In this document: positions 1 to 64,000 of the stretch, piece by piece
Layout of the letters: each line of letters opens with the position of its first letter
Position numbering within the stretch: the stretch's first letter is position 1
From: Anaerocaecibacter muris
Lineage (GTDB): Bacteria; Bacillota; Clostridia; Christensenellales; Pumilibacteraceae
Direction: 5' to 3'
Length of the DNA stretch: 64,000 bases
Assembly: GCF_943192945.1 (NCBI RefSeq)
Contig: NZ_CALPCE010000001.1
Span: 186,001-250,000, forward strand
Position numbers and translations under genes: made by a program
The notes under the pieces: generated by a model
The model's input: the letters and a program-made list of their open reading frames with translations, nothing else
Databases searched by the model: none
Told to the model about the DNA's origin: nothing

Positions 1-765
1 TGCGGCGTTGTTTTTCCGGACGTTACTTACGGGTTTTATAAAGTTTTCGCGCGACTGTTCGGCGTGAGTTACGACGAGATCCCGCTCGATTCGGATTTCT
101 CGGTGCGAGTAGACGACTATATCGGCGTGGGCAAAACCGTTGTGCTTGCCAACCCCAACGCGCAGACGGGTATGTATTTGCCGTTAAAAGAAATAGAACG
201 CATTGTTGCGGGCAATCCCGACAACGTCGTGATTATCGACGAAGCGTATATCGACTTCGGCGGCGAGAGCGCGGCGCGATTGACGGAGAAGTACGGTAAT
301 CTGATTGTCGTCCAAACATTTTCAAAATCGCGTTCGCTCGCGGGCGCGCGCGTCGGGTACGCAATTGCTTGCGACGCGCTTATAGCGGACTTGCAGCGCG
401 TAAAGTTTTCGTTTAACCCGTACAACGTCAACAGTTTGTCATGTGCGCTTGCTTCGGCGGCTATGGACGACAAAGCGTATTTCGAGCAGTGCACGGCTAA
501 AATAATCGCGACGCGCGCCGACTTGACAAAAAGATTGCTCGCGCTCGGTTATACGGTTATTCCGTCGTCGGCGAATTTCGTGCTTGCCAAAAGCCCTGAA
601 ATAGGCGGCGCGGAGCTGTACGCGTTACTTAAAAAAGCGGGTATACTCGTCAGGCATTTCGACGACGCGCGCATTGCGGATTATATAAGGATTACGGTAG
701 GCACGGACGAACAAACGGCGGCGCTTCTTAAAGCCGTCGGAGAATTGGAGGAAAAATATGCGTAA
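1..765 (+). CDS. hisC: Histidinol-phosphate aminotransferase (5' end cut off by window edge)
   Basis: PLP-dependent class I/II aminotransferase that converts imidazole acetol phosphate and glutamate to histidinol phosphate in the cytoplasm. The reading frame is open from base 1, so the N-terminal part lies outside the window. Visible motifs are ANPNAQTG (substrate/PLP region), DEAYIDF (the Asp that contacts the pyridine nitrogen and the Tyr next to it) and [10 protein letters not shown], which holds the Lys expected to form the Schiff base; RVGY follows. The C-terminal RHFDD and RITVGT segments also fit HisC. The stop codon overlaps the hisB start by 8 bases, so translation is probably coupled. 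HisC over other class I/II aminotransferases is favoured by its place at the head of a his gene run. Confidence 0.95.
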
Positions 766-1369
766 CGCACAAATAAGCCGAAAGACGGCGGAAACGGATA
801 TAACTTTGTCGCTCGATTTAGACGGCGGCGCGCGCGCTATCGGTACTGGGTGCGGGTTCTTGAACCACATGTTGGAACTGTTCGCCGTACATTCGGGTTA
901 CGGTTTTACGGTGTGTTGCGTAGGCGACAGCGACGTGGATTTTCACCACACGACGGAGGACGTCGGAATTGCGCTCGGTCAGGCGTTTAAAGCGGCGCTC
1001 GGCGACAAACGCGGCATTGCGCGATATGCGGATATAACTTTGCCAATGGACGAAGCGTTGGTGCTGTGCGCCGCGGACGTAAGCGGGCGCGCGTATCTTA
1101 ATTTCGACGTGGAGTTGCCCGCCGCAAAGGTGTTTGACGGCGAGGACGAAATAACCGTTAAAAAAGTGGGGTTGTTCGACAGCGAACTTGTCGAGGAATT
1201 TTTTATAGCGTTCACGCGCGAAGCGGGCGTCACGTTGCATTTTAAAAAGTTGTACGGAAAGAATACTCACCATATTATAGAGTGCGTGTTTAAAGCGTTT
1301 GCGCGCGTTATGCGCGCGGCGACTGTAATTGTCGGCGGCGGCGTGCCGTCGAGCAAGGGCGTGTTATGA
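758..1369 (+). CDS. hisB: Imidazoleglycerol-phosphate dehydratase
   Basis: Dehydrates imidazole glycerol phosphate to imidazole acetol phosphate, a middle step of histidine synthesis. At 203 residues it is the monofunctional form, without the phosphatase half fused in enterobacteria. Metal-binding signatures are present: [19 protein letters not shown] near residue 70, and [15 protein letters not shown] near residue 170, followed by the family's PSSKGVL C-terminus. A GGAGGA ribosome binding site lies just before ATG 758, inside the end of hisC. The stop overlaps the hisH start in an ATGA arrangement. These overlaps suggest coupled translation of the pathway enzymes. Confidence 0.96.
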
Positions 1370-1971
1370 CGGTCGGGATCATAGATTACGGTTGCGGAAA
1401 TTTGTTTTCGCTCCGCAGTTCGTTTAGCAGAATAGGCGCGCGCGCGACTGTCACGTCGGACAAAGCCGAGCTTATTAAGTGCGACAGAATTGTCCTCCCG
1501 GGGGTGGGCGCGTTCCCCGAAGCAATGCAAAAACTTAACGGAGCGGAGCTTGTCGGCACGGTAAGAGACATGGCGGCAGGCACGCCGCTACTCGGAATTT
1601 GCCTCGGCATGCAAATGCTTTTCGACAGAAGTTCGGAGTTCGGCGAGTGCGACGGATTGGGCATGATAAAAGGCAACGTCGTGCCGCTCGACTGTGCGGC
1701 TGTCGGACTTAAAGTGCCGCAGATGGGCTGGAACGCGCTTAAAATCGACAAGGGCTGCCCGCTGTTCAAGTATACGCGCAACGGCGACTATGTTTATTTC
1801 GTGCACTCTTATCACGCTGTCAACTGCGGCGAGAGCGTGACGGCGACCGTCGATTACGGCGGCGACGTGACGGCGGCGGTTTCTTGCGGACATGTGTTCG
1901 GAACACAGTTCCACCCCGAAAAAAGCGGCGAAGTCGGGCTGAATATTTTGCGCGCGTTTACGGAGTTATGA
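1366..1971 (+). CDS. hisH: Imidazole glycerol phosphate synthase, glutamine amidotransferase subunit
   Basis: Class I glutamine amidotransferase that releases ammonia from glutamine and channels it to HisF. The nucleophile elbow GICLGMQML places the catalytic Cys at residue 79, and GTQFHPEKS gives the His 183/Glu 185 pair, so the triad is intact. The start [10 protein letters not shown] is typical of HisH, and 201 residues is the normal length. The ATG overlaps the hisB stop by four bases. HisF, its partner, lies two genes downstream with hisA between, a common order in Bacillota. Confidence 0.96.
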
Positions 1972-1975
1972 TGTT

Positions 1976-2695
1976 ATGAAAATTTTTCCTGCGATAGATA
2001 TTTTGGGCGGTAAGGTAGTGCGACTGCGGCGCGGCGATTACAACGACGTTAAAACTTACGAAACAGATTGCGCGCAAACGGCGACGGCGTTTAGGGTGCA
2101 AGGCGCGTCGTGCTTGCACGCCGTGGATTTGGACGGGGCGCGCATTGGTAAAGCTGTTAATGCCGGTGCGGTCGAGCGCATAATTTCCGCCGCGGATATG
2201 TTTGTCGAAATAGGCGGCGGCATACGCACGGAGGCGCAGATACAAAGCTATATCGAGGCGGGCGCGGGCAGGGTTATTCTCGGCACGGTCGCCGTGCGCG
2301 ATTTCGGATTTACGTCGGCAATGGTCGAAAAGTATGGCGATAAAATTGCCGTCGGAGTGGATGCCGCGGACGGCAATGTGGCTGTCGCGGGCTGGCGCGA
2401 AGTGACCGATATTCGGTCGGTCGAGTTTTGCGAGCGGCTTGCAAAAAGCGGCGTTAAGTCTGTTATCTACACCGATATATCGCGCGACGGCATGCTCGGC
2501 GGAACAAACATGCAAATCTATTCGCGGCTCGTGCAAATCGACGGGCTTAATATAACGGCTTCGGGCGGGATTTCGTCCATAGAGGAAATAACCGCGCTCA
2601 AAGATATGGGCGTGCATGCGGCAATACTCGGCAAGGCGTTATACGAAAACAGGCTGTCGCTTAAAGCCGCGCTCGCGGCGTCGGAGGATTTATAA
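1976..2695 (+). CDS. hisA: ProFAR isomerase
   Basis: A (beta/alpha)8-barrel isomerase that opens the aminoaldose ring of ProFAR to give PRFAR. The catalytic aspartates are visible as D8 in FPAIDILGG and D129 in VGVDAADGNV. Phosphate-binding loops appear as IGGGIRTE and ASGGISS. The length of 239 residues is normal. It starts five bases after the hisH stop and its own stop shares one base with the hisF start (TAATG). The alternative, a PriA-type dual HisA/TrpF enzyme, is mainly an actinobacterial form and is not supported here. Confidence 0.96.
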   Translation: MKIFPAIDILGGKVVRLRRGDYNDVKTYETDCAQTATAFRVQGASCLHAVDLDGARIGKAVNAGAVERIISAADMFVEIGGGIRTEAQIQSYIEAGAGRVILGTVAVRDFGFTSAMVEKYGDKIAVGVDAADGNVAVAGWREVTDIRSVEFCERLAKSGVKSVIYTDISRDGMLGGTNMQIYSRLVQIDGLNITASGGISSIEEITALKDMGVHAAILGKALYENRLSLKAALAASEDL

Positions 2696-3450
2696 TGCTT
2701 GCAAAACGCATAATACCGTGCTTGGACGTAAAAAACGGACGAGTGGTTAAAGGCAAAAATTTCAGCGGGCTTGCCGACGTGGACGACCCCGTCGCGCTCG
2801 CCGAAAAATACTCGGACGGCGGCGCGGACGAACTCGTTTTTTACGACATAACGGCGAGCGCAGAGGGGCGCAAGCTGTTTACGGACGTGCTTCGGCGCAC
2901 TGCGGAGCGCGTGTTTATTCCGCTTACCGTCGGCGGCGGCATAAATTGTACGGACGACTTTGCGGCGGCGCTCGATAGCGGTGCGGACAAAGTGAGCGTC
3001 AATTCGGGCGCGATTGCCGATCCCGGAATAATAGACCGCGCGGCGGCAAAGTACGGCAGTCAGTGCGTCGTGCTGTCTGTGGACGTAAAACGATCGGGAG
3101 GCGGTTTTACCGTTTTTTCGCACGGCGGGCGGGTCGATACGGGATTGCGCGCCGAGGATTGGATTAAGCAGGGCGAACAGCGCGGCGCGGGCGAAATAGT
3201 AATAAACAGCATGGACACCGACGGCGTAAAGCGCGGGTTCGATTTGGAAATGCTCGCCGCGCTCACTCGAGCCGTCGATATTCCCGTCGTTGCGAGCGGC
3301 GGCGCGGGCTGTATCGACGATTTTGTCGAGCTATTCAAAAACAGCAACGCGGACGCGGGTTTGGGCGCGTCGGTGTTTCATTACGGCGAGATTGCGTTTT
3401 GCGATTTGAAACGCGCGCTGAAAAACAACGGCATTGCCGTCAGAATTTGA
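2695..3450 (+). CDS. hisF: Imidazole glycerol phosphate synthase, cyclase subunit
   Basis: Barrel enzyme that joins HisH-derived ammonia to PRFAR, giving IGP and AICAR, the latter feeding purine synthesis. Catalytic residues are in place: D11 in CLDVKNGRVVKG and D130 in LSVDVKRS. The phosphate-binding segments TVGGGIN and VASGGAG are also seen. It is 251 residues, the usual length, and the start overlaps the hisA stop by one base. Next to hisH and hisA there is little doubt about the assignment. Confidence 0.97.
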   Translation: MLAKRIIPCLDVKNGRVVKGKNFSGLADVDDPVALAEKYSDGGADELVFYDITASAEGRKLFTDVLRRTAERVFIPLTVGGGINCTDDFAAALDSGADKVSVNSGAIADPGIIDRAAAKYGSQCVVLSVDVKRSGGGFTVFSHGGRVDTGLRAEDWIKQGEQRGAGEIVINSMDTDGVKRGFDLEMLAALTRAVDIPVVASGGAGCIDDFVELFKNSNADAGLGASVFHYGEIAFCDLKRALKNNGIAVRI

Positions 3451-3461
3451 GAGGGTAATAT

Positions 3462-4109
3462 ATGTTAAAAATAAGCGAATTGAAATTTGACGCCGACGGA
3501 CTTATCTCCGCGGTCGTGACCGACTTTTACACAAAAAAAGTTTTGACCGTTGCGTACATGAACGCCGCAAGTCTTGAAATAAGCATGCGCGAAGGCAAGA
3601 CGTGCTTTTATTCGCGATCGCGCAAAAAGCTGTGGCGTAAAGGCGAAACGTCGGGCAATTATCAAAATATCGTTGCAATCAAAGCCGACTGCGACCGCGA
3701 CGCGCTCACGGTCGAGGTGGTTAAAAGCGGACCTGCGTGTCACCTCGGAACTGACAGTTGCTTTAACGACTACGTTTATATGTCCGACGAACTCGAAGAG
3801 TTTTCCGTCGCCGATCTTTATAAGCTAATCGACGGGCGCAAGACCGATAAAAAAGAGGGGTCGTATACCAATTATTTGTTTGAACAGGGCATAGATAAGA
3901 TTTTGAAAAAAGTGGGCGAGGAGAGCGCAGAAGTGCTGATAGCGGGCAAGGGCGGCGACAAAGCCGAAACGGTCTACGAAATTGCCGACCTTGTTTATCA
4001 TTTGCTCGTGCTGATGTCGCAAATGCAAATCGCGCCCGCCGACGTTATCGACGAGCTTAAAAAGCGTCACGTGATTGATAAAAAAGTCAAGCAACAACGC
4101 ATGCAATAG
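3462..4109 (+). CDS. hisIE: Bifunctional phosphoribosyl-AMP cyclohydrolase / phosphoribosyl-ATP pyrophosphatase
   Basis: Catalyses the second and third steps of histidine synthesis. Residues 1 to about 105 form the PRA-CH domain, with SRSRKKLWRKGETSGN and the metal-ligand cysteines in KADCDRD and PACHLGTDSC. From about residue 113 the PRA-PH domain follows, with the MazG-like acidic helices KKVGEESAEVLIAG and KAETVYEIADLVYHLL. The 215-residue fusion has the expected length. A GAGGG ribosome binding site precedes ATG 3462. It appears to close the operon: the next gene is on the other strand. No hisG, hisD or hisZ is present in the window, so they must lie upstream or elsewhere. Confidence 0.96.
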   Translation: MLKISELKFDADGLISAVVTDFYTKKVLTVAYMNAASLEISMREGKTCFYSRSRKKLWRKGETSGNYQNIVAIKADCDRDALTVEVVKSGPACHLGTDSCFNDYVYMSDELEEFSVADLYKLIDGRKTDKKEGSYTNYLFEQGIDKILKKVGEESAEVLIAGKGGDKAETVYEIADLVYHLLVLMSQMQIAPADVIDELKKRHVIDKKVKQQRMQ

Positions 4110-4145
4110 CGTCGGTTGTTGACGGCGCGGCGACAGCGTTATCGA

Positions 4146-4421
4146 CTAATCGCCGACGTGATATTCTCCGTCGTCGTCTGCGGCGTTGTATATTTCATCG
4201 TATTTAAACGCCAATTCCTGTGCGAGTTCGAGTTGCAATAGATTGGCGGTAGTTTGTTCCATGCCGAGCATGCCCATTGACGAAGTAACGGCAAGCGCTT
4301 CGTAAGCCGCTTCCGCCTCCGCCCTTTTGACGCGTTCGGCGGCGAATTTGCCGCTTTTCGCGTTGTCGAGTTCCGCCGCTTCGGCTATGGTGTCTTTATA
4401 ATCGTGAGTGCGTTTTTCCAT
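4146..4421 (-). CDS. Small hypothetical protein
   Basis: A 91-residue protein rich in Ala and Glu with no cysteine or tryptophan and no membrane segment. Residues 10-45 look like a charged helix (many Ala/Glu/Lys/Arg) and the tail is acidic (DDDGE). The composition is that of a real soluble protein rather than an antisense reading of a gene, and no gene overlaps it. No good ribosome binding site precedes the ATG. It lies downstream of the WYL regulator on the same strand, about 108 bases from that gene's stop. I do not recognise a family. Confidence 0.5.
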   Translation of the reverse strand: MEKRTHDYKDTIAEAAELDNAKSGKFAAERVKRAEAEAAYEALAVTSSMGMLGMEQTTANLLQLELAQELAFKYDEIYNAADDDGEYHVGD

Positions 4422-4529
4422 GCGTTTAGTATGCGCCGGAAAAACGCTTTATATTTGCTTTAATAAAAACCGTTGCGGCGCGGATACAGGTACGGCGAAG
4501 GTAATACAACGGGGAATACGAAAACGGAG

Positions 4530-5462
4530 TTATTTGGCGGCGTTGTATATTTTTGCCATGCGTTCCGCTTCCGCGCGTATTGTTTCCACAAGTTCGGGCG
4601 GATTTAGCACTTTTACGGACGACCCGTAAGACAACAGCCGTTTGACGAGCGCGTCGTTCATGGGCACTTCCGCGCTCGCTATAAGGCGCGTCCCTCGTTC
4701 GGTTATTGCGGACAGGCCGAGCCAATCGATAACGCTGTCGGTGACGGGCGAGTAAAACTCGAATTCGAGATCGGCATACACTTCGTTGTAATATTCCAGT
4801 TCGAGTTTTTCGGTGAGTTTGCTTTCGTACTTTATAAAGCCTTTACTTGTAAGTCGCAAGTCGCTTATGCGCGACAGTTTAAACAGTCGAAAATCGCCGC
4901 GAAGTTTGCACATGGCGTAAATATACCACGCGCCCGATTTGAATACGAGCGTATACGGTTCGATTGTGCGGTACGACGAAAAACCGCGCGCGTCGGTGTA
5001 ATTGATTTCCACGGCGCGCGACGCTTCTATTGCGCCCGATAGAATTTTCATGCGCGGGCGCAGGAACGCCGCCTGTTCGTAATCGCAGTCGATATACAGC
5101 GCATCTTGCTTGACGGCGAACCCGTCCTGCTCGCGGCTCTTGTTTACGCTGTTAAGTTTTTCTATTATGGCGAGGTTGGCTTTGTCGTCGAATTCATCTG
5201 CGGTGCGCGACAGCGCGTTTTTTATTCTTATGGTTTCCGCCTCCGACAGGAACGATTTGTCGATTATATAATCGTCGGCGAGCATAACTCCGCCGCCGCG
5301 TCCGGGTACGGACGTAATGGGCACGCCTGCGTCTTCGAGTATGTTTAGGTAGCGCGACACCGTGCGTTTGCTTATGGAAAAACGCTCGGCAAGATAGTCG
5401 CGCGATACCTTGCGTTTGCTCATTAAAATCATCAGAATGGAAAAAACGTTTGATTGTTGCAT
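4530..5462 (-). CDS. YafY-type transcriptional regulator with HTH and WYL domains
   Basis: A 310-residue DNA-binding regulator. Residues 1 to about 60 form an HTH_11-type winged helix (SRDYLAERFSISKRTVSRYL) followed by the wing VPGRGGGVML. From about residue 140 a WYL domain follows, with the signature around WYIYAMCKLRGDFRLFKLSRI split as WYIYAMCKLR and FRLFKLSRI. WYL domains are thought to sense ligands, often nucleotides or nucleic-acid fragments. A C-terminal WCX-like extension is present. It has a consensus promoter and is divergent from the M28-like membrane gene, whose promoter lies within about 100 bases, so it may control that gene and itself. The ribosome binding site is weak. Confidence 0.88.
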   Translation of the reverse strand: MQQSNVFSILMILMSKRKVSRDYLAERFSISKRTVSRYLNILEDAGVPITSVPGRGGGVMLADDYIIDKSFLSEAETIRIKNALSRTADEFDDKANLAIIEKLNSVNKSREQDGFAVKQDALYIDCDYEQAAFLRPRMKILSGAIEASRAVEINYTDARGFSSYRTIEPYTLVFKSGAWYIYAMCKLRGDFRLFKLSRISDLRLTSKGFIKYESKLTEKLELEYYNEVYADLEFEFYSPVTDSVIDWLGLSAITERGTRLIASAEVPMNDALVKRLLSYGSSVKVLNPPELVETIRAEAERMAKIYNAAK

Positions 5463-5498
5463 TGTATTACCGTTTTGCGAGCGTTGTTTTTGAGTATA

Positions 5499-5527
5499 AT
5501 TATAGAATAATCCGCGCGCCGTGTCAA
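5499..5527 (-). promoter_or_regulatory. Sigma-A promoter of the WYL regulator
   Basis: Read on the minus strand, TTGACA (5522-5527), a 17-base spacer, then TATAAT (5499-5504). Both hexamers match the consensus. The predicted start is near 5492, giving a leader of about 30 bases. Confidence 0.8.
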
Positions 5528-5559
5528 GATAAAATTTTTTAAAAACGCCGTTAAATCAA

Positions 5560-5588
5560 TTGTAATAATCGCGGAAGTATGATAAAAT
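5560..5588 (+). promoter_or_regulatory. Sigma-A promoter of the M28-like membrane gene
   Basis: TTGTAA (5560-5565), 17-base spacer, TAAAAT (5583-5588). The predicted start near 5595 is followed by a CGGAG ribosome binding site before ATG 5622. It is back to back with the WYL promoter, so one regulator could affect both. Confidence 0.7.
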
Positions 5589-5621
5589 ATCGGTATACCT
5601 ATAATTATATTCGGAGCCGTA

Positions 5622-8549
5622 ATGAGTAACGAAGAGAATGTAACATTGCAAAACGCGGAAGATTCCGCTGACAAGGAACAACAAAAGGAGCAAACGCCCG
5701 ATATGCAAGAACCGCAAACGGATAAACCCGTAGAGGGAATGCAGTCGGATACGTCTGCGGACATCAGCGACGATAGCGCGAAAAGCGACGACGTCGCGCT
5801 CGCGCCCGAAAAAAAATCGGACAAGCCCGATAAGCAAAAAACGCGCGCCGTGTCGGCAGGCAAGAGCGCCGCGGAAAAACGCAAGCTGTTTAAGGTTATT
5901 TATTATCCCGTGCTTGCGCTGTTTGTCATGCTCATGCTTGTATTTTCGGTAATCGACGGTGCGTTCGGGTACAGCCCCGCGCCTTACGGCGACGCTTACT
6001 ATAAGGCGGTCAACGCGCATATAGCAAAGCTCGCCGAAAACCCGCGCTCGGCAATGTCGCCTTCGGGCGGACAGGGCAGTGCGATCGGTTTGGTCGCCGC
6101 GCAGGACTATATAAGAGAAACGCTTATCGACGGCGGATTCGGTTATAACGAAGAGAAAAAGCCCGAAACGAACGACGGCGACGATTCGGACGAAAAGTAT
6201 AACACCGTCACGGACTGGTACAGAGCTTCGGGCGAAAAGAAGCCCACAGTTACCGTTCAGTCGTCCGTGCTTGCCGCAGACTTGCAAAACGGCATCAACG
6301 GCGGGGAATACCTTGTCGGTGCGGAAATTAAAAATATAATTGCGGCTATTCCGTCCAAAAAACAGAACGCCAAATCTATAATCGTTACTGTGCGTTACGA
6401 CAGCCGTCCCGATACGGTCGGCGCGGCGGATAACGCGGCTTTCGTCGCCAACGCCATGCAAACGCTTATCGAATACGTAAAGTCCGGCGCGCAGTTCGAC
6501 AACGACATAATAATCGTGTTTACGGAGGACCTGGACAAGTCTTACGGCGCGTATGCGTTTTTCAATCTGTTTAAGGGCTTGGACGACGTGACGGAACGCG
6601 CCGTCGCGGGTATCAGCCTCGACGCATACGGCAACGGCGGCACGCTCGCGCTTACCGACGCTTCGGGCGCCGGTTTGGATTATATCAACGCCTACACCAA
6701 GGTTTCGGGCAACGTGTTTAATTCGTCGTTCGTGCCGAGCGCCGTTCCGTCCGAACTGATTAACAAAAACGCTGTCGCCGCGTTCGGCGATATTCCCGCC
6801 GTTCAAGTAGCCGTTCTCGGCGGGCTCGACGCGGCGCAATCGCCGCTCGACACGGCAGGAAACATATCGCAAGCGATAGTGCGTCAACAGTCGAGCTTTA
6901 TTAAAGACTATATCGACGAATTCGGCAACATCACTGCCGCGTTCACCGATAAAGCGGACGACGGCACGGCGATATTCTCGTATCTCGACGGCGGTACCGT
7001 CGCATATACAAGCGTCGCGTCGTATGTGATAGGCGCGTTGATTGTCGCGCTTGCGGCGGTTGTCGTTATCGTACTCGCGCTCAAAAAGACGTTCTCGCTT
7101 AAAAATATGTTTGTCGCGCTCGGAGTGCAATTACTTGTAGTACTCGGCACGTTTATAGCTTTGGTGGGCGCGTATTTCCTCGTAACCCTCATGCTGACGG
7201 GCTTCGGCGTATTGCCGTTGCGCGCCATCACCGCGGTAAGATACTTCAATGCGGGAATACTGATTGCCGCAATGATCATATCGCTCGCGGCGTCGTTCGG
7301 CTTTACTTCGCTGTTTAAAAAGTTGTTCCGCGTAACTTCGTCGGACGTCGTTCGCGGCACGGCAATGCTGTTCGGGCTTGCGGGCGCGGTAATGAGTTTT
7401 GCTTGCCCTGCGTACTCGTTTGTCACGTCGTGGCTCGGCATGCTCATGCTCGCCGTATTGCTTGTGTCGGTGTGCTTGCACAAAACGTTTAAATCCAAGT
7501 TCGGCATGGGCATGGACCAGTTGTATCTGTACGCTGTGCCCGTCGCGCTGTGCTTGCCGCTTATAATGTCCAACATAACCATGCTTATGTGGTTATTGCC
7601 GCTTGCGCTCATGCCCGTAATCACGACATTGTTTACAGCAACGCTCGGCGTGGGCGTGCCTTACCTCGACCGCACGAAAGCCGTGTTCGATAAGGTAGCA
7701 AAAAAATTGCCCAAGCGCACAATCCGCGTCGAACGCGTCGTAACCGAAAAAATTGAGGACAGAGCCAAAAAAGGCAAGTTCACCGAAAAGACGTTTAAGC
7801 GCGTCGAGAAAGAAAAGATCGCGGTCAACTATAAAAACTACTTCGGCATAAGCGTTATAGCCGTGCTCGGCATTGTAATAGCGTTGTTCTCCGGCGGGTT
7901 CGGAGTTGACTTCGGCAAATCGCTTACGGGCTACACAAGCTATGCAGACAGCGTGTATAACGACGCGCTCGTATACGAATGGGAAAAGGGCACGGGCGAC
8001 AGCGTTACGCAACGCATAGTCGTCAGCGACCTTACCGCGTATAAGTTTATTCGCTACTCGCTTACCGATCTCGAATGGGACGGGGACAAAGGCAGATACA
8101 GCAAGACCGTGCACTACAAGCACACCGATATAGTATCGCGCGAACCCGATATCGAAAAGAACGGCGACGAATACCGCGTAACGACGTTTGACGGCGCGCG
8201 TTCCAACGTGACCGTGACAATCCCGTCTGCGCGTGCGATAACCAAGATAACCGTAAAGGAAGCGTCCAAGAACTACGACGACTACGAAGGTTATGTTTAC
8301 GAATTTACCAATCAGGACAAAATCGTCCTGCGCCTGCCTTACGGTTTCGGCGACTTCACCATGGAGTTCGAGGGCGCATCGCCGACCAAGTTCGAGTACG
8401 AAGAACACCGTTCGGTCGCTTCCGACGGCACGGACGGCGCGCTCGACAATATCGACGAATGGAACAGAGTGCGCGTAGATTATTCGGGTACGGAAGTCGG
8501 AAAGTCGTTCCGCGGCGCGATCGTGTTAAAGCGCACAATCAGTCTGTAA
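5622..8549 (+). CDS. Polytopic membrane protein with degenerate M28 peptidase-like domain
   Basis: A 975-residue protein. Residues 1-87 are a charged, disordered, cytoplasmic tail; one membrane helix spans about 91-112; residues 120-435 form an extracytoplasmic domain with the M28 aminopeptidase pattern. About six hydrophobic segments follow (near 463-487, 496-526, 541-562, 578-619, 634-678, 741-760), separated by a basic loop at 690-735, and a beta-rich extracellular C-terminal domain ends the chain. In active M28 enzymes the metal ligands sit in HYDS, ADN, an EE pair, LD and a late His. Here they read VRYDS (His to Arg 259), AADN (Asp 270 kept), TEDLDK (EE pair lost), ISLDAYG (Asp 334 kept) and AQSPLDT (His lost). 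It is therefore probably not a peptidase. The architecture recalls ER-type M28 proteins with multiple membrane spans. Its function is unknown. Confidence 0.8.
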   Translation: MSNEENVTLQNAEDSADKEQQKEQTPDMQEPQTDKPVEGMQSDTSADISDDSAKSDDVALAPEKKSDKPDKQKTRAVSAGKSAAEKRKLFKVIYYPVLALFVMLMLVFSVIDGAFGYSPAPYGDAYYKAVNAHIAKLAENPRSAMSPSGGQGSAIGLVAAQDYIRETLIDGGFGYNEEKKPETNDGDDSDEKYNTVTDWYRASGEKKPTVTVQSSVLAADLQNGINGGEYLVGAEIKNIIAAIPSKKQNAKSIIVTVRYDSRPDTVGAADNAAFVANAMQTLIEYVKSGAQFDNDIIIVFTEDLDKSYGAYAFFNLFKGLDDVTERAVAGISLDAYGNGGTLALTDASGAGLDYINAYTKVSGNVFNSSFVPSAVPSELINKNAVAAFGDIPAVQVAVLGGLDAAQSPLDTAGNISQAIVRQQSSFIKDYIDEFGNITAAFTDKADDGTAIFSYLDGGTVAYTSVASYVIGALIVALAAVVVIVLALKKTFSLKNMFVALGVQLLVVLGTFIALVGAYFLVTLMLTGFGVLPLRAITAVRYFNAGILIAAMIISLAASFGFTSLFKKLFRVTSSDVVRGTAMLFGLAGAVMSFACPAYSFVTSWLGMLMLAVLLVSVCLHKTFKSKFGMGMDQLYLYAVPVALCLPLIMSNITMLMWLLPLALMPVITTLFTATLGVGVPYLDRTKAVFDKVAKKLPKRTIRVERVVTEKIEDRAKKGKFTEKTFKRVEKEKIAVNYKNYFGISVIAVLGIVIALFSGGFGVDFGKSLTGYTSYADSVYNDALVYEWEKGTGDSVTQRIVVSDLTAYKFIRYSLTDLEWDGDKGRYSKTVHYKHTDIVSREPDIEKNGDEYRVTTFDGARSNVTVTIPSARAITKITVKEASKNYDDYEGYVYEFTNQDKIVLRLPYGFGDFTMEFEGASPTKFEYEEHRSVASDGTDGALDNIDEWNRVRVDYSGTEVGKSFRGAIVLKRTISL

Positions 8550-8576
8550 GACGCATAGTATAGTAATACGCATTAC

Positions 8577-8607
8577 AAAAGCCGTGCCAATCAAGCGCGG
8601 CTTTTTT
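8577..8607 (+). terminator. Rho-independent terminator after the M28-like gene
   Basis: AAAAGCCG and CGGCTTTT arms (with one G-T pair and flanking GC) form a hairpin followed by a run of T. The remainder of the stretch 8608-8778 before the next promoter holds no gene or other signal that I could recognise. Confidence 0.8.
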
Positions 8608-8778
8608 GTGCGTTGCGGTGCGGCGGCGCGTATTTGCGGTATCGTAAACGGCGGCAGTAAACGGCGCGTAAAAATCCTTGCCGATATCAAACGCCCCGCA
8701 GAACGGCTGTTTTGGGCAAAAAACGGGCGGTATTTCGATTATTTCGGTATTTTATACGACTAAAATCGCGTCGAACAG

Positions 8779-8808
8779 TAGACAAATGCGAAAGCGGTGT
8801 GATATAAT
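8779..8808 (+). promoter_or_regulatory. Promoter of the GH95-like gene
   Basis: TAGACA (8779-8784), an 18-base spacer, TATAAT (8803-8808). A strong AAGGAG ribosome binding site at 8834-8839 precedes ATG 8847. Confidence 0.7.
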
Positions 8809-8846
8809 TACACAAGTAATAAGTTGAGGCGAGAAGGAGAAAAAAA

Positions 8847-11240
8847 ATGGCAGTTACACGCAAACCGAAAAATACGTTGAGGTTTTCCCAACCTTCGTCA
8901 TGGTGGGGAAGTCAGTGGCGCGAGGGTTTGCCGCTCGGCAACGGCGTAATAGGCGCGTCCGTATACGGAGGCGCTGCCAGCGACGTAATTATGCTTACGC
9001 ACGGCGATCTGTGGTGGCAGGGTAAAGACTCCGCATTGCAGGACGTTGCCGAAAAAGTAGCGGGAGTTCGCAAGAAAATAGACGACGGCGATTTTTTGGG
9101 CGCGGAAAAGATTTTATCGACCGAGCTTATTCGCAAGGGCTATCGCCCGCAGTTGTCGTACCCGTTGCCGCTCTGTGATTTTAAAATAGATATGAACCTC
9201 GACCGCGCGGCAAAGGAATACAGCCGCACGCTCGATATGGAAAACGCCGAAGCCTCGGTGTCGTTTAAGGACGGCGCGACGCGCTTCGAGCGCAATGCGT
9301 TTGTTTCGCGCGCGCGCGATATAATAGTGTACGAAATTACGCGCACGGGGCAGAAGAATATCGACGCGAGCTTTAAGTTCGAGTTGCACGATAAGTTTAA
9401 CGCGCGCACTCCCGTCGCGGTTTCCGCCACGCCCGAAAGCGTCAGCGTCAAGAGCGAAAATTACTGGTTGTATTTTTCCGCGCGTTCCTCGTCGGGCGCG
9501 GACTTCGGCGCGGTTGCAAAGATCAACTTTTTCGCGGGCAAGCAGGAAATCAAGGACGACAGGCTTGTAATTACGGGCGCGGAAAAAATCCTCGTAATAA
9601 TCAAACCGTTTATCGAAGCGCAACGCGACAAGGCGTGGAAAGACTGCAAAGCGGCGATTATGGAAATTAAATTGCCGTATGATAAATTGCTCAAAGAACA
9701 TCAAACACTGCACCAAAAACTGTTCTATTCGGCGGAAGTCGATTTTGCCGCCGACCAGCAGTCGCGCGACGAATTTGTAGACAAGTCGGTCGCCGACGCA
9801 GTGCAAACGGGCGAAACCAATGCCGCCACGCTCGAAAAACTGTGGGCGTTCGGCAGATACCTGATGATCACGGGTTCTTCGCCCGACGCGCGTCCGTTTG
9901 CGCCTTACGGCTTGTGGTGCGGCGATTACAAAGCGGAAAAAGCGCAGATCAATGCGGCAGGCGATTTGCAAGCCGTGTACGACATGACGCAGAGCGGAAA
10001 TCTTAACGATTTTGCGGAAAGCGTGTTCCACCTGTACGAAGCGGTCATGCCGTCATTAAAGACCAATGCGTCGCGGCTTTACGGTTGCCGCGGCATATTT
10101 GTGCCGTATACCACTTCGCCCTCGACGGGCTACCTCGGCGACATAAGCGATTCCATGATTCACTTCACGGGTGTCGCGGGCTGGTTGGGCAACCTGTTTT
10201 ACGATTATGCGCTGTACACCAACGATCAAAAGTTTTTAAAGACGCGCGCACTCCCGTTCATGAAAGAGGCGGCGACGTTCTACGAAGAGTTTTTCAAGCT
10301 CGTCGATCTTAAATATTACGAATCTTCGCCGTCGTATTCTCCGTTTACGACCCCCGGCAACCTTGCGGGAACGGGCGATGAGCACGGTATTGCCAAAAAC
10401 GCAACGGTCGATTTTGCGGTTGCGCGCAGTCTTTTGACAAATCTTATCGAGGGGTCGAAGTCTGCGGGCATGAACAAAGCGGAAGTCATTAAGTGGGAAG
10501 ACATGCTCAAAAAGATTCCGCCGTTCAAGTTCAATCCCGACGGCACCGTAAGCGAATTTATAGACGACCGTTGCACGGATAACCCCGCGTCGCCGTCGCT
10601 TGCGCTGTATTATCCCGTTTATCCCGATTACAGATGTCGCGAAAACGCCGAGCTTAACAAGGCGATGAGCGCGACCGCGCGTAAAAAGACCTCTACAGCA
10701 AAGGAAAATATGTCCGCGGCGGACGTCGCGCGTTATGCGCAGGTGTTTGCGCGGTTGGGCGACGGCGATCAGTTCTATGAGCAAATAAACGCGCTTGTAC
10801 GCGGCATGGCTATGAACAACTTGATGTTTGCTGAAAGCGATTGGCGCGGCATGGGCAGCGGTAAAAAGGACTTGTGGGCGCAGCCCGTTCCTTACGTCAA
10901 TCTGATGGTAACGGGCGCAATGCAAGAGGCTCTTGTCCAGTCCACGCCCGACCTTATCCATTTGCTTCCCGCCGTTCCGTCGGAAATGAATAAAGGCGTG
11001 CTGACAGGCTTCCAGACAAGGGCGAACGTGGAAATTTCGTCCATGGAGTGGGATATGTCGCGCGGAACGTTGCTTGTCAAGCTAAAAGCCAAGCGCGCGG
11101 CTGTGATTGACGTTCAGTTCCCCAAAACGGCAAAAGCGCCCAAAAAGGTGGACGCGCAAAAGTTCGACGATACGCGCGGCTTGCTTATAGGACTGAAACT
11201 CGCGGCTAACAAACTTGTAACACTCGATATAAAATTCTAA
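8847..11240 (+). CDS. Glycoside hydrolase family 95-like protein with altered active-site motifs
   Basis: A 797-residue cytoplasmic protein (no signal peptide) with GH95-type layout: an N-terminal beta-sandwich beginning WREGLPLGNGVIGA and DLWWQGK, an alpha/alpha-barrel from about residue 310 to 710, and a C-terminal beta domain with LLPAVPSEMNKGVLTGF. Family members cleave alpha-L-fucosides or alpha-L-galactosides. The active-site regions differ from characterised fucosidases: the usual NxN segment reads QINAAGD, the SPE acid motif reads SPSYSPFTTPGN (Glu replaced by Phe), and the DGNFG region is replaced by QPVPYVNLMVTG. Either the substrate and mechanism differ, or the protein is inactive. 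It is a single-gene unit with its own promoter and terminator. Confidence 0.8.
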   Translation: MAVTRKPKNTLRFSQPSSWWGSQWREGLPLGNGVIGASVYGGAASDVIMLTHGDLWWQGKDSALQDVAEKVAGVRKKIDDGDFLGAEKILSTELIRKGYRPQLSYPLPLCDFKIDMNLDRAAKEYSRTLDMENAEASVSFKDGATRFERNAFVSRARDIIVYEITRTGQKNIDASFKFELHDKFNARTPVAVSATPESVSVKSENYWLYFSARSSSGADFGAVAKINFFAGKQEIKDDRLVITGAEKILVIIKPFIEAQRDKAWKDCKAAIMEIKLPYDKLLKEHQTLHQKLFYSAEVDFAADQQSRDEFVDKSVADAVQTGETNAATLEKLWAFGRYLMITGSSPDARPFAPYGLWCGDYKAEKAQINAAGDLQAVYDMTQSGNLNDFAESVFHLYEAVMPSLKTNASRLYGCRGIFVPYTTSPSTGYLGDISDSMIHFTGVAGWLGNLFYDYALYTNDQKFLKTRALPFMKEAATFYEEFFKLVDLKYYESSPSYSPFTTPGNLAGTGDEHGIAKNATVDFAVARSLLTNLIEGSKSAGMNKAEVIKWEDMLKKIPPFKFNPDGTVSEFIDDRCTDNPASPSLALYYPVYPDYRCRENAELNKAMSATARKKTSTAKENMSAADVARYAQVFARLGDGDQFYEQINALVRGMAMNNLMFAESDWRGMGSGKKDLWAQPVPYVNLMVTGAMQEALVQSTPDLIHLLPAVPSEMNKGVLTGFQTRANVEISSMEWDMSRGTLLVKLKAKRAAVIDVQFPKTAKAPKKVDAQKFDDTRGLLIGLKLAANKLVTLDIKF

Positions 11241-11242
11241 CA

Positions 11243-11280
11243 CAAAAAAACGTGCGGTGACTGTCGCACGTTTTAATTTT
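11243..11280. terminator. Bidirectional terminator between GH95-like gene and dapB
   Basis: Ten-base perfect arms AAAACGTGCG (11247-11256) and CGCACGTTTT (11265-11274) around an eight-base loop, with T-rich tails on both strands. It serves both convergent genes. Confidence 0.85.
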
Positions 11281-11288
11281 GAATTTAT

Positions 11289-12029
11289 TCACTTGTTGTT
11301 TGTAAGATAGGCGACTACGTCGTCCATGTCGTATAGCGCGGGTTTTGCCGATAATACGAAGTCCGCCGCGCGGAACGCGCCCGCCGCAAAAAGTTCTCTG
11401 CTTCTTGCCGAGTGCGATATTGTAACCGTTTCGTGTTCGCCGTAAAAACCGATTTCGTGTTCGCCAACAACCCCGCCGCCGCGCACCGACGTAATGCCCA
11501 GTTCGCCGCTGTTGCGCTTGCCGTCGCGGTTTATTATTTGTTTGTCGCGCGGCGCGAGCGCATCCGCGAGCAATAGCGCGGTTCCGGACGGGCTGTCCGC
11601 TTTTTGATTGTGGTGTTTTTCGACGATTTCGATGTCGAACCCGTCGCCGAGTATCGCTTGCGCGGCTTTAGCCGCCGCCTTGGTCGCGGCTATGCCGAGG
11701 CTTGTATTGCCCGAACGGAAAACGGGCACGCGCTTTGCAAGCAGTCTTATGCTCATCAGTTCGCTGTCGTTATAGCCGGTCGTGGCGATTACGCAGGGCG
11801 TTTTGCGCGCGTCGGCGAGCGATATTAACGGCGTGAGCGTTTGCGGACGTGAAAAGTCGATTATAACGTCGAACGGCACGTTTATGTTGCGCACGTCGTC
11901 AAACGTCGGAATTTCGGGGTGGGGAAAAGCATCGAACCCGCCTGTTATTTCGTAACCGAACGACGGCGCACATTGCACGAGCATTTTGCCCATTTTTCCG
12001 CTTATGCCGAATAAGAAAGCCTTTTTCAT
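11289..12029 (-). CDS. dapB: 4-hydroxy-tetrahydrodipicolinate reductase
   Basis: Reduces hydroxy-tetrahydrodipicolinate with NAD(P)H in lysine and diaminopimelate synthesis. The N-terminal nucleotide-binding loop GISGKMGK is present, and the family signature EKHHNQKADSPSGTA contains the catalytic His pair and Lys. The length, 246 residues, is typical. It begins 20 bases after the dapA stop and is the last gene of an asd-dapA-dapB operon. Confidence 0.97.
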   Translation of the reverse strand: MKKAFLFGISGKMGKMLVQCAPSFGYEITGGFDAFPHPEIPTFDDVRNINVPFDVIIDFSRPQTLTPLISLADARKTPCVIATTGYNDSELMSIRLLAKRVPVFRSGNTSLGIAATKAAAKAAQAILGDGFDIEIVEKHHNQKADSPSGTALLLADALAPRDKQIINRDGKRNSGELGITSVRGGGVVGEHEIGFYGEHETVTISHSARSRELFAAGAFRAADFVLSAKPALYDMDDVVAYLTNNK

Positions 12030-12049
12030 TTTTGTTGTACCTATGCGAC

Positions 12050-12934
12050 TTATTTTATAAGCCCGATTTCTCGCATTGCCGCGGCGAGCCTGTCTGTGTG
12101 TTCGGGTTCCAGTTCGGTAAGCGGCAGGCGCGGCGTGCCGACGTCCAGCCCTATGAGTTGCATGGCTTTTTTGACGGGAATAGGGTTGACCTCGCAGAAA
12201 AGACTGTGTACAAACTCGCTAATACGAAATTGAAGCGCGCGCGCCTCGGCGTAATTGCCTTTGTCGCACAGTGCGCAAAGTTCGCTCATGATTTTGGGCG
12301 CGGGGTTTGCCGCTACCGATATTACGCCTTTGCAACCGAGCGCCATGGCGATAGTCGTAAGACTGTCGTCGCCGCAGTACATTGCAAAGTCTTTTTGCGC
12401 GCATACCTTTGCCGCGTCCTGAAATTGGTCGATGTCGCCGCTCGCTTCCTTAATGCCGATAATGCCGTCTATGTCGGCAAGCTCCGCAATGGTTTTTGGC
12501 AAAATATTTACGCACGTGCGAGTGGGGACGTTGTAAACAATGACGGGCGCGCCGACAGCGGCGACCGCTTTGTAATGTTCCACAATGCCGCGTTGCGTGC
12601 ATTTATTGTAGTAGGGGGTTACGACGAGCACGGCGTCCGCGCCCAAGTCCTTTGCTTTTTTAGCGCGTTCGCACGCGACGGCGGTGCTGTTACTGCCCGC
12701 GCCGACTATGACCGGTACTCTGCCGTTGGTTTTTGCTATAACAAACTTGACGGCTTGTTCGTATTCCGCCGCTTTGACCGTGGCGGGTTCGCCCGTGGTG
12801 CCGAAAGGAATCAGCGCCGTCGTGCCGCCCGACAGCAGGTGCTCTATGTAGCGTTCGAGTACGTTGTAATCGATATTTCCGTCTTTTCCGAACGGCGTGA
12901 CCATAGCCGCGCCCACGCCCGTAAACAGTGTCAT
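12050..12934 (-). CDS. dapA: 4-hydroxy-tetrahydrodipicolinate synthase
   Basis: Class I aldolase that condenses pyruvate with aspartate semialdehyde, the branch point to lysine and diaminopimelate. It is a 294-residue barrel with PFGTTGEPATV (pyruvate-binding region), YNVPTRTCVN (the Tyr and Arg of the active site) and GIKEASGD, which contains the Schiff-base Lys. MYCGDDS completes the pattern. It lies between asd and dapB, and the product of asd is its substrate. Confidence 0.97.
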   Translation of the reverse strand: MTLFTGVGAAMVTPFGKDGNIDYNVLERYIEHLLSGGTTALIPFGTTGEPATVKAAEYEQAVKFVIAKTNGRVPVIVGAGSNSTAVACERAKKAKDLGADAVLVVTPYYNKCTQRGIVEHYKAVAAVGAPVIVYNVPTRTCVNILPKTIAELADIDGIIGIKEASGDIDQFQDAAKVCAQKDFAMYCGDDSLTTIAMALGCKGVISVAANPAPKIMSELCALCDKGNYAEARALQFRISEFVHSLFCEVNPIPVKKAMQLIGLDVGTPRLPLTELEPEHTDRLAAAMREIGLIK

Positions 12935-12996
12935 AATCTTACCTCTGAATTAGTCTTGATTATTGTATGCCGCGCGGTTCGCGCGTATGAAATGCC

Positions 12997-13992
12997 TTAA
13001 TAGCCGTTGCCGTGCAACAGTTCCGCTATTTGGACGGCGTTGCTTGCCGCGCCTTTGCGAATATTGTCTGCGACGACCCAGATGTTAAGTCCGTTATCGA
13101 CGGAGTGATCCTCGCGCACTCTGCCGACAAACACTTCGTCGTGCCCTTCCGAATCGATAGGCATGGGGTAGACGTTGTTTGCGGGATCGTCGCACACTAC
13201 TATGCCTTTGGCTTGACGCAAAACGTCGAGCGCGGCGGCGCGCGTAACGGGGTTGTAAAATTCTATGTTAATGCTTTCGCTGTGACCGTAATATACGGGC
13301 ACGCGCGCGGTTGTAGCGGTGATGCGCATAGCGTCGTCGCCTAAAATCTTGCGCGTTTCGTTTACCATTTTAAGTTCTTCTTTGGTATAGCCGTCGTCGG
13401 TAAAAACGTCTATATGCGGTAAAACGTTAAACGCAATGGGGTGAGGGAACTTTTTGGGCGGCTCGCCGTTTATTCCGTTTTGAAGATCGTCGTAACCTTG
13501 ACGACCCGCACCCGACACCGCTTGATATGTAGAGTACACTATGCGTTTTATCTTGAACGCGTCGTGGAGCGGTTTGAGCGCGACCACTGCTTGTATCGTC
13601 GAGCAGTTTGGGTTGGCGATAATTCCGTTATGCTTGAACGCCGCTTCGGGATTGACTTCGGGCACGACGAGCGGCACGTTTTTATCCATGCGCCAGTAGC
13701 TGGAATTGTCTATCGCCACCGCGCCGCACGACGCGAATATAGGCGCGAACTGTTTGGACACGTCGCCGCCCGCGGAAAATATTGCGTATTTTACATTGGC
13801 TTTTTTTATGTTTTCGGCGGTTAGTTCTTCAACCGTGTATTTTTTGCCATTAAACTCCATTATTGCGCCCGCACTGCGCGCCGACGCAAAAAGGTGCAAT
13901 TCTCCGACCGGGAAGTTGCGTTCTTCGAGTACTTTGAGCATCATGCGCCCGACAAGACCGGTTGCGCCTACTACCGCTGTTGTTACGTTCAT
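12997..13992 (-). CDS. asd: Aspartate-semialdehyde dehydrogenase
   Basis: Reduces aspartyl phosphate to aspartate semialdehyde, feeding both the lysine/DAP and the threonine/methionine branches. The NADP loop VGATGLVGR is at the N-terminus, the catalytic Cys is in NPNCSTIQ, and the conserved SGAGRQG and HSES motifs follow, the latter with the active-site His. It is 331 residues, the usual length. A consensus promoter and a GGAGG ribosome binding site precede ATG 13992 on the minus strand, so asd leads the operon. Confidence 0.97.
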   Translation of the reverse strand: MNVTTAVVGATGLVGRMMLKVLEERNFPVGELHLFASARSAGAIMEFNGKKYTVEELTAENIKKANVKYAIFSAGGDVSKQFAPIFASCGAVAIDNSSYWRMDKNVPLVVPEVNPEAAFKHNGIIANPNCSTIQAVVALKPLHDAFKIKRIVYSTYQAVSGAGRQGYDDLQNGINGEPPKKFPHPIAFNVLPHIDVFTDDGYTKEELKMVNETRKILGDDAMRITATTARVPVYYGHSESINIEFYNPVTRAAALDVLRQAKGIVVCDDPANNVYPMPIDSEGHDEVFVGRVREDHSVDNGLNIWVVADNIRKGAASNAVQIAELLHGNGY

Positions 13993-14010
13993 ATAAAGCC
14001 TCCGACGAAT

Positions 14011-14039
14011 ATATTATCATTATCGTTCGGCATTGTCAA
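14011..14039 (-). promoter_or_regulatory. Sigma-A promoter of the asd-dapA-dapB operon
   Basis: On the minus strand: TTGACA (14034-14039), 17-base spacer, TAATAT (14011-14016), then CGGAGG (about 13998-14003) before the asd start. Confidence 0.8.
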
Positions 14040-14113
14040 GCGTATGCGATTACGCGCGCGCACAAGGCGCGTCGGAGCGTGCGTTCTTATTTTTAAAAAT
14101 GCCGTCTTTTTAC

Positions 14114-14142
14114 TTGAAAAAAGGCGCGATAAGTAGTATAAT
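14114..14142 (+). promoter_or_regulatory. Sigma-A promoter placing the start site at the M20D start codon
   Basis: TTGAAA (14114-14119), exactly 17 bases, then TATAAT (14137-14142). Only GTAATC separates the -10 box from ATG 14149, so the expected transcript start falls on the start codon. No ribosome binding site is visible. Confidence 0.75.
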
Positions 14143-14148
14143 GTAATC

Positions 14149-15255
14149 ATGGGTGATCTATCTTTGCAATACCTTACCGATACGCGGCGCAAGCTACACT
14201 CGCTTGCGGAGCTGTCGGGCGAGGAGCATAAAACATCCGCATTTATCGCGGACGAGCTTAAACGGCTCGGCTACAAGCCCAAGTTAATAGGTACGGGCGT
14301 ATATTGCGACGTAGGGCGCGGCGCGCCGCGGCTGGCGTTTCGTGCGGACATAGACGCGTTACCCATAACCGAGGACGTCGCAACGACGGGCATGTCCGCT
14401 TGCGCGGCTTCGGGCAACGTCATGCACGCTTGCGGTCACGACGGGCATACAGCCAACCTGCTAAACGTCGCGCGCATACTCGGCGGAACGAGCGACGTTC
14501 CGATTAGATTTATTTTTCAGTTCGGCGAGGAGGGTATAGGCGGCAGTCAGGTCATGATTGACGGCGGAGTGATGAACGACGTCGGCGAAATTTATGCGTT
14601 GCACCTTTGCCCCGAACTCGACGAAGGCAAAATCGGCTACTGCTACGGCGGTATGTTTGCGGGTTGTTGCGAATTCGACGTGGAAGTCGAGGGCAAGGCG
14701 AGCCATTGCGCAATGCCGCAACTCGGCGCGGACGCCGTTAAAGCGTCGATAGCAATCGCCAACGCGGCGTTCCGCGCGGCGGAGGAACGCGGGCTGTTGT
14801 TAAACCTCGGCAAAACCGTCGGCGGCGCGGCGCGCAATATCGTCGCGGACAAGTCGAAGTCGGAATATTCGTTGCGGTTTTACGATATGGCAAAGTGCGA
14901 AGCCGCCATGCTCGACATAGAGCGAGCCGCGCTTGACGCGGACGATAAGTTGGGCACAAATCACCGCATAATAAGTCAAGCCGTTTACAAACCGTTAATC
15001 AATTCCGCGTTTGCGGTTGACCGAGTGCGGAGCGTAATGGGCGAAGCGTGCGTTGCGGTCGAACCGCGCAACACCGCGGAAGATTTTTCCAACTATCTCT
15101 GCGAGGCGACGGGTTGCATGGTTTGGCTGGGCACGGGCGCGGACGGACGCAGATCCCCGTTGCACAGCGAAAGTTTTTCGTTCGACGAGCGCGCGTTGCT
15201 CACGGGAACGGAGTTGTTTCTTAAAATAATCGAATCGTACTCGAAGAAGAAATAG
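14149..15255 (+). CDS. M20D family amidohydrolase (possible N-acetyl-diaminopimelate deacetylase)
   Basis: A 368-residue metal-dependent amidohydrolase of the M20D group, which removes acyl groups from amino acids or indole conjugates. Visible motifs: RADIDALPI, HACGHDGHTA with the metal-binding Cys/His pair, GEEGIGG with the catalytic Glu, and late PLHSESFSFDE with a metal His. It stands divergent to asd-dapA-dapB, so N-acetyl-diaminopimelate deacetylase is an attractive role, but no dapH is present in the window and substrate cannot be read from the motifs. The next gene begins nine bases after the stop with an AGGAGAG site, so it heads a probable operon. The transcript appears leaderless. 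Confidence 0.85.
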   Translation: MGDLSLQYLTDTRRKLHSLAELSGEEHKTSAFIADELKRLGYKPKLIGTGVYCDVGRGAPRLAFRADIDALPITEDVATTGMSACAASGNVMHACGHDGHTANLLNVARILGGTSDVPIRFIFQFGEEGIGGSQVMIDGGVMNDVGEIYALHLCPELDEGKIGYCYGGMFAGCCEFDVEVEGKASHCAMPQLGADAVKASIAIANAAFRAAEERGLLLNLGKTVGGAARNIVADKSKSEYSLRFYDMAKCEAAMLDIERAALDADDKLGTNHRIISQAVYKPLINSAFAVDRVRSVMGEACVAVEPRNTAEDFSNYLCEATGCMVWLGTGADGRRSPLHSESFSFDERALLTGTELFLKIIESYSKKK

Positions 15256-15263
15256 GAGAGCTA

Positions 15264-16532
15264 ATGGCTAAAAGCGACACCACGGTAAAAAAGAAAAAGA
15301 AAGGCATAGTTCAGCGCATGATGTTCGGCGACGACACAAAGCCCGATCTCACGCCCGAACGCATGAAAATGTCCAAGTGGGCAATGTTTAAACACCTGTT
15401 TTTCCACAGATTCGGAACTATGGTGTTTTTGAACTTGCTCACCGTTTTGTTCGCACTGCCCGCGGCGGCGGTTATGGTGCTGTTCTATTTGAACACGGCG
15501 GTCGCGGCGAGCTTTATTCCGTATTCGGGCAATCTCGGCATCGGCTATCCCATTGTCACCGACGCAATCACGCAGGGCGTACTTACTAATTTTTCTTACG
15601 AACTGATGGAGTTTTTAATACTTGTTCCGTGTATTGCGGTGTTTGCGCTCGGCGTTTCGGGCAACCTGTACGTCATGCGCAAGCTCGTTTGGGAAGAACC
15701 CACAAGGACGTTTAAAGACTTTTTCCGCGGCATTAAAAAATGCTGGCTGCCCGCGCTCGTCATGGGCTTTGCGTTCGGGCTTACTATACTGCTTGTACAG
15801 TTTTCGTTCGGGTACTTCGACGCTTACCGCCTGTCAACGGGCTTAAAAGCGTTGAGCATAACGCTGTCCATTATTTTCTTGGTGTTTATGATACTGTTTG
15901 CGTCGTTCTTCCTGACGCAGAACGCGGCGTTCAAAATGCGCCCCATGGTGTTGATACGCAATTCCTTGCTGTTTGTAATCGGCACCAACATACAGGCGAT
16001 ACTGATAATCGGGCTTGCGCTCGCACCCGTGTATTTGATGTTTATCCCCGGGATAATGATGATACTTGTAATGGTTTACGTGTTTTTGGGCGTGTCGTTC
16101 TCCACGCTCGGCATAACGCTGTACTGTCATCACTGTTACGAAAAGTTTTTGTACGACAAGATTGAGAACAAACCCTCTACCGTGTACGCCAAGCGCGCGA
16201 GCGATTTCGACGACGAAAAAACGGAGCAGGTCGGCAAAAAGAAGCAACAGCCCGTCGCGTACAAAAATCCCAAAAAGCGCAAGAAGTCCATTGACGAAGG
16301 CGCGTCCATTACTCCGCTTACTCCCACGTTCAGGCGCGAGGATTTGGAGCGTTTGGAGAAAGAACACGAAAAGGTCATGCGCGAAAGCACGGACGACGAC
16401 GGCGAGGACAGCGCGGAGAGCGACGGCGAAGTTGCGCCCGCTGTAACGGAAACCGCGCCGACCGTTCCCGATAGCGCCGCTTCCGAAGTCGGCACAGACA
16501 AAGCCGACGGCACGGATAACGGTAAGGAATAA
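15264..16532 (+). CDS. YesL/DUF624-like membrane protein with long charged tail
   Basis: A 422-residue integral membrane protein. Residues 1-40 are basic and soluble; residues about 48-300 contain five or six hydrophobic segments; from about 305 onwards a hydrophilic, disordered tail is first basic (KKQQ, PKKRKK) and then strongly acidic. The membrane part, with FKDFFRGIKKCWLPAL between helices, resembles the YesL/DUF624 family, often found near polysaccharide-use genes in Bacillota; its biochemical role is unknown. The tail of over 110 residues exceeds the usual family length. It is second in the M20D-led operon. Confidence 0.7.
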   Translation: MAKSDTTVKKKKKGIVQRMMFGDDTKPDLTPERMKMSKWAMFKHLFFHRFGTMVFLNLLTVLFALPAAAVMVLFYLNTAVAASFIPYSGNLGIGYPIVTDAITQGVLTNFSYELMEFLILVPCIAVFALGVSGNLYVMRKLVWEEPTRTFKDFFRGIKKCWLPALVMGFAFGLTILLVQFSFGYFDAYRLSTGLKALSITLSIIFLVFMILFASFFLTQNAAFKMRPMVLIRNSLLFVIGTNIQAILIIGLALAPVYLMFIPGIMMILVMVYVFLGVSFSTLGITLYCHHCYEKFLYDKIENKPSTVYAKRASDFDDEKTEQVGKKKQQPVAYKNPKKRKKSIDEGASITPLTPTFRREDLERLEKEHEKVMRESTDDDGEDSAESDGEVAPAVTETAPTVPDSAASEVGTDKADGTDNGKE

Positions 16533-16535
16533 CGA

Positions 16536-18584
16536 TTGATAACCGCATTTGATAAAAACGGCGCTGTTGCGCTGTATAAACGCGAGTTTGCGGAACGGCT
16601 TAAAGAGGACGATTACGAAGGCGCGCTCGACAGGCTTTTAAAGTATTCGGAAGCGACCGAAAATCCCGATTTTCACATGGCTTGCGGCATGCTTTATCTT
16701 GTCATGTCGCAGTCGAGCGACGATCGCGAATTTTTAACGTTGGCTTACCGCGAATTTATGGAGCATATTCGCAGGTTCCCCGACTGCACGGCGGCATACC
16801 GCAATCTTTTGGCTACCGTATATTTGCGCCGCGACCCCAACGCAATGCTGTCTTGCGACGAGTTTGTGCAATCGAGCGGGCAGAATTTAAAAGAAATCGT
16901 GAACGAGTTGGCGGACGTCGGAATAGGCGTAATCATGGGCGATTCCGAATACGTGTTTGTGGAGGAGTTGTTTCGCGCGGGCGAGTACGGCGCAATAGAT
17001 CCCGCCGAGCCTGTCGCAGATAAAGACGAAGCCAAAGCGGACGGCGCGAACGTCAAGGGCAGCGGTACGGCGTCTAAAATAATTAAATTTCGCGGCGCGA
17101 CAAATTCGGAAGCGGCGGAGGATAACGGAAACGGCGGCGACAGGCACAAATTGACGGAAGAATTCGACAGCGATAATCCCGTGTATGATTTTTTGCAAAT
17201 GGCAAAGATGATTGCCGAGGACGACGACGCGGTCACTGATTTGCTTGCAGACGACGAGGAAACAGACGCCGACGAAAAAGAAAACTTTTCTTTCGAAGAC
17301 GCGTTTATAAACGATTTAAATAACGAAAACTTGCCTGCGGAACTGCGCGCGCGAGTTGCGCTTCGCACGGCGGAACACTATTGCGACAAAGGCGAATACG
17401 ACGCGGCGTTGTCCACGCTCGATAAAATAGGAACGCACGACAAGCATTTGTACTATTGCGGCGAGTGCGTGCGCGCGTTTATACTGCTGGAAAACGAGCG
17501 GTACGGCGACGCGGAACGCGCAATAAGACGCGCGCTCGGCGTTCATGCGGACGGCGCGCTTGCGGGCACGCTGTTGTGCACGCTTTACGAAGTTCAGCGC
17601 AAGTTCGATGAAATTCCCGCCGCGCTCAAAGCTATCGCAACCGACGATTTTATAGACGCAGACCACGTATACAAAGCGGCGCGGCTCGCCATAAATTACT
17701 GCACGCCCGACGACGCGCTCGAACTGTTGGAAGATTATATCGACGAGTTCAATATCCTCGACATACGCCAACTGTATGCGCAGGTTTTGTATAATTACGG
17801 CGAGCGCGAGGACGCGACCGCCGAGTTGTACGACCTTACCCGCATACTTTACGACGATTTTAACATCAGATATTATTATCTGGCGGCAAAGGCGGGCGCG
17901 CAAGAATTACCCATAGGCGAGGAAGCGCCGCAACATGCGTTGAGCATGATTGTAGAAAACATTTCAGGCGTTGCGGCGGCGGGCATAGTAACCGACGAAA
18001 TGCTTAATAACGAAGCGTTTAGGCTCGGACTCGAAGTGTTTTTGACGCTGGAATATCGCAACGACCGCAAGACGACCGTCGCGATGTTCGAGGCGGCGCG
18101 CAGACTGGCGGCAATCTACAAGCTGGACGAAGTAATGCGCGACGCGCTGGTTTCGCCGTATATCGAACCTATGGTCAAGTCTGTTATACTTGCGGAGCTG
18201 TTAAAGCGCGCCGACGAATTTACCGTAAGCGTCGCTTACTGCCCGTATTCGGACAGCGTCGTTTGCTCGCTCGGCGAAAATGCGACCGCGGGTAGCCGTA
18301 TCGCTTATGCGTTTATACTTATTTTGGAGCGGGGCAAGACCGCCGCGCTATCGGAAAAGGTCAAAGAGATAGAACCGTTATTGCAAAGCGGAATATTCGA
18401 CGACGACGAGAATAGCGAGCGCGACGTTGCGTATTACTTAATCAAGTCCGTTATGACCCCCGAACGGCGTAACGGCACGGTGGGCGACAGAATAGAATAC
18501 GCGCTCGGATATTCGACAAAGACCGCCGCAAACACGGCATACAAAGCAGTTGCCGCAAAAATACACGGCGCGGCAAAAAATTAA
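16536..18584 (+). CDS. TPR-like helical repeat protein
   Basis: A 682-residue soluble protein made mostly of helix pairs with TPR-type spacing (for example CGMLYLVMSQ, AYREFMEHIRRFPDCTAAY, RAFILLENERYGDAERAIRR). An acidic disordered linker covers about residues 155-265. The start is TTG at 16536, three bases after the previous stop, with GGTAAGGA upstream; no in-frame ATG fits better. No signal peptide. It likely acts as a scaffold in the cytoplasm, perhaps with the membrane protein encoded just before it. I do not recognise a named family. Confidence 0.75.
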   Translation: MITAFDKNGAVALYKREFAERLKEDDYEGALDRLLKYSEATENPDFHMACGMLYLVMSQSSDDREFLTLAYREFMEHIRRFPDCTAAYRNLLATVYLRRDPNAMLSCDEFVQSSGQNLKEIVNELADVGIGVIMGDSEYVFVEELFRAGEYGAIDPAEPVADKDEAKADGANVKGSGTASKIIKFRGATNSEAAEDNGNGGDRHKLTEEFDSDNPVYDFLQMAKMIAEDDDAVTDLLADDEETDADEKENFSFEDAFINDLNNENLPAELRARVALRTAEHYCDKGEYDAALSTLDKIGTHDKHLYYCGECVRAFILLENERYGDAERAIRRALGVHADGALAGTLLCTLYEVQRKFDEIPAALKAIATDDFIDADHVYKAARLAINYCTPDDALELLEDYIDEFNILDIRQLYAQVLYNYGEREDATAELYDLTRILYDDFNIRYYYLAAKAGAQELPIGEEAPQHALSMIVENISGVAAAGIVTDEMLNNEAFRLGLEVFLTLEYRNDRKTTVAMFEAARRLAAIYKLDEVMRDALVSPYIEPMVKSVILAELLKRADEFTVSVAYCPYSDSVVCSLGENATAGSRIAYAFILILERGKTAALSEKVKEIEPLLQSGIFDDDENSERDVAYYLIKSVMTPERRNGTVGDRIEYALGYSTKTAANTAYKAVAAKIHGAAKN

Positions 18585-18617
18585 CGATCGGATAAAAGTC
18601 CGTAAGGAGAAAACAAT

Positions 18618-19451
18618 ATGAACGACGAAAACAAAGAACTGTACTTTTTCGACTTTGACAAGCTGTTCGAGAACTATGCCGATAAATATTACAACGAACA
18701 CGAAGCCGAATATTCCTCGCCGGAGGACTTTGCCAAGCGCGATTTGGACAACGTTTACCATACGTGGGCGACGTCGCCGCAAACCTCGCTCGGCGGAATT
18801 TCGCCGTCCGAATTTTTTAACAGAATTCCGACCGAAGAGCTTATAGACATTCTTAAAGGCGCGTGCGTCGGCGAACTCAATCCGTGCTCGCTGTTGTTTG
18901 ACAGAATAGCGACGGAACCGTCGCTTTTGGACGATCTTGTCGCGCTTGCACGGTCGGCGACGGACGAAAAGTTGCTTGCCGTTACGGTCAGTCTTATATC
19001 GGAACTGGGCGGCGCGGACAACGACTTTTATTTGGCAATGATAGAGCGCGATATAGACGAGTCTATTCGCGAAGTGTGCGTGGAAGCGCTGTGCGACCGC
19101 GCGGAACAAGTCAAGGATATAATTCTCGAACGCGCGGAAACAACGGACGACCTCGATAAAAAAGAACAGTATGCCGAAATCCTTACGTTCTGCGATGCGG
19201 GCGACGACAAAATACTCGCGCTGTTGCGCGATCTGTTGGCGACAGATCCCAAAGTCCCGTATATTGCGGCGCTGATAGGCAGGTACGGCGACGACCGCGC
19301 TTGCGCCGATTTGTACAAGCTGATAGACACGTGCACGTTTGCGGAGTTTATAGAAATTCGCAATTCCATAGAAATGATGGGCGGCACTGTTGACGAACAC
19401 TGTCGGGATTTTTCGGACGATCCGTTATATAAAGCCTATTACGGCTTATAA
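18618..19451 (+). CDS. HEAT-like repeat protein of unknown function
   Basis: A 277-residue acidic soluble protein. From about residue 85 to 250 it is composed of short helix pairs with regular acidic and hydrophobic spacing (LLDDLVALARSATDEKLLA, EVCVEALCDRAEQ, ILALLRDLLATDPK), as in HEAT-type scaffolds. Residues about 48-64 read TWATSPQTSLGGISPSEF, resembling the W..sP...LGG.TP.E motif seen at the ends of various SEC-C or toxin-related proteins; its meaning here is unknown. AAGGAG precedes the ATG. It lies 33 bases after the TPR gene, so the two repeat proteins are probably co-expressed. Confidence 0.7.
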   Translation: MNDENKELYFFDFDKLFENYADKYYNEHEAEYSSPEDFAKRDLDNVYHTWATSPQTSLGGISPSEFFNRIPTEELIDILKGACVGELNPCSLLFDRIATEPSLLDDLVALARSATDEKLLAVTVSLISELGGADNDFYLAMIERDIDESIREVCVEALCDRAEQVKDIILERAETTDDLDKKEQYAEILTFCDAGDDKILALLRDLLATDPKVPYIAALIGRYGDDRACADLYKLIDTCTFAEFIEIRNSIEMMGGTVDEHCRDFSDDPLYKAYYGL

Positions 19452-19465
19452 TAATAAGAGTGAAT

Positions 19466-20197
19466 ATGTCGAAAGAAATAACGCTTAACGACGTCAAAGA
19501 AAACGACGAGTTTAAACAGCTTATAAACGCGAGCAACAACAGCCTTAAAGTTCTCGGTTACACCGAGCACGGGTTGCGGCATGTCGGGTATGTGTCCAAA
19601 ACTACCGCGAATATTTTGAGCACGCTGGGCTTCCCGCAACGCACCGTCGAACTGGGCGCGATAGCGGGCTGGATTCATGATATAGGCAACGCGATTAACC
19701 GCAAGCACCACGGTCTTACGGGGTCGCTTTTGGCTTACGATATACTTGTGCGCATGGGCATGGACGCGGGCGAAGTCGCTTTGATTATTTCGGCGATAGG
19801 CAACCACGAGGAAGAAACGGGCACGCCCGTAAACGAAGTTGCCGCCGCGCTTATACTCGCGGACAAATCGGACGCGCACCGATCGCGCGTGCGCAGAGAA
19901 ACCGCCGACCGCAAGGATATTCACGACCGCGTCAATCTATCCATCAAAAAGAATTACCTCGCCATCGACAAAAACAAAAAGACAATTCGCCTTGTCATAC
20001 AAATGGACAATACGTCCGCGACAATGGAATATTTGCAAATATATTTGTCGCGCATGGTACTGTCCGAAAAAGCCGCGGCGTTTCTCGGATATTGGTTTGA
20101 GCTTGTTATAAACGGAAACGTCATAAATCGCAGAAAGCCGGTCGCTTCTACCAACGTTCACCCCAAAGCGGGCGAAACCGAAGTGTCGGAAGAGTAG
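19466..20197 (+). CDS. HD-domain phosphohydrolase
   Basis: A 243-residue protein with a metal-dependent HD fold: HGLRHVGYV, GWIHDIGNAI (the HD pair), KHHGLTGS, IGNHEE and LADKSDAHRSR with the closing Asp. Family members hydrolyse phosphoesters of nucleotides or signalling nucleotides; the substrate cannot be told. An in-frame GTG at 19460 is possible, but the ATG at 19466 has better spacing from AAGAG. It is the last gene of the M20D-led operon and is followed by a terminator. Confidence 0.85.
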   Translation: MSKEITLNDVKENDEFKQLINASNNSLKVLGYTEHGLRHVGYVSKTTANILSTLGFPQRTVELGAIAGWIHDIGNAINRKHHGLTGSLLAYDILVRMGMDAGEVALIISAIGNHEEETGTPVNEVAAALILADKSDAHRSRVRRETADRKDIHDRVNLSIKKNYLAIDKNKKTIRLVIQMDNTSATMEYLQIYLSRMVLSEKAAAFLGYWFELVINGNVINRRKPVASTNVHPKAGETEVSEE

Positions 20198-20248
20198 TTT
20201 GTAGCGCGCGTCAACTCGCGTGTGGAAGTTACATTATCGTTTTTACAG

Positions 20249-20281
20249 CGAACGTCGTATAAAATTCGGCGTTCGTTTTTT
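20249..20281 (+). terminator. Terminator of the M20D-TPR-HD operon
   Basis: Arms CGAACGTCG (20249-20257) and CGGCGTTCG (20267-20275), one G-T pair, nine-base loop, followed by seven T. Confidence 0.8.
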
Positions 20282-20354
20282 GTGTGGTAAAACGGCAGTG
20301 CAACGGGCAAAAGCGCGACTGCTCGGCGCATTTCTAAATGCGCGCTGTTCGACA

Positions 20355-20360
20355 TACAAT
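20355..20360 (+). promoter_or_regulatory. Possible -10 box next to the YkvI-like start codon
   Basis: TACAAT lies five bases before ATG 20366 (with an overlapping TATAAT at 20360-20365). The -35 region is poor, and no ribosome binding site is seen, so a leaderless start is possible but weakly supported. Confidence 0.35.
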
Positions 20361-20365
20361 ATAAT

Positions 20366-21418
20366 ATGTTTAAATCGTTTTTACGCGCAATGTCGGTATC
20401 TATGCTTATAATCGGCACTATGATAGGCGCGGGGTTCGCTTCGGGCAAAGAGGTGGTGTCGTTTTTCGGCGACGTGCCCAACGTGTTTATCGCGTTGATA
20501 GCGGGCGGGCTTGTGTTCGCGTGCTCCGTGCTGTTTCTGTTTGTCGGGCGGCGGGTAAAAAAGACGGACATAGGCGAGGTGAACGGCGCGGTTTTCGGCA
20601 AACTTCGCCCGTTCGCGGACGTGTTTATGCTGTTCAATTCAATGACGGTGTTGGGCGCAATGCTCGCGGGCACGGACAGCCTTGCGGCGGAGTTTATAGA
20701 TATACGCCCGCTCGCTTCCATTGTTTTGGGCTTGCTTTGCGCCGTAACTGCGGTTAAAGGGCTGTCGGGCGTGATAAAAGCCAATGCCGTGCTTGTGCCC
20801 GTAATGATAGTGTTTTTATGCGCTTGCTCGATATGCGCAATGGAGTTTCCGTTCCGTCCGCAGTCGAGCAATATCAGCGTATATTCGATAGTGCTTTACG
20901 TGTCTATGAATATGATTTTAGGCGGCGGGGTATTGACTACCGTACATAAGCTGTCCCCGCGCGAAATAATACTGGCGGCGGCGGTTGCGGCAACGGTAAT
21001 CGCCGCACTGTTATTGTGCATCATGGGCGCATTGCAGTCGTGTTCGGCGGCGCACGCGGATATGCCGATATTGCTAATTGCGTTGAAAAGCGGGAGGGCG
21101 ATGTATTTTGTGTGCATGCCCGTTATTGCCGCGTCGATATTCACGACGGCGCTGTCCGCGTTCAAGTCCGTTTACGATTATGTCAGTGTGTTTTTCAAGC
21201 ACAAAATAACAGCCGCCGGCATTGTGCTTGTCGGCGGACTGATTGTAGGTGCGTTCGGGTTTTCCAACGTCGTCGGCACGCTTTATCCGATAATAGGAAT
21301 AATAGGTTTGTTGTATTTGGCTTGCAACTGTTGGTTCCTTATCCGTACTCGCGTAAAACGCAGGGTAAAGAGCAAGGCGAAGCGCGTTAAGTCAAAACTC
21401 AAACGTCAGTCTATGTGA
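20366..21418 (+). CDS. YkvI-like membrane carrier
   Basis: A 350-residue protein with about ten membrane helices and a very basic C-terminal tail (KRRVKSKAKRVKSKLKR). It opens with MLIIGTMIGAGFASGKEV, the unwound first helix typical of the YkvI group within the APC (LeuT-fold) superfamily. Members are taken to be cation-coupled solute carriers; the substrate is not known. The start ATG has no ribosome binding site. The 3' end overlaps the convergent ABC permease gene by 13 bases. Confidence 0.75.
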   Translation: MFKSFLRAMSVSMLIIGTMIGAGFASGKEVVSFFGDVPNVFIALIAGGLVFACSVLFLFVGRRVKKTDIGEVNGAVFGKLRPFADVFMLFNSMTVLGAMLAGTDSLAAEFIDIRPLASIVLGLLCAVTAVKGLSGVIKANAVLVPVMIVFLCACSICAMEFPFRPQSSNISVYSIVLYVSMNMILGGGVLTTVHKLSPREIILAAAVAATVIAALLLCIMGALQSCSAAHADMPILLIALKSGRAMYFVCMPVIAASIFTTALSAFKSVYDYVSVFFKHKITAAGIVLVGGLIVGAFGFSNVVGTLYPIIGIIGLLYLACNCWFLIRTRVKRRVKSKAKRVKSKLKRQSM

Positions 21419-22239
21419 TAGCGTTTTTTCGTAAGTCGTTCCACGCCCGCAACAGCAAGATACATAACCGTTGCGAGTATGCACAATACGACCGTGCTTG
21501 CCATTACCAAATCCATTTTAAATACTTGACTGCCGTAAATTATGAGATAGCCCAAGCCCGCCGTAGACACAAGGTATTCGCCCATGATTGTGCCGACCCA
21601 AGCAAGTCCGACGTTTATTTTGAGCATGTTGACGAGCGCGGGCACGTTTGCGGGTATGATGAGTTTGGTAAGGATTTGAAAGCGCGTCGCGCCCATGGAG
21701 CGCAGCAGTAAAATTTTGCCTTCGTCCACAGACATAAAACCGTTGAGCACGCTGATGACTGTCACTATTATGCAAATAAGCACCGTCATTACTATTATTG
21801 CCTGCGCGCCCGCGCCCACCCAAATTATTATGATAGGTCCGAGCGCGATTTTGGGCAGGGCGTTAAGAACGACTATATACGGTTCGAGCACACGCCGCAA
21901 CCGCGTAAACCGCCACAGCAGTACCGCAATCAGTATACCCAGTCCGCTTGCGACGAAAAAGCCTATAATGCACTCGATAAGGGTGTACGCTATGTGCGTA
22001 AACAAGTCCGCCATGTCTATTTCGGACAGTGTTTTGGCAATTCGCGAGGGGCAGGACGTGATAAACGGGTCTATCCAACCGAGTTCCGCGGCGAGTTCCC
22101 ATAGCCCTATGAAAAACGCGAGTACGCCTATGCGTAACAGTATAACTATTATTTTATCGTTACGCCGCTTTGCAAGATATGTTTGTCGCGGCGTTTTGAC
22201 TTTTGTCATGCGACAGGGAAGTCCTTTGTTTGTCTTCAT
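21406..22239 (-). CDS. ABC importer permease, SsuC/ThiX/TauC type
   Basis: A 277-residue permease with about six membrane helices and the EAA loop RSMGATRFQILTKLIIP that docks on the ATPase. This fold serves importers of sulfonates, nitrate, taurine or thiamine-precursor pyrimidines. An AAGGAG site seven bases before ATG 22239 sets the start. It is the last gene of the operon on the minus strand; its binding protein and ATPase are upstream. No TPP or other riboswitch is visible, so the cargo cannot be inferred from regulation. Confidence 0.88.
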   Translation of the reverse strand: MKTNKGLPCRMTKVKTPRQTYLAKRRNDKIIVILLRIGVLAFFIGLWELAAELGWIDPFITSCPSRIAKTLSEIDMADLFTHIAYTLIECIIGFFVASGLGILIAVLLWRFTRLRRVLEPYIVVLNALPKIALGPIIIIWVGAGAQAIIVMTVLICIIVTVISVLNGFMSVDEGKILLLRSMGATRFQILTKLIIPANVPALVNMLKINVGLAWVGTIMGEYLVSTAGLGYLIIYGSQVFKMDLVMASTVVLCILATVMYLAVAGVERLTKKRYHID

Positions 22240-22327
22240 GTTTGTTGCTCCTTAATGTAACCCGCGGCGGACGGCGCGAATGTTTGTCGCGTATAGTCAT
22301 ACGGGTTGCGATGTAAGTAGTCGGTGA

Positions 22328-22510
22328 TTATTCGGTCGCTTTGACGGCTTCGGGCTTGTTGGTCTTGCCGTCGTCGGCGAGCGCGGTTTTAACCGCGTTG
22401 TACACGCGCTTGCCGAGGTCGATAAGGAATATTCCCGTATCTTTGGCGAGCGTGGCGGCGTCGAGTAAAACTTGTTTGCCCGTAACGCGCGGCTTGTAGT
22501 CGTTTTTCAT
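22328..22510 (-). CDS. Small protein within ABC importer operon
   Basis: A 60-residue protein with an amphipathic central part (VLLDAATLAKDTGIFLIDLG) and a polar tail. ATG 22510 overlaps the ATPase stop (ATGA) and is preceded by a strong AAGGAGG inside the ATPase end, so it is translationally coupled. It lies between ATPase and permease, which suggests a role linked to the transporter. No family recognised; the helix is not clearly a membrane segment. Confidence 0.65.
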   Translation of the reverse strand: MKNDYKPRVTGKQVLLDAATLAKDTGIFLIDLGKRVYNAVKTALADDGKTNKPEAVKATE

Positions 22511-23259
22511 AACGTAACCTCCTTCCACACGCGGTCGAACCAGTATGAAAACCTCGGATTTTCACGGCGTTTGAGTGGCGTGGGCGCGTCGATGTCTATA
22601 TCGAACACGGTTTTGACTGTCGCGGGGCGCGCGGTGAGTACGACTATCCTGTCCGCCATGGACACCGCTTCCGCTATATCGTGAGTGACAAGCACGGCTG
22701 TCTTTTTTTCGTGCTTGATAATGGAATGAACGTCGTCGCATACGGTCATGCGCGTTTGGAAATCCACCGCCGAAAACGGTTCGTCGAGCAATAACAGTCG
22801 CGGCTTGAACGCGAGCGTGCGTATAAGCGCGGCGCGCTGGCGCATGCCGCCCGATAGCTGGGTGGGGTACGCCGCTTTAAATTCGCCGAGTCCGTATTTG
22901 TCGAGCATATCGAGCGCGTATTTGCGACTTTCGTCGTTGAGTTTTTTCTGTACGGACAGCCCGAGCAAAACGTTGGATTCGATAGTGCGCCATTCAAACA
23001 GATTGTCGCGTTGAAGCATATATCCGACGTTTCCCGACGAGGCGACGACGGGCGTGCCGTCGATTGCGACCGTGCCGTTGGTGGGCGCGAGCAAGCCCGC
23101 TATCATGGACAGTAAAGTCGTCTTGCCGCAACCCGACGGTCCGACGAGGGCGATAAATTCACCCTCGTCAACCGATAAAGTCAGGTCGCGCACAGCCTCG
23201 GTCTCGCTTTTTTCGGTCTGATAAATAATATCCGCGTGACTTATTTCGAGTAGCGCCAT
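22507..23259 (-). CDS. ABC importer ATPase, SsuB/ThiZ type
   Basis: A 250-residue nucleotide-binding subunit that powers the permease. Walker A GPSGCGKTT, Q-loop LQRDNLFEWR, signature LSGGMRQR, Walker B LLLLDEPF and H-loop VTHDIAEA are all intact. It begins 12 bases after the binding-protein stop and overlaps the small coupled gene downstream. The best relatives by pattern are sulfonate, taurine or pyrimidine-precursor importers. Confidence 0.92.
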   Translation of the reverse strand: MALLEISHADIIYQTEKSETEAVRDLTLSVDEGEFIALVGPSGCGKTTLLSMIAGLLAPTNGTVAIDGTPVVASSGNVGYMLQRDNLFEWRTIESNVLLGLSVQKKLNDESRKYALDMLDKYGLGEFKAAYPTQLSGGMRQRAALIRTLAFKPRLLLLDEPFSAVDFQTRMTVCDDVHSIIKHEKKTAVLVTHDIAEAVSMADRIVVLTARPATVKTVFDIDIDAPTPLKRRENPRFSYWFDRVWKEVTL

Positions 23260-23271
23260 GAGCGGTTATCC

Positions 23272-24282
23272 TTAATTCATGCCGAGCTCGGCGATTAGTT
23301 CGTTGGCAATGGTGTTGTCTACCGCGAGCTTGTAATCCGCGCGGGTAGATAGCGTGCCCGCGTTTTCCATAATGTCTTGTAAGCGCTCGAACGCCTCTTG
23401 CGACAGCACGGGACTTGTCGCCCACGCGTTTATTTTCAGATAGCTCTTGACTGATGCGGCGATGGACGTTTCGCTGATGCCGGGGAACGATTTGGCAAGG
23501 TCTTTGGCGACGACTTCGGGCGTGTTCTCGGTCATGAACTTGTAGCCTTTAAGCACCGCGCGCAAAAACGCTTTAGCCGTGGCGTTGTTGTCTTTGAGCC
23601 AAGACTTTTGCGCGGAGAACGCGGTGTACGGCACTTCGCCCGACGCTTCGCCGACAGACGCGACGATGTAGCCTTTGCCGAGCGCAACGTATTCTGATGC
23701 AGTCGGCTCGAACATGGTGGTGTACGAAATGGATTTATCGGTGTCGAACGTGCCGACCATTGCGTCGAACGCGACGGACGTGTCGAAGTTTTTGCTGTCG
23801 GTCGAAACGCCGTGATTGTTAAGCACCCATTGCAATGTCATTGCGGGAACGCCTCCGGCGCGTCCGGCCAAAATGTGCTTGCCTTCGAGGTTAGCCCAGT
23901 CGAAATCGGGTTCGGGATTGCGCCCGACAAGGAACGACCCGTCGCGCATTGTCAACTGCCCGAAAATAACCGGGTAGTCCCGCTGTCCTTCCACGTGACA
24001 GTAAATAGTCGCTTCGGGACCCATGAGTCCGATGTCGGCGGAGCCGGAAATGACGGACGTCATGACTTTGTCTGCGCCGCCGCCGTTGGAGAGTTCGATT
24101 TTGATGTTTTCCTCGTCGAAATAGCCTTTATTCTGGGCTATGTACAGAGGCGCGTAAAAGATTGAGTGGGTGACTTCGCACAGGCGCACCGTGGTTTTGC
24201 CGTCGTCGTTGCAGGCGGTAAGCGACAGCGGACACAGCATGAGTGCGATTGCGGTGATAAAAGCGGTGATTTTTCCTTTCAT
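23272..24282 (-). CDS. ABC substrate-binding lipoprotein, SsuA/THI5-NMT1 type
   Basis: A 336-residue lipoprotein that captures the substrate outside the membrane. The start at 24282 is chosen over an ATG 66 bases upstream because GGAGG precedes it and it begins a proper signal peptide, MKGKITAFITAIALML, with lipobox LTAC. HSIFYAPLYIAQNKGYFDE and GSADIGLMGPEAT match the NMT1/SsuA family. It leads the importer operon. The intergenic stretch to valS (about 166 bases) holds the promoters for both genes but no recognisable riboswitch or T-box. Confidence 0.88.
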   Translation of the reverse strand: MKGKITAFITAIALMLCPLSLTACNDDGKTTVRLCEVTHSIFYAPLYIAQNKGYFDEENIKIELSNGGGADKVMTSVISGSADIGLMGPEATIYCHVEGQRDYPVIFGQLTMRDGSFLVGRNPEPDFDWANLEGKHILAGRAGGVPAMTLQWVLNNHGVSTDSKNFDTSVAFDAMVGTFDTDKSISYTTMFEPTASEYVALGKGYIVASVGEASGEVPYTAFSAQKSWLKDNNATAKAFLRAVLKGYKFMTENTPEVVAKDLAKSFPGISETSIAASVKSYLKINAWATSPVLSQEAFERLQDIMENAGTLSTRADYKLAVDNTIANELIAELGMN

Positions 24283-24448
24283 AAAATTCCTCCGAGTGAT
24301 AAATATATTCCAGTGTATGCGGTGTGTTTGGGTATAGTGAATACGCAAAACACGTAAATATTTTCGCAGTGCGATATAAATAATTGCTATTTCTGATTGA
24401 TTGTGTTAAAATGCGATATATATACAATGTTATCGGGAGCGCGACGTA

Positions 24449-27007
24449 ATGGACAAAACGTACAATCCGCAAAGTTTTGAATCACGCATTTACAAAAGAT
24501 GGGTGGACAACGGCTGTTTCGAGCCCAAGCAGGGCAAGGCTAAAAAGAAATTTTCAATCGTTCAGCCGCCGCCCAACATCACGGGACAACTGCATGTCGG
24601 ACACTCCATGAACGTCACTATACCCGACGCGATAGTGCGTTACAAGCGCATGAAAGGCTACGAAACGCTATGGCTTCCGGGTATCGATCATGCCTCTATC
24701 GCCACCGAAATGAAAGTGGTGGAGGCTATGCGCGACGAGGGGTTAAGCAAAGCCGACGTCGGACGCGACGGGTTTTTGGCGCGCGCGTGGGATTGGAAAA
24801 ACAAGTACGGCAACCGTATTGTCGAACAGCTTAAATATATGGGCGTCAGCCTCGATTGGTCGAGAATGGCGTTTACTATGGACGATCGTTGCAGTAAAGC
24901 CGTGCGCGAAGTGTTTGTTTCGCTGTACGAGCAGGGATATATTTATCGCGGCGACCGCATTATTAACTGGTGTCCCGGTTGCAAAACCGCCATTTCCGAC
25001 GTCGAGGTCGATTATACCGCCGAGCCGTCGCACCTTTGGCACATCAAATATCCGTTTAAGGACGGAAGCGGCTATGTTACTGTTGCGACGACGCGTCCCG
25101 AAACGCTGCTCGGCGACACCGCCGTCGCGGTCAGCCCCAAGGACAAGCGTTATGCGGGTATGGAGGGCAAACTTTTGATTCTTCCGCTCGTCGGCAGGGA
25201 AATACCCATTGTTTACGACGAATACGTCGAAGCGGACTTCGGCACGGGCGCGGTTAAAATAACGCCTGCGCACGACCCCAACGATTTTGAAGTCGGGTTA
25301 CGTCACAACCTCGAAGTCATACGCGTTATGAACGACGACGGTACTATGAACGAAAAGGCGGGCGCGTATTGCGGCATGCCGCGCGACAAGGCGCGGGCGG
25401 CGGTTGTAGCCGATTTGCAAGCGCAAGGCTTGATGGATAAAATCGAGGACTATACGCACAACGTCGGGCATTGCAGTAGATGCAAGCAGACCGTCGAGCC
25501 TATCGTGTCCAAGCAATGGTTTGTCAAAATGAAAGAGCTTGCCGCGCCCGCAATCGACGCGGTCAAGACGGGTAAAATAAAATTCATCCCCAAACGCTTT
25601 GAAAAATCGTATTTCAACTGGATGAACAATATCCGCGACTGGTGCATATCGCGTCAGCTTTGGTGGGGACACAGAATACCCGTATATTATTGCGACGGGT
25701 GCGGCAAAGAAATAGTCAGCCGCGAGGACATTACGACCTGTCCGCACTGCGGCGGCGCGGTTCGCCAAGACGAGGACGTGCTCGACACGTGGTTCAGTTC
25801 CGCGCTGTGGCCGTTCTCGACTATGGGTTGGCCCGAACAGACCGACGATCTCAAAAAATACTATCCGACGGATTTGCTCGTCACCGCATACGATATAATA
25901 ACGTTCTGGGTGTCGCGTATGATATTTGCGGGTATTAAATTCGCGGGCGAAGTGCCGTTTAAGGAAGTGTATATACACGGGCTTGTGCGCGACGGCATGG
26001 GGCGCAAGATGAGCAAGTCCACAGGCAACGGCGTCGATCCGATAGAGGTTATACAGACCGCAGGCGCGGATGCGTTGAGGTTTTCGCTCGTAAACGGAAT
26101 AGCGCGCGGCGGCGACGTGTGCTTTTCCAACACGTCGCTGACTGCGTATCGCAATTTCATGAACAAGCTGTACAATGCGGCAAAGTTCGTTATAGGCGCG
26201 TGCCAAAACGGCTATGCCAAAAATCCCAAGGCGCTCACCGCCGCCGACGGCTGGGTTATCGGACGAATAAACGATCTTATCGCCGCGGTCAACCACTCTA
26301 TGAACCGTTACGACGTGGGGCATGCGGCGCAGTTGCTGTACGATTTTATTTGGGACGAATTTTGCGACTGGTATATTGAGTTTGCTAAAGTGCAGTTAAA
26401 GGGCGAGAACGCGCTCAACACTGCGGGCGTGTTGCGTTACTCGCTCGACGTGCTGTTGAAACTCGTTCACCCCGTTATTCCGTTTATAACTACCGAAATT
26501 TACGACAGCTTGCCCGATTCGGACGGAGAACTGATGCTGTGCGATTTCCCCAAGAAAAGGCGCGGCGAATACGACGGCGCGGTAAAACTCACCGAGCGGC
26601 TTAAAGACTGCGTGCGCGCGGTGCGCAATCTCAAACAGACAAACGCCGCCGTTGCCAAATCGCCCGAAGTATATTGCGACGGTGATAAGGAGTTGTGCGA
26701 GCTTATCCGCGTATACTTGCCCACGCTCGCAAAGACGGAACAGGTTAAAGACGGGCGAGCCGACAACTGCGCGCTTATCGCGCTCGACGGAATTAAACTG
26801 TATATTCCGTTGGCGGACACCCAAAAAGAGCGCGAGCGGTTGGAAAAAGAGCTCGAAAAATGCAAGTCGGAACTTGCGCTTGCACAGTCCAAACTGAATA
26901 ACGCGGGTTTCTGTCAAAAAGCGCCGCAAAAACTGATTGACGCGGAGCGCGAGAAAGTAGCCAACTATACCGAGCGCATAAACGTTTTGACCGAAAAATT
27001 GGGTTAA
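24449..27007 (+). CDS. valS: Valyl-tRNA synthetase
   Basis: Class I synthetase charging tRNA-Val in the cytoplasm. It has the HIGH-type motif PPNITGQLHVGHS near residue 40, the CP1 editing domain with TTRPETLLGDTAV, zinc-type cysteine pairs (WCPGCK, CSRCK, CPHCG), KMSKSTGNG near residue 520, and a C-terminal coiled-coil arm (LEKELEKCKSELALAQSKL). The length of 852 residues fits Gram-positive ValS. Unusually for Bacillota, no T-box leader can be fitted in the short upstream region. Confidence 0.97.
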   Translation: MDKTYNPQSFESRIYKRWVDNGCFEPKQGKAKKKFSIVQPPPNITGQLHVGHSMNVTIPDAIVRYKRMKGYETLWLPGIDHASIATEMKVVEAMRDEGLSKADVGRDGFLARAWDWKNKYGNRIVEQLKYMGVSLDWSRMAFTMDDRCSKAVREVFVSLYEQGYIYRGDRIINWCPGCKTAISDVEVDYTAEPSHLWHIKYPFKDGSGYVTVATTRPETLLGDTAVAVSPKDKRYAGMEGKLLILPLVGREIPIVYDEYVEADFGTGAVKITPAHDPNDFEVGLRHNLEVIRVMNDDGTMNEKAGAYCGMPRDKARAAVVADLQAQGLMDKIEDYTHNVGHCSRCKQTVEPIVSKQWFVKMKELAAPAIDAVKTGKIKFIPKRFEKSYFNWMNNIRDWCISRQLWWGHRIPVYYCDGCGKEIVSREDITTCPHCGGAVRQDEDVLDTWFSSALWPFSTMGWPEQTDDLKKYYPTDLLVTAYDIITFWVSRMIFAGIKFAGEVPFKEVYIHGLVRDGMGRKMSKSTGNGVDPIEVIQTAGADALRFSLVNGIARGGDVCFSNTSLTAYRNFMNKLYNAAKFVIGACQNGYAKNPKALTAADGWVIGRINDLIAAVNHSMNRYDVGHAAQLLYDFIWDEFCDWYIEFAKVQLKGENALNTAGVLRYSLDVLLKLVHPVIPFITTEIYDSLPDSDGELMLCDFPKKRRGEYDGAVKLTERLKDCVRAVRNLKQTNAAVAKSPEVYCDGDKELCELIRVYLPTLAKTEQVKDGRADNCALIALDGIKLYIPLADTQKERERLEKELEKCKSELALAQSKLNNAGFCQKAPQKLIDAEREKVANYTERINVLTEKLG

Positions 27008-27044
27008 ACGGCGACGCGCCGACGGCATAAATTTAACAAAACCG

Positions 27045-27073
27045 TTTACTTTTGCCGATAAATATGCTACAAT
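27045..27073 (+). promoter_or_regulatory. Promoter of the DUF4364 gene
   Basis: TTTACT (27045-27050), 17-base spacer, TACAAT (27068-27073). The leader to the TTG start is about 20 bases. Confidence 0.65.
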
Positions 27074-27100
27074 AATACTCTACCTCAAATTAACCGACCG

Positions 27101-27637
27101 TTGGGTGACGTATTGGAACAGTCCGAAGAGGAATTACTTAATAAACTTATTGTATTGTTCGTGTTTGACAAAATGGACATTGCGCTCGATTACAATACTA
27201 TTATCAACATCTGTTACACGCAGAACGGGTGGATGATGCCTTTGTATTGCATGGACGCGATAGACAAACTTGCCAAATCGAACTTTATACATAAGGTGGA
27301 CAGGGGCAGGGAAAAACTGTACTCGATGACGCCTGACGGCAGAGCGTGCCTTGCCAACTTCTATTCGCGTATTCCCGAATCGTTGCGGCAGGAAATAAGC
27401 GATTATGTCAAAGCCAACAGAATGTCGTATAAACGTCGGCAGGAGTACAAGCATACTTATTATAAGAACAAGGACGGCACGTATACCGTGTGGTTGCGCG
27501 TCGTGGAGCCGTCCTCAACGCTATTGGACTTAAAGTTTGTCGTCGCAAACAACCGCACCGCAAAGTATATCCACGAAAACTGGGAAAAGAATGCGGCGAG
27601 TATTTACCTTATGTTGCACGACAGGCTTACGGAGTGA
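27101..27637 (+). CDS. DUF4364 family winged-helix protein
   Basis: A 178-residue protein with an N-terminal winged helix (KLIVLFVFDKMDIALDYNTI, then MDAIDKLAKSNFIHK and the wing ending LYSMTPDGRA) and a C-terminal beta-rich part. It matches the DUF4364 family, putative regulators widespread in Clostridia. The start is TTG 27101; no ATG is available before the conserved region and no ribosome binding site is clear. TSCPD and bioY genes follow with 8 and 19 base gaps, so the three probably form an operon. Confidence 0.8.
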   Translation: MGDVLEQSEEELLNKLIVLFVFDKMDIALDYNTIINICYTQNGWMMPLYCMDAIDKLAKSNFIHKVDRGREKLYSMTPDGRACLANFYSRIPESLRQEISDYVKANRMSYKRRQEYKHTYYKNKDGTYTVWLRVVEPSSTLLDLKFVVANNRTAKYIHENWEKNAASIYLMLHDRLTE

Positions 27638-27645
27638 GGTGAAAT

Positions 27646-27894
27646 ATGTATTCTTATAAAACTTCCGGAACGTGCTCGCAAGAGATACTGTTCGATGTAG
27701 AGGACAACAAAATAACGTCGGTCAAGTTTATTCGCGGCTGTGCGGGCAACACGCAGGGCGTGGCAAAACTCGCGGTCGGGCGCGACGTTGACGAAGTTAT
27801 AGGACTGCTGTCGGGTATACAGTGTCGCAACGGCACGTCTTGTCCCGACCAATTAGCGCGCGCGCTTAAAGAATACAAGGCGAGCAAGGCGTAA
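27646..27894 (+). CDS. TIGR03905-type TSCPD domain protein
   Basis: An 82-residue protein carrying the TSCPD domain found at the C-terminus of some ribonucleotide reductases but here standing alone, as in the TIGR03905 family. Conserved cysteines appear in GTCSQE, RGCAGNTQG, QCRNG and TSCPDQL, suggesting a metal or redox site. A GAGGTG site precedes ATG 27646. Function unknown. It lies between DUF4364 and bioY. Confidence 0.88.
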   Translation: MYSYKTSGTCSQEILFDVEDNKITSVKFIRGCAGNTQGVAKLAVGRDVDEVIGLLSGIQCRNGTSCPDQLARALKEYKASKA

Positions 27895-27913
27895 CGGCTC
27901 GCAAAGGAACTGC

Positions 27914-28510
27914 ATGAATACTCGGCGTTTGGTTTCGATAGCGGTTTTTACCGCGCTGATAATTATAGGCGGGCTTATATCCGTATATATTCCGTTTACA
28001 CATATATCGCTGTCTTTTCAGACGGTGTTCGTGATTATGGCGGGAATACTGCTCGGCGGACGCGACGGCGCGCTTGCGTCGCTGGTGTATCTTGCAATGG
28101 GGTTGCTGGGCTTGCCCGTGTTTACCAAAGGCGGCGGCTTGGGTTATGTCATGATGCCTTCTTTCGGATATTTAATCGGCTTTCCGATAGGCGCGTTTGT
28201 TGCGGGCGCGCTGTGCTCGCGGTTAAAAACGCCGACGCGCGGCAAAGTTTTTCTGTGCGGCATAATAGGCATGGCGCCCGTGTATATCGTCGGAATTACT
28301 TATCAAGTCCTTATACTTTATTATTATACGGGCATAGGCTGGGCGGCGGCGATAGGCGTGCTTCCCACAATGGCGGTGCTGTTGCTTAAAGATTCGGTGC
28401 TGTGCGGATTTGTGGCGATACTGTACCCGTCGTTGCATAGAGTTATGCGCAGTCGCGCCGTCGATAAGCGTAAAAATACAACCGCATTTAAAATGTCCGA
28501 ACCCGATTAA
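27914..28510 (+). CDS. bioY: Biotin ECF transporter S component
   Basis: A 198-residue membrane protein with about six helices that binds biotin and works with a shared ECF energizing module (not in the window). The family pattern is seen in LSFQTVFVIMAGILLGGRDG, LGLPVFTKGGG and SFGYLIGFPIGAF. The last 20 residues are basic. AAAGGAA precedes ATG 27914. The terminator begins inside the stop region. Confidence 0.92.
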   Translation: MNTRRLVSIAVFTALIIIGGLISVYIPFTHISLSFQTVFVIMAGILLGGRDGALASLVYLAMGLLGLPVFTKGGGLGYVMMPSFGYLIGFPIGAFVAGALCSRLKTPTRGKVFLCGIIGMAPVYIVGITYQVLILYYYTGIGWAAAIGVLPTMAVLLLKDSVLCGFVAILYPSLHRVMRSRAVDKRKNTTAFKMSEPD

Positions 28511-28523
28511 AGTCGGGTTTTTT
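28500..28523 (+). terminator. Terminator at the end of bioY
   Basis: Perfect seven-base arms AACCCGA (28500-28506) and TCGGGTT (28513-28519) with a six-base loop and T-run; it overlaps the bioY stop codon. Confidence 0.85.
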
Positions 28524-28596
28524 ATTGCCGTAAAAACGCTTTTGCGGCATGGTCAAATTGTACAAAATAGGCGCGCAAAATTTATGCGGTTTTGCA

Positions 28597-28625
28597 TTGA
28601 AATAGCCGCGGCGAAGTGTTATACT
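28597..28625 (+). promoter_or_regulatory. Sigma-A promoter of the MsmK-type ATPase
   Basis: TTGAAA (28597-28602), 17-base spacer, TATACT (28620-28625). AAGGAGA at 28650-28656 precedes ATG 28661. Confidence 0.8.
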
Positions 28626-28660
28626 ATTTATGTAATAAAAATCGGAATAAGGAGAAAATT

Positions 28661-30868
28661 ATGGCAAGTTTGTCTTTAAAGCACATCTACAAGGTGTACT
28701 CCGGCGGTGTAAGAGCCGTCAGCGACTTCAACCTCGATATCGACGATAAAGAGTTTATCGTCTTCGTCGGTCCGTCCGGTTGCGGAAAATCCACGACGTT
28801 GCGCATGATTGCGGGCTTGGAGGATATTTCGTCGGGCGAGCTCTATATCGACGATAAGTTGGTAAACGACGTCGAACCCAAGGATCGCGACATAGCGATG
28901 GTTTTCCAAAACTACGCGCTTTATCCGCACATGACCGTTTATGACAACATGGCGTTCGGTTTGCGACTTCGCCACGTTCCTTCCAAAGTAATAGACGAAA
29001 AGGTGCAGGAAGCGGCGAGCATACTCGGTATTCAACACCTTTTGAGCCGCAGACCCAAGGCTTTGTCGGGCGGTCAGCGTCAGCGTGTCGCGCTCGGAAG
29101 AGCTATCGTCCGCGAACCGAAAGTATTCCTTTTGGACGAGCCGCTGTCCAACCTCGACGCAAAACTGCGCGTTCAGATGCGTACCGAGATTACCAAAATT
29201 CACCACCGTCTTGCCACAACGTTTATTTACGTCACGCACGACCAAACCGAGGCTATGACCATGGGCACGCGTATCGTCGTTATGAAAGACGGTATTGTCC
29301 AACAGGTAGATACGCCTACCACGCTTTACGATAACCCCGCCAACCTGTTTGTAGCTTGCTTCTTGGGCTCGCCGCAAATGAACATATTTAAAGCGAAACT
29401 CGTCGAGGAAAACGGCAATCTTTACGCGCTTATCGGCGAAACCAACAAGGTCATGATACCCAAGTCGCGCGCCCTGCGCATTATCGACAACAGCATTATC
29501 GGCAGCGAGGTGCTTTTGGGTATTCGTCCCGAGGACGTGCACTACGAGCAGGCGCTTGTGGACGCGCATCCCGAATCGGTTATCGAGGCGACTATCGACG
29601 TTATCGAAAACCTCGGAAACGAAACAATCCTTTATCTCAATGTCGAGGGTAAAGAGGACTACACCATTTCGCGCGTCAATTCCCGCTACACGTTCGAGCA
29701 GGGCGAAAAAGTCAAGATGTATCTTGCAACCGACCATGCGCACCTGTTCGACCCGACGACCGAATTTACGCTCATGGGCGTTCCCGATTACAACCTTATC
29801 CCCGCACAGGCTGTTGCCGTCGAAGGCACGCTCGCGGTTATGTTCGGCGATACGGTCATCAAACTTCCCGAAGAATTGCTTAACCGCATTACGGACAAAT
29901 CGGTTATCAACAATCAAGTATTGCTCGGAATTCCGCCCACCGCGCTCAAAGCGGAAGGCGAAGAGGGCGACGCGTATATCGAGGGTGTTGCGGAGTTCTA
30001 TGACAACTATCCTCGGTTCAAAGCGGTTTACGCCGCCGTTCCTGGCATGAAGAATTATCTTATCGTTTCGCGCCCGCTCGACAGCGAGTTCGTCGGCGGC
30101 GAAAAGATAAAGACTTACGTCGATATAAGCAAGATCCAGTTGTTCAGCGCGGACGGCGAACGCCTTATTGCGGACGCGCCGCTTGCGGGCAATACGACCA
30201 AAGGCACGATTGCCAATGTCAACGGAACTTTCGGTTACAGATTTGCCGCGGACAACGGAACGAAGAACAAAATGTCGTTCGACAACTACACTATCGAAGC
30301 GGACGAGAGCGGCGTAAAACAGCACAAGACCAAGTTCGACGATTTGCAGACGGCGGACGTAGAAACGCCTATGTACATCATGCCGCGCGGCATGGCGATC
30401 GACAAAGAATCGCTTGCGCAAACGCCGAAAATGGTGCTCACGGGCATTATCAAACATCTTGACGAATACCGCAAAGACGCTATCGTCACCGTGGAAATGG
30501 CGGGTATCAACGGCGACTTGACCGCGATAATCCGCAACTTCGCGGGCTACAATACCGGCGACAAGATTAAACTTGCCGTAAATCCTCACGCGGTCGTCGT
30601 CGGCGAATACGAAAGCGTTGCCGCTGTCGTAACGAGCGAAGCCGCGCAGAACGAGGGCGAAGTACGTCGCAAAGAAATAGAAGCGGCGCGCGCGAAAGAA
30701 AAAGAACTCGAAGCCGCCGCGAAACAGCCCGCCAAACCCAAAAAGGAACAGGCGGCGACTACTGCGGAACCTGCGGAAAAAGCGGAAGCGGCTAAAAAGC
30801 CTGCGGCAAAAGCAAAGCCCGCGGCGCGCACGACTGCCGTAAAACGCCCCACCGCTAAAAAGAAATAA
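28661..30868 (+). CDS. MsmK/UgpC-type sugar ABC ATPase with long C-terminal extension
   Basis: A 735-residue protein; usual MsmK/UgpC subunits are about 370. Residues 1-240 form the ABC domain: Walker A GPSGCGKS (37-44), signature LSGGQRQR (135-142), Walker B FLLDEP (156-161), H-loop His 193. Residues 245-370 are the normal TOBE regulatory domain. Residues 385-500 repeat its pattern: VLLGIPPTALKAE (420-432) mirrors VLLGIRPEDVHYE (284-296). A third beta-rich region (510-650) and an Ala/Lys/Pro-rich tail (660-735) follow. Such ATPases are often shared among several sugar importers, which fits the lack of permease genes nearby. An upstream in-frame ATG exists, but the AAGGAGA site points to 28661. 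Confidence 0.88.
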   Translation: MASLSLKHIYKVYSGGVRAVSDFNLDIDDKEFIVFVGPSGCGKSTTLRMIAGLEDISSGELYIDDKLVNDVEPKDRDIAMVFQNYALYPHMTVYDNMAFGLRLRHVPSKVIDEKVQEAASILGIQHLLSRRPKALSGGQRQRVALGRAIVREPKVFLLDEPLSNLDAKLRVQMRTEITKIHHRLATTFIYVTHDQTEAMTMGTRIVVMKDGIVQQVDTPTTLYDNPANLFVACFLGSPQMNIFKAKLVEENGNLYALIGETNKVMIPKSRALRIIDNSIIGSEVLLGIRPEDVHYEQALVDAHPESVIEATIDVIENLGNETILYLNVEGKEDYTISRVNSRYTFEQGEKVKMYLATDHAHLFDPTTEFTLMGVPDYNLIPAQAVAVEGTLAVMFGDTVIKLPEELLNRITDKSVINNQVLLGIPPTALKAEGEEGDAYIEGVAEFYDNYPRFKAVYAAVPGMKNYLIVSRPLDSEFVGGEKIKTYVDISKIQLFSADGERLIADAPLAGNTTKGTIANVNGTFGYRFAADNGTKNKMSFDNYTIEADESGVKQHKTKFDDLQTADVETPMYIMPRGMAIDKESLAQTPKMVLTGIIKHLDEYRKDAIVTVEMAGINGDLTAIIRNFAGYNTGDKIKLAVNPHAVVVGEYESVAAVVTSEAAQNEGEVRRKEIEAARAKEKELEAAAKQPAKPKKEQAATTAEPAEKAEAAKKPAAKAKPAARTTAVKRPTAKKK

Positions 30869-30903
30869 TACGTTTCTTTAAATAAAATTTAATTAAAAAC
30901 AAT

Positions 30904-30942
30904 AAAACCCCGAATTTGTCACGCGACATGTTCGGGGTTTTA
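30904..30942 (+). terminator. Terminator after the MsmK-type ATPase
   Basis: Eleven-base perfect arms AAAACCCCGAA (30904-30914) and TTCGGGGTTTT (30931-30941), with an inner GTC/GAC pairing in the loop. Confidence 0.88.
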
Positions 30943-31032
30943 TGTTATGCGAAAAGGCGATACGCGTATTACTTTAATTGCTAAAATATCGCTATTGCGT
31001 TTGAGCGCGATGCGACTAAATAAACGCAACAT

Positions 31033-31059
31033 AAAAACCGCACATATTACAGTGCGGTT
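31033..31059 (-). terminator. Terminator of cysS
   Basis: Eight-base perfect arms AACCGCAC (31036-31043) and GTGCGGTT (31052-31059). Read on the minus strand the hairpin is followed by a T-run, just past the cysS stop. Confidence 0.82.
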
Positions 31060-31069
31060 AAAATGTCGA

Positions 31070-32470
31070 TTATTTCTTTTTGAGTTCGTAACCAGTTTTG
31101 CTGTCGAGCACTGCGTAACCGAGTGCGTCGAGCTTGTTGCGGAGTTCGTCCGACGTTGCCCAGTCCTTGTTTTGCCGTGCCGCAAAACGTTGTTCGGCAA
31201 TCTGTTTCACTTCGTCGGGCGCTTCTACGGTCGGCGCGGCGCTAACGTGCGGCACATGCAGGTCGAGCCCGAGCACTGCGTTAAGAACTTCCGCCGCGTC
31301 GTAAATTTCTCGGCAGGCGGGGAGCTTTGCCATTGTCCACAGTTCGCCGAGCGCGAGCGGGTAGTTGAGATCGTCGTACACGGCGGCAATGACGGCGGCT
31401 TTTTGCTCCGCTACTTTTTGCGCAGTGTTGTTATCGGCGTGCGGCGCGGTTTTGCACGCGCTTATAAGTCCGCACAGCCTGTTGTAAGCGGTCGCCGCTC
31501 CCGACAGCCCGTCGAAAGTGAAATTGAGTTTGTTGCGATAGTGCGTGTTTAGGCAGAAATAGCGGAACGCGAGCGGGGAATATCCGCGCGCGATTAAGTC
31601 GTCCACGGTGTAAACGTTGCCGAGCGACTTGCTCATTTTTCCGCCGTCCACGAGCATAAATTCGCCGTGCATCCACGTGTTGACTACTTTATGTCCTTCG
31701 TATGCTTCCGACTGCGCAATTTCGTTTTCGTGGTGAATGGGAATATGATCGACGCCGCCCGTGTGTATATCGAAGCGTTCGCCCAAAAACTTTTTACTCA
31801 TGGTCGAGCACTCTATATGCCAACCGGGGTAGCCCATGCCCCAAGGCGATTGCCATTGCATAATGTGGTTCTTTTCGGCTTTTTTCCATAACGCAAAGTC
31901 GGCGGGGTGACGTTTTTGCGTGTTTACCGCAACGCGCGCGCCCGCGAGCGCGTCCTCTATATTGCAACGCGACAGCTTGCCGTACTCGTCGAACTTGGAT
32001 ATATCGAAATATATTCCGTCGTCCGTTTCGTACCCGTAGCCCTTTTCGCACAGAGTTTTGACAAAGTCAATCATTTCGTCGATATTGTCTGTCGCTTTGG
32101 CTATAATTTCGGGTTTGAGTATGTTGAGCCGTTCCAAGTCCTTAAAAAAGACCTCGGAATAAAACGCGGCAATTTGTTCGGGCGATTTATTTTGTTTTTT
32201 TGCGGCGGTTTGCATTTTGTCCTCGCCGTCGTCGCCGTCCGATGTGAGATGCCCCACGTCGGTAATGTTCATGACGGACTTGGTTTTGTAGCCCGCAAAT
32301 TTAAGCGTGCGGCGAAGCTCGTCCATAAATACGTAAGTGCGCAGGTTGCCGATATGCGCGTAATTGTAAACCGTCGGACCGCATGAATACATTGTAACAA
32401 GCGGGGGATTGACGGGCGTAAATTCCTCTTTTTTTCTGGTAAGCGTGTTATAAAATTGAAGTTTATCCAT
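31070..32470 (-). CDS. cysS: Cysteinyl-tRNA synthetase
   Basis: Class I synthetase that charges tRNA-Cys. The N-terminal MYSCGPTVYNYAHIGNLRT contains the zinc Cys and the HIGN motif, WHIECS and HHENE supply further zinc ligands, and GGKMSKSLGN is the KMSKS loop. Its 466 residues are normal. It lies 80 bases after cysE on the minus strand, a pairing common in Bacillota that links cysteine synthesis and use. Confidence 0.97.
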   Translation of the reverse strand: MDKLQFYNTLTRKKEEFTPVNPPLVTMYSCGPTVYNYAHIGNLRTYVFMDELRRTLKFAGYKTKSVMNITDVGHLTSDGDDGEDKMQTAAKKQNKSPEQIAAFYSEVFFKDLERLNILKPEIIAKATDNIDEMIDFVKTLCEKGYGYETDDGIYFDISKFDEYGKLSRCNIEDALAGARVAVNTQKRHPADFALWKKAEKNHIMQWQSPWGMGYPGWHIECSTMSKKFLGERFDIHTGGVDHIPIHHENEIAQSEAYEGHKVVNTWMHGEFMLVDGGKMSKSLGNVYTVDDLIARGYSPLAFRYFCLNTHYRNKLNFTFDGLSGAATAYNRLCGLISACKTAPHADNNTAQKVAEQKAAVIAAVYDDLNYPLALGELWTMAKLPACREIYDAAEVLNAVLGLDLHVPHVSAAPTVEAPDEVKQIAEQRFAARQNKDWATSDELRNKLDALGYAVLDSKTGYELKKK

Positions 32471-32550
32471 ATTTACTCCGAACCTTTTGTTGCTGTATCG
32501 TTATTATCGGTCGCGCCGAGCGCGCCGTTTTCGGCAATGTCGTTGCACGT

Positions 32551-33207
32551 CTAATTGTCCGCGCCCAGCCTGCGTTCGAGGTCTGCGACCCGCTGTGCGA
32601 GCTTGGTAATATCGTCCTCGACGGGGTCGGGGAGCGACTGACACAGACTGTCGACGCACACGTCCTCTACGCGCTTGCCGGCAATGCGCACTATGCGCCC
32701 CGGCACTCCCACGACCGTGGCGTGCGGCGGCACTTCGTTAAGCACTATCGAGCCTGCGCCTATCTTTGCGCCCTCTCCGACGGTGAACGGTCCCAAAACT
32801 TTCGCGCCCGAACTAATCATGACGTTGTCGCCGATAGTGGGGTGGCGTTTGCCTTTGTCTTTGCCCGTGCCGCCGAGCGTAACGCCCTGATAAATAACGA
32901 CGTTGTTTCCCACAACCGCCGTTTCGCCTATAACTACTCCGGAACCGTGGTCAATAAACACCCCGTGCCCGATAGTAGCTCCCGGGTGTATTTCTATGCC
33001 CGTAAAAAAGCGGGTGAGCGCGGAAAGAATACGCGCAAGCAGAAAATATCTGTGCACGTGCAAAAAGTGGAAAAATCGGTACATCAAAAGCGCATGGAAC
33101 CCGCTGGAACACAGCGCCGCTTCAAACTTGTTTCTCGTGGCGGGATCGTGCAGCATAACGGCATTTAAATCCCGCCTTACGGCTGAAAAGGCTTTTACGG
33201 ACTTCAT
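32551..33207 (-). CDS. cysE: Serine O-acetyltransferase
   Basis: Acetylates serine with acetyl-CoA, the first step of cysteine synthesis. Hexapeptide repeats of the left-handed beta helix are plain (GATIGHGVFIDHG, AVVGNNVVIYQG, GAKIGAGSIVL), with active-site DHGSGVVIGE and GGTGKDKGKRHP. The start at 33207 (MKSVKAFSAVRRDL) is preferred over an ATG 54 bases upstream because GGAGAG stands just before it; this gives 218 residues. No cysK is present here. Confidence 0.93.
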   Translation of the reverse strand: MKSVKAFSAVRRDLNAVMLHDPATRNKFEAALCSSGFHALLMYRFFHFLHVHRYFLLARILSALTRFFTGIEIHPGATIGHGVFIDHGSGVVIGETAVVGNNVVIYQGVTLGGTGKDKGKRHPTIGDNVMISSGAKVLGPFTVGEGAKIGAGSIVLNEVPPHATVVGVPGRIVRIAGKRVEDVCVDSLCQSLPDPVEDDITKLAQRVADLERRLGADN

Positions 33208-33313
33208 ACGCTCTCCGTAAGATGATGTCGGGGCTAAAATCCCGAAAATAAAACGCCGCACGCAAACAAAACGTAATGCGGGCAGGCGTTTACAAAACTA
33301 CAATACCGAGCGT

Positions 33314-33718
33314 TTATTCAACGCCGTTGAGGAAGTTGATAGCCGCTTCGAGTTTTTTCTCGCCCTTTTGCACTTCTTTTTCGTTGAGTTGAAGTTGTTT
33401 GGCAATAGACTCGTCGAGCTCGGCAATCATGCGATTGAGTTCCGCCGTACCCTTATCGGTTATTTTATAATGCACGGAACGCATGTCGCGTTCGACGCGC
33501 ATTTTTTCTATAAGCCCCTCCGCAATCATGTTGCGGGCGAGGATAGTGAGGTTGGGTTTGGCGATACAAAGCTCGTTTACAAGCTCTTTGGGGGAAAGAA
33601 CCTCGTTGCGAACGAGGTACAGTAAGCGCATTTTTTGGGAAATAATAGCGCCGTTATCGCAATTTTTACAAAGTTTTCTCGTGGATACGTTTATTGTAAG
33701 GATTTGTTCGGCAAGCAT
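33314..33718 (-). CDS. MarR-like winged-helix regulator
   Basis: A 134-residue DNA-binding protein with the MarR arrangement: helix SQKMRLLYLVRN, recognition region LSPKELVNELCIAKPNLTILARNMIAEGLI, and a wing RDMRSVHYKITDKG, then a long C-terminal dimer helix with many Glu and Lys. It has its own promoter and GGAG site, 106 bases before the cysE start and divergent from the giant surface-protein gene. Targets could be cysE-cysS or the divergent gene. A CKNC pair near residue 17 might be redox-sensitive; this is only a guess. Confidence 0.75.
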   Translation of the reverse strand: MLAEQILTINVSTRKLCKNCDNGAIISQKMRLLYLVRNEVLSPKELVNELCIAKPNLTILARNMIAEGLIEKMRVERDMRSVHYKITDKGTAELNRMIAELDESIAKQLQLNEKEVQKGEKKLEAAINFLNGVE

Positions 33719-33747
33719 GATAATCTCCTATAAAACGATATAACAGG

Positions 33748-33777
33748 ATTCTACCACATTATATGTATAATTGTCAA
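33748..33777 (-). promoter_or_regulatory. Promoter of the MarR-like gene
   Basis: On the minus strand TTGACA (33772-33777), 18-base spacer, TAGAAT (33748-33753), followed by an AGGAG site before the start. Confidence 0.75.
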
Positions 33778-33915
33778 ACAAATTCACGACTTTTTTCAAA
33801 TTGCGGTCGGCGCGACGGGCGGTTATGACGGTATTAGGCTGTCGCTCGCGTTCATCAACTGTTAGCAATGTTTATATGCGACTGCTAATTTTTTCATATA
33901 TTGCCTTATATGTTA

Positions 33916-33944
33916 TTGACAAATATGTCGATATATTGTATTAT
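33916..33944 (+). promoter_or_regulatory. Sigma-A promoter of the giant surface protein gene
   Basis: TTGACA (33916-33921), 17-base spacer, TATTAT (33939-33944). AAGAGG lies upstream of ATG 33976. Confidence 0.8.
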
Positions 33945-33975
33945 ATACTCGTATTATTGCTACAAGAGGTGTTTT

Positions 33976-36900
33976 ATGCCCATTTCCGATGAAGTCATCG
34001 AACTTGCGCCGGTAAAAAAAACCAAGAAAAAACTTATAGTCGTGTTCGTGGCGATGGGCGTATTGCTCGCGCTTGCAGTCACGTTCTTGGTAATGTATTT
34101 GATAAAGCCGAGCGTCGAAAAGGACAATTCGGTCGTTAAGGACGTTACGATCGAAAGCACGGGGCTGTTCAGCATGAACGGAACGGACTATTACGCTTCG
34201 ATCGGGAATGAGTACACCGTTTACGCGGATATTACCGTGGAAAACGGCGCAAGCCCCAATATTGCTTGGGAGGTAACGCCGCGCGAAGCCGTTACGGAAA
34301 TAAAGAGCAGTAGCGGCGACGGCGAGCGCGCATATTTTACGTTTGTGCCTAATGTCGGGCATCACAATAAAGATGTTTCCATAAAAGCGCGTTCTGCGTC
34401 CAATACGTCCAAATATAAAGAAGTAAAGTTCAAAGTAGTTAATCAAGGCGCGGAATCAATCAAATTAACCGACTTTTATGCGCAGGGAAACAGCGCTAAT
34501 AAAGAGCAGATTAAAAACGACGAAATTCGCATCCCGCATTATGTTGCGGACGTAAACAACAGAACTTATACGGTGCTGTTCGATCAGTACGGCAAGTATA
34601 ACGAATCGACGGGCGAGTACGCCAAAATGTCCATAACCAAGACTGCGGACGGTTTGGAATCCAACGCCGTAACGGTTACTTCCGACAATACGTCCGTCGT
34701 TGCCGTGTCCGGTTCTTCGCACGAGGGTTTTATGTTCCGCGCGCGCGGCAAGGGCGTTGCCAACATAAAGATTAAAGCCAACATCAACAACCCTGACGCG
34801 CCGCAGAACGTAGAAAAAACGCTTAAAATAAACGTTCAGAGCAGTACCGAGCTGGGTTACATAGAAAAGATATATCTGTTTAATACCGCTGTGGTTGACG
34901 GCGATTTTATAGAGAGCGTTCTCGATAAAACGCGCACGCAACTGGACGTAGCCGCGCTTACGGAACTCGTTAAAAACGATCCCGATCTCGTTATGGATCC
35001 CAAGGAAATAACGTTCCCGTATAACACGACTTACGACGATATTTTCTCGCACGTACTTATCAGCCCCATAACGATACAGTACGACAGCGCCGCAAAAACC
35101 ATTAAGAATAACTGGTATAAATCGCTGTCCGTAAAATCGTCCAACGATCAAGCTATGAAAGTCACTACCGATAAAAACGGCGCGGTTTCGCTTGCGGCGA
35201 CGGGGCTTGCGAGTACGGCGCAGTCGGCGACGACTTGCAAACTTACTTTTTCGGACACGACCGCGGGCAACATCAAGGTCGATAACGAAGTGAACGTAAG
35301 AGTAGTTGCGCAGAACGAGAGCGGCAAATTGAGCGTTAAGGTCGGAACGTCCGATTTTGCGGAAGATGCCGTCGCGCCCGTTGCGTCCAACGTATCGGCG
35401 ACCTTGTCCGCCATATACAATATAAGAATGTCCGGCAAAACGGACGTAAACGAAGTAGTCGATAAAAAGTATCTTACGGGTACTTATATGCTCGACTTCG
35501 ATCCCGCGATTATGGAAGTGCGCGTTGCGGGAAGCACGGGCGCGTCGCTTACTCCCAATAAGGTGTACGAACTTACGTCCGAAGCCATGAAGATTGAGCG
35601 AAAGGGCGCAGACACTTCGTCTATTACCAATTTCGAGGGCACGGTCAAGTTCACCGTCAAAATTAAAGACGGCGTTAAAGACGGTACGTATACGCTTAAA
35701 TTTATTAAGGTCGGCACGTCCGTAAGCGGCGGCGAGGACTGGAACGGCAAAGACAAGAGCGACCGCACGTGGGAAAAAACCGCGTCGTTCGAGGTTACGG
35801 CAAAAGCTACCAAAGCGTTTTTTATAGACACGGAAGACGCAACTGCGCTTGTAACCAAAAACAATGCGTTTGCGGGTAAGTTTGTGCCGAGCGCGGGCGA
35901 AAACCCGACAAGCGCGACTGTGTACGTTCAGAACCAACAGCAGGGCACGACGTGGAACAAGGAAAACTTTTTCAATATAGCGGAACTTGTAACGACGGAC
36001 GTCACGAGGTTTAAGACGCAAGTTAAAATAGTTACTTACAATCAAAACGTGTTCAGCGCGACCGGTAACGTTTTGACTTTCCGCGGTCTTGCGCCCGACG
36101 ACGCATCCTTGCCGTGTGCGGAATTCGATATTTCGGTTTTCGATATCGAGAATAAAGAAATAGGCGTTCTCAAAGTAAAAGTTTACGTTATCGACGCGAT
36201 TACTGCGTTTGAAGAAATCGGCGAACAGTCCGTCGAATACGATAAAGACAATAAAAAGGGCACGGGACTGGCTTACGCAGATCTTGTAAAAGTCAAGCGC
36301 ACGCTTAATACAAAATTCGAGACGTACAACAACTATACGATTAACTTGTATTTCGGGCATATAAGCGAAGATACGAAACTCGTCCCCGAAGAAGACACCG
36401 TAAACAAGATAACTTACTATAAGCATAACGGCGTGCGGCTTTATCAAATCCAATCGTTCGTTATTAAACCCGTAACCGATCTTTACGCTTACAGCTATAA
36501 CAATAAAGTGAATGTCGCCGATTTGCGCGTCGAGTTCTCCGTAAACGAAAAAGACTTTTACCATGTGGAAGGCGGCGATTCGTCGGTGTTGGTTACAAGC
36601 GTTATGACTTGTAAGTTTATGCGGCTTGCGGACGGCGTTGCGGCGTTTACGAGTAGCGATTACAGCGAGCAATCGCGCATAAAAGATAACAAGTACAGCG
36701 TAAACCAAGGATCGCAAGTCGATATATACGTTTCTTCCACCGTCGAAATAACAAACAACGAAAGCGATAAAGAAATCGTTTACGTTATGCGATACAACGA
36801 CGGCGCGTTTGCCGTTAAATCGTATATTCAAATACCCACAGGCATAAGCGCGACGGGCGACGCCGCAGGAAAAGGCGATAATACGTTCTACACCGTGCGT

Positions 36901-39900
36901 TTTGAAGCGCCGCGTATTTCGTCGGGTTCGACGACGGGCGAGGACAATTATAATCTTACATTGTTCTGCGGTTCTACTCCGACGACGGTGGTGCTTACCG
37001 TGCAAAATCTCGCGCGCAGTATTGTGAGCGTGGGCGTGTACGAAGATATGCATTGCACCAACGACATTTCAAGTTCGGTTTTGGAATTCGGTAAATACAT
37101 AGGCAAGAGCGGCGTGTACAGCAAAACAGTTTACGTCAAGATCGTGTATGAGGCTGTTCCCGCATCGGACGCTCACGCCACTCAAAGCACTTCTTGGCAG
37201 TATTACGAAGCGGCTGTATTGACATTGCCCGATTATTTGACTGCGTCCGGTTCGGGCGTTGCGGGCAAGAACAACGGCGTATATCATCTTGCTCCGACCG
37301 ATTCCGATATTTATAACGCAGCTTACGGCGTGGGCGGCGCGGTTATAACTTGCGAAATCAAACTTAAAACAACCGCGAGCGAACACGATTCCGATTATTT
37401 GACTATTCACCGCGCCAACAAGATAGACGAGCAACTTATCAAGCAAAGCGTAAAAGTCGGTACGGGCTTGGCTAACATAACCGTAAGCGACGACAACGGA
37501 CACGGTTGTATCATAAATGCGGGTAATGCGGGTACGGTCGAATATACGTTCGAGCTTAAAAACAACGGCGCGACGCAACCGTCGTACAAACTCAATCTTA
37601 ATTACGGCGCGTTGACTGCGTCCGAATATCCCGGCATTGCGTACAACAACAAGAGCGAAACGGAATTTACGTTGACGTACACAGCGATAAACGGGCTTAC
37701 CGTTTCCGATTTTTCGCATGGCGACAATCCTTATATTTTGATAGGTATTGCGTCCGACGTTAAGACGTTGATCGGAACTTACAGTTTTGTTTTCACCGAT
37801 AAATCGGGCAGGGCGTCGAGCGGCAATACGTTTACGCTCAATGTCAAGATTACCGTCACTATGGATATATTCGCGCTCGACTTCGGCGACGCGGGCAGCG
37901 AGTACAGAATTAAAACGACGGGTAACCAGGGCGGAGCCGTTTCCGACGTTGCGTCGTTGCCGATAACCGTTTTGTATAACGGCGGCGATACGACCGTTCA
38001 GCCGACGGCGCAGATAATCAAAAACAACAACGTTGCGGACATTGTTACCAAGACCGCCGACGGCAGTTATATCGAATATACGGGCGGCGATATTTACATC
38101 CGTCGCAGCGGCACGGACGGCGAGGGATATACGCTGTACGTCAAAAACAGCATAATTACCGCCGCAGACTATTACGTGCGCTTAAAATACGGCGATATAA
38201 CGCCCGTTTACAGAGCTATCAAGATTGAAACCAACTCGCACACGCTGTATTTGGCGGACGATAATAATGTTTCTGTAACCGAAACGGGCGGCGAGAAATC
38301 GGCGGTTGTGTCCGTGTCGCAAGATAATGTTGCGTTCAAACTTGCCGCGGTCGTCAAAAACGACGGCACGCAAGAGGTTGCTGCGGGAAAAAACGTTACA
38401 TACGCTATCTATACCGATAAAACGTTTAATACGGTTGCGTCGGACGTAACGTTCGATTCGACGAGCGGCGAAATAAAAATCAATCCGTCCGCCGTGACGA
38501 ATACGGTATACTATAAGGCGAGCTATACCGACGTGGGCGGTAAAGGCGATACGCAGGAAATTGTAATCAAGTTTACTTATCGCGTCGAAATTTCGTCCGT
38601 ACAGCTCCAAGGCTTGGACGGCAACACGTTTGCCGCGGACGACAAACTTATTACGCTTTATATAGGCGGCAATAAATATACCGAACTCGATTTGTCGAGC
38701 TACATCAAACCTATAAACGTATTCGGCAAGGATTTCGGCAATGCCGTTACCAATTCGGTGCGGCTTGCAAATCAGAGCGACGCGAGCAAACTCATCGTAA
38801 ACGGCTTAAAGCTCATACCCGAATCGCTTACGGGCACGGCGGGCGTTCCGATTATAATCACTTCGCAGTATTTCGGATCGGAAAAGGAATACCGTTGCAA
38901 CGTCGCGGTCAAGTCCATAACCTCGCTTGCGCTTACGACAGTTAGCGGTAAGATTAACGTTGCGGACGAAGATTCGTCCGTGACCGTATCGTCCAACGTA
39001 AAGGATTATGCGGGCTTCGTGGTCGAGTACACCTTGACGTCCGATAAGACGGGGCTTGACATAACGAGCGCGGGCTACGAAAAGACGGTTGCGCTTTCAA
39101 CGCGTTCGGCGGCGAGCCTCGGCACGTACACGCTTACGGCTACTGTCAAATATAAACTCGCAAGCGGATCGAGCCTTACTTTGAGCGGCGGCGAATTTAT
39201 GTTCGAAGCGATTTACTCTTTGACGGTAGATTGCGATTACGCGCCGCAATTCGGTTTGGTGTACAACTCTGCCGAAACCGTACTGCCTTACGATACGACC
39301 GACGCGACAAAACACACCGTTAAAGACGCATCGAAGTATGCTGTTAATGTTATCGGCGCGACGCACGGCGACGCGAACGCGCGTTATTCCGCGTCGGCGA
39401 CCAATGTTATCACCGTCGGCACGTTTACGGGCGATAGCGGCGCGGTTACGATAAACGACAATGAAAGCGGCGAATTTAACGTGACGCTTACCGCGGTCGT
39501 TTACGGCAAGACGTTTACAGTCACTCAAAAATACTTCTTCTCTTACGGCGCGGACGCTTCGGCTAAACTGTACGGCAAAGTTGACGGACAGGAATATACC
39601 GAGCTTACGGCGAGCGACGGACAGCCCGTTATCAATCAGAATATCGATTTCGTAAACGGCAAGCCGTACACGTTTAAGTACGAAATATCCGACGTGGATA
39701 TTGCCAACAGCGTTGTAGATATTATCGTAAACGGCAACGTGACCGTCGGCGAAATGGTTAAAGCCAACGGAAAATGCTATGTCGAAATAACCGCCGATAA
39801 GGAAACGACTTTGCAGGTCGGCGGCATAGTAAAAGTGGGCACGCGCACCGTGTATACGGAGAGCTTTACCGTAAGGCTTACGGCAACCGCGCCCGTGTTC

Positions 39901-42900
39901 GAGATAACCGCTTCGCGCGACAAAATACTTCCCGCCGAAACTGCTACGTTTACCGCGGGCGTAAAGAACAACGGTTTTGCCGGAAACATCGCGGTGCAAT
40001 ATTCGATAATTTCAGGCGGGAACATGGCGATAAATTCCGCGAGCGGCGTTTTAACCGCAGGCAGCAATATTACGGTGAATACGCTTGTTACCGTGCGCGC
40101 GACGATAACCGTAACAGACAGCGTATTTAACGGCGTATATACAGTTGAAAAATCGATAATTGTTCTCGGCGTTCCGCTCCCGACGGTAGCTTGGAGCAAT
40201 CCAACCGTCGATATAGAAATCGGCACGGACGGCGCGATTGAATTTGTTGCTGATACCGATTACATTTTCGACGGACATAAAGTCTTGTCCGACGGTATTA
40301 CTTACGACTATGTTGCTAACTATGCGATTACTGTATCGTCCGCGTCGGGCTTGACGGCAAACGATTACAAACTTACAAACGGCAAGCTCGAAATTATAGG
40401 CACAAACACGACGTTGGCGGGCGGAAAAATTACGCTGTGCTTGACCGCAACGGTCACGAGCGACGTAAATAAAGGCGCTATCGCTACCGATTATATCGAC
40501 GTTGTTATCGCGCCGCAAGCGCGCAGCGTTGCGGGGGCGACTGTGTCCAACGGCGTAGGAGTTTACGACGTGCGCGACGCGGTTAAACCCAATACGACGA
40601 GCACAACGGGGCATTTTATAGCCGATAGCGAGGCAAACGATTACACCGTGACTTCGGTCGTTGTCGTCAACGACGCCGACAAACAGTTTGTTCAAGCGAG
40701 CGGCGCGCGGCTTGCGGTTGTGCGCAACATTACGGAGCTTGGCAAAACCATAGATTTGGACGTTACTATCGTCATGACGAAAGGCGTGTATGCGGGTAAA
40801 GAAATGACCTGTCGCACAAGCGTCGCCGTGGTCAATCCCACTGTTACAAACTCCGCCGCGACGTGGAACGGCGATTTGCTCGCATATAATCAAGTAACAG
40901 TCAAGGACTGCATTAACATTGCGGAAGTTGCGGACGGAGTAGCGGTAACGCGCATTGCGGTAACCGCAATAGAGGAAGATCAAGCCTCGGCGTTCACCGT
41001 TATAAACAACAATACCGTCAATCCCGTGATTACGGTTGATCGCGCGTTCAATACGAGCATAGGCGCGGACGGATCTGACAGCGCGATAAAAGTCGCTTAC
41101 GTGATAACGCTATCCAACGGCAGAGTGTACTACGGCGAAGGTCAGATTTCCGTTGCCGACGTGAGAGTGGACGTAACGGCGAAAGTGGGCGAGCAAAATA
41201 TCGCGCTTAACAAAGACTTTGCGGATAACGACATTACGAGCGTACTCATAAACGCAGGCGAGGCAGCCGCGCTCGCGACTTCGGCATCTAACGGGTTCGA
41301 CGTGCGCGTTAAGTCCGTGGAAATAACCGACGAGCAAGGATTGACGACCGACTATCTTACAGGTCTTGCTAACGGCGACAGCGCAATATTTACCGCTGCG
41401 GTCATTAGCTCCGACAAGACGTGCAACGTAACCGTCAAAACGGACGTTTGCGGTACAGAATATATTATCAAATTCAAGGTTAATATCGTTGCGCCCGCAA
41501 CGTCCTCGGCTTACGACGTCGGCAATACCGAAAATACCGACTTTGCGGTCGGCGAGGGCGGCGAGGTTATTTCCAAATGGGCAAACAACGGCGGATCGGC
41601 GTATAAGTACGGATATTCGGTTACTATTACCGCGCCTGCGGGAAATCTGTCCGATTATCTTGCGTCGGCAACGTTGCATTTGACCGAAGGCGGCGCGACG
41701 CTCGACACTCTTAACCTTAACGGTCAGTCTGATACGCTGTACTTTAACAACGCAAACGGCAGCAGTCATTCGCATAACGTCAACACTTCCAACTTTGTGT
41801 TGAAACTTGTGTTCAAAACGACTGCCGCAGTCAAGCGTTGCAATATAGAAGCGACTTACCGCGCATATAATAAATCGTCGCTCGGCAGTGCGCAGAACTT
41901 TACGGGCTGGTACCGTTTTGAAGTAGTGGGCAAAGTTACCGTTACTCTCGATACCAATGCGCACGGCGACGACAGCGCGACTTGCGATAAATCGACGGTT
42001 GACGTCAATTATAAAGGACTTTACGGCAACTTGCCGGTAGCGAGCAGAACGGGTTATGACTTCCTCGGTTGGTACACCGCGGCGGTAGGCGGCGACAAGA
42101 TAGTGTTTGTGACAGGAGAATCGGGCAACACTATGGTTACTAACCGCGAAAGCCATACGCTGTACGCGCACTGGGCGGAAAAAACGTACACAGTCGCGCT
42201 CGACGCTAACGCGGACGGCGACAGCGTAACAGACAGCGCGGCTTCGGTAACGGTCAAGTTTGGCGGCACGTATTCGACACTGCCCAAAAATCCCAAGCGC
42301 GTCGGATATGAATTCCTCGGCTGGTTTACCGCGGCAAACGGCGGCGACAGAGTGGACGGCGGCGACGAAGTTACCGCAATGCCTCATACTCGACTTTATG
42401 CGCACTGGACGCCCGTAATCTATACGGTGACGCTTAACGCCAACGGCGGCAGTATCGCGGGGCTTGACTCTTTTGAGTTTAACGTGCCGTTCGGAACAGA
42501 GTTTACCCGCCATGTAAGCGTTATGCCTACGCGCGACGGATACACATTTAACGGTTGGCGCACTGCGGCGAGCGGCGGCGACAGCGTTGGCGCGAGCATA
42601 ACCGTAACGGGCAACACCGTTATTTATGCCGATTGGTCGGTTATCCCGCAAAAGACGGTCGAGGTAACGTTCGATACGCACGTCGTCGGCATGACTGTCG
42701 CGGGCAAAACCGTTAATTACGGCGGAACTTACGGCGAACTCCCGACGGCGGGCGAACGCGCAGGCTATACGTTCCTCGGCTGGTTCACCGCCCAAACCGA
42801 CGGCGAGCTTGTTACCGAAAATACGATAGTTCCCGACGTTACGTCCGTAGAACTGCATGCGCATTGGCAAGTAAACGTCTATACCGTTACGTTTAACGCC

Positions 42901-43341
42901 GCCGGCGGCGATATTGCGGGCGTCGAAACAATCGCGTTGAACGTTGCATATAACGAGGCTGTTACGCTGTTTAATCCCGTCAAGGCGGGCTACGTGTTCG
43001 ACGGGTGGTTCGATGCGGACGATAATAAAGTCGGCATGGGCGGCGACGCTTATACCGTTACGGACGACGTAACGCTTACGGCAAAGTGGTCGCAATATTC
43101 GGTGTCGTTCGACCTCAATTATGACGGCGCGGCCGAAACGATAGACGACAAGATTTATGCTGTCGGAGCTAAATACGGCGCGGATTTGCCTGTGCCTACG
43201 TCCGCAAGGGACGGTTTCGAGTTTAAAGGCTGGTGCACGGACAAGAACAATGCGGCAGCGACTGCCGTCACCGCGGACGACGTTGTGGAAGGCAACGTCA
43301 CGCTGTACGCCGTGTGGGAAGCCGTAACGGTCGAGCCTTAA
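33976..43341 (+). CDS. Giant membrane-anchored surface protein with InlB-type B-repeats
   Basis: A 3121-residue protein. The start at 33976 is set by AAGAGG upstream; a more upstream in-frame ATG would add 25 unlikely residues. Residues about 20-42 (KKLIVVFVAMGVLLALAVTF) form one membrane helix after a short basic tail, with no lipobox, so the rest is probably outside and anchored at its N-terminus. Residues 60-2600 are Thr/Val/Asp/Asn-rich beta-sandwich-like domains of bacterial Ig type, poorly conserved. Residues 2653-3114 hold six B-repeats of the Listeria-Bacteroides type (G-Y-x-F-x-G-W ... L-Y-A-H-W). No LPXTG or S-layer homology motif is visible at the C-terminus. Probably an adhesin or cell-surface scaffold. 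One-gene unit; a phosphoribosyltransferase gene follows. Confidence 0.85.
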   Translation: MPISDEVIELAPVKKTKKKLIVVFVAMGVLLALAVTFLVMYLIKPSVEKDNSVVKDVTIESTGLFSMNGTDYYASIGNEYTVYADITVENGASPNIAWEVTPREAVTEIKSSSGDGERAYFTFVPNVGHHNKDVSIKARSASNTSKYKEVKFKVVNQGAESIKLTDFYAQGNSANKEQIKNDEIRIPHYVADVNNRTYTVLFDQYGKYNESTGEYAKMSITKTADGLESNAVTVTSDNTSVVAVSGSSHEGFMFRARGKGVANIKIKANINNPDAPQNVEKTLKINVQSSTELGYIEKIYLFNTAVVDGDFIESVLDKTRTQLDVAALTELVKNDPDLVMDPKEITFPYNTTYDDIFSHVLISPITIQYDSAAKTIKNNWYKSLSVKSSNDQAMKVTTDKNGAVSLAATGLASTAQSATTCKLTFSDTTAGNIKVDNEVNVRVVAQNESGKLSVKVGTSDFAEDAVAPVASNVSATLSAIYNIRMSGKTDVNEVVDKKYLTGTYMLDFDPAIMEVRVAGSTGASLTPNKVYELTSEAMKIERKGADTSSITNFEGTVKFTVKIKDGVKDGTYTLKFIKVGTSVSGGEDWNGKDKSDRTWEKTASFEVTAKATKAFFIDTEDATALVTKNNAFAGKFVPSAGENPTSATVYVQNQQQGTTWNKENFFNIAELVTTDVTRFKTQVKIVTYNQNVFSATGNVLTFRGLAPDDASLPCAEFDISVFDIENKEIGVLKVKVYVIDAITAFEEIGEQSVEYDKDNKKGTGLAYADLVKVKRTLNTKFETYNNYTINLYFGHISEDTKLVPEEDTVNKITYYKHNGVRLYQIQSFVIKPVTDLYAYSYNNKVNVADLRVEFSVNEKDFYHVEGGDSSVLVTSVMTCKFMRLADGVAAFTSSDYSEQSRIKDNKYSVNQGSQVDIYVSSTVEITNNESDKEIVYVMRYNDGAFAVKSYIQIPTGISATGDAAGKGDNTFYTVRFEAPRISSGSTTGEDNYNLTLFCGSTPTTVVLTVQNLARSIVSVGVYEDMHCTNDISSSVLEFGKYIGKSGVYSKTVYVKIVYEAVPASDAHATQSTSWQYYEAAVLTLPDYLTASGSGVAGKNNGVYHLAPTDSDIYNAAYGVGGAVITCEIKLKTTASEHDSDYLTIHRANKIDEQLIKQSVKVGTGLANITVSDDNGHGCIINAGNAGTVEYTFELKNNGATQPSYKLNLNYGALTASEYPGIAYNNKSETEFTLTYTAINGLTVSDFSHGDNPYILIGIASDVKTLIGTYSFVFTDKSGRASSGNTFTLNVKITVTMDIFALDFGDAGSEYRIKTTGNQGGAVSDVASLPITVLYNGGDTTVQPTAQIIKNNNVADIVTKTADGSYIEYTGGDIYIRRSGTDGEGYTLYVKNSIITAADYYVRLKYGDITPVYRAIKIETNSHTLYLADDNNVSVTETGGEKSAVVSVSQDNVAFKLAAVVKNDGTQEVAAGKNVTYAIYTDKTFNTVASDVTFDSTSGEIKINPSAVTNTVYYKASYTDVGGKGDTQEIVIKFTYRVEISSVQLQGLDGNTFAADDKLITLYIGGNKYTELDLSSYIKPINVFGKDFGNAVTNSVRLANQSDASKLIVNGLKLIPESLTGTAGVPIIITSQYFGSEKEYRCNVAVKSITSLALTTVSGKINVADEDSSVTVSSNVKDYAGFVVEYTLTSDKTGLDITSAGYEKTVALSTRSAASLGTYTLTATVKYKLASGSSLTLSGGEFMFEAIYSLTVDCDYAPQFGLVYNSAETVLPYDTTDATKHTVKDASKYAVNVIGATHGDANARYSASATNVITVGTFTGDSGAVTINDNESGEFNVTLTAVVYGKTFTVTQKYFFSYGADASAKLYGKVDGQEYTELTASDGQPVINQNIDFVNGKPYTFKYEISDVDIANSVVDIIVNGNVTVGEMVKANGKCYVEITADKETTLQVGGIVKVGTRTVYTESFTVRLTATAPVFEITASRDKILPAETATFTAGVKNNGFAGNIAVQYSIISGGNMAINSASGVLTAGSNITVNTLVTVRATITVTDSVFNGVYTVEKSIIVLGVPLPTVAWSNPTVDIEIGTDGAIEFVADTDYIFDGHKVLSDGITYDYVANYAITVSSASGLTANDYKLTNGKLEIIGTNTTLAGGKITLCLTATVTSDVNKGAIATDYIDVVIAPQARSVAGATVSNGVGVYDVRDAVKPNTTSTTGHFIADSEANDYTVTSVVVVNDADKQFVQASGARLAVVRNITELGKTIDLDVTIVMTKGVYAGKEMTCRTSVAVVNPTVTNSAATWNGDLLAYNQVTVKDCINIAEVADGVAVTRIAVTAIEEDQASAFTVINNNTVNPVITVDRAFNTSIGADGSDSAIKVAYVITLSNGRVYYGEGQISVADVRVDVTAKVGEQNIALNKDFADNDITSVLINAGEAAALATSASNGFDVRVKSVEITDEQGLTTDYLTGLANGDSAIFTAAVISSDKTCNVTVKTDVCGTEYIIKFKVNIVAPATSSAYDVGNTENTDFAVGEGGEVISKWANNGGSAYKYGYSVTITAPAGNLSDYLASATLHLTEGGATLDTLNLNGQSDTLYFNNANGSSHSHNVNTSNFVLKLVFKTTAAVKRCNIEATYRAYNKSSLGSAQNFTGWYRFEVVGKVTVTLDTNAHGDDSATCDKSTVDVNYKGLYGNLPVASRTGYDFLGWYTAAVGGDKIVFVTGESGNTMVTNRESHTLYAHWAEKTYTVALDANADGDSVTDSAASVTVKFGGTYSTLPKNPKRVGYEFLGWFTAANGGDRVDGGDEVTAMPHTRLYAHWTPVIYTVTLNANGGSIAGLDSFEFNVPFGTEFTRHVSVMPTRDGYTFNGWRTAASGGDSVGASITVTGNTVIYADWSVIPQKTVEVTFDTHVVGMTVAGKTVNYGGTYGELPTAGERAGYTFLGWFTAQTDGELVTENTIVPDVTSVELHAHWQVNVYTVTFNAAGGDIAGVETIALNVAYNEAVTLFNPVKAGYVFDGWFDADDNKVGMGGDAYTVTDDVTLTAKWSQYSVSFDLNYDGAAETIDDKIYAVGAKYGADLPVPTSARDGFEFKGWCTDKNNAAATAVTADDVVEGNVTLYAVWEAVTVEP
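41932..43317 (+). repeat. Six tandem InlB B-repeat units
   Basis: Coding repeats of about 74-81 residues, ending at W codons near 42174, 42408, 42636, 42867, 43089 and 43317. Each has a GYxFxGW core (GYDFLGW, GYEFLGW, GYTFNGW, GYTFLGW, GYVFDGW, GFEFKGW). Units 1, 2 and 4 are most alike; units 5 and 6 are the most divergent. Confidence 0.88.
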
Positions 43342-43385
43342 CAAACGGACTTACAAATAAATTCCTAAAAGAGGATAGGTTTACC

Positions 43386-43928
43386 ATGGATAAATTTTTC
43401 ACTGTGGATATTTGCGGCAGAGAGGAACATTTGCCGATTCTTCCGTTGCCGTCGGGAATAAATATCGCGTTTTTCAATCTACACGGCAACGTCGAGCTTA
43501 CCGAACATTGCGCAAAGCACATAGCCGAACGCATTAAGAAGTATAACCCCGATGTGCTTATTACGGCAGAAAGCAAGGGCTTACAGCTCACTCATTGCGT
43601 GGCGCGGGACTTTGGACATAAGATGTACGCCGTTGCGCGCAAAAGCAAAAAGCTGTATATGCAGGACGGAATAGAGGTCGAGGCTAAAACGATTACGACG
43701 GGCGAGGTGCAACATTTATACTTATCGGCGCACGACGTGGATTTAATCAATGGCAAGACCGTCGCAATCGTAGACGACGTTATAAGCACGGGCGCGGCAA
43801 ACGCGGCGCTCGAACAGCTTGTTGCGACGGCGGGCGGCAAGGTTGTGTGCCGCGCGTTCGTGCTTGCGGAGGGCGACGCAAAAGATCGCGACGGCATAGA
43901 ATATCTTGCGAGTATTCCGTTGCTGTAA
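43386..43928 (+). CDS. Purine-type phosphoribosyltransferase
   Basis: A 180-residue type I phosphoribosyltransferase. The PRPP-binding loop VAIVDDVISTGAAN is intact, and ITAESKGLQLTH with YAVARKSKKLY resembles adenine/xanthine PRTases (Apt/Xpt). It would salvage a purine base, but the exact base is not clear. An AGAGGA site precedes ATG 43386; a longer in-frame reading would run into the giant gene and lacks support. It begins 44 bases after that gene and is closed by a strong terminator. Confidence 0.85.
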   Translation: MDKFFTVDICGREEHLPILPLPSGINIAFFNLHGNVELTEHCAKHIAERIKKYNPDVLITAESKGLQLTHCVARDFGHKMYAVARKSKKLYMQDGIEVEAKTITTGEVQHLYLSAHDVDLINGKTVAIVDDVISTGAANAALEQLVATAGGKVVCRAFVLAEGDAKDRDGIEYLASIPLL

Positions 43929-43983
43929 TAACTTTTAAACGACGCAAAGGTTGTCAATATTTGCGCCTCAATAATTTATGCAA

Positions 43984-44019
43984 CAAAAAATCCGTCGTTT
44001 GTTTCGGCGGATTTTTTAT
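43984..44019. terminator. Bidirectional terminator between PRTase and cotF-like genes
   Basis: Arms AAAAAATCCGTCG and CGGCGGATTTTTT with one G-T pair and a TTTGTTT loop. A-run and T-run on the two sides allow function for both convergent genes. Confidence 0.85.
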
Positions 44020-44030
44020 ATTAGCTGTAA

Positions 44031-44822
44031 TCAGTCACAGCAAGTGTCGCAACCGCAGTTATGGCAGAGCGGCGAGAATTGCTGTTTCGCTTCCGAAATT
44101 TTTTGCTCGCTCGCTTGCTCGGTCTGATACATGCCGCGTTTTTGCATAAACTCGAACGCTTTGTATTGATCGGCGGCGGCTTCGTCGAGGTTTTCGCGTA
44201 GCAGGTTGCGGAACGGTTCTTCCGACGCTTCGCACAACGCCGTGGAGTAAAGTTTGACGATTTGTTTTTCCGAACCGAGTACGTCCGAAATTATTTCGTA
44301 ATCGTCGAGTTCGCAACGCTCGCGCGCCGACGGCTTGTCCGTGGTATACCATTCGTCAATGGTCGCCGCGGTTTCGTCGCTGGGGTCGTAATCGTCGGTC
44401 ACGTTGTAATCTACGTCGTTGCGCGGATTGCAGTTGCGACCGTCGCAATCGTACTCTTCCGAAAATTCTTCCGACGTTTCGGTATCGTAAGGAATTCCGT
44501 ATTCCTCGGCGGTTTCCGTCTGATAGTCCGAGGAGTCCTCGTAATTGTCCGATTCGTATAAATCGGTGGCGCCGTAAGCGCCGTCGAAACTATTGTAGTC
44601 GTCGGTTGCGGCTTGTTCCTTTTGCGGATCGAACTCCTCCGAATTTTCCGCGTCTACGCCGAGCGGGTATTCCACGGGCGGCACAAGAAGTCCGTCGGGA
44701 TTGTTTACGCCCGTTTCGACAATAAAGTCGCTTGCAAATTCGGGCGAACGGTCGGTGCGGTAGTTGCAATCGGCGGGATCGCAGTCCGCGTTGTTGCGAT
44801 AGTTGTTGTTATTGTAATCCAT
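44031..44822 (-). CDS. CotF-type spore coat protein with long acidic N-terminus
   Basis: A 263-residue protein. Residues 1-165 are low-complexity and disordered, very rich in Asp, Glu, Tyr and Asn. Residues about 175-250 form the CotF ferritin-like helical domain: DVLGSEKQIVKLYSTALCEA, DQYKAFEFMQKRGMYQTE and EQKISEAKQQFS. The end is cysteine-rich (CHNCGCDTCCD). CotF proteins belong to the spore coat. Tyr and Cys could support cross-linking, an inference. AAAGGAG precedes ATG 44822, 13 bases after the 60-residue gene, so the two are co-transcribed. It is good evidence that the organism sporulates. Confidence 0.85.
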   Translation of the reverse strand: MDYNNNNYRNNADCDPADCNYRTDRSPEFASDFIVETGVNNPDGLLVPPVEYPLGVDAENSEEFDPQKEQAATDDYNSFDGAYGATDLYESDNYEDSSDYQTETAEEYGIPYDTETSEEFSEEYDCDGRNCNPRNDVDYNVTDDYDPSDETAATIDEWYTTDKPSARERCELDDYEIISDVLGSEKQIVKLYSTALCEASEEPFRNLLRENLDEAAADQYKAFEFMQKRGMYQTEQASEQKISEAKQQFSPLCHNCGCDTCCD

Positions 44823-44835
44823 AATCGAATCTCCT

Positions 44836-45018
44836 TTAATTCTTGTCGAGGTAGGTCAAAAGCGTTTCGTAACGCTGTCTGTGACCGTTGGCGAGGTTGC
44901 CGAGCGCACACCGCAAGTCCTCGTTATCCGTTTCGGATACGTAGTTGCAGCATTTTTTGTAGGCGAGTTTTTCGCTTCTGCAAAGCTCGCTCAATTCGTT
45001 GAGGCTTTTTGTTGTCAT
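44836..45018 (-). CDS. Small helical coat-associated protein
   Basis: A 60-residue helical hairpin (LNELSELCRSEKLAYKKC, then DLRCALGNLANGHRQRYETLL) of the ferritin-like kind often paired with CotF genes in Clostridia. Four cysteines. AAGGAG precedes the ATG. It leads the two-gene coat operon. A CATATTAAA element at 45045-45053 (minus strand) stands where a -10 box would be and vaguely recalls sporulation sigma (sigma-K/E type) sites, but the -35 is not clear. Confidence 0.72.
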   Translation of the reverse strand: MTTKSLNELSELCRSEKLAYKKCCNYVSETDNEDLRCALGNLANGHRQRYETLLTYLDKN

Positions 45019-45115
45019 GGAAATCTCCTTGATTTATTAGTGAGTTTAATATGCGCGGTATTGCGCCGTTTTATTCGCGCGCACACGGTTGTCGCAAAGT
45101 ATAGGCAACAAAAAC

Positions 45116-45144
45116 TTGCAATCGGCGCATATTAGTGTTACAAT
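45116..45144 (+). promoter_or_regulatory. Sigma-A promoter placing the start site at the recX start codon
   Basis: TTGCAA (45116-45121), 17-base spacer, TACAAT (45139-45144). ATG 45153 starts eight bases after the -10 box, so the mRNA would have zero to two leader bases. No ribosome binding site is present. Confidence 0.75.
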
Positions 45145-45152
45145 AATCGTGT

Positions 45153-45803
45153 ATGGGCAAAATAACCGACATAACGAAGCAAAAGCGCAACAAGACGCGC
45201 GTCAATATATTTATCGACGGCGAGTTTGTTTGCGGACTGGACGAAGTCGCGGTAGCTTCGGCACGGTTTAAAATCGGCGACGAAATTTCCGCCGACGAGT
45301 TTAAAAACCTTGTTAAAAAAAGCGAGCTTAACTCGGCGTTCGAGCGCGCCGTGGGATACCTCGGACTTGCGCCGCGCGCGCGTAAGGAAATATCGCGCTA
45401 TCTTAAAGACAAGGGTTACGACGGCGAAGTGATTGACGCGACGCTCGCCAAGCTCGACGCTTATCACTACATAGACGATTACGGCTATGCGCAGACCTAT
45501 ATAAAATCAAAATCGAAAAAATACGGCGCATTCCGCATAGCCGCCGAACTTCGGCAAAAGGGCATACCGTCCGATATAATCGACGAACTGCTGGACGAGG
45601 GCGCGGACGATTCGGCATTACTGGTCGCGCGCAAATATTTGAGTTCGCACAAATCCGCGGACAAGCAAAAGCTAAAACGGTTTTTGGCGGGGCGCGGGTA
45701 TTCGTGGGACGGCATATCGTCGGCGGTGGCTGCGCTTTCGCAAGAGGGCGCGTTCGACAATATCGACGACGACAAAACGGAAGAAACGGAAGATTACGAC
45801 TAA
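45153..45803 (+). CDS. recX: Regulatory protein RecX
   Basis: A 216-residue modulator of RecA filaments. Typical features: LAPRARKEISRYLKDKGYD, LDAYHYIDDYGYAQTYI and FRIAAELRQKGIPSDII. The N-terminal 60 residues are the basic/beta region seen in Gram-positive RecX. The last 15 residues are acidic. The P1 peptidase gene follows 15 bases later, so the gene may lead a long operon to nnr. The ATG appears to be leaderless. No recA is nearby. Confidence 0.9.
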   Translation: MGKITDITKQKRNKTRVNIFIDGEFVCGLDEVAVASARFKIGDEISADEFKNLVKKSELNSAFERAVGYLGLAPRARKEISRYLKDKGYDGEVIDATLAKLDAYHYIDDYGYAQTYIKSKSKKYGAFRIAAELRQKGIPSDIIDELLDEGADDSALLVARKYLSSHKSADKQKLKRFLAGRGYSWDGISSAVAALSQEGAFDNIDDDKTEETEDYD

Positions 45804-45818
45804 TCGGAGGAAAATGAT

Positions 45819-46730
45819 ATGAACGGAAATTTCGTACTGCCGCAAGGCATTAGGATAGGACACGCCGACGACGGGTATACGGGCGTGACTTGCATACTCA
45901 CAGATAAGGCTGTGGGCGGCGTGTCGGTGCGCGGCGGCGCGCCCGGTACGCGGGAAACGGACATGCTCCGCGCCGAAAAGTCGCAGGGTTTTGTGGACGC
46001 GGTGGTGTTGTCGGGCGGTTCTGCATACGGCTTGGAAGCGGCTTGCGGCGTAACGGAGTTCTTGCGCGAGCGCGGCGTGGGATTTTCTGTGGGTGACAAG
46101 GTTGTGCCGCTCGTCGCACAAGCGATACTTTTCGACTTGAACGACCCCGAAAAATACCGCTATCCCGACAAGGCAATGGGCTATAAGGCGGCGCAGACGG
46201 CAAAGCCCGATGGCGTCGAGTTCGGCGCGGTGGGCGCGGGCAAGGGCGCGACCGTGGGTAAAATTTTGGGTTTACAGGCGGCGTGCAAGAGCGGAATAGG
46301 CGGCGCGACTGTTTTCTTTAACGACGTGTTTGTGTCCGCTGTCGTGGCGGTAAACGCGTTAGGCGACGTGTACGATCGCAAGACTGGTCAAATCATAGCG
46401 GGCGCGCGCACACAAGACGGCAAATTTTTAAACACCGTCGAGTGCATGACTAACGGCGTTTTCGCGGCGCAAATGCGCATGCGCGCGGGAACTAACACGA
46501 CCATAGGTTGCGTGATGACCAATGCGAAGCTGGACAAAACGCAGGTAAACAAACTGGCGGAAATTTCGCACGACGGACTGGCTATGTCAATCCGACCCGT
46601 GCACACCGACGCGGACGGCGATACCATGTTTGCGCTGTCGCAGGGCGACAAATCGGCAGACCTTAATATACTCATGGCGCTCGCGGCGGAGGTCACGGCG
46701 CAAGCGACCGAAAACGCGGTTAAGCTATGA
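45819..46730 (+). CDS. P1 family (DmpA-like) aminopeptidase
   Basis: A 303-residue self-processing peptidase of the P1/DmpA fold, which cleaves itself into alpha and beta chains and removes N-terminal D- or beta-amino acids. VLSGGSAYGLEAACGV is the strong family signature. The nucleophile region is GTNTTIGCVMTNAKLD, where the chain would split before a Thr; in DmpA the equivalent is a Ser. A GGAGG site precedes ATG 45819. The stop overlaps the acpS start by four bases. The physiological substrate is unknown. Confidence 0.88.
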   Translation: MNGNFVLPQGIRIGHADDGYTGVTCILTDKAVGGVSVRGGAPGTRETDMLRAEKSQGFVDAVVLSGGSAYGLEAACGVTEFLRERGVGFSVGDKVVPLVAQAILFDLNDPEKYRYPDKAMGYKAAQTAKPDGVEFGAVGAGKGATVGKILGLQAACKSGIGGATVFFNDVFVSAVVAVNALGDVYDRKTGQIIAGARTQDGKFLNTVECMTNGVFAAQMRMRAGTNTTIGCVMTNAKLDKTQVNKLAEISHDGLAMSIRPVHTDADGDTMFALSQGDKSADLNILMALAAEVTAQATENAVKL

Positions 46731-47086
46731 TAGGCGTAGACATAGCGCGTATTGCGCGCGTCGGAAAAGCCGTCGAGTCCAAGCCGTTCCGCGACAGGGT
46801 TTTTACCGCGGAGGAACAGCGGTACTGCGACGGCAAACCCAACCCGTCCGAAAGCTATGCGGGCATATTCTGCGCAAAGGAAGCGGCGGTTAAAGCTATA
46901 AAGTGCGGGTTCGGCAAGGGAATAATGCCGACGGATATAGAAATTTCGCACGACGGTAACGGTGCGCCCGTGCTTAATGCGCACGGCGATGCGGAAAAAA
47001 AGTTTTTCGGGTATTGCGCGGACGTTTCTATTTCACATGAGGGCGAATATGCGATAGCCGCCGTCATGCTATACAAAAGGACTTAA
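46727..47086 (+). CDS. acpS: Holo-[acyl-carrier-protein] synthase
   Basis: Transfers phosphopantetheine from CoA to acyl carrier protein. The two metal-binding motifs are present: IGVDIARIARV with the Asp near residue 4, and FCAKEAAVKAIKCGFG with the Glu. VSISHEGEYAIA is the C-terminal signature. 119 residues, normal length. It is next to the NAD(P)HX repair gene, a conserved neighbourhood in Bacillota. Confidence 0.95.
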   Translation: MIGVDIARIARVGKAVESKPFRDRVFTAEEQRYCDGKPNPSESYAGIFCAKEAAVKAIKCGFGKGIMPTDIEISHDGNGAPVLNAHGDAEKKFFGYCADVSISHEGEYAIAAVMLYKRT

Positions 47087-47088
47087 AA

Positions 47089-48549
47089 ATGAAAAACGTG
47101 CTTAAAGCCGAACAAATCCGCGAGGCGGAACGCGTTGCGGAAAATGCGGGACTGGACGAAAAACTGTTGCGCGTCAACGCCGCGCTCGCCGTCGCCGACG
47201 ACATGCTGGATAGAGTGCAAGACCGGCTCGCGCATACCGCGGTGTTTTGCGGAACGGGCGGCAACGGTTATGACGGACTTTTGGCGGCTTGCCGATTGCA
47301 CCGCAAGGGCGGCGACGTTACGGCGTATCTTGTGGGCGCTCCCGATAAGTACGAAAAATCGGTTATCGCATACGCGCAAGCCGAGGGCATAGCGGTAAAG
47401 CCCGCGTCGGAATACGTCGGCGGCGCGAGCATAATTATAGACGCGATTTTCGGCATAGGCTTAAATCGACCGATAGAAGGTGCGACCGCGGAACTTATAA
47501 AAAAGTTGAACGCCGCGGAAAACGCGTTTCGGCTGGCAATAGACATACCGTCGGGACTTAACGCGGATAGCGGCGAAATTATGGGCGTGGCTTTTTGCGC
47601 GCACGCAACCGTTTCGTTTTCGTGCTACAAGCTCGGCATGCTGTTCGGCGCGGGTCGCGACGTGTGCGGGCGCATAATAGTGGACGATATAGGAGTTAAA
47701 ACCTCGTCTAATATAAAGGTTTTCGACGGCGAGGACGTTGCGCCGTTTGTAAGAAAAGCAACCGCGCATAAAGGCACGGCGGGCAGGGTCTTTATTATAG
47801 GCGGTTGCGGAACTATGATAGGCGCGCCGCTGATGGCGGGCGCGTCGGCGCATGCGGCGTATCTTAACGGTGCGGGAACCGTTACCGTATGTTTGCCGAG
47901 CGTGCATCGCGCGGCGGCTTCCGCGCGCTCGACCATGGCAATGATGAAGTTTTTGCCCGACGACAGTAACGGATTTATCAAGTTCGTTAAGCCCGCGCTC
48001 GACGGCGTTTTAAAAACAGCCGCGGCGATAGATATTGGCATAGGCATGGGCGCGACGCCCGACCTTAAAAAGATTTTGCGTTACGTGTGCGAAAACTTTT
48101 GCGGCACGCTCGTGATAGACGCCGACGCGCTTAATGCCATAAAAGGCGATTACGCGTTTTTGCGCGACGCTAAATGCGCGATTGCCGTCACTCCGCACGT
48201 CGGCGAGTTCGAGCGCATGACGGGGTATTCGGCTACCGTCGAAAACGCCGTTAAACTTGCAAACGAAATTAACGGCACGGTCGTGCTCAAATCCGCGACG
48301 ACTATTATAACGGACGGGCGCGAAGTAAGACTGAACATATCGGGCACGCCCGCAATGGCAAAGGGCGGCATGGGCGATGTGTTGGGCGGGTGCATAACCG
48401 CTCTGTCGTGCGCGTTCGATCTGTTCGATGCGGCGACGATAGCTTGTTACCGCAACGGCGTGGGCGCGGAAAAAGCAGTAAGCTCGTATGCGCAAATGAT
48501 GCTCACGCCGCGTGACGTGCTTAAATACGCCGATTACGACGAACTTTAA
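47089..48549 (+). CDS. nnr: Bifunctional NAD(P)H-hydrate epimerase / ADP-dependent dehydratase
   Basis: Repairs hydrated NADH and NADPH. Residues 1 to about 205 are the YjeF_N epimerase domain: CGTGGNGYDGLLAA, AIFGIGLNRPI and AIDIPSGLNADSG. Residues about 225-486 are the ribokinase-like dehydratase with AHKGTAGRVFIIGG, VTPHVGEFERM and KGGMGDVLGG, the last being its catalytic and phosphate-binding loop. The length of 486 residues fits the fused form. It starts two bases after the acpS stop, so the two are coupled. Confidence 0.93.
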   Translation: MKNVLKAEQIREAERVAENAGLDEKLLRVNAALAVADDMLDRVQDRLAHTAVFCGTGGNGYDGLLAACRLHRKGGDVTAYLVGAPDKYEKSVIAYAQAEGIAVKPASEYVGGASIIIDAIFGIGLNRPIEGATAELIKKLNAAENAFRLAIDIPSGLNADSGEIMGVAFCAHATVSFSCYKLGMLFGAGRDVCGRIIVDDIGVKTSSNIKVFDGEDVAPFVRKATAHKGTAGRVFIIGGCGTMIGAPLMAGASAHAAYLNGAGTVTVCLPSVHRAAASARSTMAMMKFLPDDSNGFIKFVKPALDGVLKTAAAIDIGIGMGATPDLKKILRYVCENFCGTLVIDADALNAIKGDYAFLRDAKCAIAVTPHVGEFERMTGYSATVENAVKLANEINGTVVLKSATTIITDGREVRLNISGTPAMAKGGMGDVLGGCITALSCAFDLFDAATIACYRNGVGAEKAVSSYAQMMLTPRDVLKYADYDEL

Positions 48550-48623
48550 TTAACGTGGTATATCGGATTAAACGGCAAACATAAACGCGCCGAGGCGCGT
48601 ATGTATTTGCGGACGATAGTCGA

Positions 48624-48971
48624 TTATACAAAGCCGAGCGAAATGAGCGTGGCGCGTTCTATCTTGCGCATTGCAATCGCGTCCACTTCGCCGACGCGCG
48701 CTTTTAGTCTGCGTTTGTCGAGCGTTCGCATTTGTTCGAGCAGGACGACCGAGTCTTTGGCGAGCCCGAATTCGCCTGCGCGCAGTTCGACGTGGGTGGG
48801 GAGCTTTGCTTTGGTAATGCGACTGGTTACGGCGCAAACTATAACGGTGGGCGAAAACTTATTGCCCACGTCGTTCTGTATGATAAGAACGGGACGGACT
48901 CCGCCCTGTTCCGATCCGATGACGGGGCTTAAATCCGCGTAATATATTTCTCCGCGCTTGAACAGTGGCAC
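48624..48971 (-). CDS. MazF/NdoA-type endoribonuclease toxin
   Basis: A 115-residue PemK/MazF toxin that cuts single-stranded mRNA at short sites. [19 protein letters not shown], then [11 protein letters not shown] with the catalytic Arg, and [19 protein letters not shown] with the catalytic Thr, match NdoA. The start is GTG 48971: AAAGGAG stands at the right distance, while an upstream in-frame ATG has no site and would overlap the antitoxin. The antitoxin gene ends 19 bases before it. The acpS-nnr neighbourhood next door also surrounds ndoA in Bacillus, although alr is missing here. Confidence 0.9.
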
Positions 48972-48990
48972 AGTTTTCTCCTTTGGTAAA

Positions 48991-49194
48991 CTACAAGTTC
49001 GCCCAGTCGAGGTTGACGGCGGCACATTCGTTAATGCCGTTTTCCCAAAGCTCGCTCTGATCCATAATATGCGCGTCGATTAAATAACGTTTCAACATTT
49101 CGGCAATTAGCGCGGGAACGGGAACGTTCCGTCTGTTGGCGTTTGAAGTAAGTACAGTGTTCAATTTTTCGTCCACCTCTATAATATACTTCAT
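48991..49194 (-). CDS. Antitoxin of the MazF-type toxin (ribbon-helix-helix-like)
   Basis: A 67-residue protein directly before the toxin gene. The start [12 protein letters not shown] and the helix [16 protein letters not shown] look like a ribbon-helix-helix fold, the form used by EndoAI in Bacillus. The C-terminal 20 residues, with two Trp (SELWENG, NLDWANL), would wrap the toxin. GGAGAAAA precedes ATG 49194. It likely represses its own operon. Confidence 0.78.
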
Positions 49195-49292
49195 GAATTT
49201 TCTCCTTTTTGGATTGTTTTATACTGTTTAGTTTGCTTTATTTGCGTTGCGTTATGTACGAAATCCGCCCGTATTCGACAAAAATCGGTAAA

Positions 49293-49327
49293 ACAAAAAC
49301 CCCGCAAGGCGAGTTCGCATTGCGGGG
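49293..49327 (-). terminator. Terminator of the SecB-like gene
   Basis: On the minus strand CCCCGCAA and TTGCGGGG arms (49320-49327 and 49300-49307) followed by a T-run. It separates the SecB-like gene from the toxin-antitoxin pair downstream. Confidence 0.8.
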
Positions 49328-49356
49328 CGGTAAGTTTACGGTATTGTTGCCGAAAT

Positions 49357-49803
49357 TTATTTGGCTTCGGCGGGCTTGGCGGCAATGCCGCAGTAAACGG
49401 GCGGGGAGATCATGGGGATTCCGTTGGACGCCTGCGTGAGCTGGGCTATAACGAGCGACATGGACGAAAAAACGTTTCCGCACAGCATGTTGAAATCGGC
49501 GGCGGTAAACGTGCGCAAAAGCTCGCGGAAGTCTATATCCTGTCCGACGAATTCGTCGTTGAGCGTGCGGCGCACGGTGTAAACTGCGGTAATTTCAAAC
49601 ACGCCTTCCGGCTCGAAGTCCATTCTGCGCACGATTTCGTATTCGACATTTGCGCCGTCCTGTTTTTGGAAGAACACTTCGTCTTGCGTTCTGCCGCGAT
49701 AGTTGATCTGCGGGCGGATTTGCAGTCTGTCGAAAGTAGCGCGGCGCATAGTGACCTGAACGGGCGCTTCTTTGAAAAGTTTGGTAAGTTCTATTTTCTC
49801 CAT
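49357..49803 (-). CDS. SecB-like chaperone family protein (tentative)
   Basis: A 148-residue soluble protein. The pattern is beta-rich (QVTMRRATFDRLQI, FEPEGVFEITAVYTVRR) followed by helix-forming NVFSSMSLVIAQLTQASNG and then IPMISPP. The last part lines up with the SecB pattern in which a long helix is followed by a Gly-x-Pro-x-x-x-x-Pro-Pro segment. SecB homologues in Gram-positives are rare and some serve as chaperones for toxin-antitoxin systems. A GGAGG site precedes ATG 49803, and a terminator follows. The assignment rests on pattern only and could be wrong. Confidence 0.5.
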   Translation of the reverse strand: MEKIELTKLFKEAPVQVTMRRATFDRLQIRPQINYRGRTQDEVFFQKQDGANVEYEIVRRMDFEPEGVFEITAVYTVRRTLNDEFVGQDIDFRELLRTFTAADFNMLCGNVFSSMSLVIAQLTQASNGIPMISPPVYCGIAAKPAEAK

Positions 49804-49911
49804 TTTTTCCTCCGAAGAATTTAGCTTTTTTTCAATTATATATCATTTGTCGCGCAATGTCAATCATATTTTTTGAATTTTAACTTTATACTATAAAATT
49901 ATATATACAAC

Positions 49912-49940
49912 TTGACAATGTTTTATATATGATGTATAAT
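49912..49940 (+). promoter_or_regulatory. Consensus sigma-A promoter of the pfkB-dinB unit
   Basis: TTGACA (49912-49917), 17-base spacer, TATAAT (49935-49940). AGAGGTG precedes ATG 49979. The region upstream (49804-49911) is AT-rich and holds no gene. Confidence 0.85.
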
Positions 49941-49978
49941 TATATCGCTGTTTCAATACGCTAAATAGAGGTGAACCA

Positions 49979-50890
49979 ATGAAACTGTTTGTATCGGGGC
50001 TGATTAACGTAGAAACCAATTTGCGAATAAGGTCTTTTCCCGTGACGTATTATCCGATTGACTATCCGTTTTTCGGCATAAACGCTACTATTTCGGGCGT
50101 GGGCTATAACGTGTCCACCGCGGCGAAAACGTTGGGCGACGAAGTAGTTTTTTCATCTCTAATCGGCAAGGATCACGAGGGGCGCAGAATTGCGCACGAA
50201 CTCGATTACAGCGGAATTTCGCGCGAGTACGTGTTCGAGAGCCTCGACGAAACGCCCGTATCGGTTATTCTTTACGAACCGGGTGACGGCGGAAGACGGC
50301 AGATATACTGCGACTTAAAAGACATACAGGATAAGTCGATCGACGCGGAGCGGTTGCGCGGCGCGATTGAATCGTCCGACATGTGCATACTTTGCAACAG
50401 CAACTTCAACCGCGTGCTTTTGCCGATAGCCAAGCAAGCGGGCAAGCCGATAGCGACGGACGTGCACGTTTTGCGCGACATTTACGACCCGTTTAACCGC
50501 GACTTTATGCAGAACGCGGATATACTGTTTTTGAGCGACGAGGACCTGCCCACGTCGCCGCGCGAATTTATTACTTCGCTTAAAAACACATACCCCGCAA
50601 AGATAATAGTTATCGGGCTTGGTAGCGACGGCGCAATCATGTACGAACGCGCGACCGACAAAATTACAGCCGTGCCGGCAGTCAACATAGGCGGAGTGGT
50701 AAACACCGTCGGCGCGGGCGACGCGTTGTTTACGGCGTTTAACCATTACTATTTGCGCAGATACGACGCGCTGGACGCGTTAAAACGCGCCGAGGTTTTT
50801 GCCGCGCTAAAAATACGTTACGACGGCGGCGCGCGCGGGTTTGCTACCGAACAACAGGTGGACGAGGTTTATAACTCGTATAAGTTCTAA
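49979..50890 (+). CDS. PfkB/ribokinase family sugar kinase
   Basis: A 303-residue kinase of the ribokinase fold that phosphorylates a sugar or nucleoside with ATP. The GVGYNVSTAAKTLGDEV and SLIGKDHEGR region is the N-terminal signature; VNTVGAGDALFTAF carries the catalytic Asp and anion hole, the second signature. The substrate is not clear. The stop is followed at once by the dinB ATG, so the two are co-transcribed, a curious pairing of sugar metabolism with a repair polymerase. Confidence 0.9.
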   Translation: MKLFVSGLINVETNLRIRSFPVTYYPIDYPFFGINATISGVGYNVSTAAKTLGDEVVFSSLIGKDHEGRRIAHELDYSGISREYVFESLDETPVSVILYEPGDGGRRQIYCDLKDIQDKSIDAERLRGAIESSDMCILCNSNFNRVLLPIAKQAGKPIATDVHVLRDIYDPFNRDFMQNADILFLSDEDLPTSPREFITSLKNTYPAKIIVIGLGSDGAIMYERATDKITAVPAVNIGGVVNTVGAGDALFTAFNHYYLRRYDALDALKRAEVFAALKIRYDGGARGFATEQQVDEVYNSYKF

Positions 50891-52120
50891 ATGACCGACC
50901 GTGTAATATTGCACTGCGATTTGAATAATTTTTACGCCTCGGCGGAATGTATTTCTCACGACGAATGGAAATCCGTACCGCTCGCGGTGTGCGGCAACCC
51001 CGAGTTAAGACACGGGGTTGTTCTTGCAAAGAACGAAATTGCCAAAAAGCTGGGCGTAAAAACGGGCGACGTCATTTGGGAAGCCAAACGCAAAGCGCCC
51101 AATCTTGTTACTGTCGCGCCGCACTTCGACTTGTATATGTCATATTCGCGCCGCATGTTCGAGCTGTACAACGAGTTTACGGACATGGTCGAGCCGTTTG
51201 GCGCGGACGAGTGTTGGTTGGACGTGACGGGGTCGCAAAAGCTGTTCGGCGACGGCAAGACCATTGCCGACAAAATCCGCGCGCGCGTAAAAGATGAGAG
51301 CGGGTTGACCTGTTCTGTCGGGGTTAGTTTCAACAAGGTGTTTGCCAAGCTCGGATCGGATTTGAAAAAGCCCGACGCGACGACGGTGATTGACCGCGAA
51401 AACTTTAAACGCCTTATTTGGGGTCTTAAAGCCGACGACATGCTCATGGTCGGCAGACGCACTTACGAACGACTGTTAAAGCTGAATATTATAACAATAG
51501 GCGACCTCGCTCGCGCCGACGGCAATATGCTTAAAAGCAACTTCGGCATTAACGGCTTAAAGATGAAGGCTTTTGCAAACGGCGAGGACACGGAGCCGGT
51601 GCGCGAAGCGGTAAAGAGCCGCGACGTAAAGTCCATAGGTCACGGCATGACTGCGGTACGCGACATAGAAACGATTGACGACGCGCGCGATCTCATTTAC
51701 TATTTGTGCGAGCGCGTCGCGGCGCGTATGCGAAAATCGGGTTTTCGCGGTTCGTTGGTGTCGGTAGGCATGCGCGACAGCAGCCTTTTTTCGATAGTAC
51801 GACAGCGCAAGCTGAACGTGCCGACGTATTCGTCCACGGAGATAGCCGAGTGCGCCTTGGCGGTGTTTGCCGATAATTGGAACGGCGACCCCATGCGCAC
51901 GATTACGGTCGGCGTGTCCAAGCTCGAAAAGTTTGACGAGCCGCGACAGCTGTCGTTCTTGACAGACAGCGCACGCAACGACAAGCTCGAAAAACTTGAC
52001 GAAACGCTTGACAAGCTGAATTTTAAATACGGAAATATCGTGCACCGCGCGTCGCTTTTGGGCAAGGATTTTATTTACGACAAGAACGACGCAGAGGACT
52101 TTTTGCCTTTTCAAAGATAA
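50891..52120 (+). CDS. dinB: DNA polymerase IV (Y family)
   Basis: Translesion polymerase. HCDLNNFYAS places the first catalytic Asp at residue 10; GADECWLDV supplies the Asp-Glu pair, and CSVGVSFNKVFAKLGSDLKK is the conserved palm motif. Finger, palm and little-finger domains complete 409 residues. PRQLSFL near residue 355 resembles a sliding-clamp binding motif. It begins directly after the kinase stop. No LexA-type operator was recognised in the shared promoter region. Confidence 0.95.
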   Translation: MTDRVILHCDLNNFYASAECISHDEWKSVPLAVCGNPELRHGVVLAKNEIAKKLGVKTGDVIWEAKRKAPNLVTVAPHFDLYMSYSRRMFELYNEFTDMVEPFGADECWLDVTGSQKLFGDGKTIADKIRARVKDESGLTCSVGVSFNKVFAKLGSDLKKPDATTVIDRENFKRLIWGLKADDMLMVGRRTYERLLKLNIITIGDLARADGNMLKSNFGINGLKMKAFANGEDTEPVREAVKSRDVKSIGHGMTAVRDIETIDDARDLIYYLCERVAARMRKSGFRGSLVSVGMRDSSLFSIVRQRKLNVPTYSSTEIAECALAVFADNWNGDPMRTITVGVSKLEKFDEPRQLSFLTDSARNDKLEKLDETLDKLNFKYGNIVHRASLLGKDFIYDKNDAEDFLPFQR

Positions 52121-52149
52121 TTATGTCGGAAAAAGTGAAAAATTCGTTA

Positions 52150-52178
52150 TTGACAAACGGTCGCGCGCATGATAAAAT
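52150..52178 (+). promoter_or_regulatory. Sigma-A promoter of the AraC-type regulator
   Basis: TTGACA (52150-52155), 17-base spacer, TAAAAT (52173-52178). The start codon of the regulator is at 52209. Confidence 0.8.
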
Positions 52179-52208
52179 ATAAAAAATCGATAGTGTGGGG
52201 CGTGAAAC

Positions 52209-53009
52209 ATGAAAGATAATGATTATACAAAGTGGATCCTCAATAACGAGATAATTTATGACACGCCTACGCGTATGCACATTCGCAGTCAAGACTCTTG
52301 CATGGCTTTAAAGCACTTCCATGGAAATATCGAATTTTTTGGCGTGTGCAAAGGTGAAGTAATGGCGACTGTGGCGGACGAAAAACGCGTTTTGCATGCG
52401 GGAGAAATAGTTGCGACAAACCCGTTCGAGGCGCACGGTTTCGAGCAGATCGGCGATATTACCGTATTTGTCGCTTCTATCGGATCGCTGTATTTGAGCA
52501 ATTTCGAATCGATTTACAAACGAAGCAAGCTGCCGCGTTTTTTGACGGACGCGGAATACAACAAAACTATATTCGATAAAATGACGCTTGTCGATGATAA
52601 ATACAATTTGCCCGAATTGCGGAAATTCGCGGTGGTCAACGATTTACTTGCCGATATAGTGGAAAGATACGGCGTGATCGCGGTTGATTCCGACATAGCA
52701 GACGACGACTTGGCGGCAAACGTCGTTCAGTATATTTACAATCACTATGCCGACGAGCTGTCGCTTACCGTGCTTGCCGATAAGTTCGGCGTAAGCCCCA
52801 CGTCGCTGTCCAAAAAACTGTCCCCGTTTATAGGCAAGGACTTGCGTGCGTTTATAAACGACATACGCGCTATCAAAGTACAGTATATTTTAAGCGACCC
52901 GTCCATGCGCGATTTGCCGCTTAAAGATATAGCGTTCCGTTGCGGCTTTAAAAACCCCGAAACCTTTTACAGGGTGTACGCCCGAAACTTCGGAAGGGGG
53001 GGGGGGTGA
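52209..53009 (+). CDS. AraC-type transcriptional regulator ending in a poly-G tract
   Basis: A 266-residue regulator. Residues 1-150 form a cupin-like sensor (LKHFHGNIEFFGVCKGEV, HAGEIVATNPFEAHGF). Residues about 178-266 form the double helix-turn-helix domain: LTVLADKFGVSPTSLSKKL and PLKDIAFRCGFKNPETFYRVYARNFG, the latter split in position around the second recognition helix. The usual end (about ten more residues, SPSEYR-like) is missing: after NFGR the code enters 11 G and stops. It is followed by the GH43 and repeat lipoprotein genes, its probable targets, and by its own terminator. Confidence 0.85.
   Translation: MKDNDYTKWILNNEIIYDTPTRMHIRSQDSCMALKHFHGNIEFFGVCKGEVMATVADEKRVLHAGEIVATNPFEAHGFEQIGDITVFVASIGSLYLSNFESIYKRSKLPRFLTDAEYNKTIFDKMTLVDDKYNLPELRKFAVVNDLLADIVERYGVIAVDSDIADDDLAANVVQYIYNHYADELSLTVLADKFGVSPTSLSKKLSPFIGKDLRAFINDIRAIKVQYILSDPSMRDLPLKDIAFRCGFKNPETFYRVYARNFGRGGG
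52996..53006 (+). repeat. Poly-G tract of 11 bases at the end of the AraC-type gene
   Basis: An uninterrupted run of 11 G codes for the final Gly residues. One G fewer would end the protein as RGGGEVK; one G more would extend it by about 30 residues into the terminator region. It may vary in length, or may be a read error. Confidence 0.85.
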
Positions 53010-53064
53010 GGTCAAATAACATAATCTGGAATAACGGCAATATTATCGCAATTATAACTTTGTT

Positions 53065-53094
53065 CGTCCGCAACCGTGCGGGCGTTTTTTTTTG
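53065..53094 (+). terminator. Terminator after the AraC-type gene
   Basis: Arms CGTCCGCA (53065-53072) and TGCGGGCG (53077-53084), one T-G pair, four-base loop, eight or nine T after. Confidence 0.82.
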
Positions 53095-53176
53095 ACGTAA
53101 ACAACGCAAAATACAGTATAAAACGGCATATATGCGCGTGTTGCAAGATATGTCATAAATTCGGAAAATCTTATCA

Positions 53177-53205
53177 TTTACATTAACGATAACGTGTGTT
53201 ATAAA
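53177..53205 (+). promoter_or_regulatory. Promoter of the GH43-lipoprotein operon
   Basis: TTTACA (53177-53182), 17-base spacer, TATAAA (53200-53205), and GGAGGTGA at 53250-53257 before ATG 53262. AraC-type operators were not recognised. Confidence 0.7.
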
Positions 53206-53261
53206 ATATACAGTAGTCGCATGCGTGATAATATGCGGTTAATAAACGGAGGTGACGGAAA

Positions 53262-55310
53262 ATGAAAAGGAAATCGGCTATTGCGTTAGCCGGCTTGATG
53301 AGCGCTTGTTTTTTAACGGGTTGTTCCAACGATGGTAACATAAACGACGGGAAGTATGAGTTGCCGCATCATTTGCAAACTTCGACGAGCGGCATGAATA
53401 AGGATTTGTATTATCAAAATGATTGCATAGAAGGTTCCGACCCGTCCATTGTATATTGCGACAACGAAGCGGATACAGAAAATTACGGCTGGTTCTTTTT
53501 GTATACGACGGGCGTATTCAATATTCCGGTATATAAAAGTCGCGATTTAAACAACTGGCAGTCTGTCGGATTAGCATTTTCTCCTGCGCAGGGCAGTTGG
53601 GCGCGCGAACAGGTTTACGCGCCGGAGTGTGTTTATTCGGACGGCAAATATTATCTGTTCTTTTCTGCGAACGATAATTATTACAGACCGGACGGAATGT
53701 TCTTTACCTCGCGCGAAGACCAAAAGGCTTACTATGTAGAAAAAGCCAAAATCGACGCTATGGATTTGGCATCGGCGTCTGCGCGCATGAACGAACAAAT
53801 AGCAAAATTCGACGGCAAAACGGAGCTCGAAGGCTACTCCGATAATCAGTTGTCGCGGGCGCAGGAAAATATAGACAAATATAAATCGCTTAAAGCGGGC
53901 ATAGACGCGTCCGAATCCGAGCAGGATGAAAAAGACGCGGAGCTTTTGGAAATTACGCGCACTGCGTTGGCGGAATTCGAGGCAATGGAAGTAAACGCCG
54001 ATTTATATTTGGGTTACTCCGCGACTTTTTCGATAGGGCTTGCCGTATCCGACAGTCCCGCAGGTCCGTTCGTTCAGTATACCAACGTCGCAGGGCAAGA
54101 GGGGTACGATCCTAACAAGCGCGAAATTACTATCGGCGAACCGTTTGTCACGCACGAAGATTTGGCGGGCGTGCCGATTGAACGTCGCGAGCGCATAATG
54201 TCGCACATAGACGTTAATCCGTTCGAAGATCCCAAAACGCACAAAAAGTATATGTATCTGTCCAACACTTATCAGGGACAGACCGAAATGTACGGCGTGG
54301 AAATAGGCGACGACTGGACGGACGATCTCAATCGCGACAGCGTTACGCACATGACGACGCTCGGTTATAAGGACGTGGATAAAACCGAACCCACCGATTA
54401 TATCATATCGACCAAGATCGAAGAAGGTCCGCACATGTACTACGATGCGGAAAGCGACAATTACTATTTGACTTTTTCCATAAACGGCTGTTACGACCGC
54501 AACTATTCGGTCGCACAGGCGTTGGGCAAATCGCCGCTCGGCAAATTTACAAAAGTGAACGAAGCGGACGGCGGAATATTGTGCGCCGCCGATCCGTACT
54601 GGGATCACGTAACCGCGACGGGGCATCACTGTTTTGTCAAGTACGGCGACAAAATGTATATAGCGTATCAGACGCTTGTGGACAGAGCGGGCTCCGGCTC
54701 CGGTCCGCGCGGAATATGCGTTGACGAAGTTAAGTTCATCACCAACGACAAAGGGCAGAAGCTGTTGTACACCAACGGTCCCACGTATTCTCCCATGCCG
54801 AAAATCGGTCCCGACGCGCAATATCGCAATATTGCGGAAAGCGCAACCGTTACCGCGACTAACGGCGAAGCGGGCATGGACGCAAAATATCTTAACGACG
54901 GTTTGCTCACCGCGACGCTTGTACACGAAATCGTAAAAGAATACGACGCGAAGAAAGGCAAGACCGAAATAACGCTCACGTTCGACGATTATCGCACTGT
55001 GCGCGCTATAATGGTGTTCAACTCCAAGTGGGCGGAACGGTTGTTCGACGAAGTGTCGCGCATCGAGCTTGATTTTGTTAAAACCAAAGACGGCAAAGAC
55101 GTGACGGGCACGGCGTATATGTCGGGTCTTAAATTCGAGAAAGACCGTTATCTTACCGCATGGGAAGGCGACGAGGAAGAGGACAGATTCGCGCGGCCTT
55201 GCGGCGCAGTGGCGGTAGAGTTCGACGAAATAAAAGTTAAAACCATACGAATAACTATAAATTCCGACAAGCCGATTTCGGTATCCGAAATAATGGTTCT
55301 CGGAAAATAG
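53262..55310 (+). CDS. GH43-like lipoprotein with coiled-coil insertion and C-terminal F5/8-type domain
   Basis: A 682-residue exported lipoprotein (signal MKRKSAIALAGLMSACF, lipobox LTGC). A five-bladed beta-propeller of GH43 type covers about residues 45-510: GSDPSI gives the general base Asp 60, NPFEDP a likely pKa-modulating Asp, and EEGPHMYY the general acid Glu 388. GH43 enzymes cleave arabinans, xylans and galactans. Residues about 150-245 form an unusual charged helical insertion. Residues about 515-682 resemble an F5/8 type C (discoidin) binding domain (TVTATNGEAGMDAKYLNDG ... IRITIN). The operon partner, another lipoprotein, starts 11 bases after the stop. Confidence 0.83.
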   Translation: MKRKSAIALAGLMSACFLTGCSNDGNINDGKYELPHHLQTSTSGMNKDLYYQNDCIEGSDPSIVYCDNEADTENYGWFFLYTTGVFNIPVYKSRDLNNWQSVGLAFSPAQGSWAREQVYAPECVYSDGKYYLFFSANDNYYRPDGMFFTSREDQKAYYVEKAKIDAMDLASASARMNEQIAKFDGKTELEGYSDNQLSRAQENIDKYKSLKAGIDASESEQDEKDAELLEITRTALAEFEAMEVNADLYLGYSATFSIGLAVSDSPAGPFVQYTNVAGQEGYDPNKREITIGEPFVTHEDLAGVPIERRERIMSHIDVNPFEDPKTHKKYMYLSNTYQGQTEMYGVEIGDDWTDDLNRDSVTHMTTLGYKDVDKTEPTDYIISTKIEEGPHMYYDAESDNYYLTFSINGCYDRNYSVAQALGKSPLGKFTKVNEADGGILCAADPYWDHVTATGHHCFVKYGDKMYIAYQTLVDRAGSGSGPRGICVDEVKFITNDKGQKLLYTNGPTYSPMPKIGPDAQYRNIAESATVTATNGEAGMDAKYLNDGLLTATLVHEIVKEYDAKKGKTEITLTFDDYRTVRAIMVFNSKWAERLFDEVSRIELDFVKTKDGKDVTGTAYMSGLKFEKDRYLTAWEGDEEEDRFARPCGAVAVEFDEIKVKTIRITINSDKPISVSEIMVLGK

Positions 55311-55321
55311 AGGGGTGTAAA

Positions 55322-58300
55322 ATGAAAAAGAAGATTTTAGCGGGATTGGTCGCGGCAGGCTTGCTTTGCGCTACTGCGACGGGCTGTTCCAAGACCATAG
55401 ACAGCGACAATCGCATTAAAGACTTATTCAATCCTTACGACCGCGGCGATAATATTGCGGGCGAAAATTATTCGGATCAAGACGTCACCGTGGACGGCGA
55501 TTTGAGCGAGAATATTTGGAAGAACGCGGTATGGAACGACATGAAGTCGGAACCCGCCAACCGCGACAGCGGCAACAGCAAATACGAGTTGGAGGATTGC
55601 AACATAAGCGCGACGGCGATTGTGCGCGAAAACGGTTTGCTTGTGGGCATTAAATCCACCGATAAAGTGGCGTATGCGGGAAAAATTTTGCAAGTAAACA
55701 ATAAGGCGTTACTGTCGGCGTTTGCGCAGACCGGCGTCAGCATATATTTCTGCGATTCGGCGGACACAGTAACGGGCGGACGCCCTTGTTACGAAATAGG
55801 TTTCAGCGCGGCGGGATCGATAAGATGTTATTATCGCGACGCGAATATTACATCGGAAATGATTTTATCCCAAGCGAGCGTCAAATCCAAAATCGACGGT
55901 CAAGTCAACTCCTCCGACAATAACGGGTATTCAATCGAGGCGTTTATCCCGTGGAGCGATTTGCAAGGTATCGGCGACGGCGAAATAGAATCCGTTATGG
56001 CGACTTTCGCTTCGCACCGTCATCCCGAATTCGATATATCAGGCGCTTACGACGGTAAAAAACTGACGTTTGAAATGCTGGAAGTGCAACAGGGCGCGGG
56101 CTGGCTTGCGCCGTTGACGTGGAAGGAGTACGGCGAATCTGGTAAAAAACTCGTCGGCATGACTTCGAGCGACAAATACGGCGATTACGACGATACGCTC
56201 AAATCCAATGCGATAGTCGTGTATCCTAAAAACAGCGTATTTGCAAACGCTACAAACGGACAAAAATACGTCTATGTTAAAGACGTTAAGGGCAAAAGCC
56301 TGTACGCGGAAGCTACTATCAGCAATGCGAGCGTTAATTGGGGCATGGCGGGCTTTGCGTTCCGCGATGTGCTCACGCCGCCTACTTATGAACCCGAAAG
56401 CGAGGGAAGCAACAGACAGCGCGAAACGGACAAAGGCGCGGTTTGGGCGGGCTTGCGCTACGGCGGCGACAATAAAGGTCAGCACTTGTATTGCATAAGC
56501 ACGGATCTCACCGATACGGGCGACATATCCAAAGCGGGCAACACTTACGTTATAGGCACGCCCGAAACTTACGACGATTCCAAGGGCGCGACGGGCGTCA
56601 AGATCGGTACGTATATATCGGAAAACGGCACAGTGTTGCTGTACGTAAACGGCGAATTGAAAAAGGTCGGCTATGCCAAGCATTTGTCGGGCAAGGATAT
56701 GTGCGTATCGTTTGCGGGGCGCGACATGAGTTGTTTGTACGGCGATATAACGGTGCTGTCGGGCGAGCAGGCGTTTGAAAAAGTAAAAGACGATCTTGCC
56801 GCAATCGAAAGCGACGTTTACGGCGATTACAGCGCGGAAATCACTGCCGACGCGAGCGCGGTTTACGGCAGTAACGGCGACTTAAGTTTAAACAAGACCC
56901 AAAGTCAGCAGTACTTGTATTTTAAAAACGTACACGGCAACAAGCTGTATGCAAAAGCGACGATTAGCAACGTTGATACTAACTGGGGTATGATAGGTTT
57001 TGCGTTCCGCGACGTCACCGATTTAACCAAAACCGCATGGATGGGCTTGCGTTACGGCGGCGCGGAAAAGAGCAACCACTTGTACGCAATAAGCACCAAT
57101 CTGTCGGACGTCGGCAACACCAGTCTTGCGGGCAATTACAGCGCGCAGGGCACGGAGCAGACTTTCGATAACTCCAAGGGTACGGCGGGCGTAACCGTGG
57201 AAGTCATGATTGATTCGGACGGCACTGCGCTAATAGCAATAGACGGAGTTGTCAAAAGATACGTAACGCTCGACTTTATGGTCGGCAAAGATATGATTGC
57301 GGCTATTGCGGGACGCGACAGCGGAGCGCAGTATAAAAACGTCCAAGTTCTTGCGGGCGAACAGGCGAGCGCGAAAATAACCGCGTATAAGTCCTCCGTC
57401 ATAAGCGACGTTTACGGCGACTATAATGCTAATATCGCCGCCGACGCGCGCGCTATATACGGTCAAAACGGTGAAGTAAATCTTGCCAAAACAAGCGGAC
57501 AGCAGTATTTGTACGTCAAGAACATTCACGGCAATAAGCTGTATGCAAAGGCGACAATAAGCAACGTTGATACTAACTGGGGTATGATAGGCTTTGCGTT
57601 CCGCGACGCTACCGATTTGAGCAAATCCGTATGGGCGGGCTTGCGTTACGGCGGCACGGACAAAGGTCAACATTTGTACATGATAAGCGCAAAACTTGCG
57701 GACGTAGGCGATATAAACGGCAATCATTACGTCATAGGCAAGCCCGCGACTTACGACAACTCCAAAGGCTCGACTGGCGTAACGATAGAAGCGTATATCG
57801 ACGAAACGGGTTTGGTAGCCCTGTTTGTTGACGGCGAGCTTGCGCTTAACGTCAGACTTGCCGAGTTTGCGGGCAAGGACATGATAGTATCGTTTGCGGC
57901 GCGCGACTGCGCGGCGACGTACAAAGACATAACCGTCAAAGAGGGAACACAGGCGTTTGACGCGTTCAACGATAGCGCGAAAGTCAAGGGCGCAACGTTC
58001 AGCGCGACTAACATCGACGGTTTGTATCAAAACGGCATAGACCTGTCGCGCGACGTAATCGGCGCAACTAATCCGTCGGTGGAAATAACCGTTCCGTCCA
58101 ACGGACAGCGTTACGCAATGTACAACAACGCGATCGACAGCAACAAGATTTTTGCGCAATACACTATCAAATCGTTTGGCACGGTAACTGCCAATAAGTG
58201 GGGCGCGGTTTCGTTGGCTTTTGTCAATGCCGACGGCAACGGCACTTATTACGGTCTTAAATACGAGCAAAACGAAAGTACTGCCACAAATTTAGCGGCA

Positions 58301-59284
58301 ATCGTTTCGTACCGCACCGAAAATAATGAAATAGTTTCTTGGTCGGATAACGGTAAAGACGCAAACAATATGACTTATGCGAACGCCGGTTTTCCCGCAG
58401 ACGGCGGTCTGCTCGATAAACTCAACGCCGACGGTCTCACGTTCACCGTTTACTGCGACGGAACTAAATATCACTACTTCCTTAACGGCGTACCCATTGC
58501 GGGTTGGCACGGAAGTTACACGCGCAGTTTAATTAGCAATGATCAGAACTTTCAAGCAGTCGGAACGAGCAACATAGTAAAAGCGCTTATAGTAGTGGAA
58601 AACGCGCACGTTAATTTCTCCGATTACAAGATAGTATCGGGCGACGCGGCGGCGACGTCTTACGACGACTTTTTGGAAAGCGCGGGCGGCGGAAAATACG
58701 GCGATTATAACGCAACGCTCAAAGCGGACGCAGTTGCGGTAATAAACTCCGACAACGACGTATGCTTGGTTAAAACGAGCAAAACGCAATATTCTTATCT
58801 TAAATCAGTCAAAAGCGACACGCTGTATGTCGAAGCGCGGGTCAGCAATGTAAATGCCAACTGGGGCGCAGTTGGCTTTGCGTTCCGCGACGTAGACGCT
58901 CCTGACAGCGTTGCGTTTTCGACGCTGCGTTACGGCGGCAACGCGGTAGCTGAATTCTTTTATACCGTAGCTACCAATGCCGCCGACGTATGCGCTGATG
59001 TGAACCATGCATATAAGAGTGCCGGCACGGAAGCAGACCTCCAAGCCACTTATGGCAAAGACAAATCGAAAGGCGTGCTGTTGCAGGCGTATGTAGACAA
59101 TGCGGGCAACGTGTCTGTCGCTGTAAACGGCGTTGTCAAAGCTACGCGTAATGTGGCTGCGCTTGCGGGCAAACAGCTTTGCGCGGCGCTGTTCGGCGGC
59201 AACGCGGGATGCGTTTACAAAAACGTTTCCGTAAAGACGGGCGCGGATGCGACGGTGGCGTTTAACGCGCTGACGCAGGCGTAA
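55322..59284 (+). CDS. Large lipoprotein with CBM9/DOMON-like domain and five repeat modules
   Basis: A 1320-residue exported lipoprotein (signal MKKKILAGLVAAGLLCA, lipobox ATGC). Residues about 45-280 look like a CBM9/DOMON-type sugar-binding domain (VTVDGDLSENIWKNAVW ... YSIEAFIPWSDLQG). From residue 284 to the end there are five modules of about 190-235 residues with the core NWGMxGFAFRDV ... WxGLRYGG ... DGxxAL and closing GKDM ... YKDITV; module 4 is divergent. They may be LamG/jellyroll-like binding domains, but I do not recognise them as a named family. No catalytic site is apparent. A GAGGGGTG site precedes the ATG. With the GH43 gene it probably binds a polysaccharide at the cell surface. 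Confidence 0.82.
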   Translation: MKKKILAGLVAAGLLCATATGCSKTIDSDNRIKDLFNPYDRGDNIAGENYSDQDVTVDGDLSENIWKNAVWNDMKSEPANRDSGNSKYELEDCNISATAIVRENGLLVGIKSTDKVAYAGKILQVNNKALLSAFAQTGVSIYFCDSADTVTGGRPCYEIGFSAAGSIRCYYRDANITSEMILSQASVKSKIDGQVNSSDNNGYSIEAFIPWSDLQGIGDGEIESVMATFASHRHPEFDISGAYDGKKLTFEMLEVQQGAGWLAPLTWKEYGESGKKLVGMTSSDKYGDYDDTLKSNAIVVYPKNSVFANATNGQKYVYVKDVKGKSLYAEATISNASVNWGMAGFAFRDVLTPPTYEPESEGSNRQRETDKGAVWAGLRYGGDNKGQHLYCISTDLTDTGDISKAGNTYVIGTPETYDDSKGATGVKIGTYISENGTVLLYVNGELKKVGYAKHLSGKDMCVSFAGRDMSCLYGDITVLSGEQAFEKVKDDLAAIESDVYGDYSAEITADASAVYGSNGDLSLNKTQSQQYLYFKNVHGNKLYAKATISNVDTNWGMIGFAFRDVTDLTKTAWMGLRYGGAEKSNHLYAISTNLSDVGNTSLAGNYSAQGTEQTFDNSKGTAGVTVEVMIDSDGTALIAIDGVVKRYVTLDFMVGKDMIAAIAGRDSGAQYKNVQVLAGEQASAKITAYKSSVISDVYGDYNANIAADARAIYGQNGEVNLAKTSGQQYLYVKNIHGNKLYAKATISNVDTNWGMIGFAFRDATDLSKSVWAGLRYGGTDKGQHLYMISAKLADVGDINGNHYVIGKPATYDNSKGSTGVTIEAYIDETGLVALFVDGELALNVRLAEFAGKDMIVSFAARDCAATYKDITVKEGTQAFDAFNDSAKVKGATFSATNIDGLYQNGIDLSRDVIGATNPSVEITVPSNGQRYAMYNNAIDSNKIFAQYTIKSFGTVTANKWGAVSLAFVNADGNGTYYGLKYEQNESTATNLAAIVSYRTENNEIVSWSDNGKDANNMTYANAGFPADGGLLDKLNADGLTFTVYCDGTKYHYFLNGVPIAGWHGSYTRSLISNDQNFQAVGTSNIVKALIVVENAHVNFSDYKIVSGDAAATSYDDFLESAGGGKYGDYNATLKADAVAVINSDNDVCLVKTSKTQYSYLKSVKSDTLYVEARVSNVNANWGAVGFAFRDVDAPDSVAFSTLRYGGNAVAEFFYTVATNAADVCADVNHAYKSAGTEADLQATYGKDKSKGVLLQAYVDNAGNVSVAVNGVVKATRNVAALAGKQLCAALFGGNAGCVYKNVSVKTGADATVAFNALTQA
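56175..59281 (+). repeat. Five coding repeat modules in the large lipoprotein
   Basis: Approximate borders 56175-56810, 56811-57406, 57407-57980, 57981-58692 and 58693-59281. Modules 2 and 3 are offset by 594 bases and stay close to identical at DNA level around 56941-57020 and 57535-57614, which suggests a fairly recent duplication. Module 4 differs most. Confidence 0.82.
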
Positions 59285-59328
59285 CGTTTAATTATTGCTT
59301 ATTCAAATTCCTCCCCCTATATTATGAG

Positions 59329-59370
59329 CTTGCGCGGCTTTTCTTACGGAAAGTCGCGCAAGTTCGTTTT
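59329..59370 (+). terminator. Probable terminator after the large lipoprotein gene
   Basis: Arms CTTGCGCGGCTT (59329-59340) and AAGTCGCGCAAG (59351-59362) with one G-T pair, then TTCGTTTT. The other bases between 59285 and 59449 show nothing recognisable. Confidence 0.65.
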
Positions 59371-59449
59371 ACGGCGGAAATATTATGCCGATAATAAATG
59401 CGGGTATTTTTCGGGCGGAGAAAATATAGGGCGAAACGCGGCGAAAGAA

Positions 59450-59479
59450 TTGACAAAACGGGTCGAATTGCGGTATAAT
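59450..59479 (+). promoter_or_regulatory. Promoter of uvrB
   Basis: TTGACA (59450-59455), 18-base spacer, TATAAT (59474-59479). CGGAG precedes ATG 59515. No clear LexA box was recognised. Confidence 0.75.
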
Positions 59480-59514
59480 ATATGTCAAAGTTTTCGCGGT
59501 AAAATCGGAGAATT

Positions 59515-61500
59515 ATGGAATTTAAGTTGCACAGCGCATACAAGCCGACGGGCGACCAGCCGCAGGCGATAGAAGAACTTGCCAACGGCATAGAGGACGG
59601 GCTTGCGGCGCAGGTGTTAAAGGGCGTTACGGGTAGCGGCAAGACTTTTACCATGGCTAACATTATCGAACGCGTACAGCGTCCGACGCTTGTTCTTGCG
59701 CACAATAAAACGCTTGCGGCACAGCTTTGCAACGAGTTCCGCGAGTTCTTCCCCGAAAACCGCGTAGAGTTTTTTGTAAGTTATTACGACTACTATCAGC
59801 CCGAAGCGTACCTGCCCACAACCGATACTTACATCGAAAAGGATTTGGCAATCAACGACGAAATAGACAAGCTCCGCCATAGCGCGACTTGTTCGTTGCA
59901 CGAGCGGCGCGACACGATAGTCGTCGCCTCGGTGTCGTGCATTTACGGTCTGGGCGCGCCCGAAGAATATTACAGGCTTGCGCTGTCCGTGCGCCCCAAC
60001 GACAAGATGTCGCGCGACGCGCTTATCGCTCGGCTTATAGACATCAACTACAAGCGCAACGATCTCGCGCCCGAGCGCACCAACTTCCGCGTGCGCGGCG
60101 ACACCGTGGATATTTTCCCCGCCAACATGTCCGAGCACGGCATACGCGTCGAGTTTTTCGGCAACGAAATAGACGGTGTGAGCGAGTTCGACATTGTGTC
60201 GGGCAATATCGTTGCGCGGCTTGCGCACGCCGCGATTTTCCCCGCGAGCCATTACGCCGTGGAACATCAAACAATGATGAACGCAATCGAGCAGATAGAG
60301 CGCGACTGCGAACAGCAGGTCAAATTTTTTACCGACAATCACAAGTTGATAGAGGCGCAACGCATAGGCGAGCGCGTTCGTTACGACATAGAAATGATGA
60401 AGGAAATAGGCTATTGCTCGGGCATAGAAAACTACTCGCGGTACTTTGACGGGCGCGTAGCCGGCGAGCCGCCGTTTACGCTTTTGGACTATTTCCCGCA
60501 TGATTTTATCATGTTTATCGACGAAAGTCACATGACAATTCCGCAACTGCGCGCAATGTATAACGGCGACAAGGCGCGCAAAACCGCGCTTGTCGATTAC
60601 GGATTCCGTCTGCCTGCGGCGTTCGATAACCGCCCGCTAAAATTCGAGGAGTTTAAAAATCGAATAAAGCAGGTCGTGTACGTGTCGGCAACTCCCGCGC
60701 CGTATGAGCTTGAACTGACGGGCGGGCGGTTTACGCGGCAGGTAATTCGCCCGACGGGACTGATGGACCCGCCCGTGACAGTTCGCCCGACAAAGGGGCA
60801 AATAGACGACTTGCTTACCGAAATAAAGGACACGGTGCAGGCGGGCGGGCGCATACTCGTTACCACGCTCACAAAGCGCATGTCCGAAAGTCTTGCCGAC
60901 TATCTCGCCGAGCAGGGTGTAAAGGTCAAGTATTTGCACAGCGACATAGACACCATGGAGCGTGTGAGCATAATAAACAGTTTGCGCCGCGGCGACTACG
61001 ACGTGGTTGTCGGCATCAACCTTTTGCGCGAAGGTTTGGATATTCCCGAAGTGCGGCTGGTCGCTATTCTCGACGCGGACAAAGAGGGTTTTTTGCGCTC
61101 CGAAACGTCGCTCATTCAGACTATAGGCAGGGCGGCGCGCAACAGCGAAAGCCGCGTAATCATGTACGGCGACGTTATAACAAATTCCATGCGCAAGGCA
61201 ATGGACGAAACGGCGGCGCGGCGCGAATTGCAAATGCGCTATAACGCCGAACACGGCATTACGCCGCAGACCATTATCAAGCCCATTAAAAACACGATAG
61301 AAATAACGAGCAAGCAACGCACCGTCGAGCTTAAAGACATTGGCAAAGAGCTTGACAGACTGCGGTCGCTCATGAACACCGCGAGCAGAGATCTCGACTT
61401 CGAGTCGGCTATCATGTACAGGGATAAGATAGCGGAACTGCGCGATCTTCAACGCGATATGGATAAAAAGAACAATGCGCGCAAGCGCAACGATAAATAA
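59515..61500 (+). CDS. uvrB: Excinuclease ABC subunit B
   Basis: Helicase-like damage-verifying subunit of nucleotide excision repair. Walker [11 protein letters not shown] near residue 40, the beta-hairpin [12 protein letters not shown] that opens DNA, DESH (Walker B), helicase motifs including [11 protein letters not shown] and QTIGRAARN, and a C-terminal UVR motif ([16 protein letters not shown]) that binds UvrC. The 661 residues are standard. uvrA follows 18 bases later in one operon. Confidence 0.98.
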
Positions 61501-61518
61501 CCGACGGACGGACGGAAA

Positions 61519-64000
61519 ATGAACGGAACAAATAACGAAATAGTGATAAAGGGCGCGCGCGCCCACAACCTGAAAAACGTAAGTCTTAACGTGCCCAAAA
61601 ACAAGTTTGTCGTGTTTACGGGCGTGTCGGGCAGCGGCAAAACGTCGCTTGCGTTCGATACGATTTTCGCCGAGGGGCAAAGGCGATACGTCGAGTCGCT
61701 GTCGTCGTATGCGCGCATGTTTTTGGGGCAAATGGAAAAGCCGGACGTGGACAGCATTGACGGTCTGTCGCCCGCGATTTCCATAGACCAAAAAACCACG
61801 GGGCGCAATCCGCGCTCGACTGTGGGCACCGTTACCGAAATTTACGACTATATGCGGCTTTTGTACGCGCGCGTCGGCGACGTTTACTGTTACAACTGCG
61901 GTGCGGAAATCCATCAACAGACGGTGGACGAAATAGTCGATAAGATTATGGCGTTGCCGCAAGACAGCAGGGTTATGATAATTTCGCCCGTCGTGCGCGG
62001 CAAAAAGGGCGAGTATTCCAAGCTGTTCGAGGATTTTAAAAAGTCGGGTTATTCGCGCATGCGCGTGGACGGAATAATTTACGGCGTGGACGAACAAATA
62101 AAGCTCGATAAAAATTCCAAGCACGATATATCTGTCGTGGTGGACAGGCTTGTCATAGAGCCGGATATTCAACAGCGTTTGACAGATTCGGTGGAAACCG
62201 CGTTAAAGCTGTCGGACGGGCTTGTGATAGCGTTTTACGACGAACAGGAATTGTTGTTCAATACAAAATACACGTGCGGAAACTGCGGCATATCGCTGTC
62301 CGAGGTCGAGCCGAGGCTGTTTTCGTTCAACTCGCCGTGGGGCGCATGTCCGACTTGCGGCGGGCTGGGATTTTTGACCAAGGTCGATCCCGAGCTGTTG
62401 TTTTTCGGCGATTCGTCGTTGCAAGATCTTATCGACGGCGGTCAGCTCGACAATACGCCGCATTTCGAGCAGTGCTTTACCGCGCTCTCCAAAAAGTACG
62501 GGTTTTCCATGAAAACTCCGTTCAAAAAACTCAAACAGGAAGTGCGCGACGTTATTCTTTACGCCAAGGACGAGCCTATCGTCGTCGAGTACACGACGGG
62601 ACACTATCACCACAGCGAGAGAATAGTGTACGAGGGCGTTGTGGGATTTTTGGAGCGCAGGCTCGCGGAAACGACGAGCGACGGCGTGCGTTGGCGCATA
62701 GGCAGGTTTACCAACTCCCAGCCCTGTCCCGACTGCGGCGGCAAGCGGCTCAAAAAAGAAGCGCTTGCGGTGCGCGTCGGCGGCAAAAATATCGACGAGC
62801 TGTGCTGTATGCCCGTTAAACAGCTTTACGAATTTTTTGCGGGGTTGGAGCTTGCCAAGTCCAAAGCGATTATTGCCGAGCGCGTGCTTAAAGAAATTCG
62901 CGCGCGATTGGAATTTTTGATGAACGTAGGGCTGGAATACTTGACGTTGTCGCGCTCGGCGCAAACTTTGTCGGGCGGCGAGGCGCAACGCATACGTCTC
63001 GCAACGCAGATAGGCTCGGGACTGTCGGGCGTTTTGTATATCCTCGACGAGCCGAGTATCGGTCTGCACCAGTGCGATAACCAAAAACTAATAGGCACGC
63101 TCAAACATTTGCGCGACCTCGGCAACACTCTTATCGTCGTGGAGCACGACGAAGACACCATGCGCGCCGCCGACCACATTGTGGATATAGGCGCGGGCGC
63201 GGGCATACACGGCGGGTCGGTCATAGCGCAAGGCACTGTGCAAGACATTATCGCGTCGGGCTCGGTTACGGGCAAGTTTTTGTCGGGCGAACGCAAGATA
63301 AAAATACCCGAAACGCGCAGACTTACGGACAGCTATATTACGATACGCGGCGCGAGTGAAAACAACCTGCAAAACGTAACGGTCAAATTTCCGCTCGGCG
63401 TGCTTACCGCTGTGACGGGCGTGTCGGGCAGCGGCAAATCGTCGCTTGTAAATCAGACGTTGTTCCCCGCGGCGGCTAACATGTTTAACACCGTAAAACA
63501 GCGCGTCGGCGCGTGCGAGGGAATTGACGGACTGGAAAAGATAGACAAGGTAATAAATATCGACCAAAGCCCCATAGGCAGAACGCCGCGCAGTAATCCC
63601 GCGACGTACACGGGCGCGATGTCCATTATCCGCGATCTGTTTGCCGAACTCCCCGCCGCCAAAGAGCGCGGATATACATCGGGCAGATTCTCTTTTAACG
63701 TCCGCGGCGGCAGGTGCGAAAACTGCGAGGGCGACGGCATTATCCGCATAGAAATGAACTTCTTGCCCGACGTGTACGTGCCTTGCGACGTGTGCCACGG
63801 CAAGCGGTACAACCGCGAAACGTTGCAGGTCAAATACCGCGACAAATCTATCGCCGATGTGCTTGAAATGACGATAGAAGAAAGTTACGAATTCTTTAAG
63901 AATATTCCGTCGCTGAAACGCAAGCTCGGCACGCTCATGGACGTGGGGCTGGGTTACGTCAAGCTCGGACAGCCCGCGACGACTTTGTCGGGCGGCGAGG
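61519..64000 (+). CDS. uvrA: Excinuclease ABC subunit A (3' end cut off by window edge)
   Basis: Damage-recognition ATPase of excision repair, a double ABC protein. First Walker A GVSGSGKTS, zinc modules CGNCGIS/CPTCGG and CENCEG/CDVCHG, first signature LSGGEAQRI with Walker B YILDEPSIGLHQ, and second Walker A GVSGSGKSS are visible. The frame stays open to base 64000 and stops just as the second signature (LSGGE) begins, so about 110 residues are missing. The start ATG at 61519 follows a GACGGA sequence, a modest ribosome binding site. Confidence 0.97.
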   Translation, partial: MNGTNNEIVIKGARAHNLKNVSLNVPKNKFVVFTGVSGSGKTSLAFDTIFAEGQRRYVESLSSYARMFLGQMEKPDVDSIDGLSPAISIDQKTTGRNPRSTVGTVTEIYDYMRLLYARVGDVYCYNCGAEIHQQTVDEIVDKIMALPQDSRVMIISPVVRGKKGEYSKLFEDFKKSGYSRMRVDGIIYGVDEQIKLDKNSKHDISVVVDRLVIEPDIQQRLTDSVETALKLSDGLVIAFYDEQELLFNTKYTCGNCGISLSEVEPRLFSFNSPWGACPTCGGLGFLTKVDPELLFFGDSSLQDLIDGGQLDNTPHFEQCFTALSKKYGFSMKTPFKKLKQEVRDVILYAKDEPIVVEYTTGHYHHSERIVYEGVVGFLERRLAETTSDGVRWRIGRFTNSQPCPDCGGKRLKKEALAVRVGGKNIDELCCMPVKQLYEFFAGLELAKSKAIIAERVLKEIRARLEFLMNVGLEYLTLSRSAQTLSGGEAQRIRLATQIGSGLSGVLYILDEPSIGLHQCDNQKLIGTLKHLRDLGNTLIVVEHDEDTMRAADHIVDIGAGAGIHGGSVIAQGTVQDIIASGSVTGKFLSGERKIKIPETRRLTDSYITIRGASENNLQNVTVKFPLGVLTAVTGVSGSGKSSLVNQTLFPAAANMFNTVKQRVGACEGIDGLEKIDKVINIDQSPIGRTPRSNPATYTGAMSIIRDLFAELPAAKERGYTSGRFSFNVRGGRCENCEGDGIIRIEMNFLPDVYVPCDVCHGKRYNRETLQVKYRDKSIADVLEMTIEESYEFFKNIPSLKRKLGTLMDVGLGYVKLGQPATTLSGGE

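Follow-up and report, generated by a model that had tools for sequence, protein, structure and literature searches.

The window analysed here, a 64,000-nucleotide stretch of the Anaerocaecibacter muris genome, carries an AraC-family regulator gene followed by the adjoining genes of two lipoproteins, a GH43 enzyme and a large protein of 1320 aa with a CBM9-like module and five predicted concanavalin-A-like (ConA-like) modules (Table 1). We consider it fairly likely that this locus is a horizontally acquired, AraC-controlled cassette that captures and trims glycans at the cell surface, with the products entering through importers that are encoded elsewhere and share a MalK-type ATPase. A preliminary description of this DNA had spoken of a possible new surface glycan system. 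This goes too far, since cassettes of this known kind recur, and the one here is a copy without a transporter.

Table 1. Positions in the window of the genes, protein modules and control sites discussed in the text.
Feature	Position	Strand	Basis
MalK-type ATPase, candidate shared ATPase for sugar importers	28661..30868	+	PF00005, PF17912, PF08402 (ABC, OB, TOBE domains)
Sigma-70-type promoter-like site (putative), TTGACA-17-TAAAAT, 5' of AraC gene	52150..52178	+	11/12 consensus match
AraC-family regulator, 266 aa, N-terminal cupin domain	52209..53009	+	PF12833 2.3e-12, PF07883 2.5e-7
Terminator-like hairpin, 8-pair stem then T-run, between AraC and GH43 genes	53065..53084	+	
GH43 lipoprotein, 682 aa	53262..55310	+	PF04616 6.2e-27; lipobox LTGC
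Charged, probably helical insertion in GH43 domain, residues about 141-252	53682..54017	+	GH43 alignment
C-terminal domain of GH43 protein, residues 519-682	54816..55307	+	conserved in relatives
Large lipoprotein, 1320 aa, CBM9-like module and five ConA-like modules	55322..59284	+	lipobox ATGC; predicted folds
N-terminal CBM9/DOMON-like module	55391..56176	+	Foldseek, profile match
Repeat 1, ConA-like	56168..56803	+	profile match; fold by homology to repeat 3
Repeat 2, ConA-like	56810..57403	+	profile match; fold by homology to repeat 3
Repeat 3, ConA-like (modelled)	57404..57976	+	pLDDT 87.5, pTM 0.87; Foldseek
Repeat 4, divergent ConA-like	58034..58672	+	profile match
Repeat 5, ConA-like	58691..59281	+	profile match

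The locus and its two lipoproteins

The three reading frames adjoin each other as had been described, and both lipoprotein genes encode a lipobox and are indeed separated by 11 bases. The hairpin and T-run downstream of the AraC gene suggest that the lipoprotein pair is probably a separate transcription unit. That the pair sits behind one promoter, as the preliminary description held, is not borne out, because the sole promoter-like match upstream of the GH43 gene agrees with the consensus at 9 of 12 positions, which is chance level. The AraC gene itself ends in a run of 11 G (52996-53006), in which one base more or less alters the C terminus by 3 to 29 residues; the run may be prone to slippage or may reflect a homopolymer error of the assembly.

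With a PF04616 score of 95.1 bits, against a cut-off of 32.2, the first lipoprotein belongs to family GH43. Its predicted triad (D60 as Asp base, D317 as Asp modulator, E388 as Glu acid) is invariant in an alignment of 24 relatives, and the DP, ID and EGP motifs of the GH43 profile line up with those of 4qqs, a GH43 of solved structure. Thus the triad is intact, and the catalytic motifs noted earlier are real. The insertion of about 110 residues in the catalytic domain is, within the same alignment, common only to the two nearest relatives, both from genome G062 (G062:C26 and G062:C14). A discoidin-like domain had been assigned to this protein as well. The C-terminal domain of about 160 residues matches DUF7402 below threshold and 4 of the 24 relatives match this family (best 7.5e-5), so that the flat assignment does not stand and we regard a discoidin-like domain as plausible.

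The 1320-aa protein has no family match in Pfam or NCBIfam. Its N-terminal module was modelled with moderate confidence (pLDDT 70.6), and a Foldseek search with this model returned a putative Bacteroides carbohydrate-binding protein (4jpq, 7.9e-6), the CBM9 of Thermotoga Xyn10A (1i82, 3.9e-5) and also an ethylbenzene dehydrogenase subunit. At the level of sequence, PF06452 is matched by 2 of 18 homologues. As judged from the model, the module is a CBM9/DOMON beta-sandwich, and the CBM9/DOMON-like domain of the preliminary description is correct as far as the fold goes. Compared with CBM9 proper, the predicted fold is alike and the sequence profile match to 1i82 is weak (E 0.004), whereas the module, and with it the protein, lacks a match to Pfam CBM9_1.

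The remainder of the protein consists of the five large repeats outside named families that had been reported before: a self-built profile recovers all of them at E 1e-64 to 1e-92, each about 190-220 aa long, and they match no sequence in Pfam, NCBIfam or PDB and no named carbohydrate-binding family. Likeness amounts to 47-57% for repeats 1, 2 and 3 and about 35% for repeat 5, and falls to 16% for the divergent repeat 4. Iterated at strict thresholds, the repeat profile found the five window copies and nothing else; the links to modules of relatives were drawn with weaker thresholds and a mixed alignment. A model of repeat 3, built from 13 aligned modules of the window and its relatives, has its best PDB matches in the concanavalin-A-like fold, namely the carbohydrate-recognition domain of Emp46p, an archaeal legume-lectin domain and CBM66, and a lower-ranked match in domain 4 of the GH43 arabinanase AbnA. 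According to this model, repeat 3 adopts the jelly roll of concanavalin-A-like lectins and comes nearest to carbohydrate-recognition domains such as those of Emp46p and CBM66. The fold search that the preliminary description had proposed thus returned a lectin-like module and not a family with an unrelated role. While the predicted jelly roll is shared with CBM66 (TM 0.66-0.70 on the target) and other ConA-like lectin modules, the window repeat differs from them in sequence, with about 10% identity and no sequence-family match. Matches of repeat 3 to neurotoxin receptor-binding domains (~7-12% identity, rmsd worse than for CBM66) were rejected; they arise because the lectin jelly roll is common to both.

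Two further genes of the window are recorded here as separate observations. A 3146-aa reading frame with Listeria-Bacteroides (Flg_new) repeats at 33901-43341 possibly encodes a giant surface protein, and a GH95-type alpha-fucosidase gene lies at 8847-11240 (PF22124, 1.2e-51).

Recurrence of the pair and its links to sugar importers

The genes around GH43 relatives were compared across genomes from the family and order to which the window belongs, 29 loci in all with the window counted. A CBM9-type lipoprotein lies directly downstream of the GH43 lipoprotein, at a distance of up to about 25 bases or with slight overlap, in 21 of these 29 loci, a count that is biased or partly selected since the CBM9 profile was built from the GH43 partners. 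Two more loci encode GH43 and CBM9 in a single polypeptide. One of these fusions (G062:C1, L044) has the GH43 profile at 712-1298 and CBM9 at 1307-1502; the other (G163:C207, L138:3-6909), on a contig of another family, joins the C-terminal part of GH43 to CBM9 and two ConA-like modules, and after it comes another lipoprotein, which carries three ConA-like modules. In four loci GH43 is accompanied by ConA-like modules alone: in two congeners from the genus of the window (L031 and L032, genomes G017 and G005) the module forms a C-terminal fusion with the GH43 lipoprotein, and such modules occur on a lipoprotein just upstream of GH43 in L036 and L042. The last two loci (L046, L047) are without a partner, and their GH43 is without a signal peptide. 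All five CBM9 hits outside the training set (G186, G163, G171, G091, G062:C1) show the pair or the fusion, and ConA-like modules were found outside the training set in L033, L036, L040, L041, L042, L043, L045 and L138. The order of AraC, GH43 and lipoprotein genes is identical in G062:C14, where a homologous AraC occupies the matching position. The comparison of neighbourhoods suggested by the preliminary description finds the two genes adjacent or fused in relatives. In the open-access literature that we searched, the pair is undescribed.

In 18 of the 29 loci the pair has ABC importer genes next to it, for a solute-binding protein (SBP) and two MalFG-type permeases; L031 is among them, though its contig ends before the SBP gene. 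Regulators of the LacI or AraC type occur in the importer operons of pair relatives, and in L031 and L032 the GH43-ConA fusion lipoprotein lies within the importer operon. Only 2 of the 29 loci have a MalK homologue as direct neighbour. As for the window itself, the preliminary description correctly noted that no transporter is encoded beside the pair: the locus is without a carbohydrate transport system and its neighbours are dinB and uvrB. On contig C7 of the same genome, a paralogous pair is accompanied by an SBP and both permeases.

The MalK-type ATPase encoded in the window (28661-30868) is the sole full OB_MalK match in the genome, with a partial match on C6, and at least four permease pairs of the genome are without an ATPase listed nearby. 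It carries a C-terminal extension of ~370 aa with a Lys/Ala-rich tail and no Pfam match within this extension. For MsmK/MsmX, one ATPase is known to be shared by several sugar importers (PMC4519317, PMC5730181). The genome of the window resembles this arrangement in having ATPase-less sugar importers and a MalK-type ATPase encoded elsewhere, from which gene content suggests sharing, and differs from it in the unusual extension. The gene content agrees with, yet does not prove, that the ATPase-less importers share a MalK-type ATPase such as this one, to which the GH43 locus may be linked. To this extent, the earlier suggestion of importers sharing an MsmK-type ATPase is backed, as most of the importer loci are ATPase-less and such an ATPase is encoded in the window.

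The cassette could work as follows. AraC would sense a sugar released as breakdown product and switch the pair on. The GH43 and 1320-aa proteins, judging from their lipoboxes, would be exported and lipid-anchored at the surface, where the CBM9-like and the five ConA-like modules may together form a multivalent arm keeping a polysaccharide close to the cell, and the GH43 lipoprotein may cut this bound chain at linkages of the arabinose, xylose or galactose type. The released sugars or short oligomers would then enter via MalFG-type importers encoded elsewhere, for example at the paralogous locus on C7, which would be energised by the shared MalK-type ATPase. The predicted lectin-type fold of the repeats and the adjacency or fusion in relatives speak in favour of the earlier proposal that the pair holds and trims a polysaccharide at the cell surface; binding, substrate, uptake route and induction are inferred.

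The same architecture might serve attachment. The five-lectin lipoprotein would then fix the cell to mucin, plant fibre or other cells, with GH43 exposing or releasing the attachment glycan and nutrition being secondary, which fits the multivalent, lectin-like build and the lack of an importer beside the window copy and several pair relatives. However, most pair relatives lie in importer operons with SBP, permeases and LacI or AraC regulators, as is fitting for nutrient uptake, and we therefore consider attachment an unlikely main role.

Origin of the cassette

None of 19 congeners encodes the 1320-aa protein. Among the 74 genomes of the family that were searched it is missing from 72, and its only other match is in G062. 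A contig scan with this protein gave no confirmed relative, and one with the GH43 alignment gave G062 only. The interval between dinB and uvrB (52121-59514) measures 7.4 kb in the window versus 155 bp in G004, whose UvrB and DinB are the most similar among the congeners. Other lipoprotein genes occupy it in G014, G013 and G006, and across the genus (L088, L089, L090, L091, L092) it is nearly empty in several species and holds different lipoprotein or other genes in others; its contents thus mark a variable site. The GH43 of the window groups with the two G062 copies, which belong to another genus, with supports of 99/98 and 100/100, and is closer to one of these copies than they are to each other. 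GC3 of the cassette is 0.57-0.60, compared to 0.66-0.68 in dinB and uvrB. No integrase was seen at the locus, and the flanking direct repeats are 9-mers only, a length that shuffled sequence gives fairly often. Taken together, the absence in congeners, the 155-bp interval in G004 and the grouping with the G062 copies make horizontal acquisition probable, and the simplest account is that the whole cassette came from a G062-like lineage. The alternative is its loss in all congeners.

This patchy distribution also bears on the idea that the pair remodels the cell's own surface by binding and trimming an endogenous polymer that contains arabinan or galactan. Lipid anchoring of both enzyme and lectin and the importer-less locus would agree with such a role, but absence from 19 congeners is unusual for envelope maintenance and the importer linkage of pair relatives speaks against it as well, which makes it improbable. 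Marginally less probable still is that a recently inserted cassette no longer works, as the missing importer, the variable site, the low GC3 and the G-run at the AraC C terminus might suggest, because none of the three reading frames is interrupted, the catalytic triad is preserved and full-length importer-less copies exist in another genus.

Relation to known glycan-harvesting systems

We return to the preferred reading, a cassette for glycan capture and trimming. A gpPUL is defined by an enzyme, a transporter and a regulator (Sheridan et al. 2016, PMC5320581). The window locus shares with it a GH43 enzyme with intact triad, presumably acting on a polysaccharide, as well as an AraC regulator, and the relatives of the pair adjoin ABC importers. 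In contrast, the window locus has no transporter, and binding would reside on a giant lipoprotein apart from the enzyme, whose modules are CBM9-like and ConA-like, the latter unclassified. Since the transporter is lacking, we do not file the locus as a gpPUL. The best explanation is that it works like the enzyme and surface-glycan-binding part of a gpPUL and represents a variant of gpPUL-like systems. As enzyme-lectin pairs recur across the order, usually beside a sugar importer, the cassette probably belongs, as a variant, to a type of glycan-harvesting system that is already known.

In the Sus-type PULs of Bacteroidetes, one surface lipoprotein holds the glycan and a surface lipoprotein enzyme trims it. 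The window pair would be alike in its working only, an analogy for which we claim no homology, and differs in that the system is without SusC/SusD, belongs to a Gram-positive-type lineage and has an ABC importer in relatives. More tentatively, the GH43 lipoprotein may dock on the giant CBM9/ConA-like scaffold, forming an undescribed two-lipoprotein enzyme-lectin complex of Clostridia that is Sus-analogous but tied to an ABC importer. The subgroup of the window might then use the helical insertion of GH43 as a docking arm, and the enzyme-scaffold part could travel without the importer as an add-on. We regard this extension as possible, though doubtful.

The combination of a GH43 lipoprotein and a CBM9/ConA-like lipoprotein, separate or fused, is a recurring unit in this order of Clostridia. 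With these findings, a repeat protein that had no place becomes a scaffold for glycan capture that can be put to the test, and many of the giant lipoproteins that are called 'hypothetical' in these genomes gain a naming rule. If the physical complex exists, it would be one way for such bacteria to hold a polysaccharide at the surface without SusCD.
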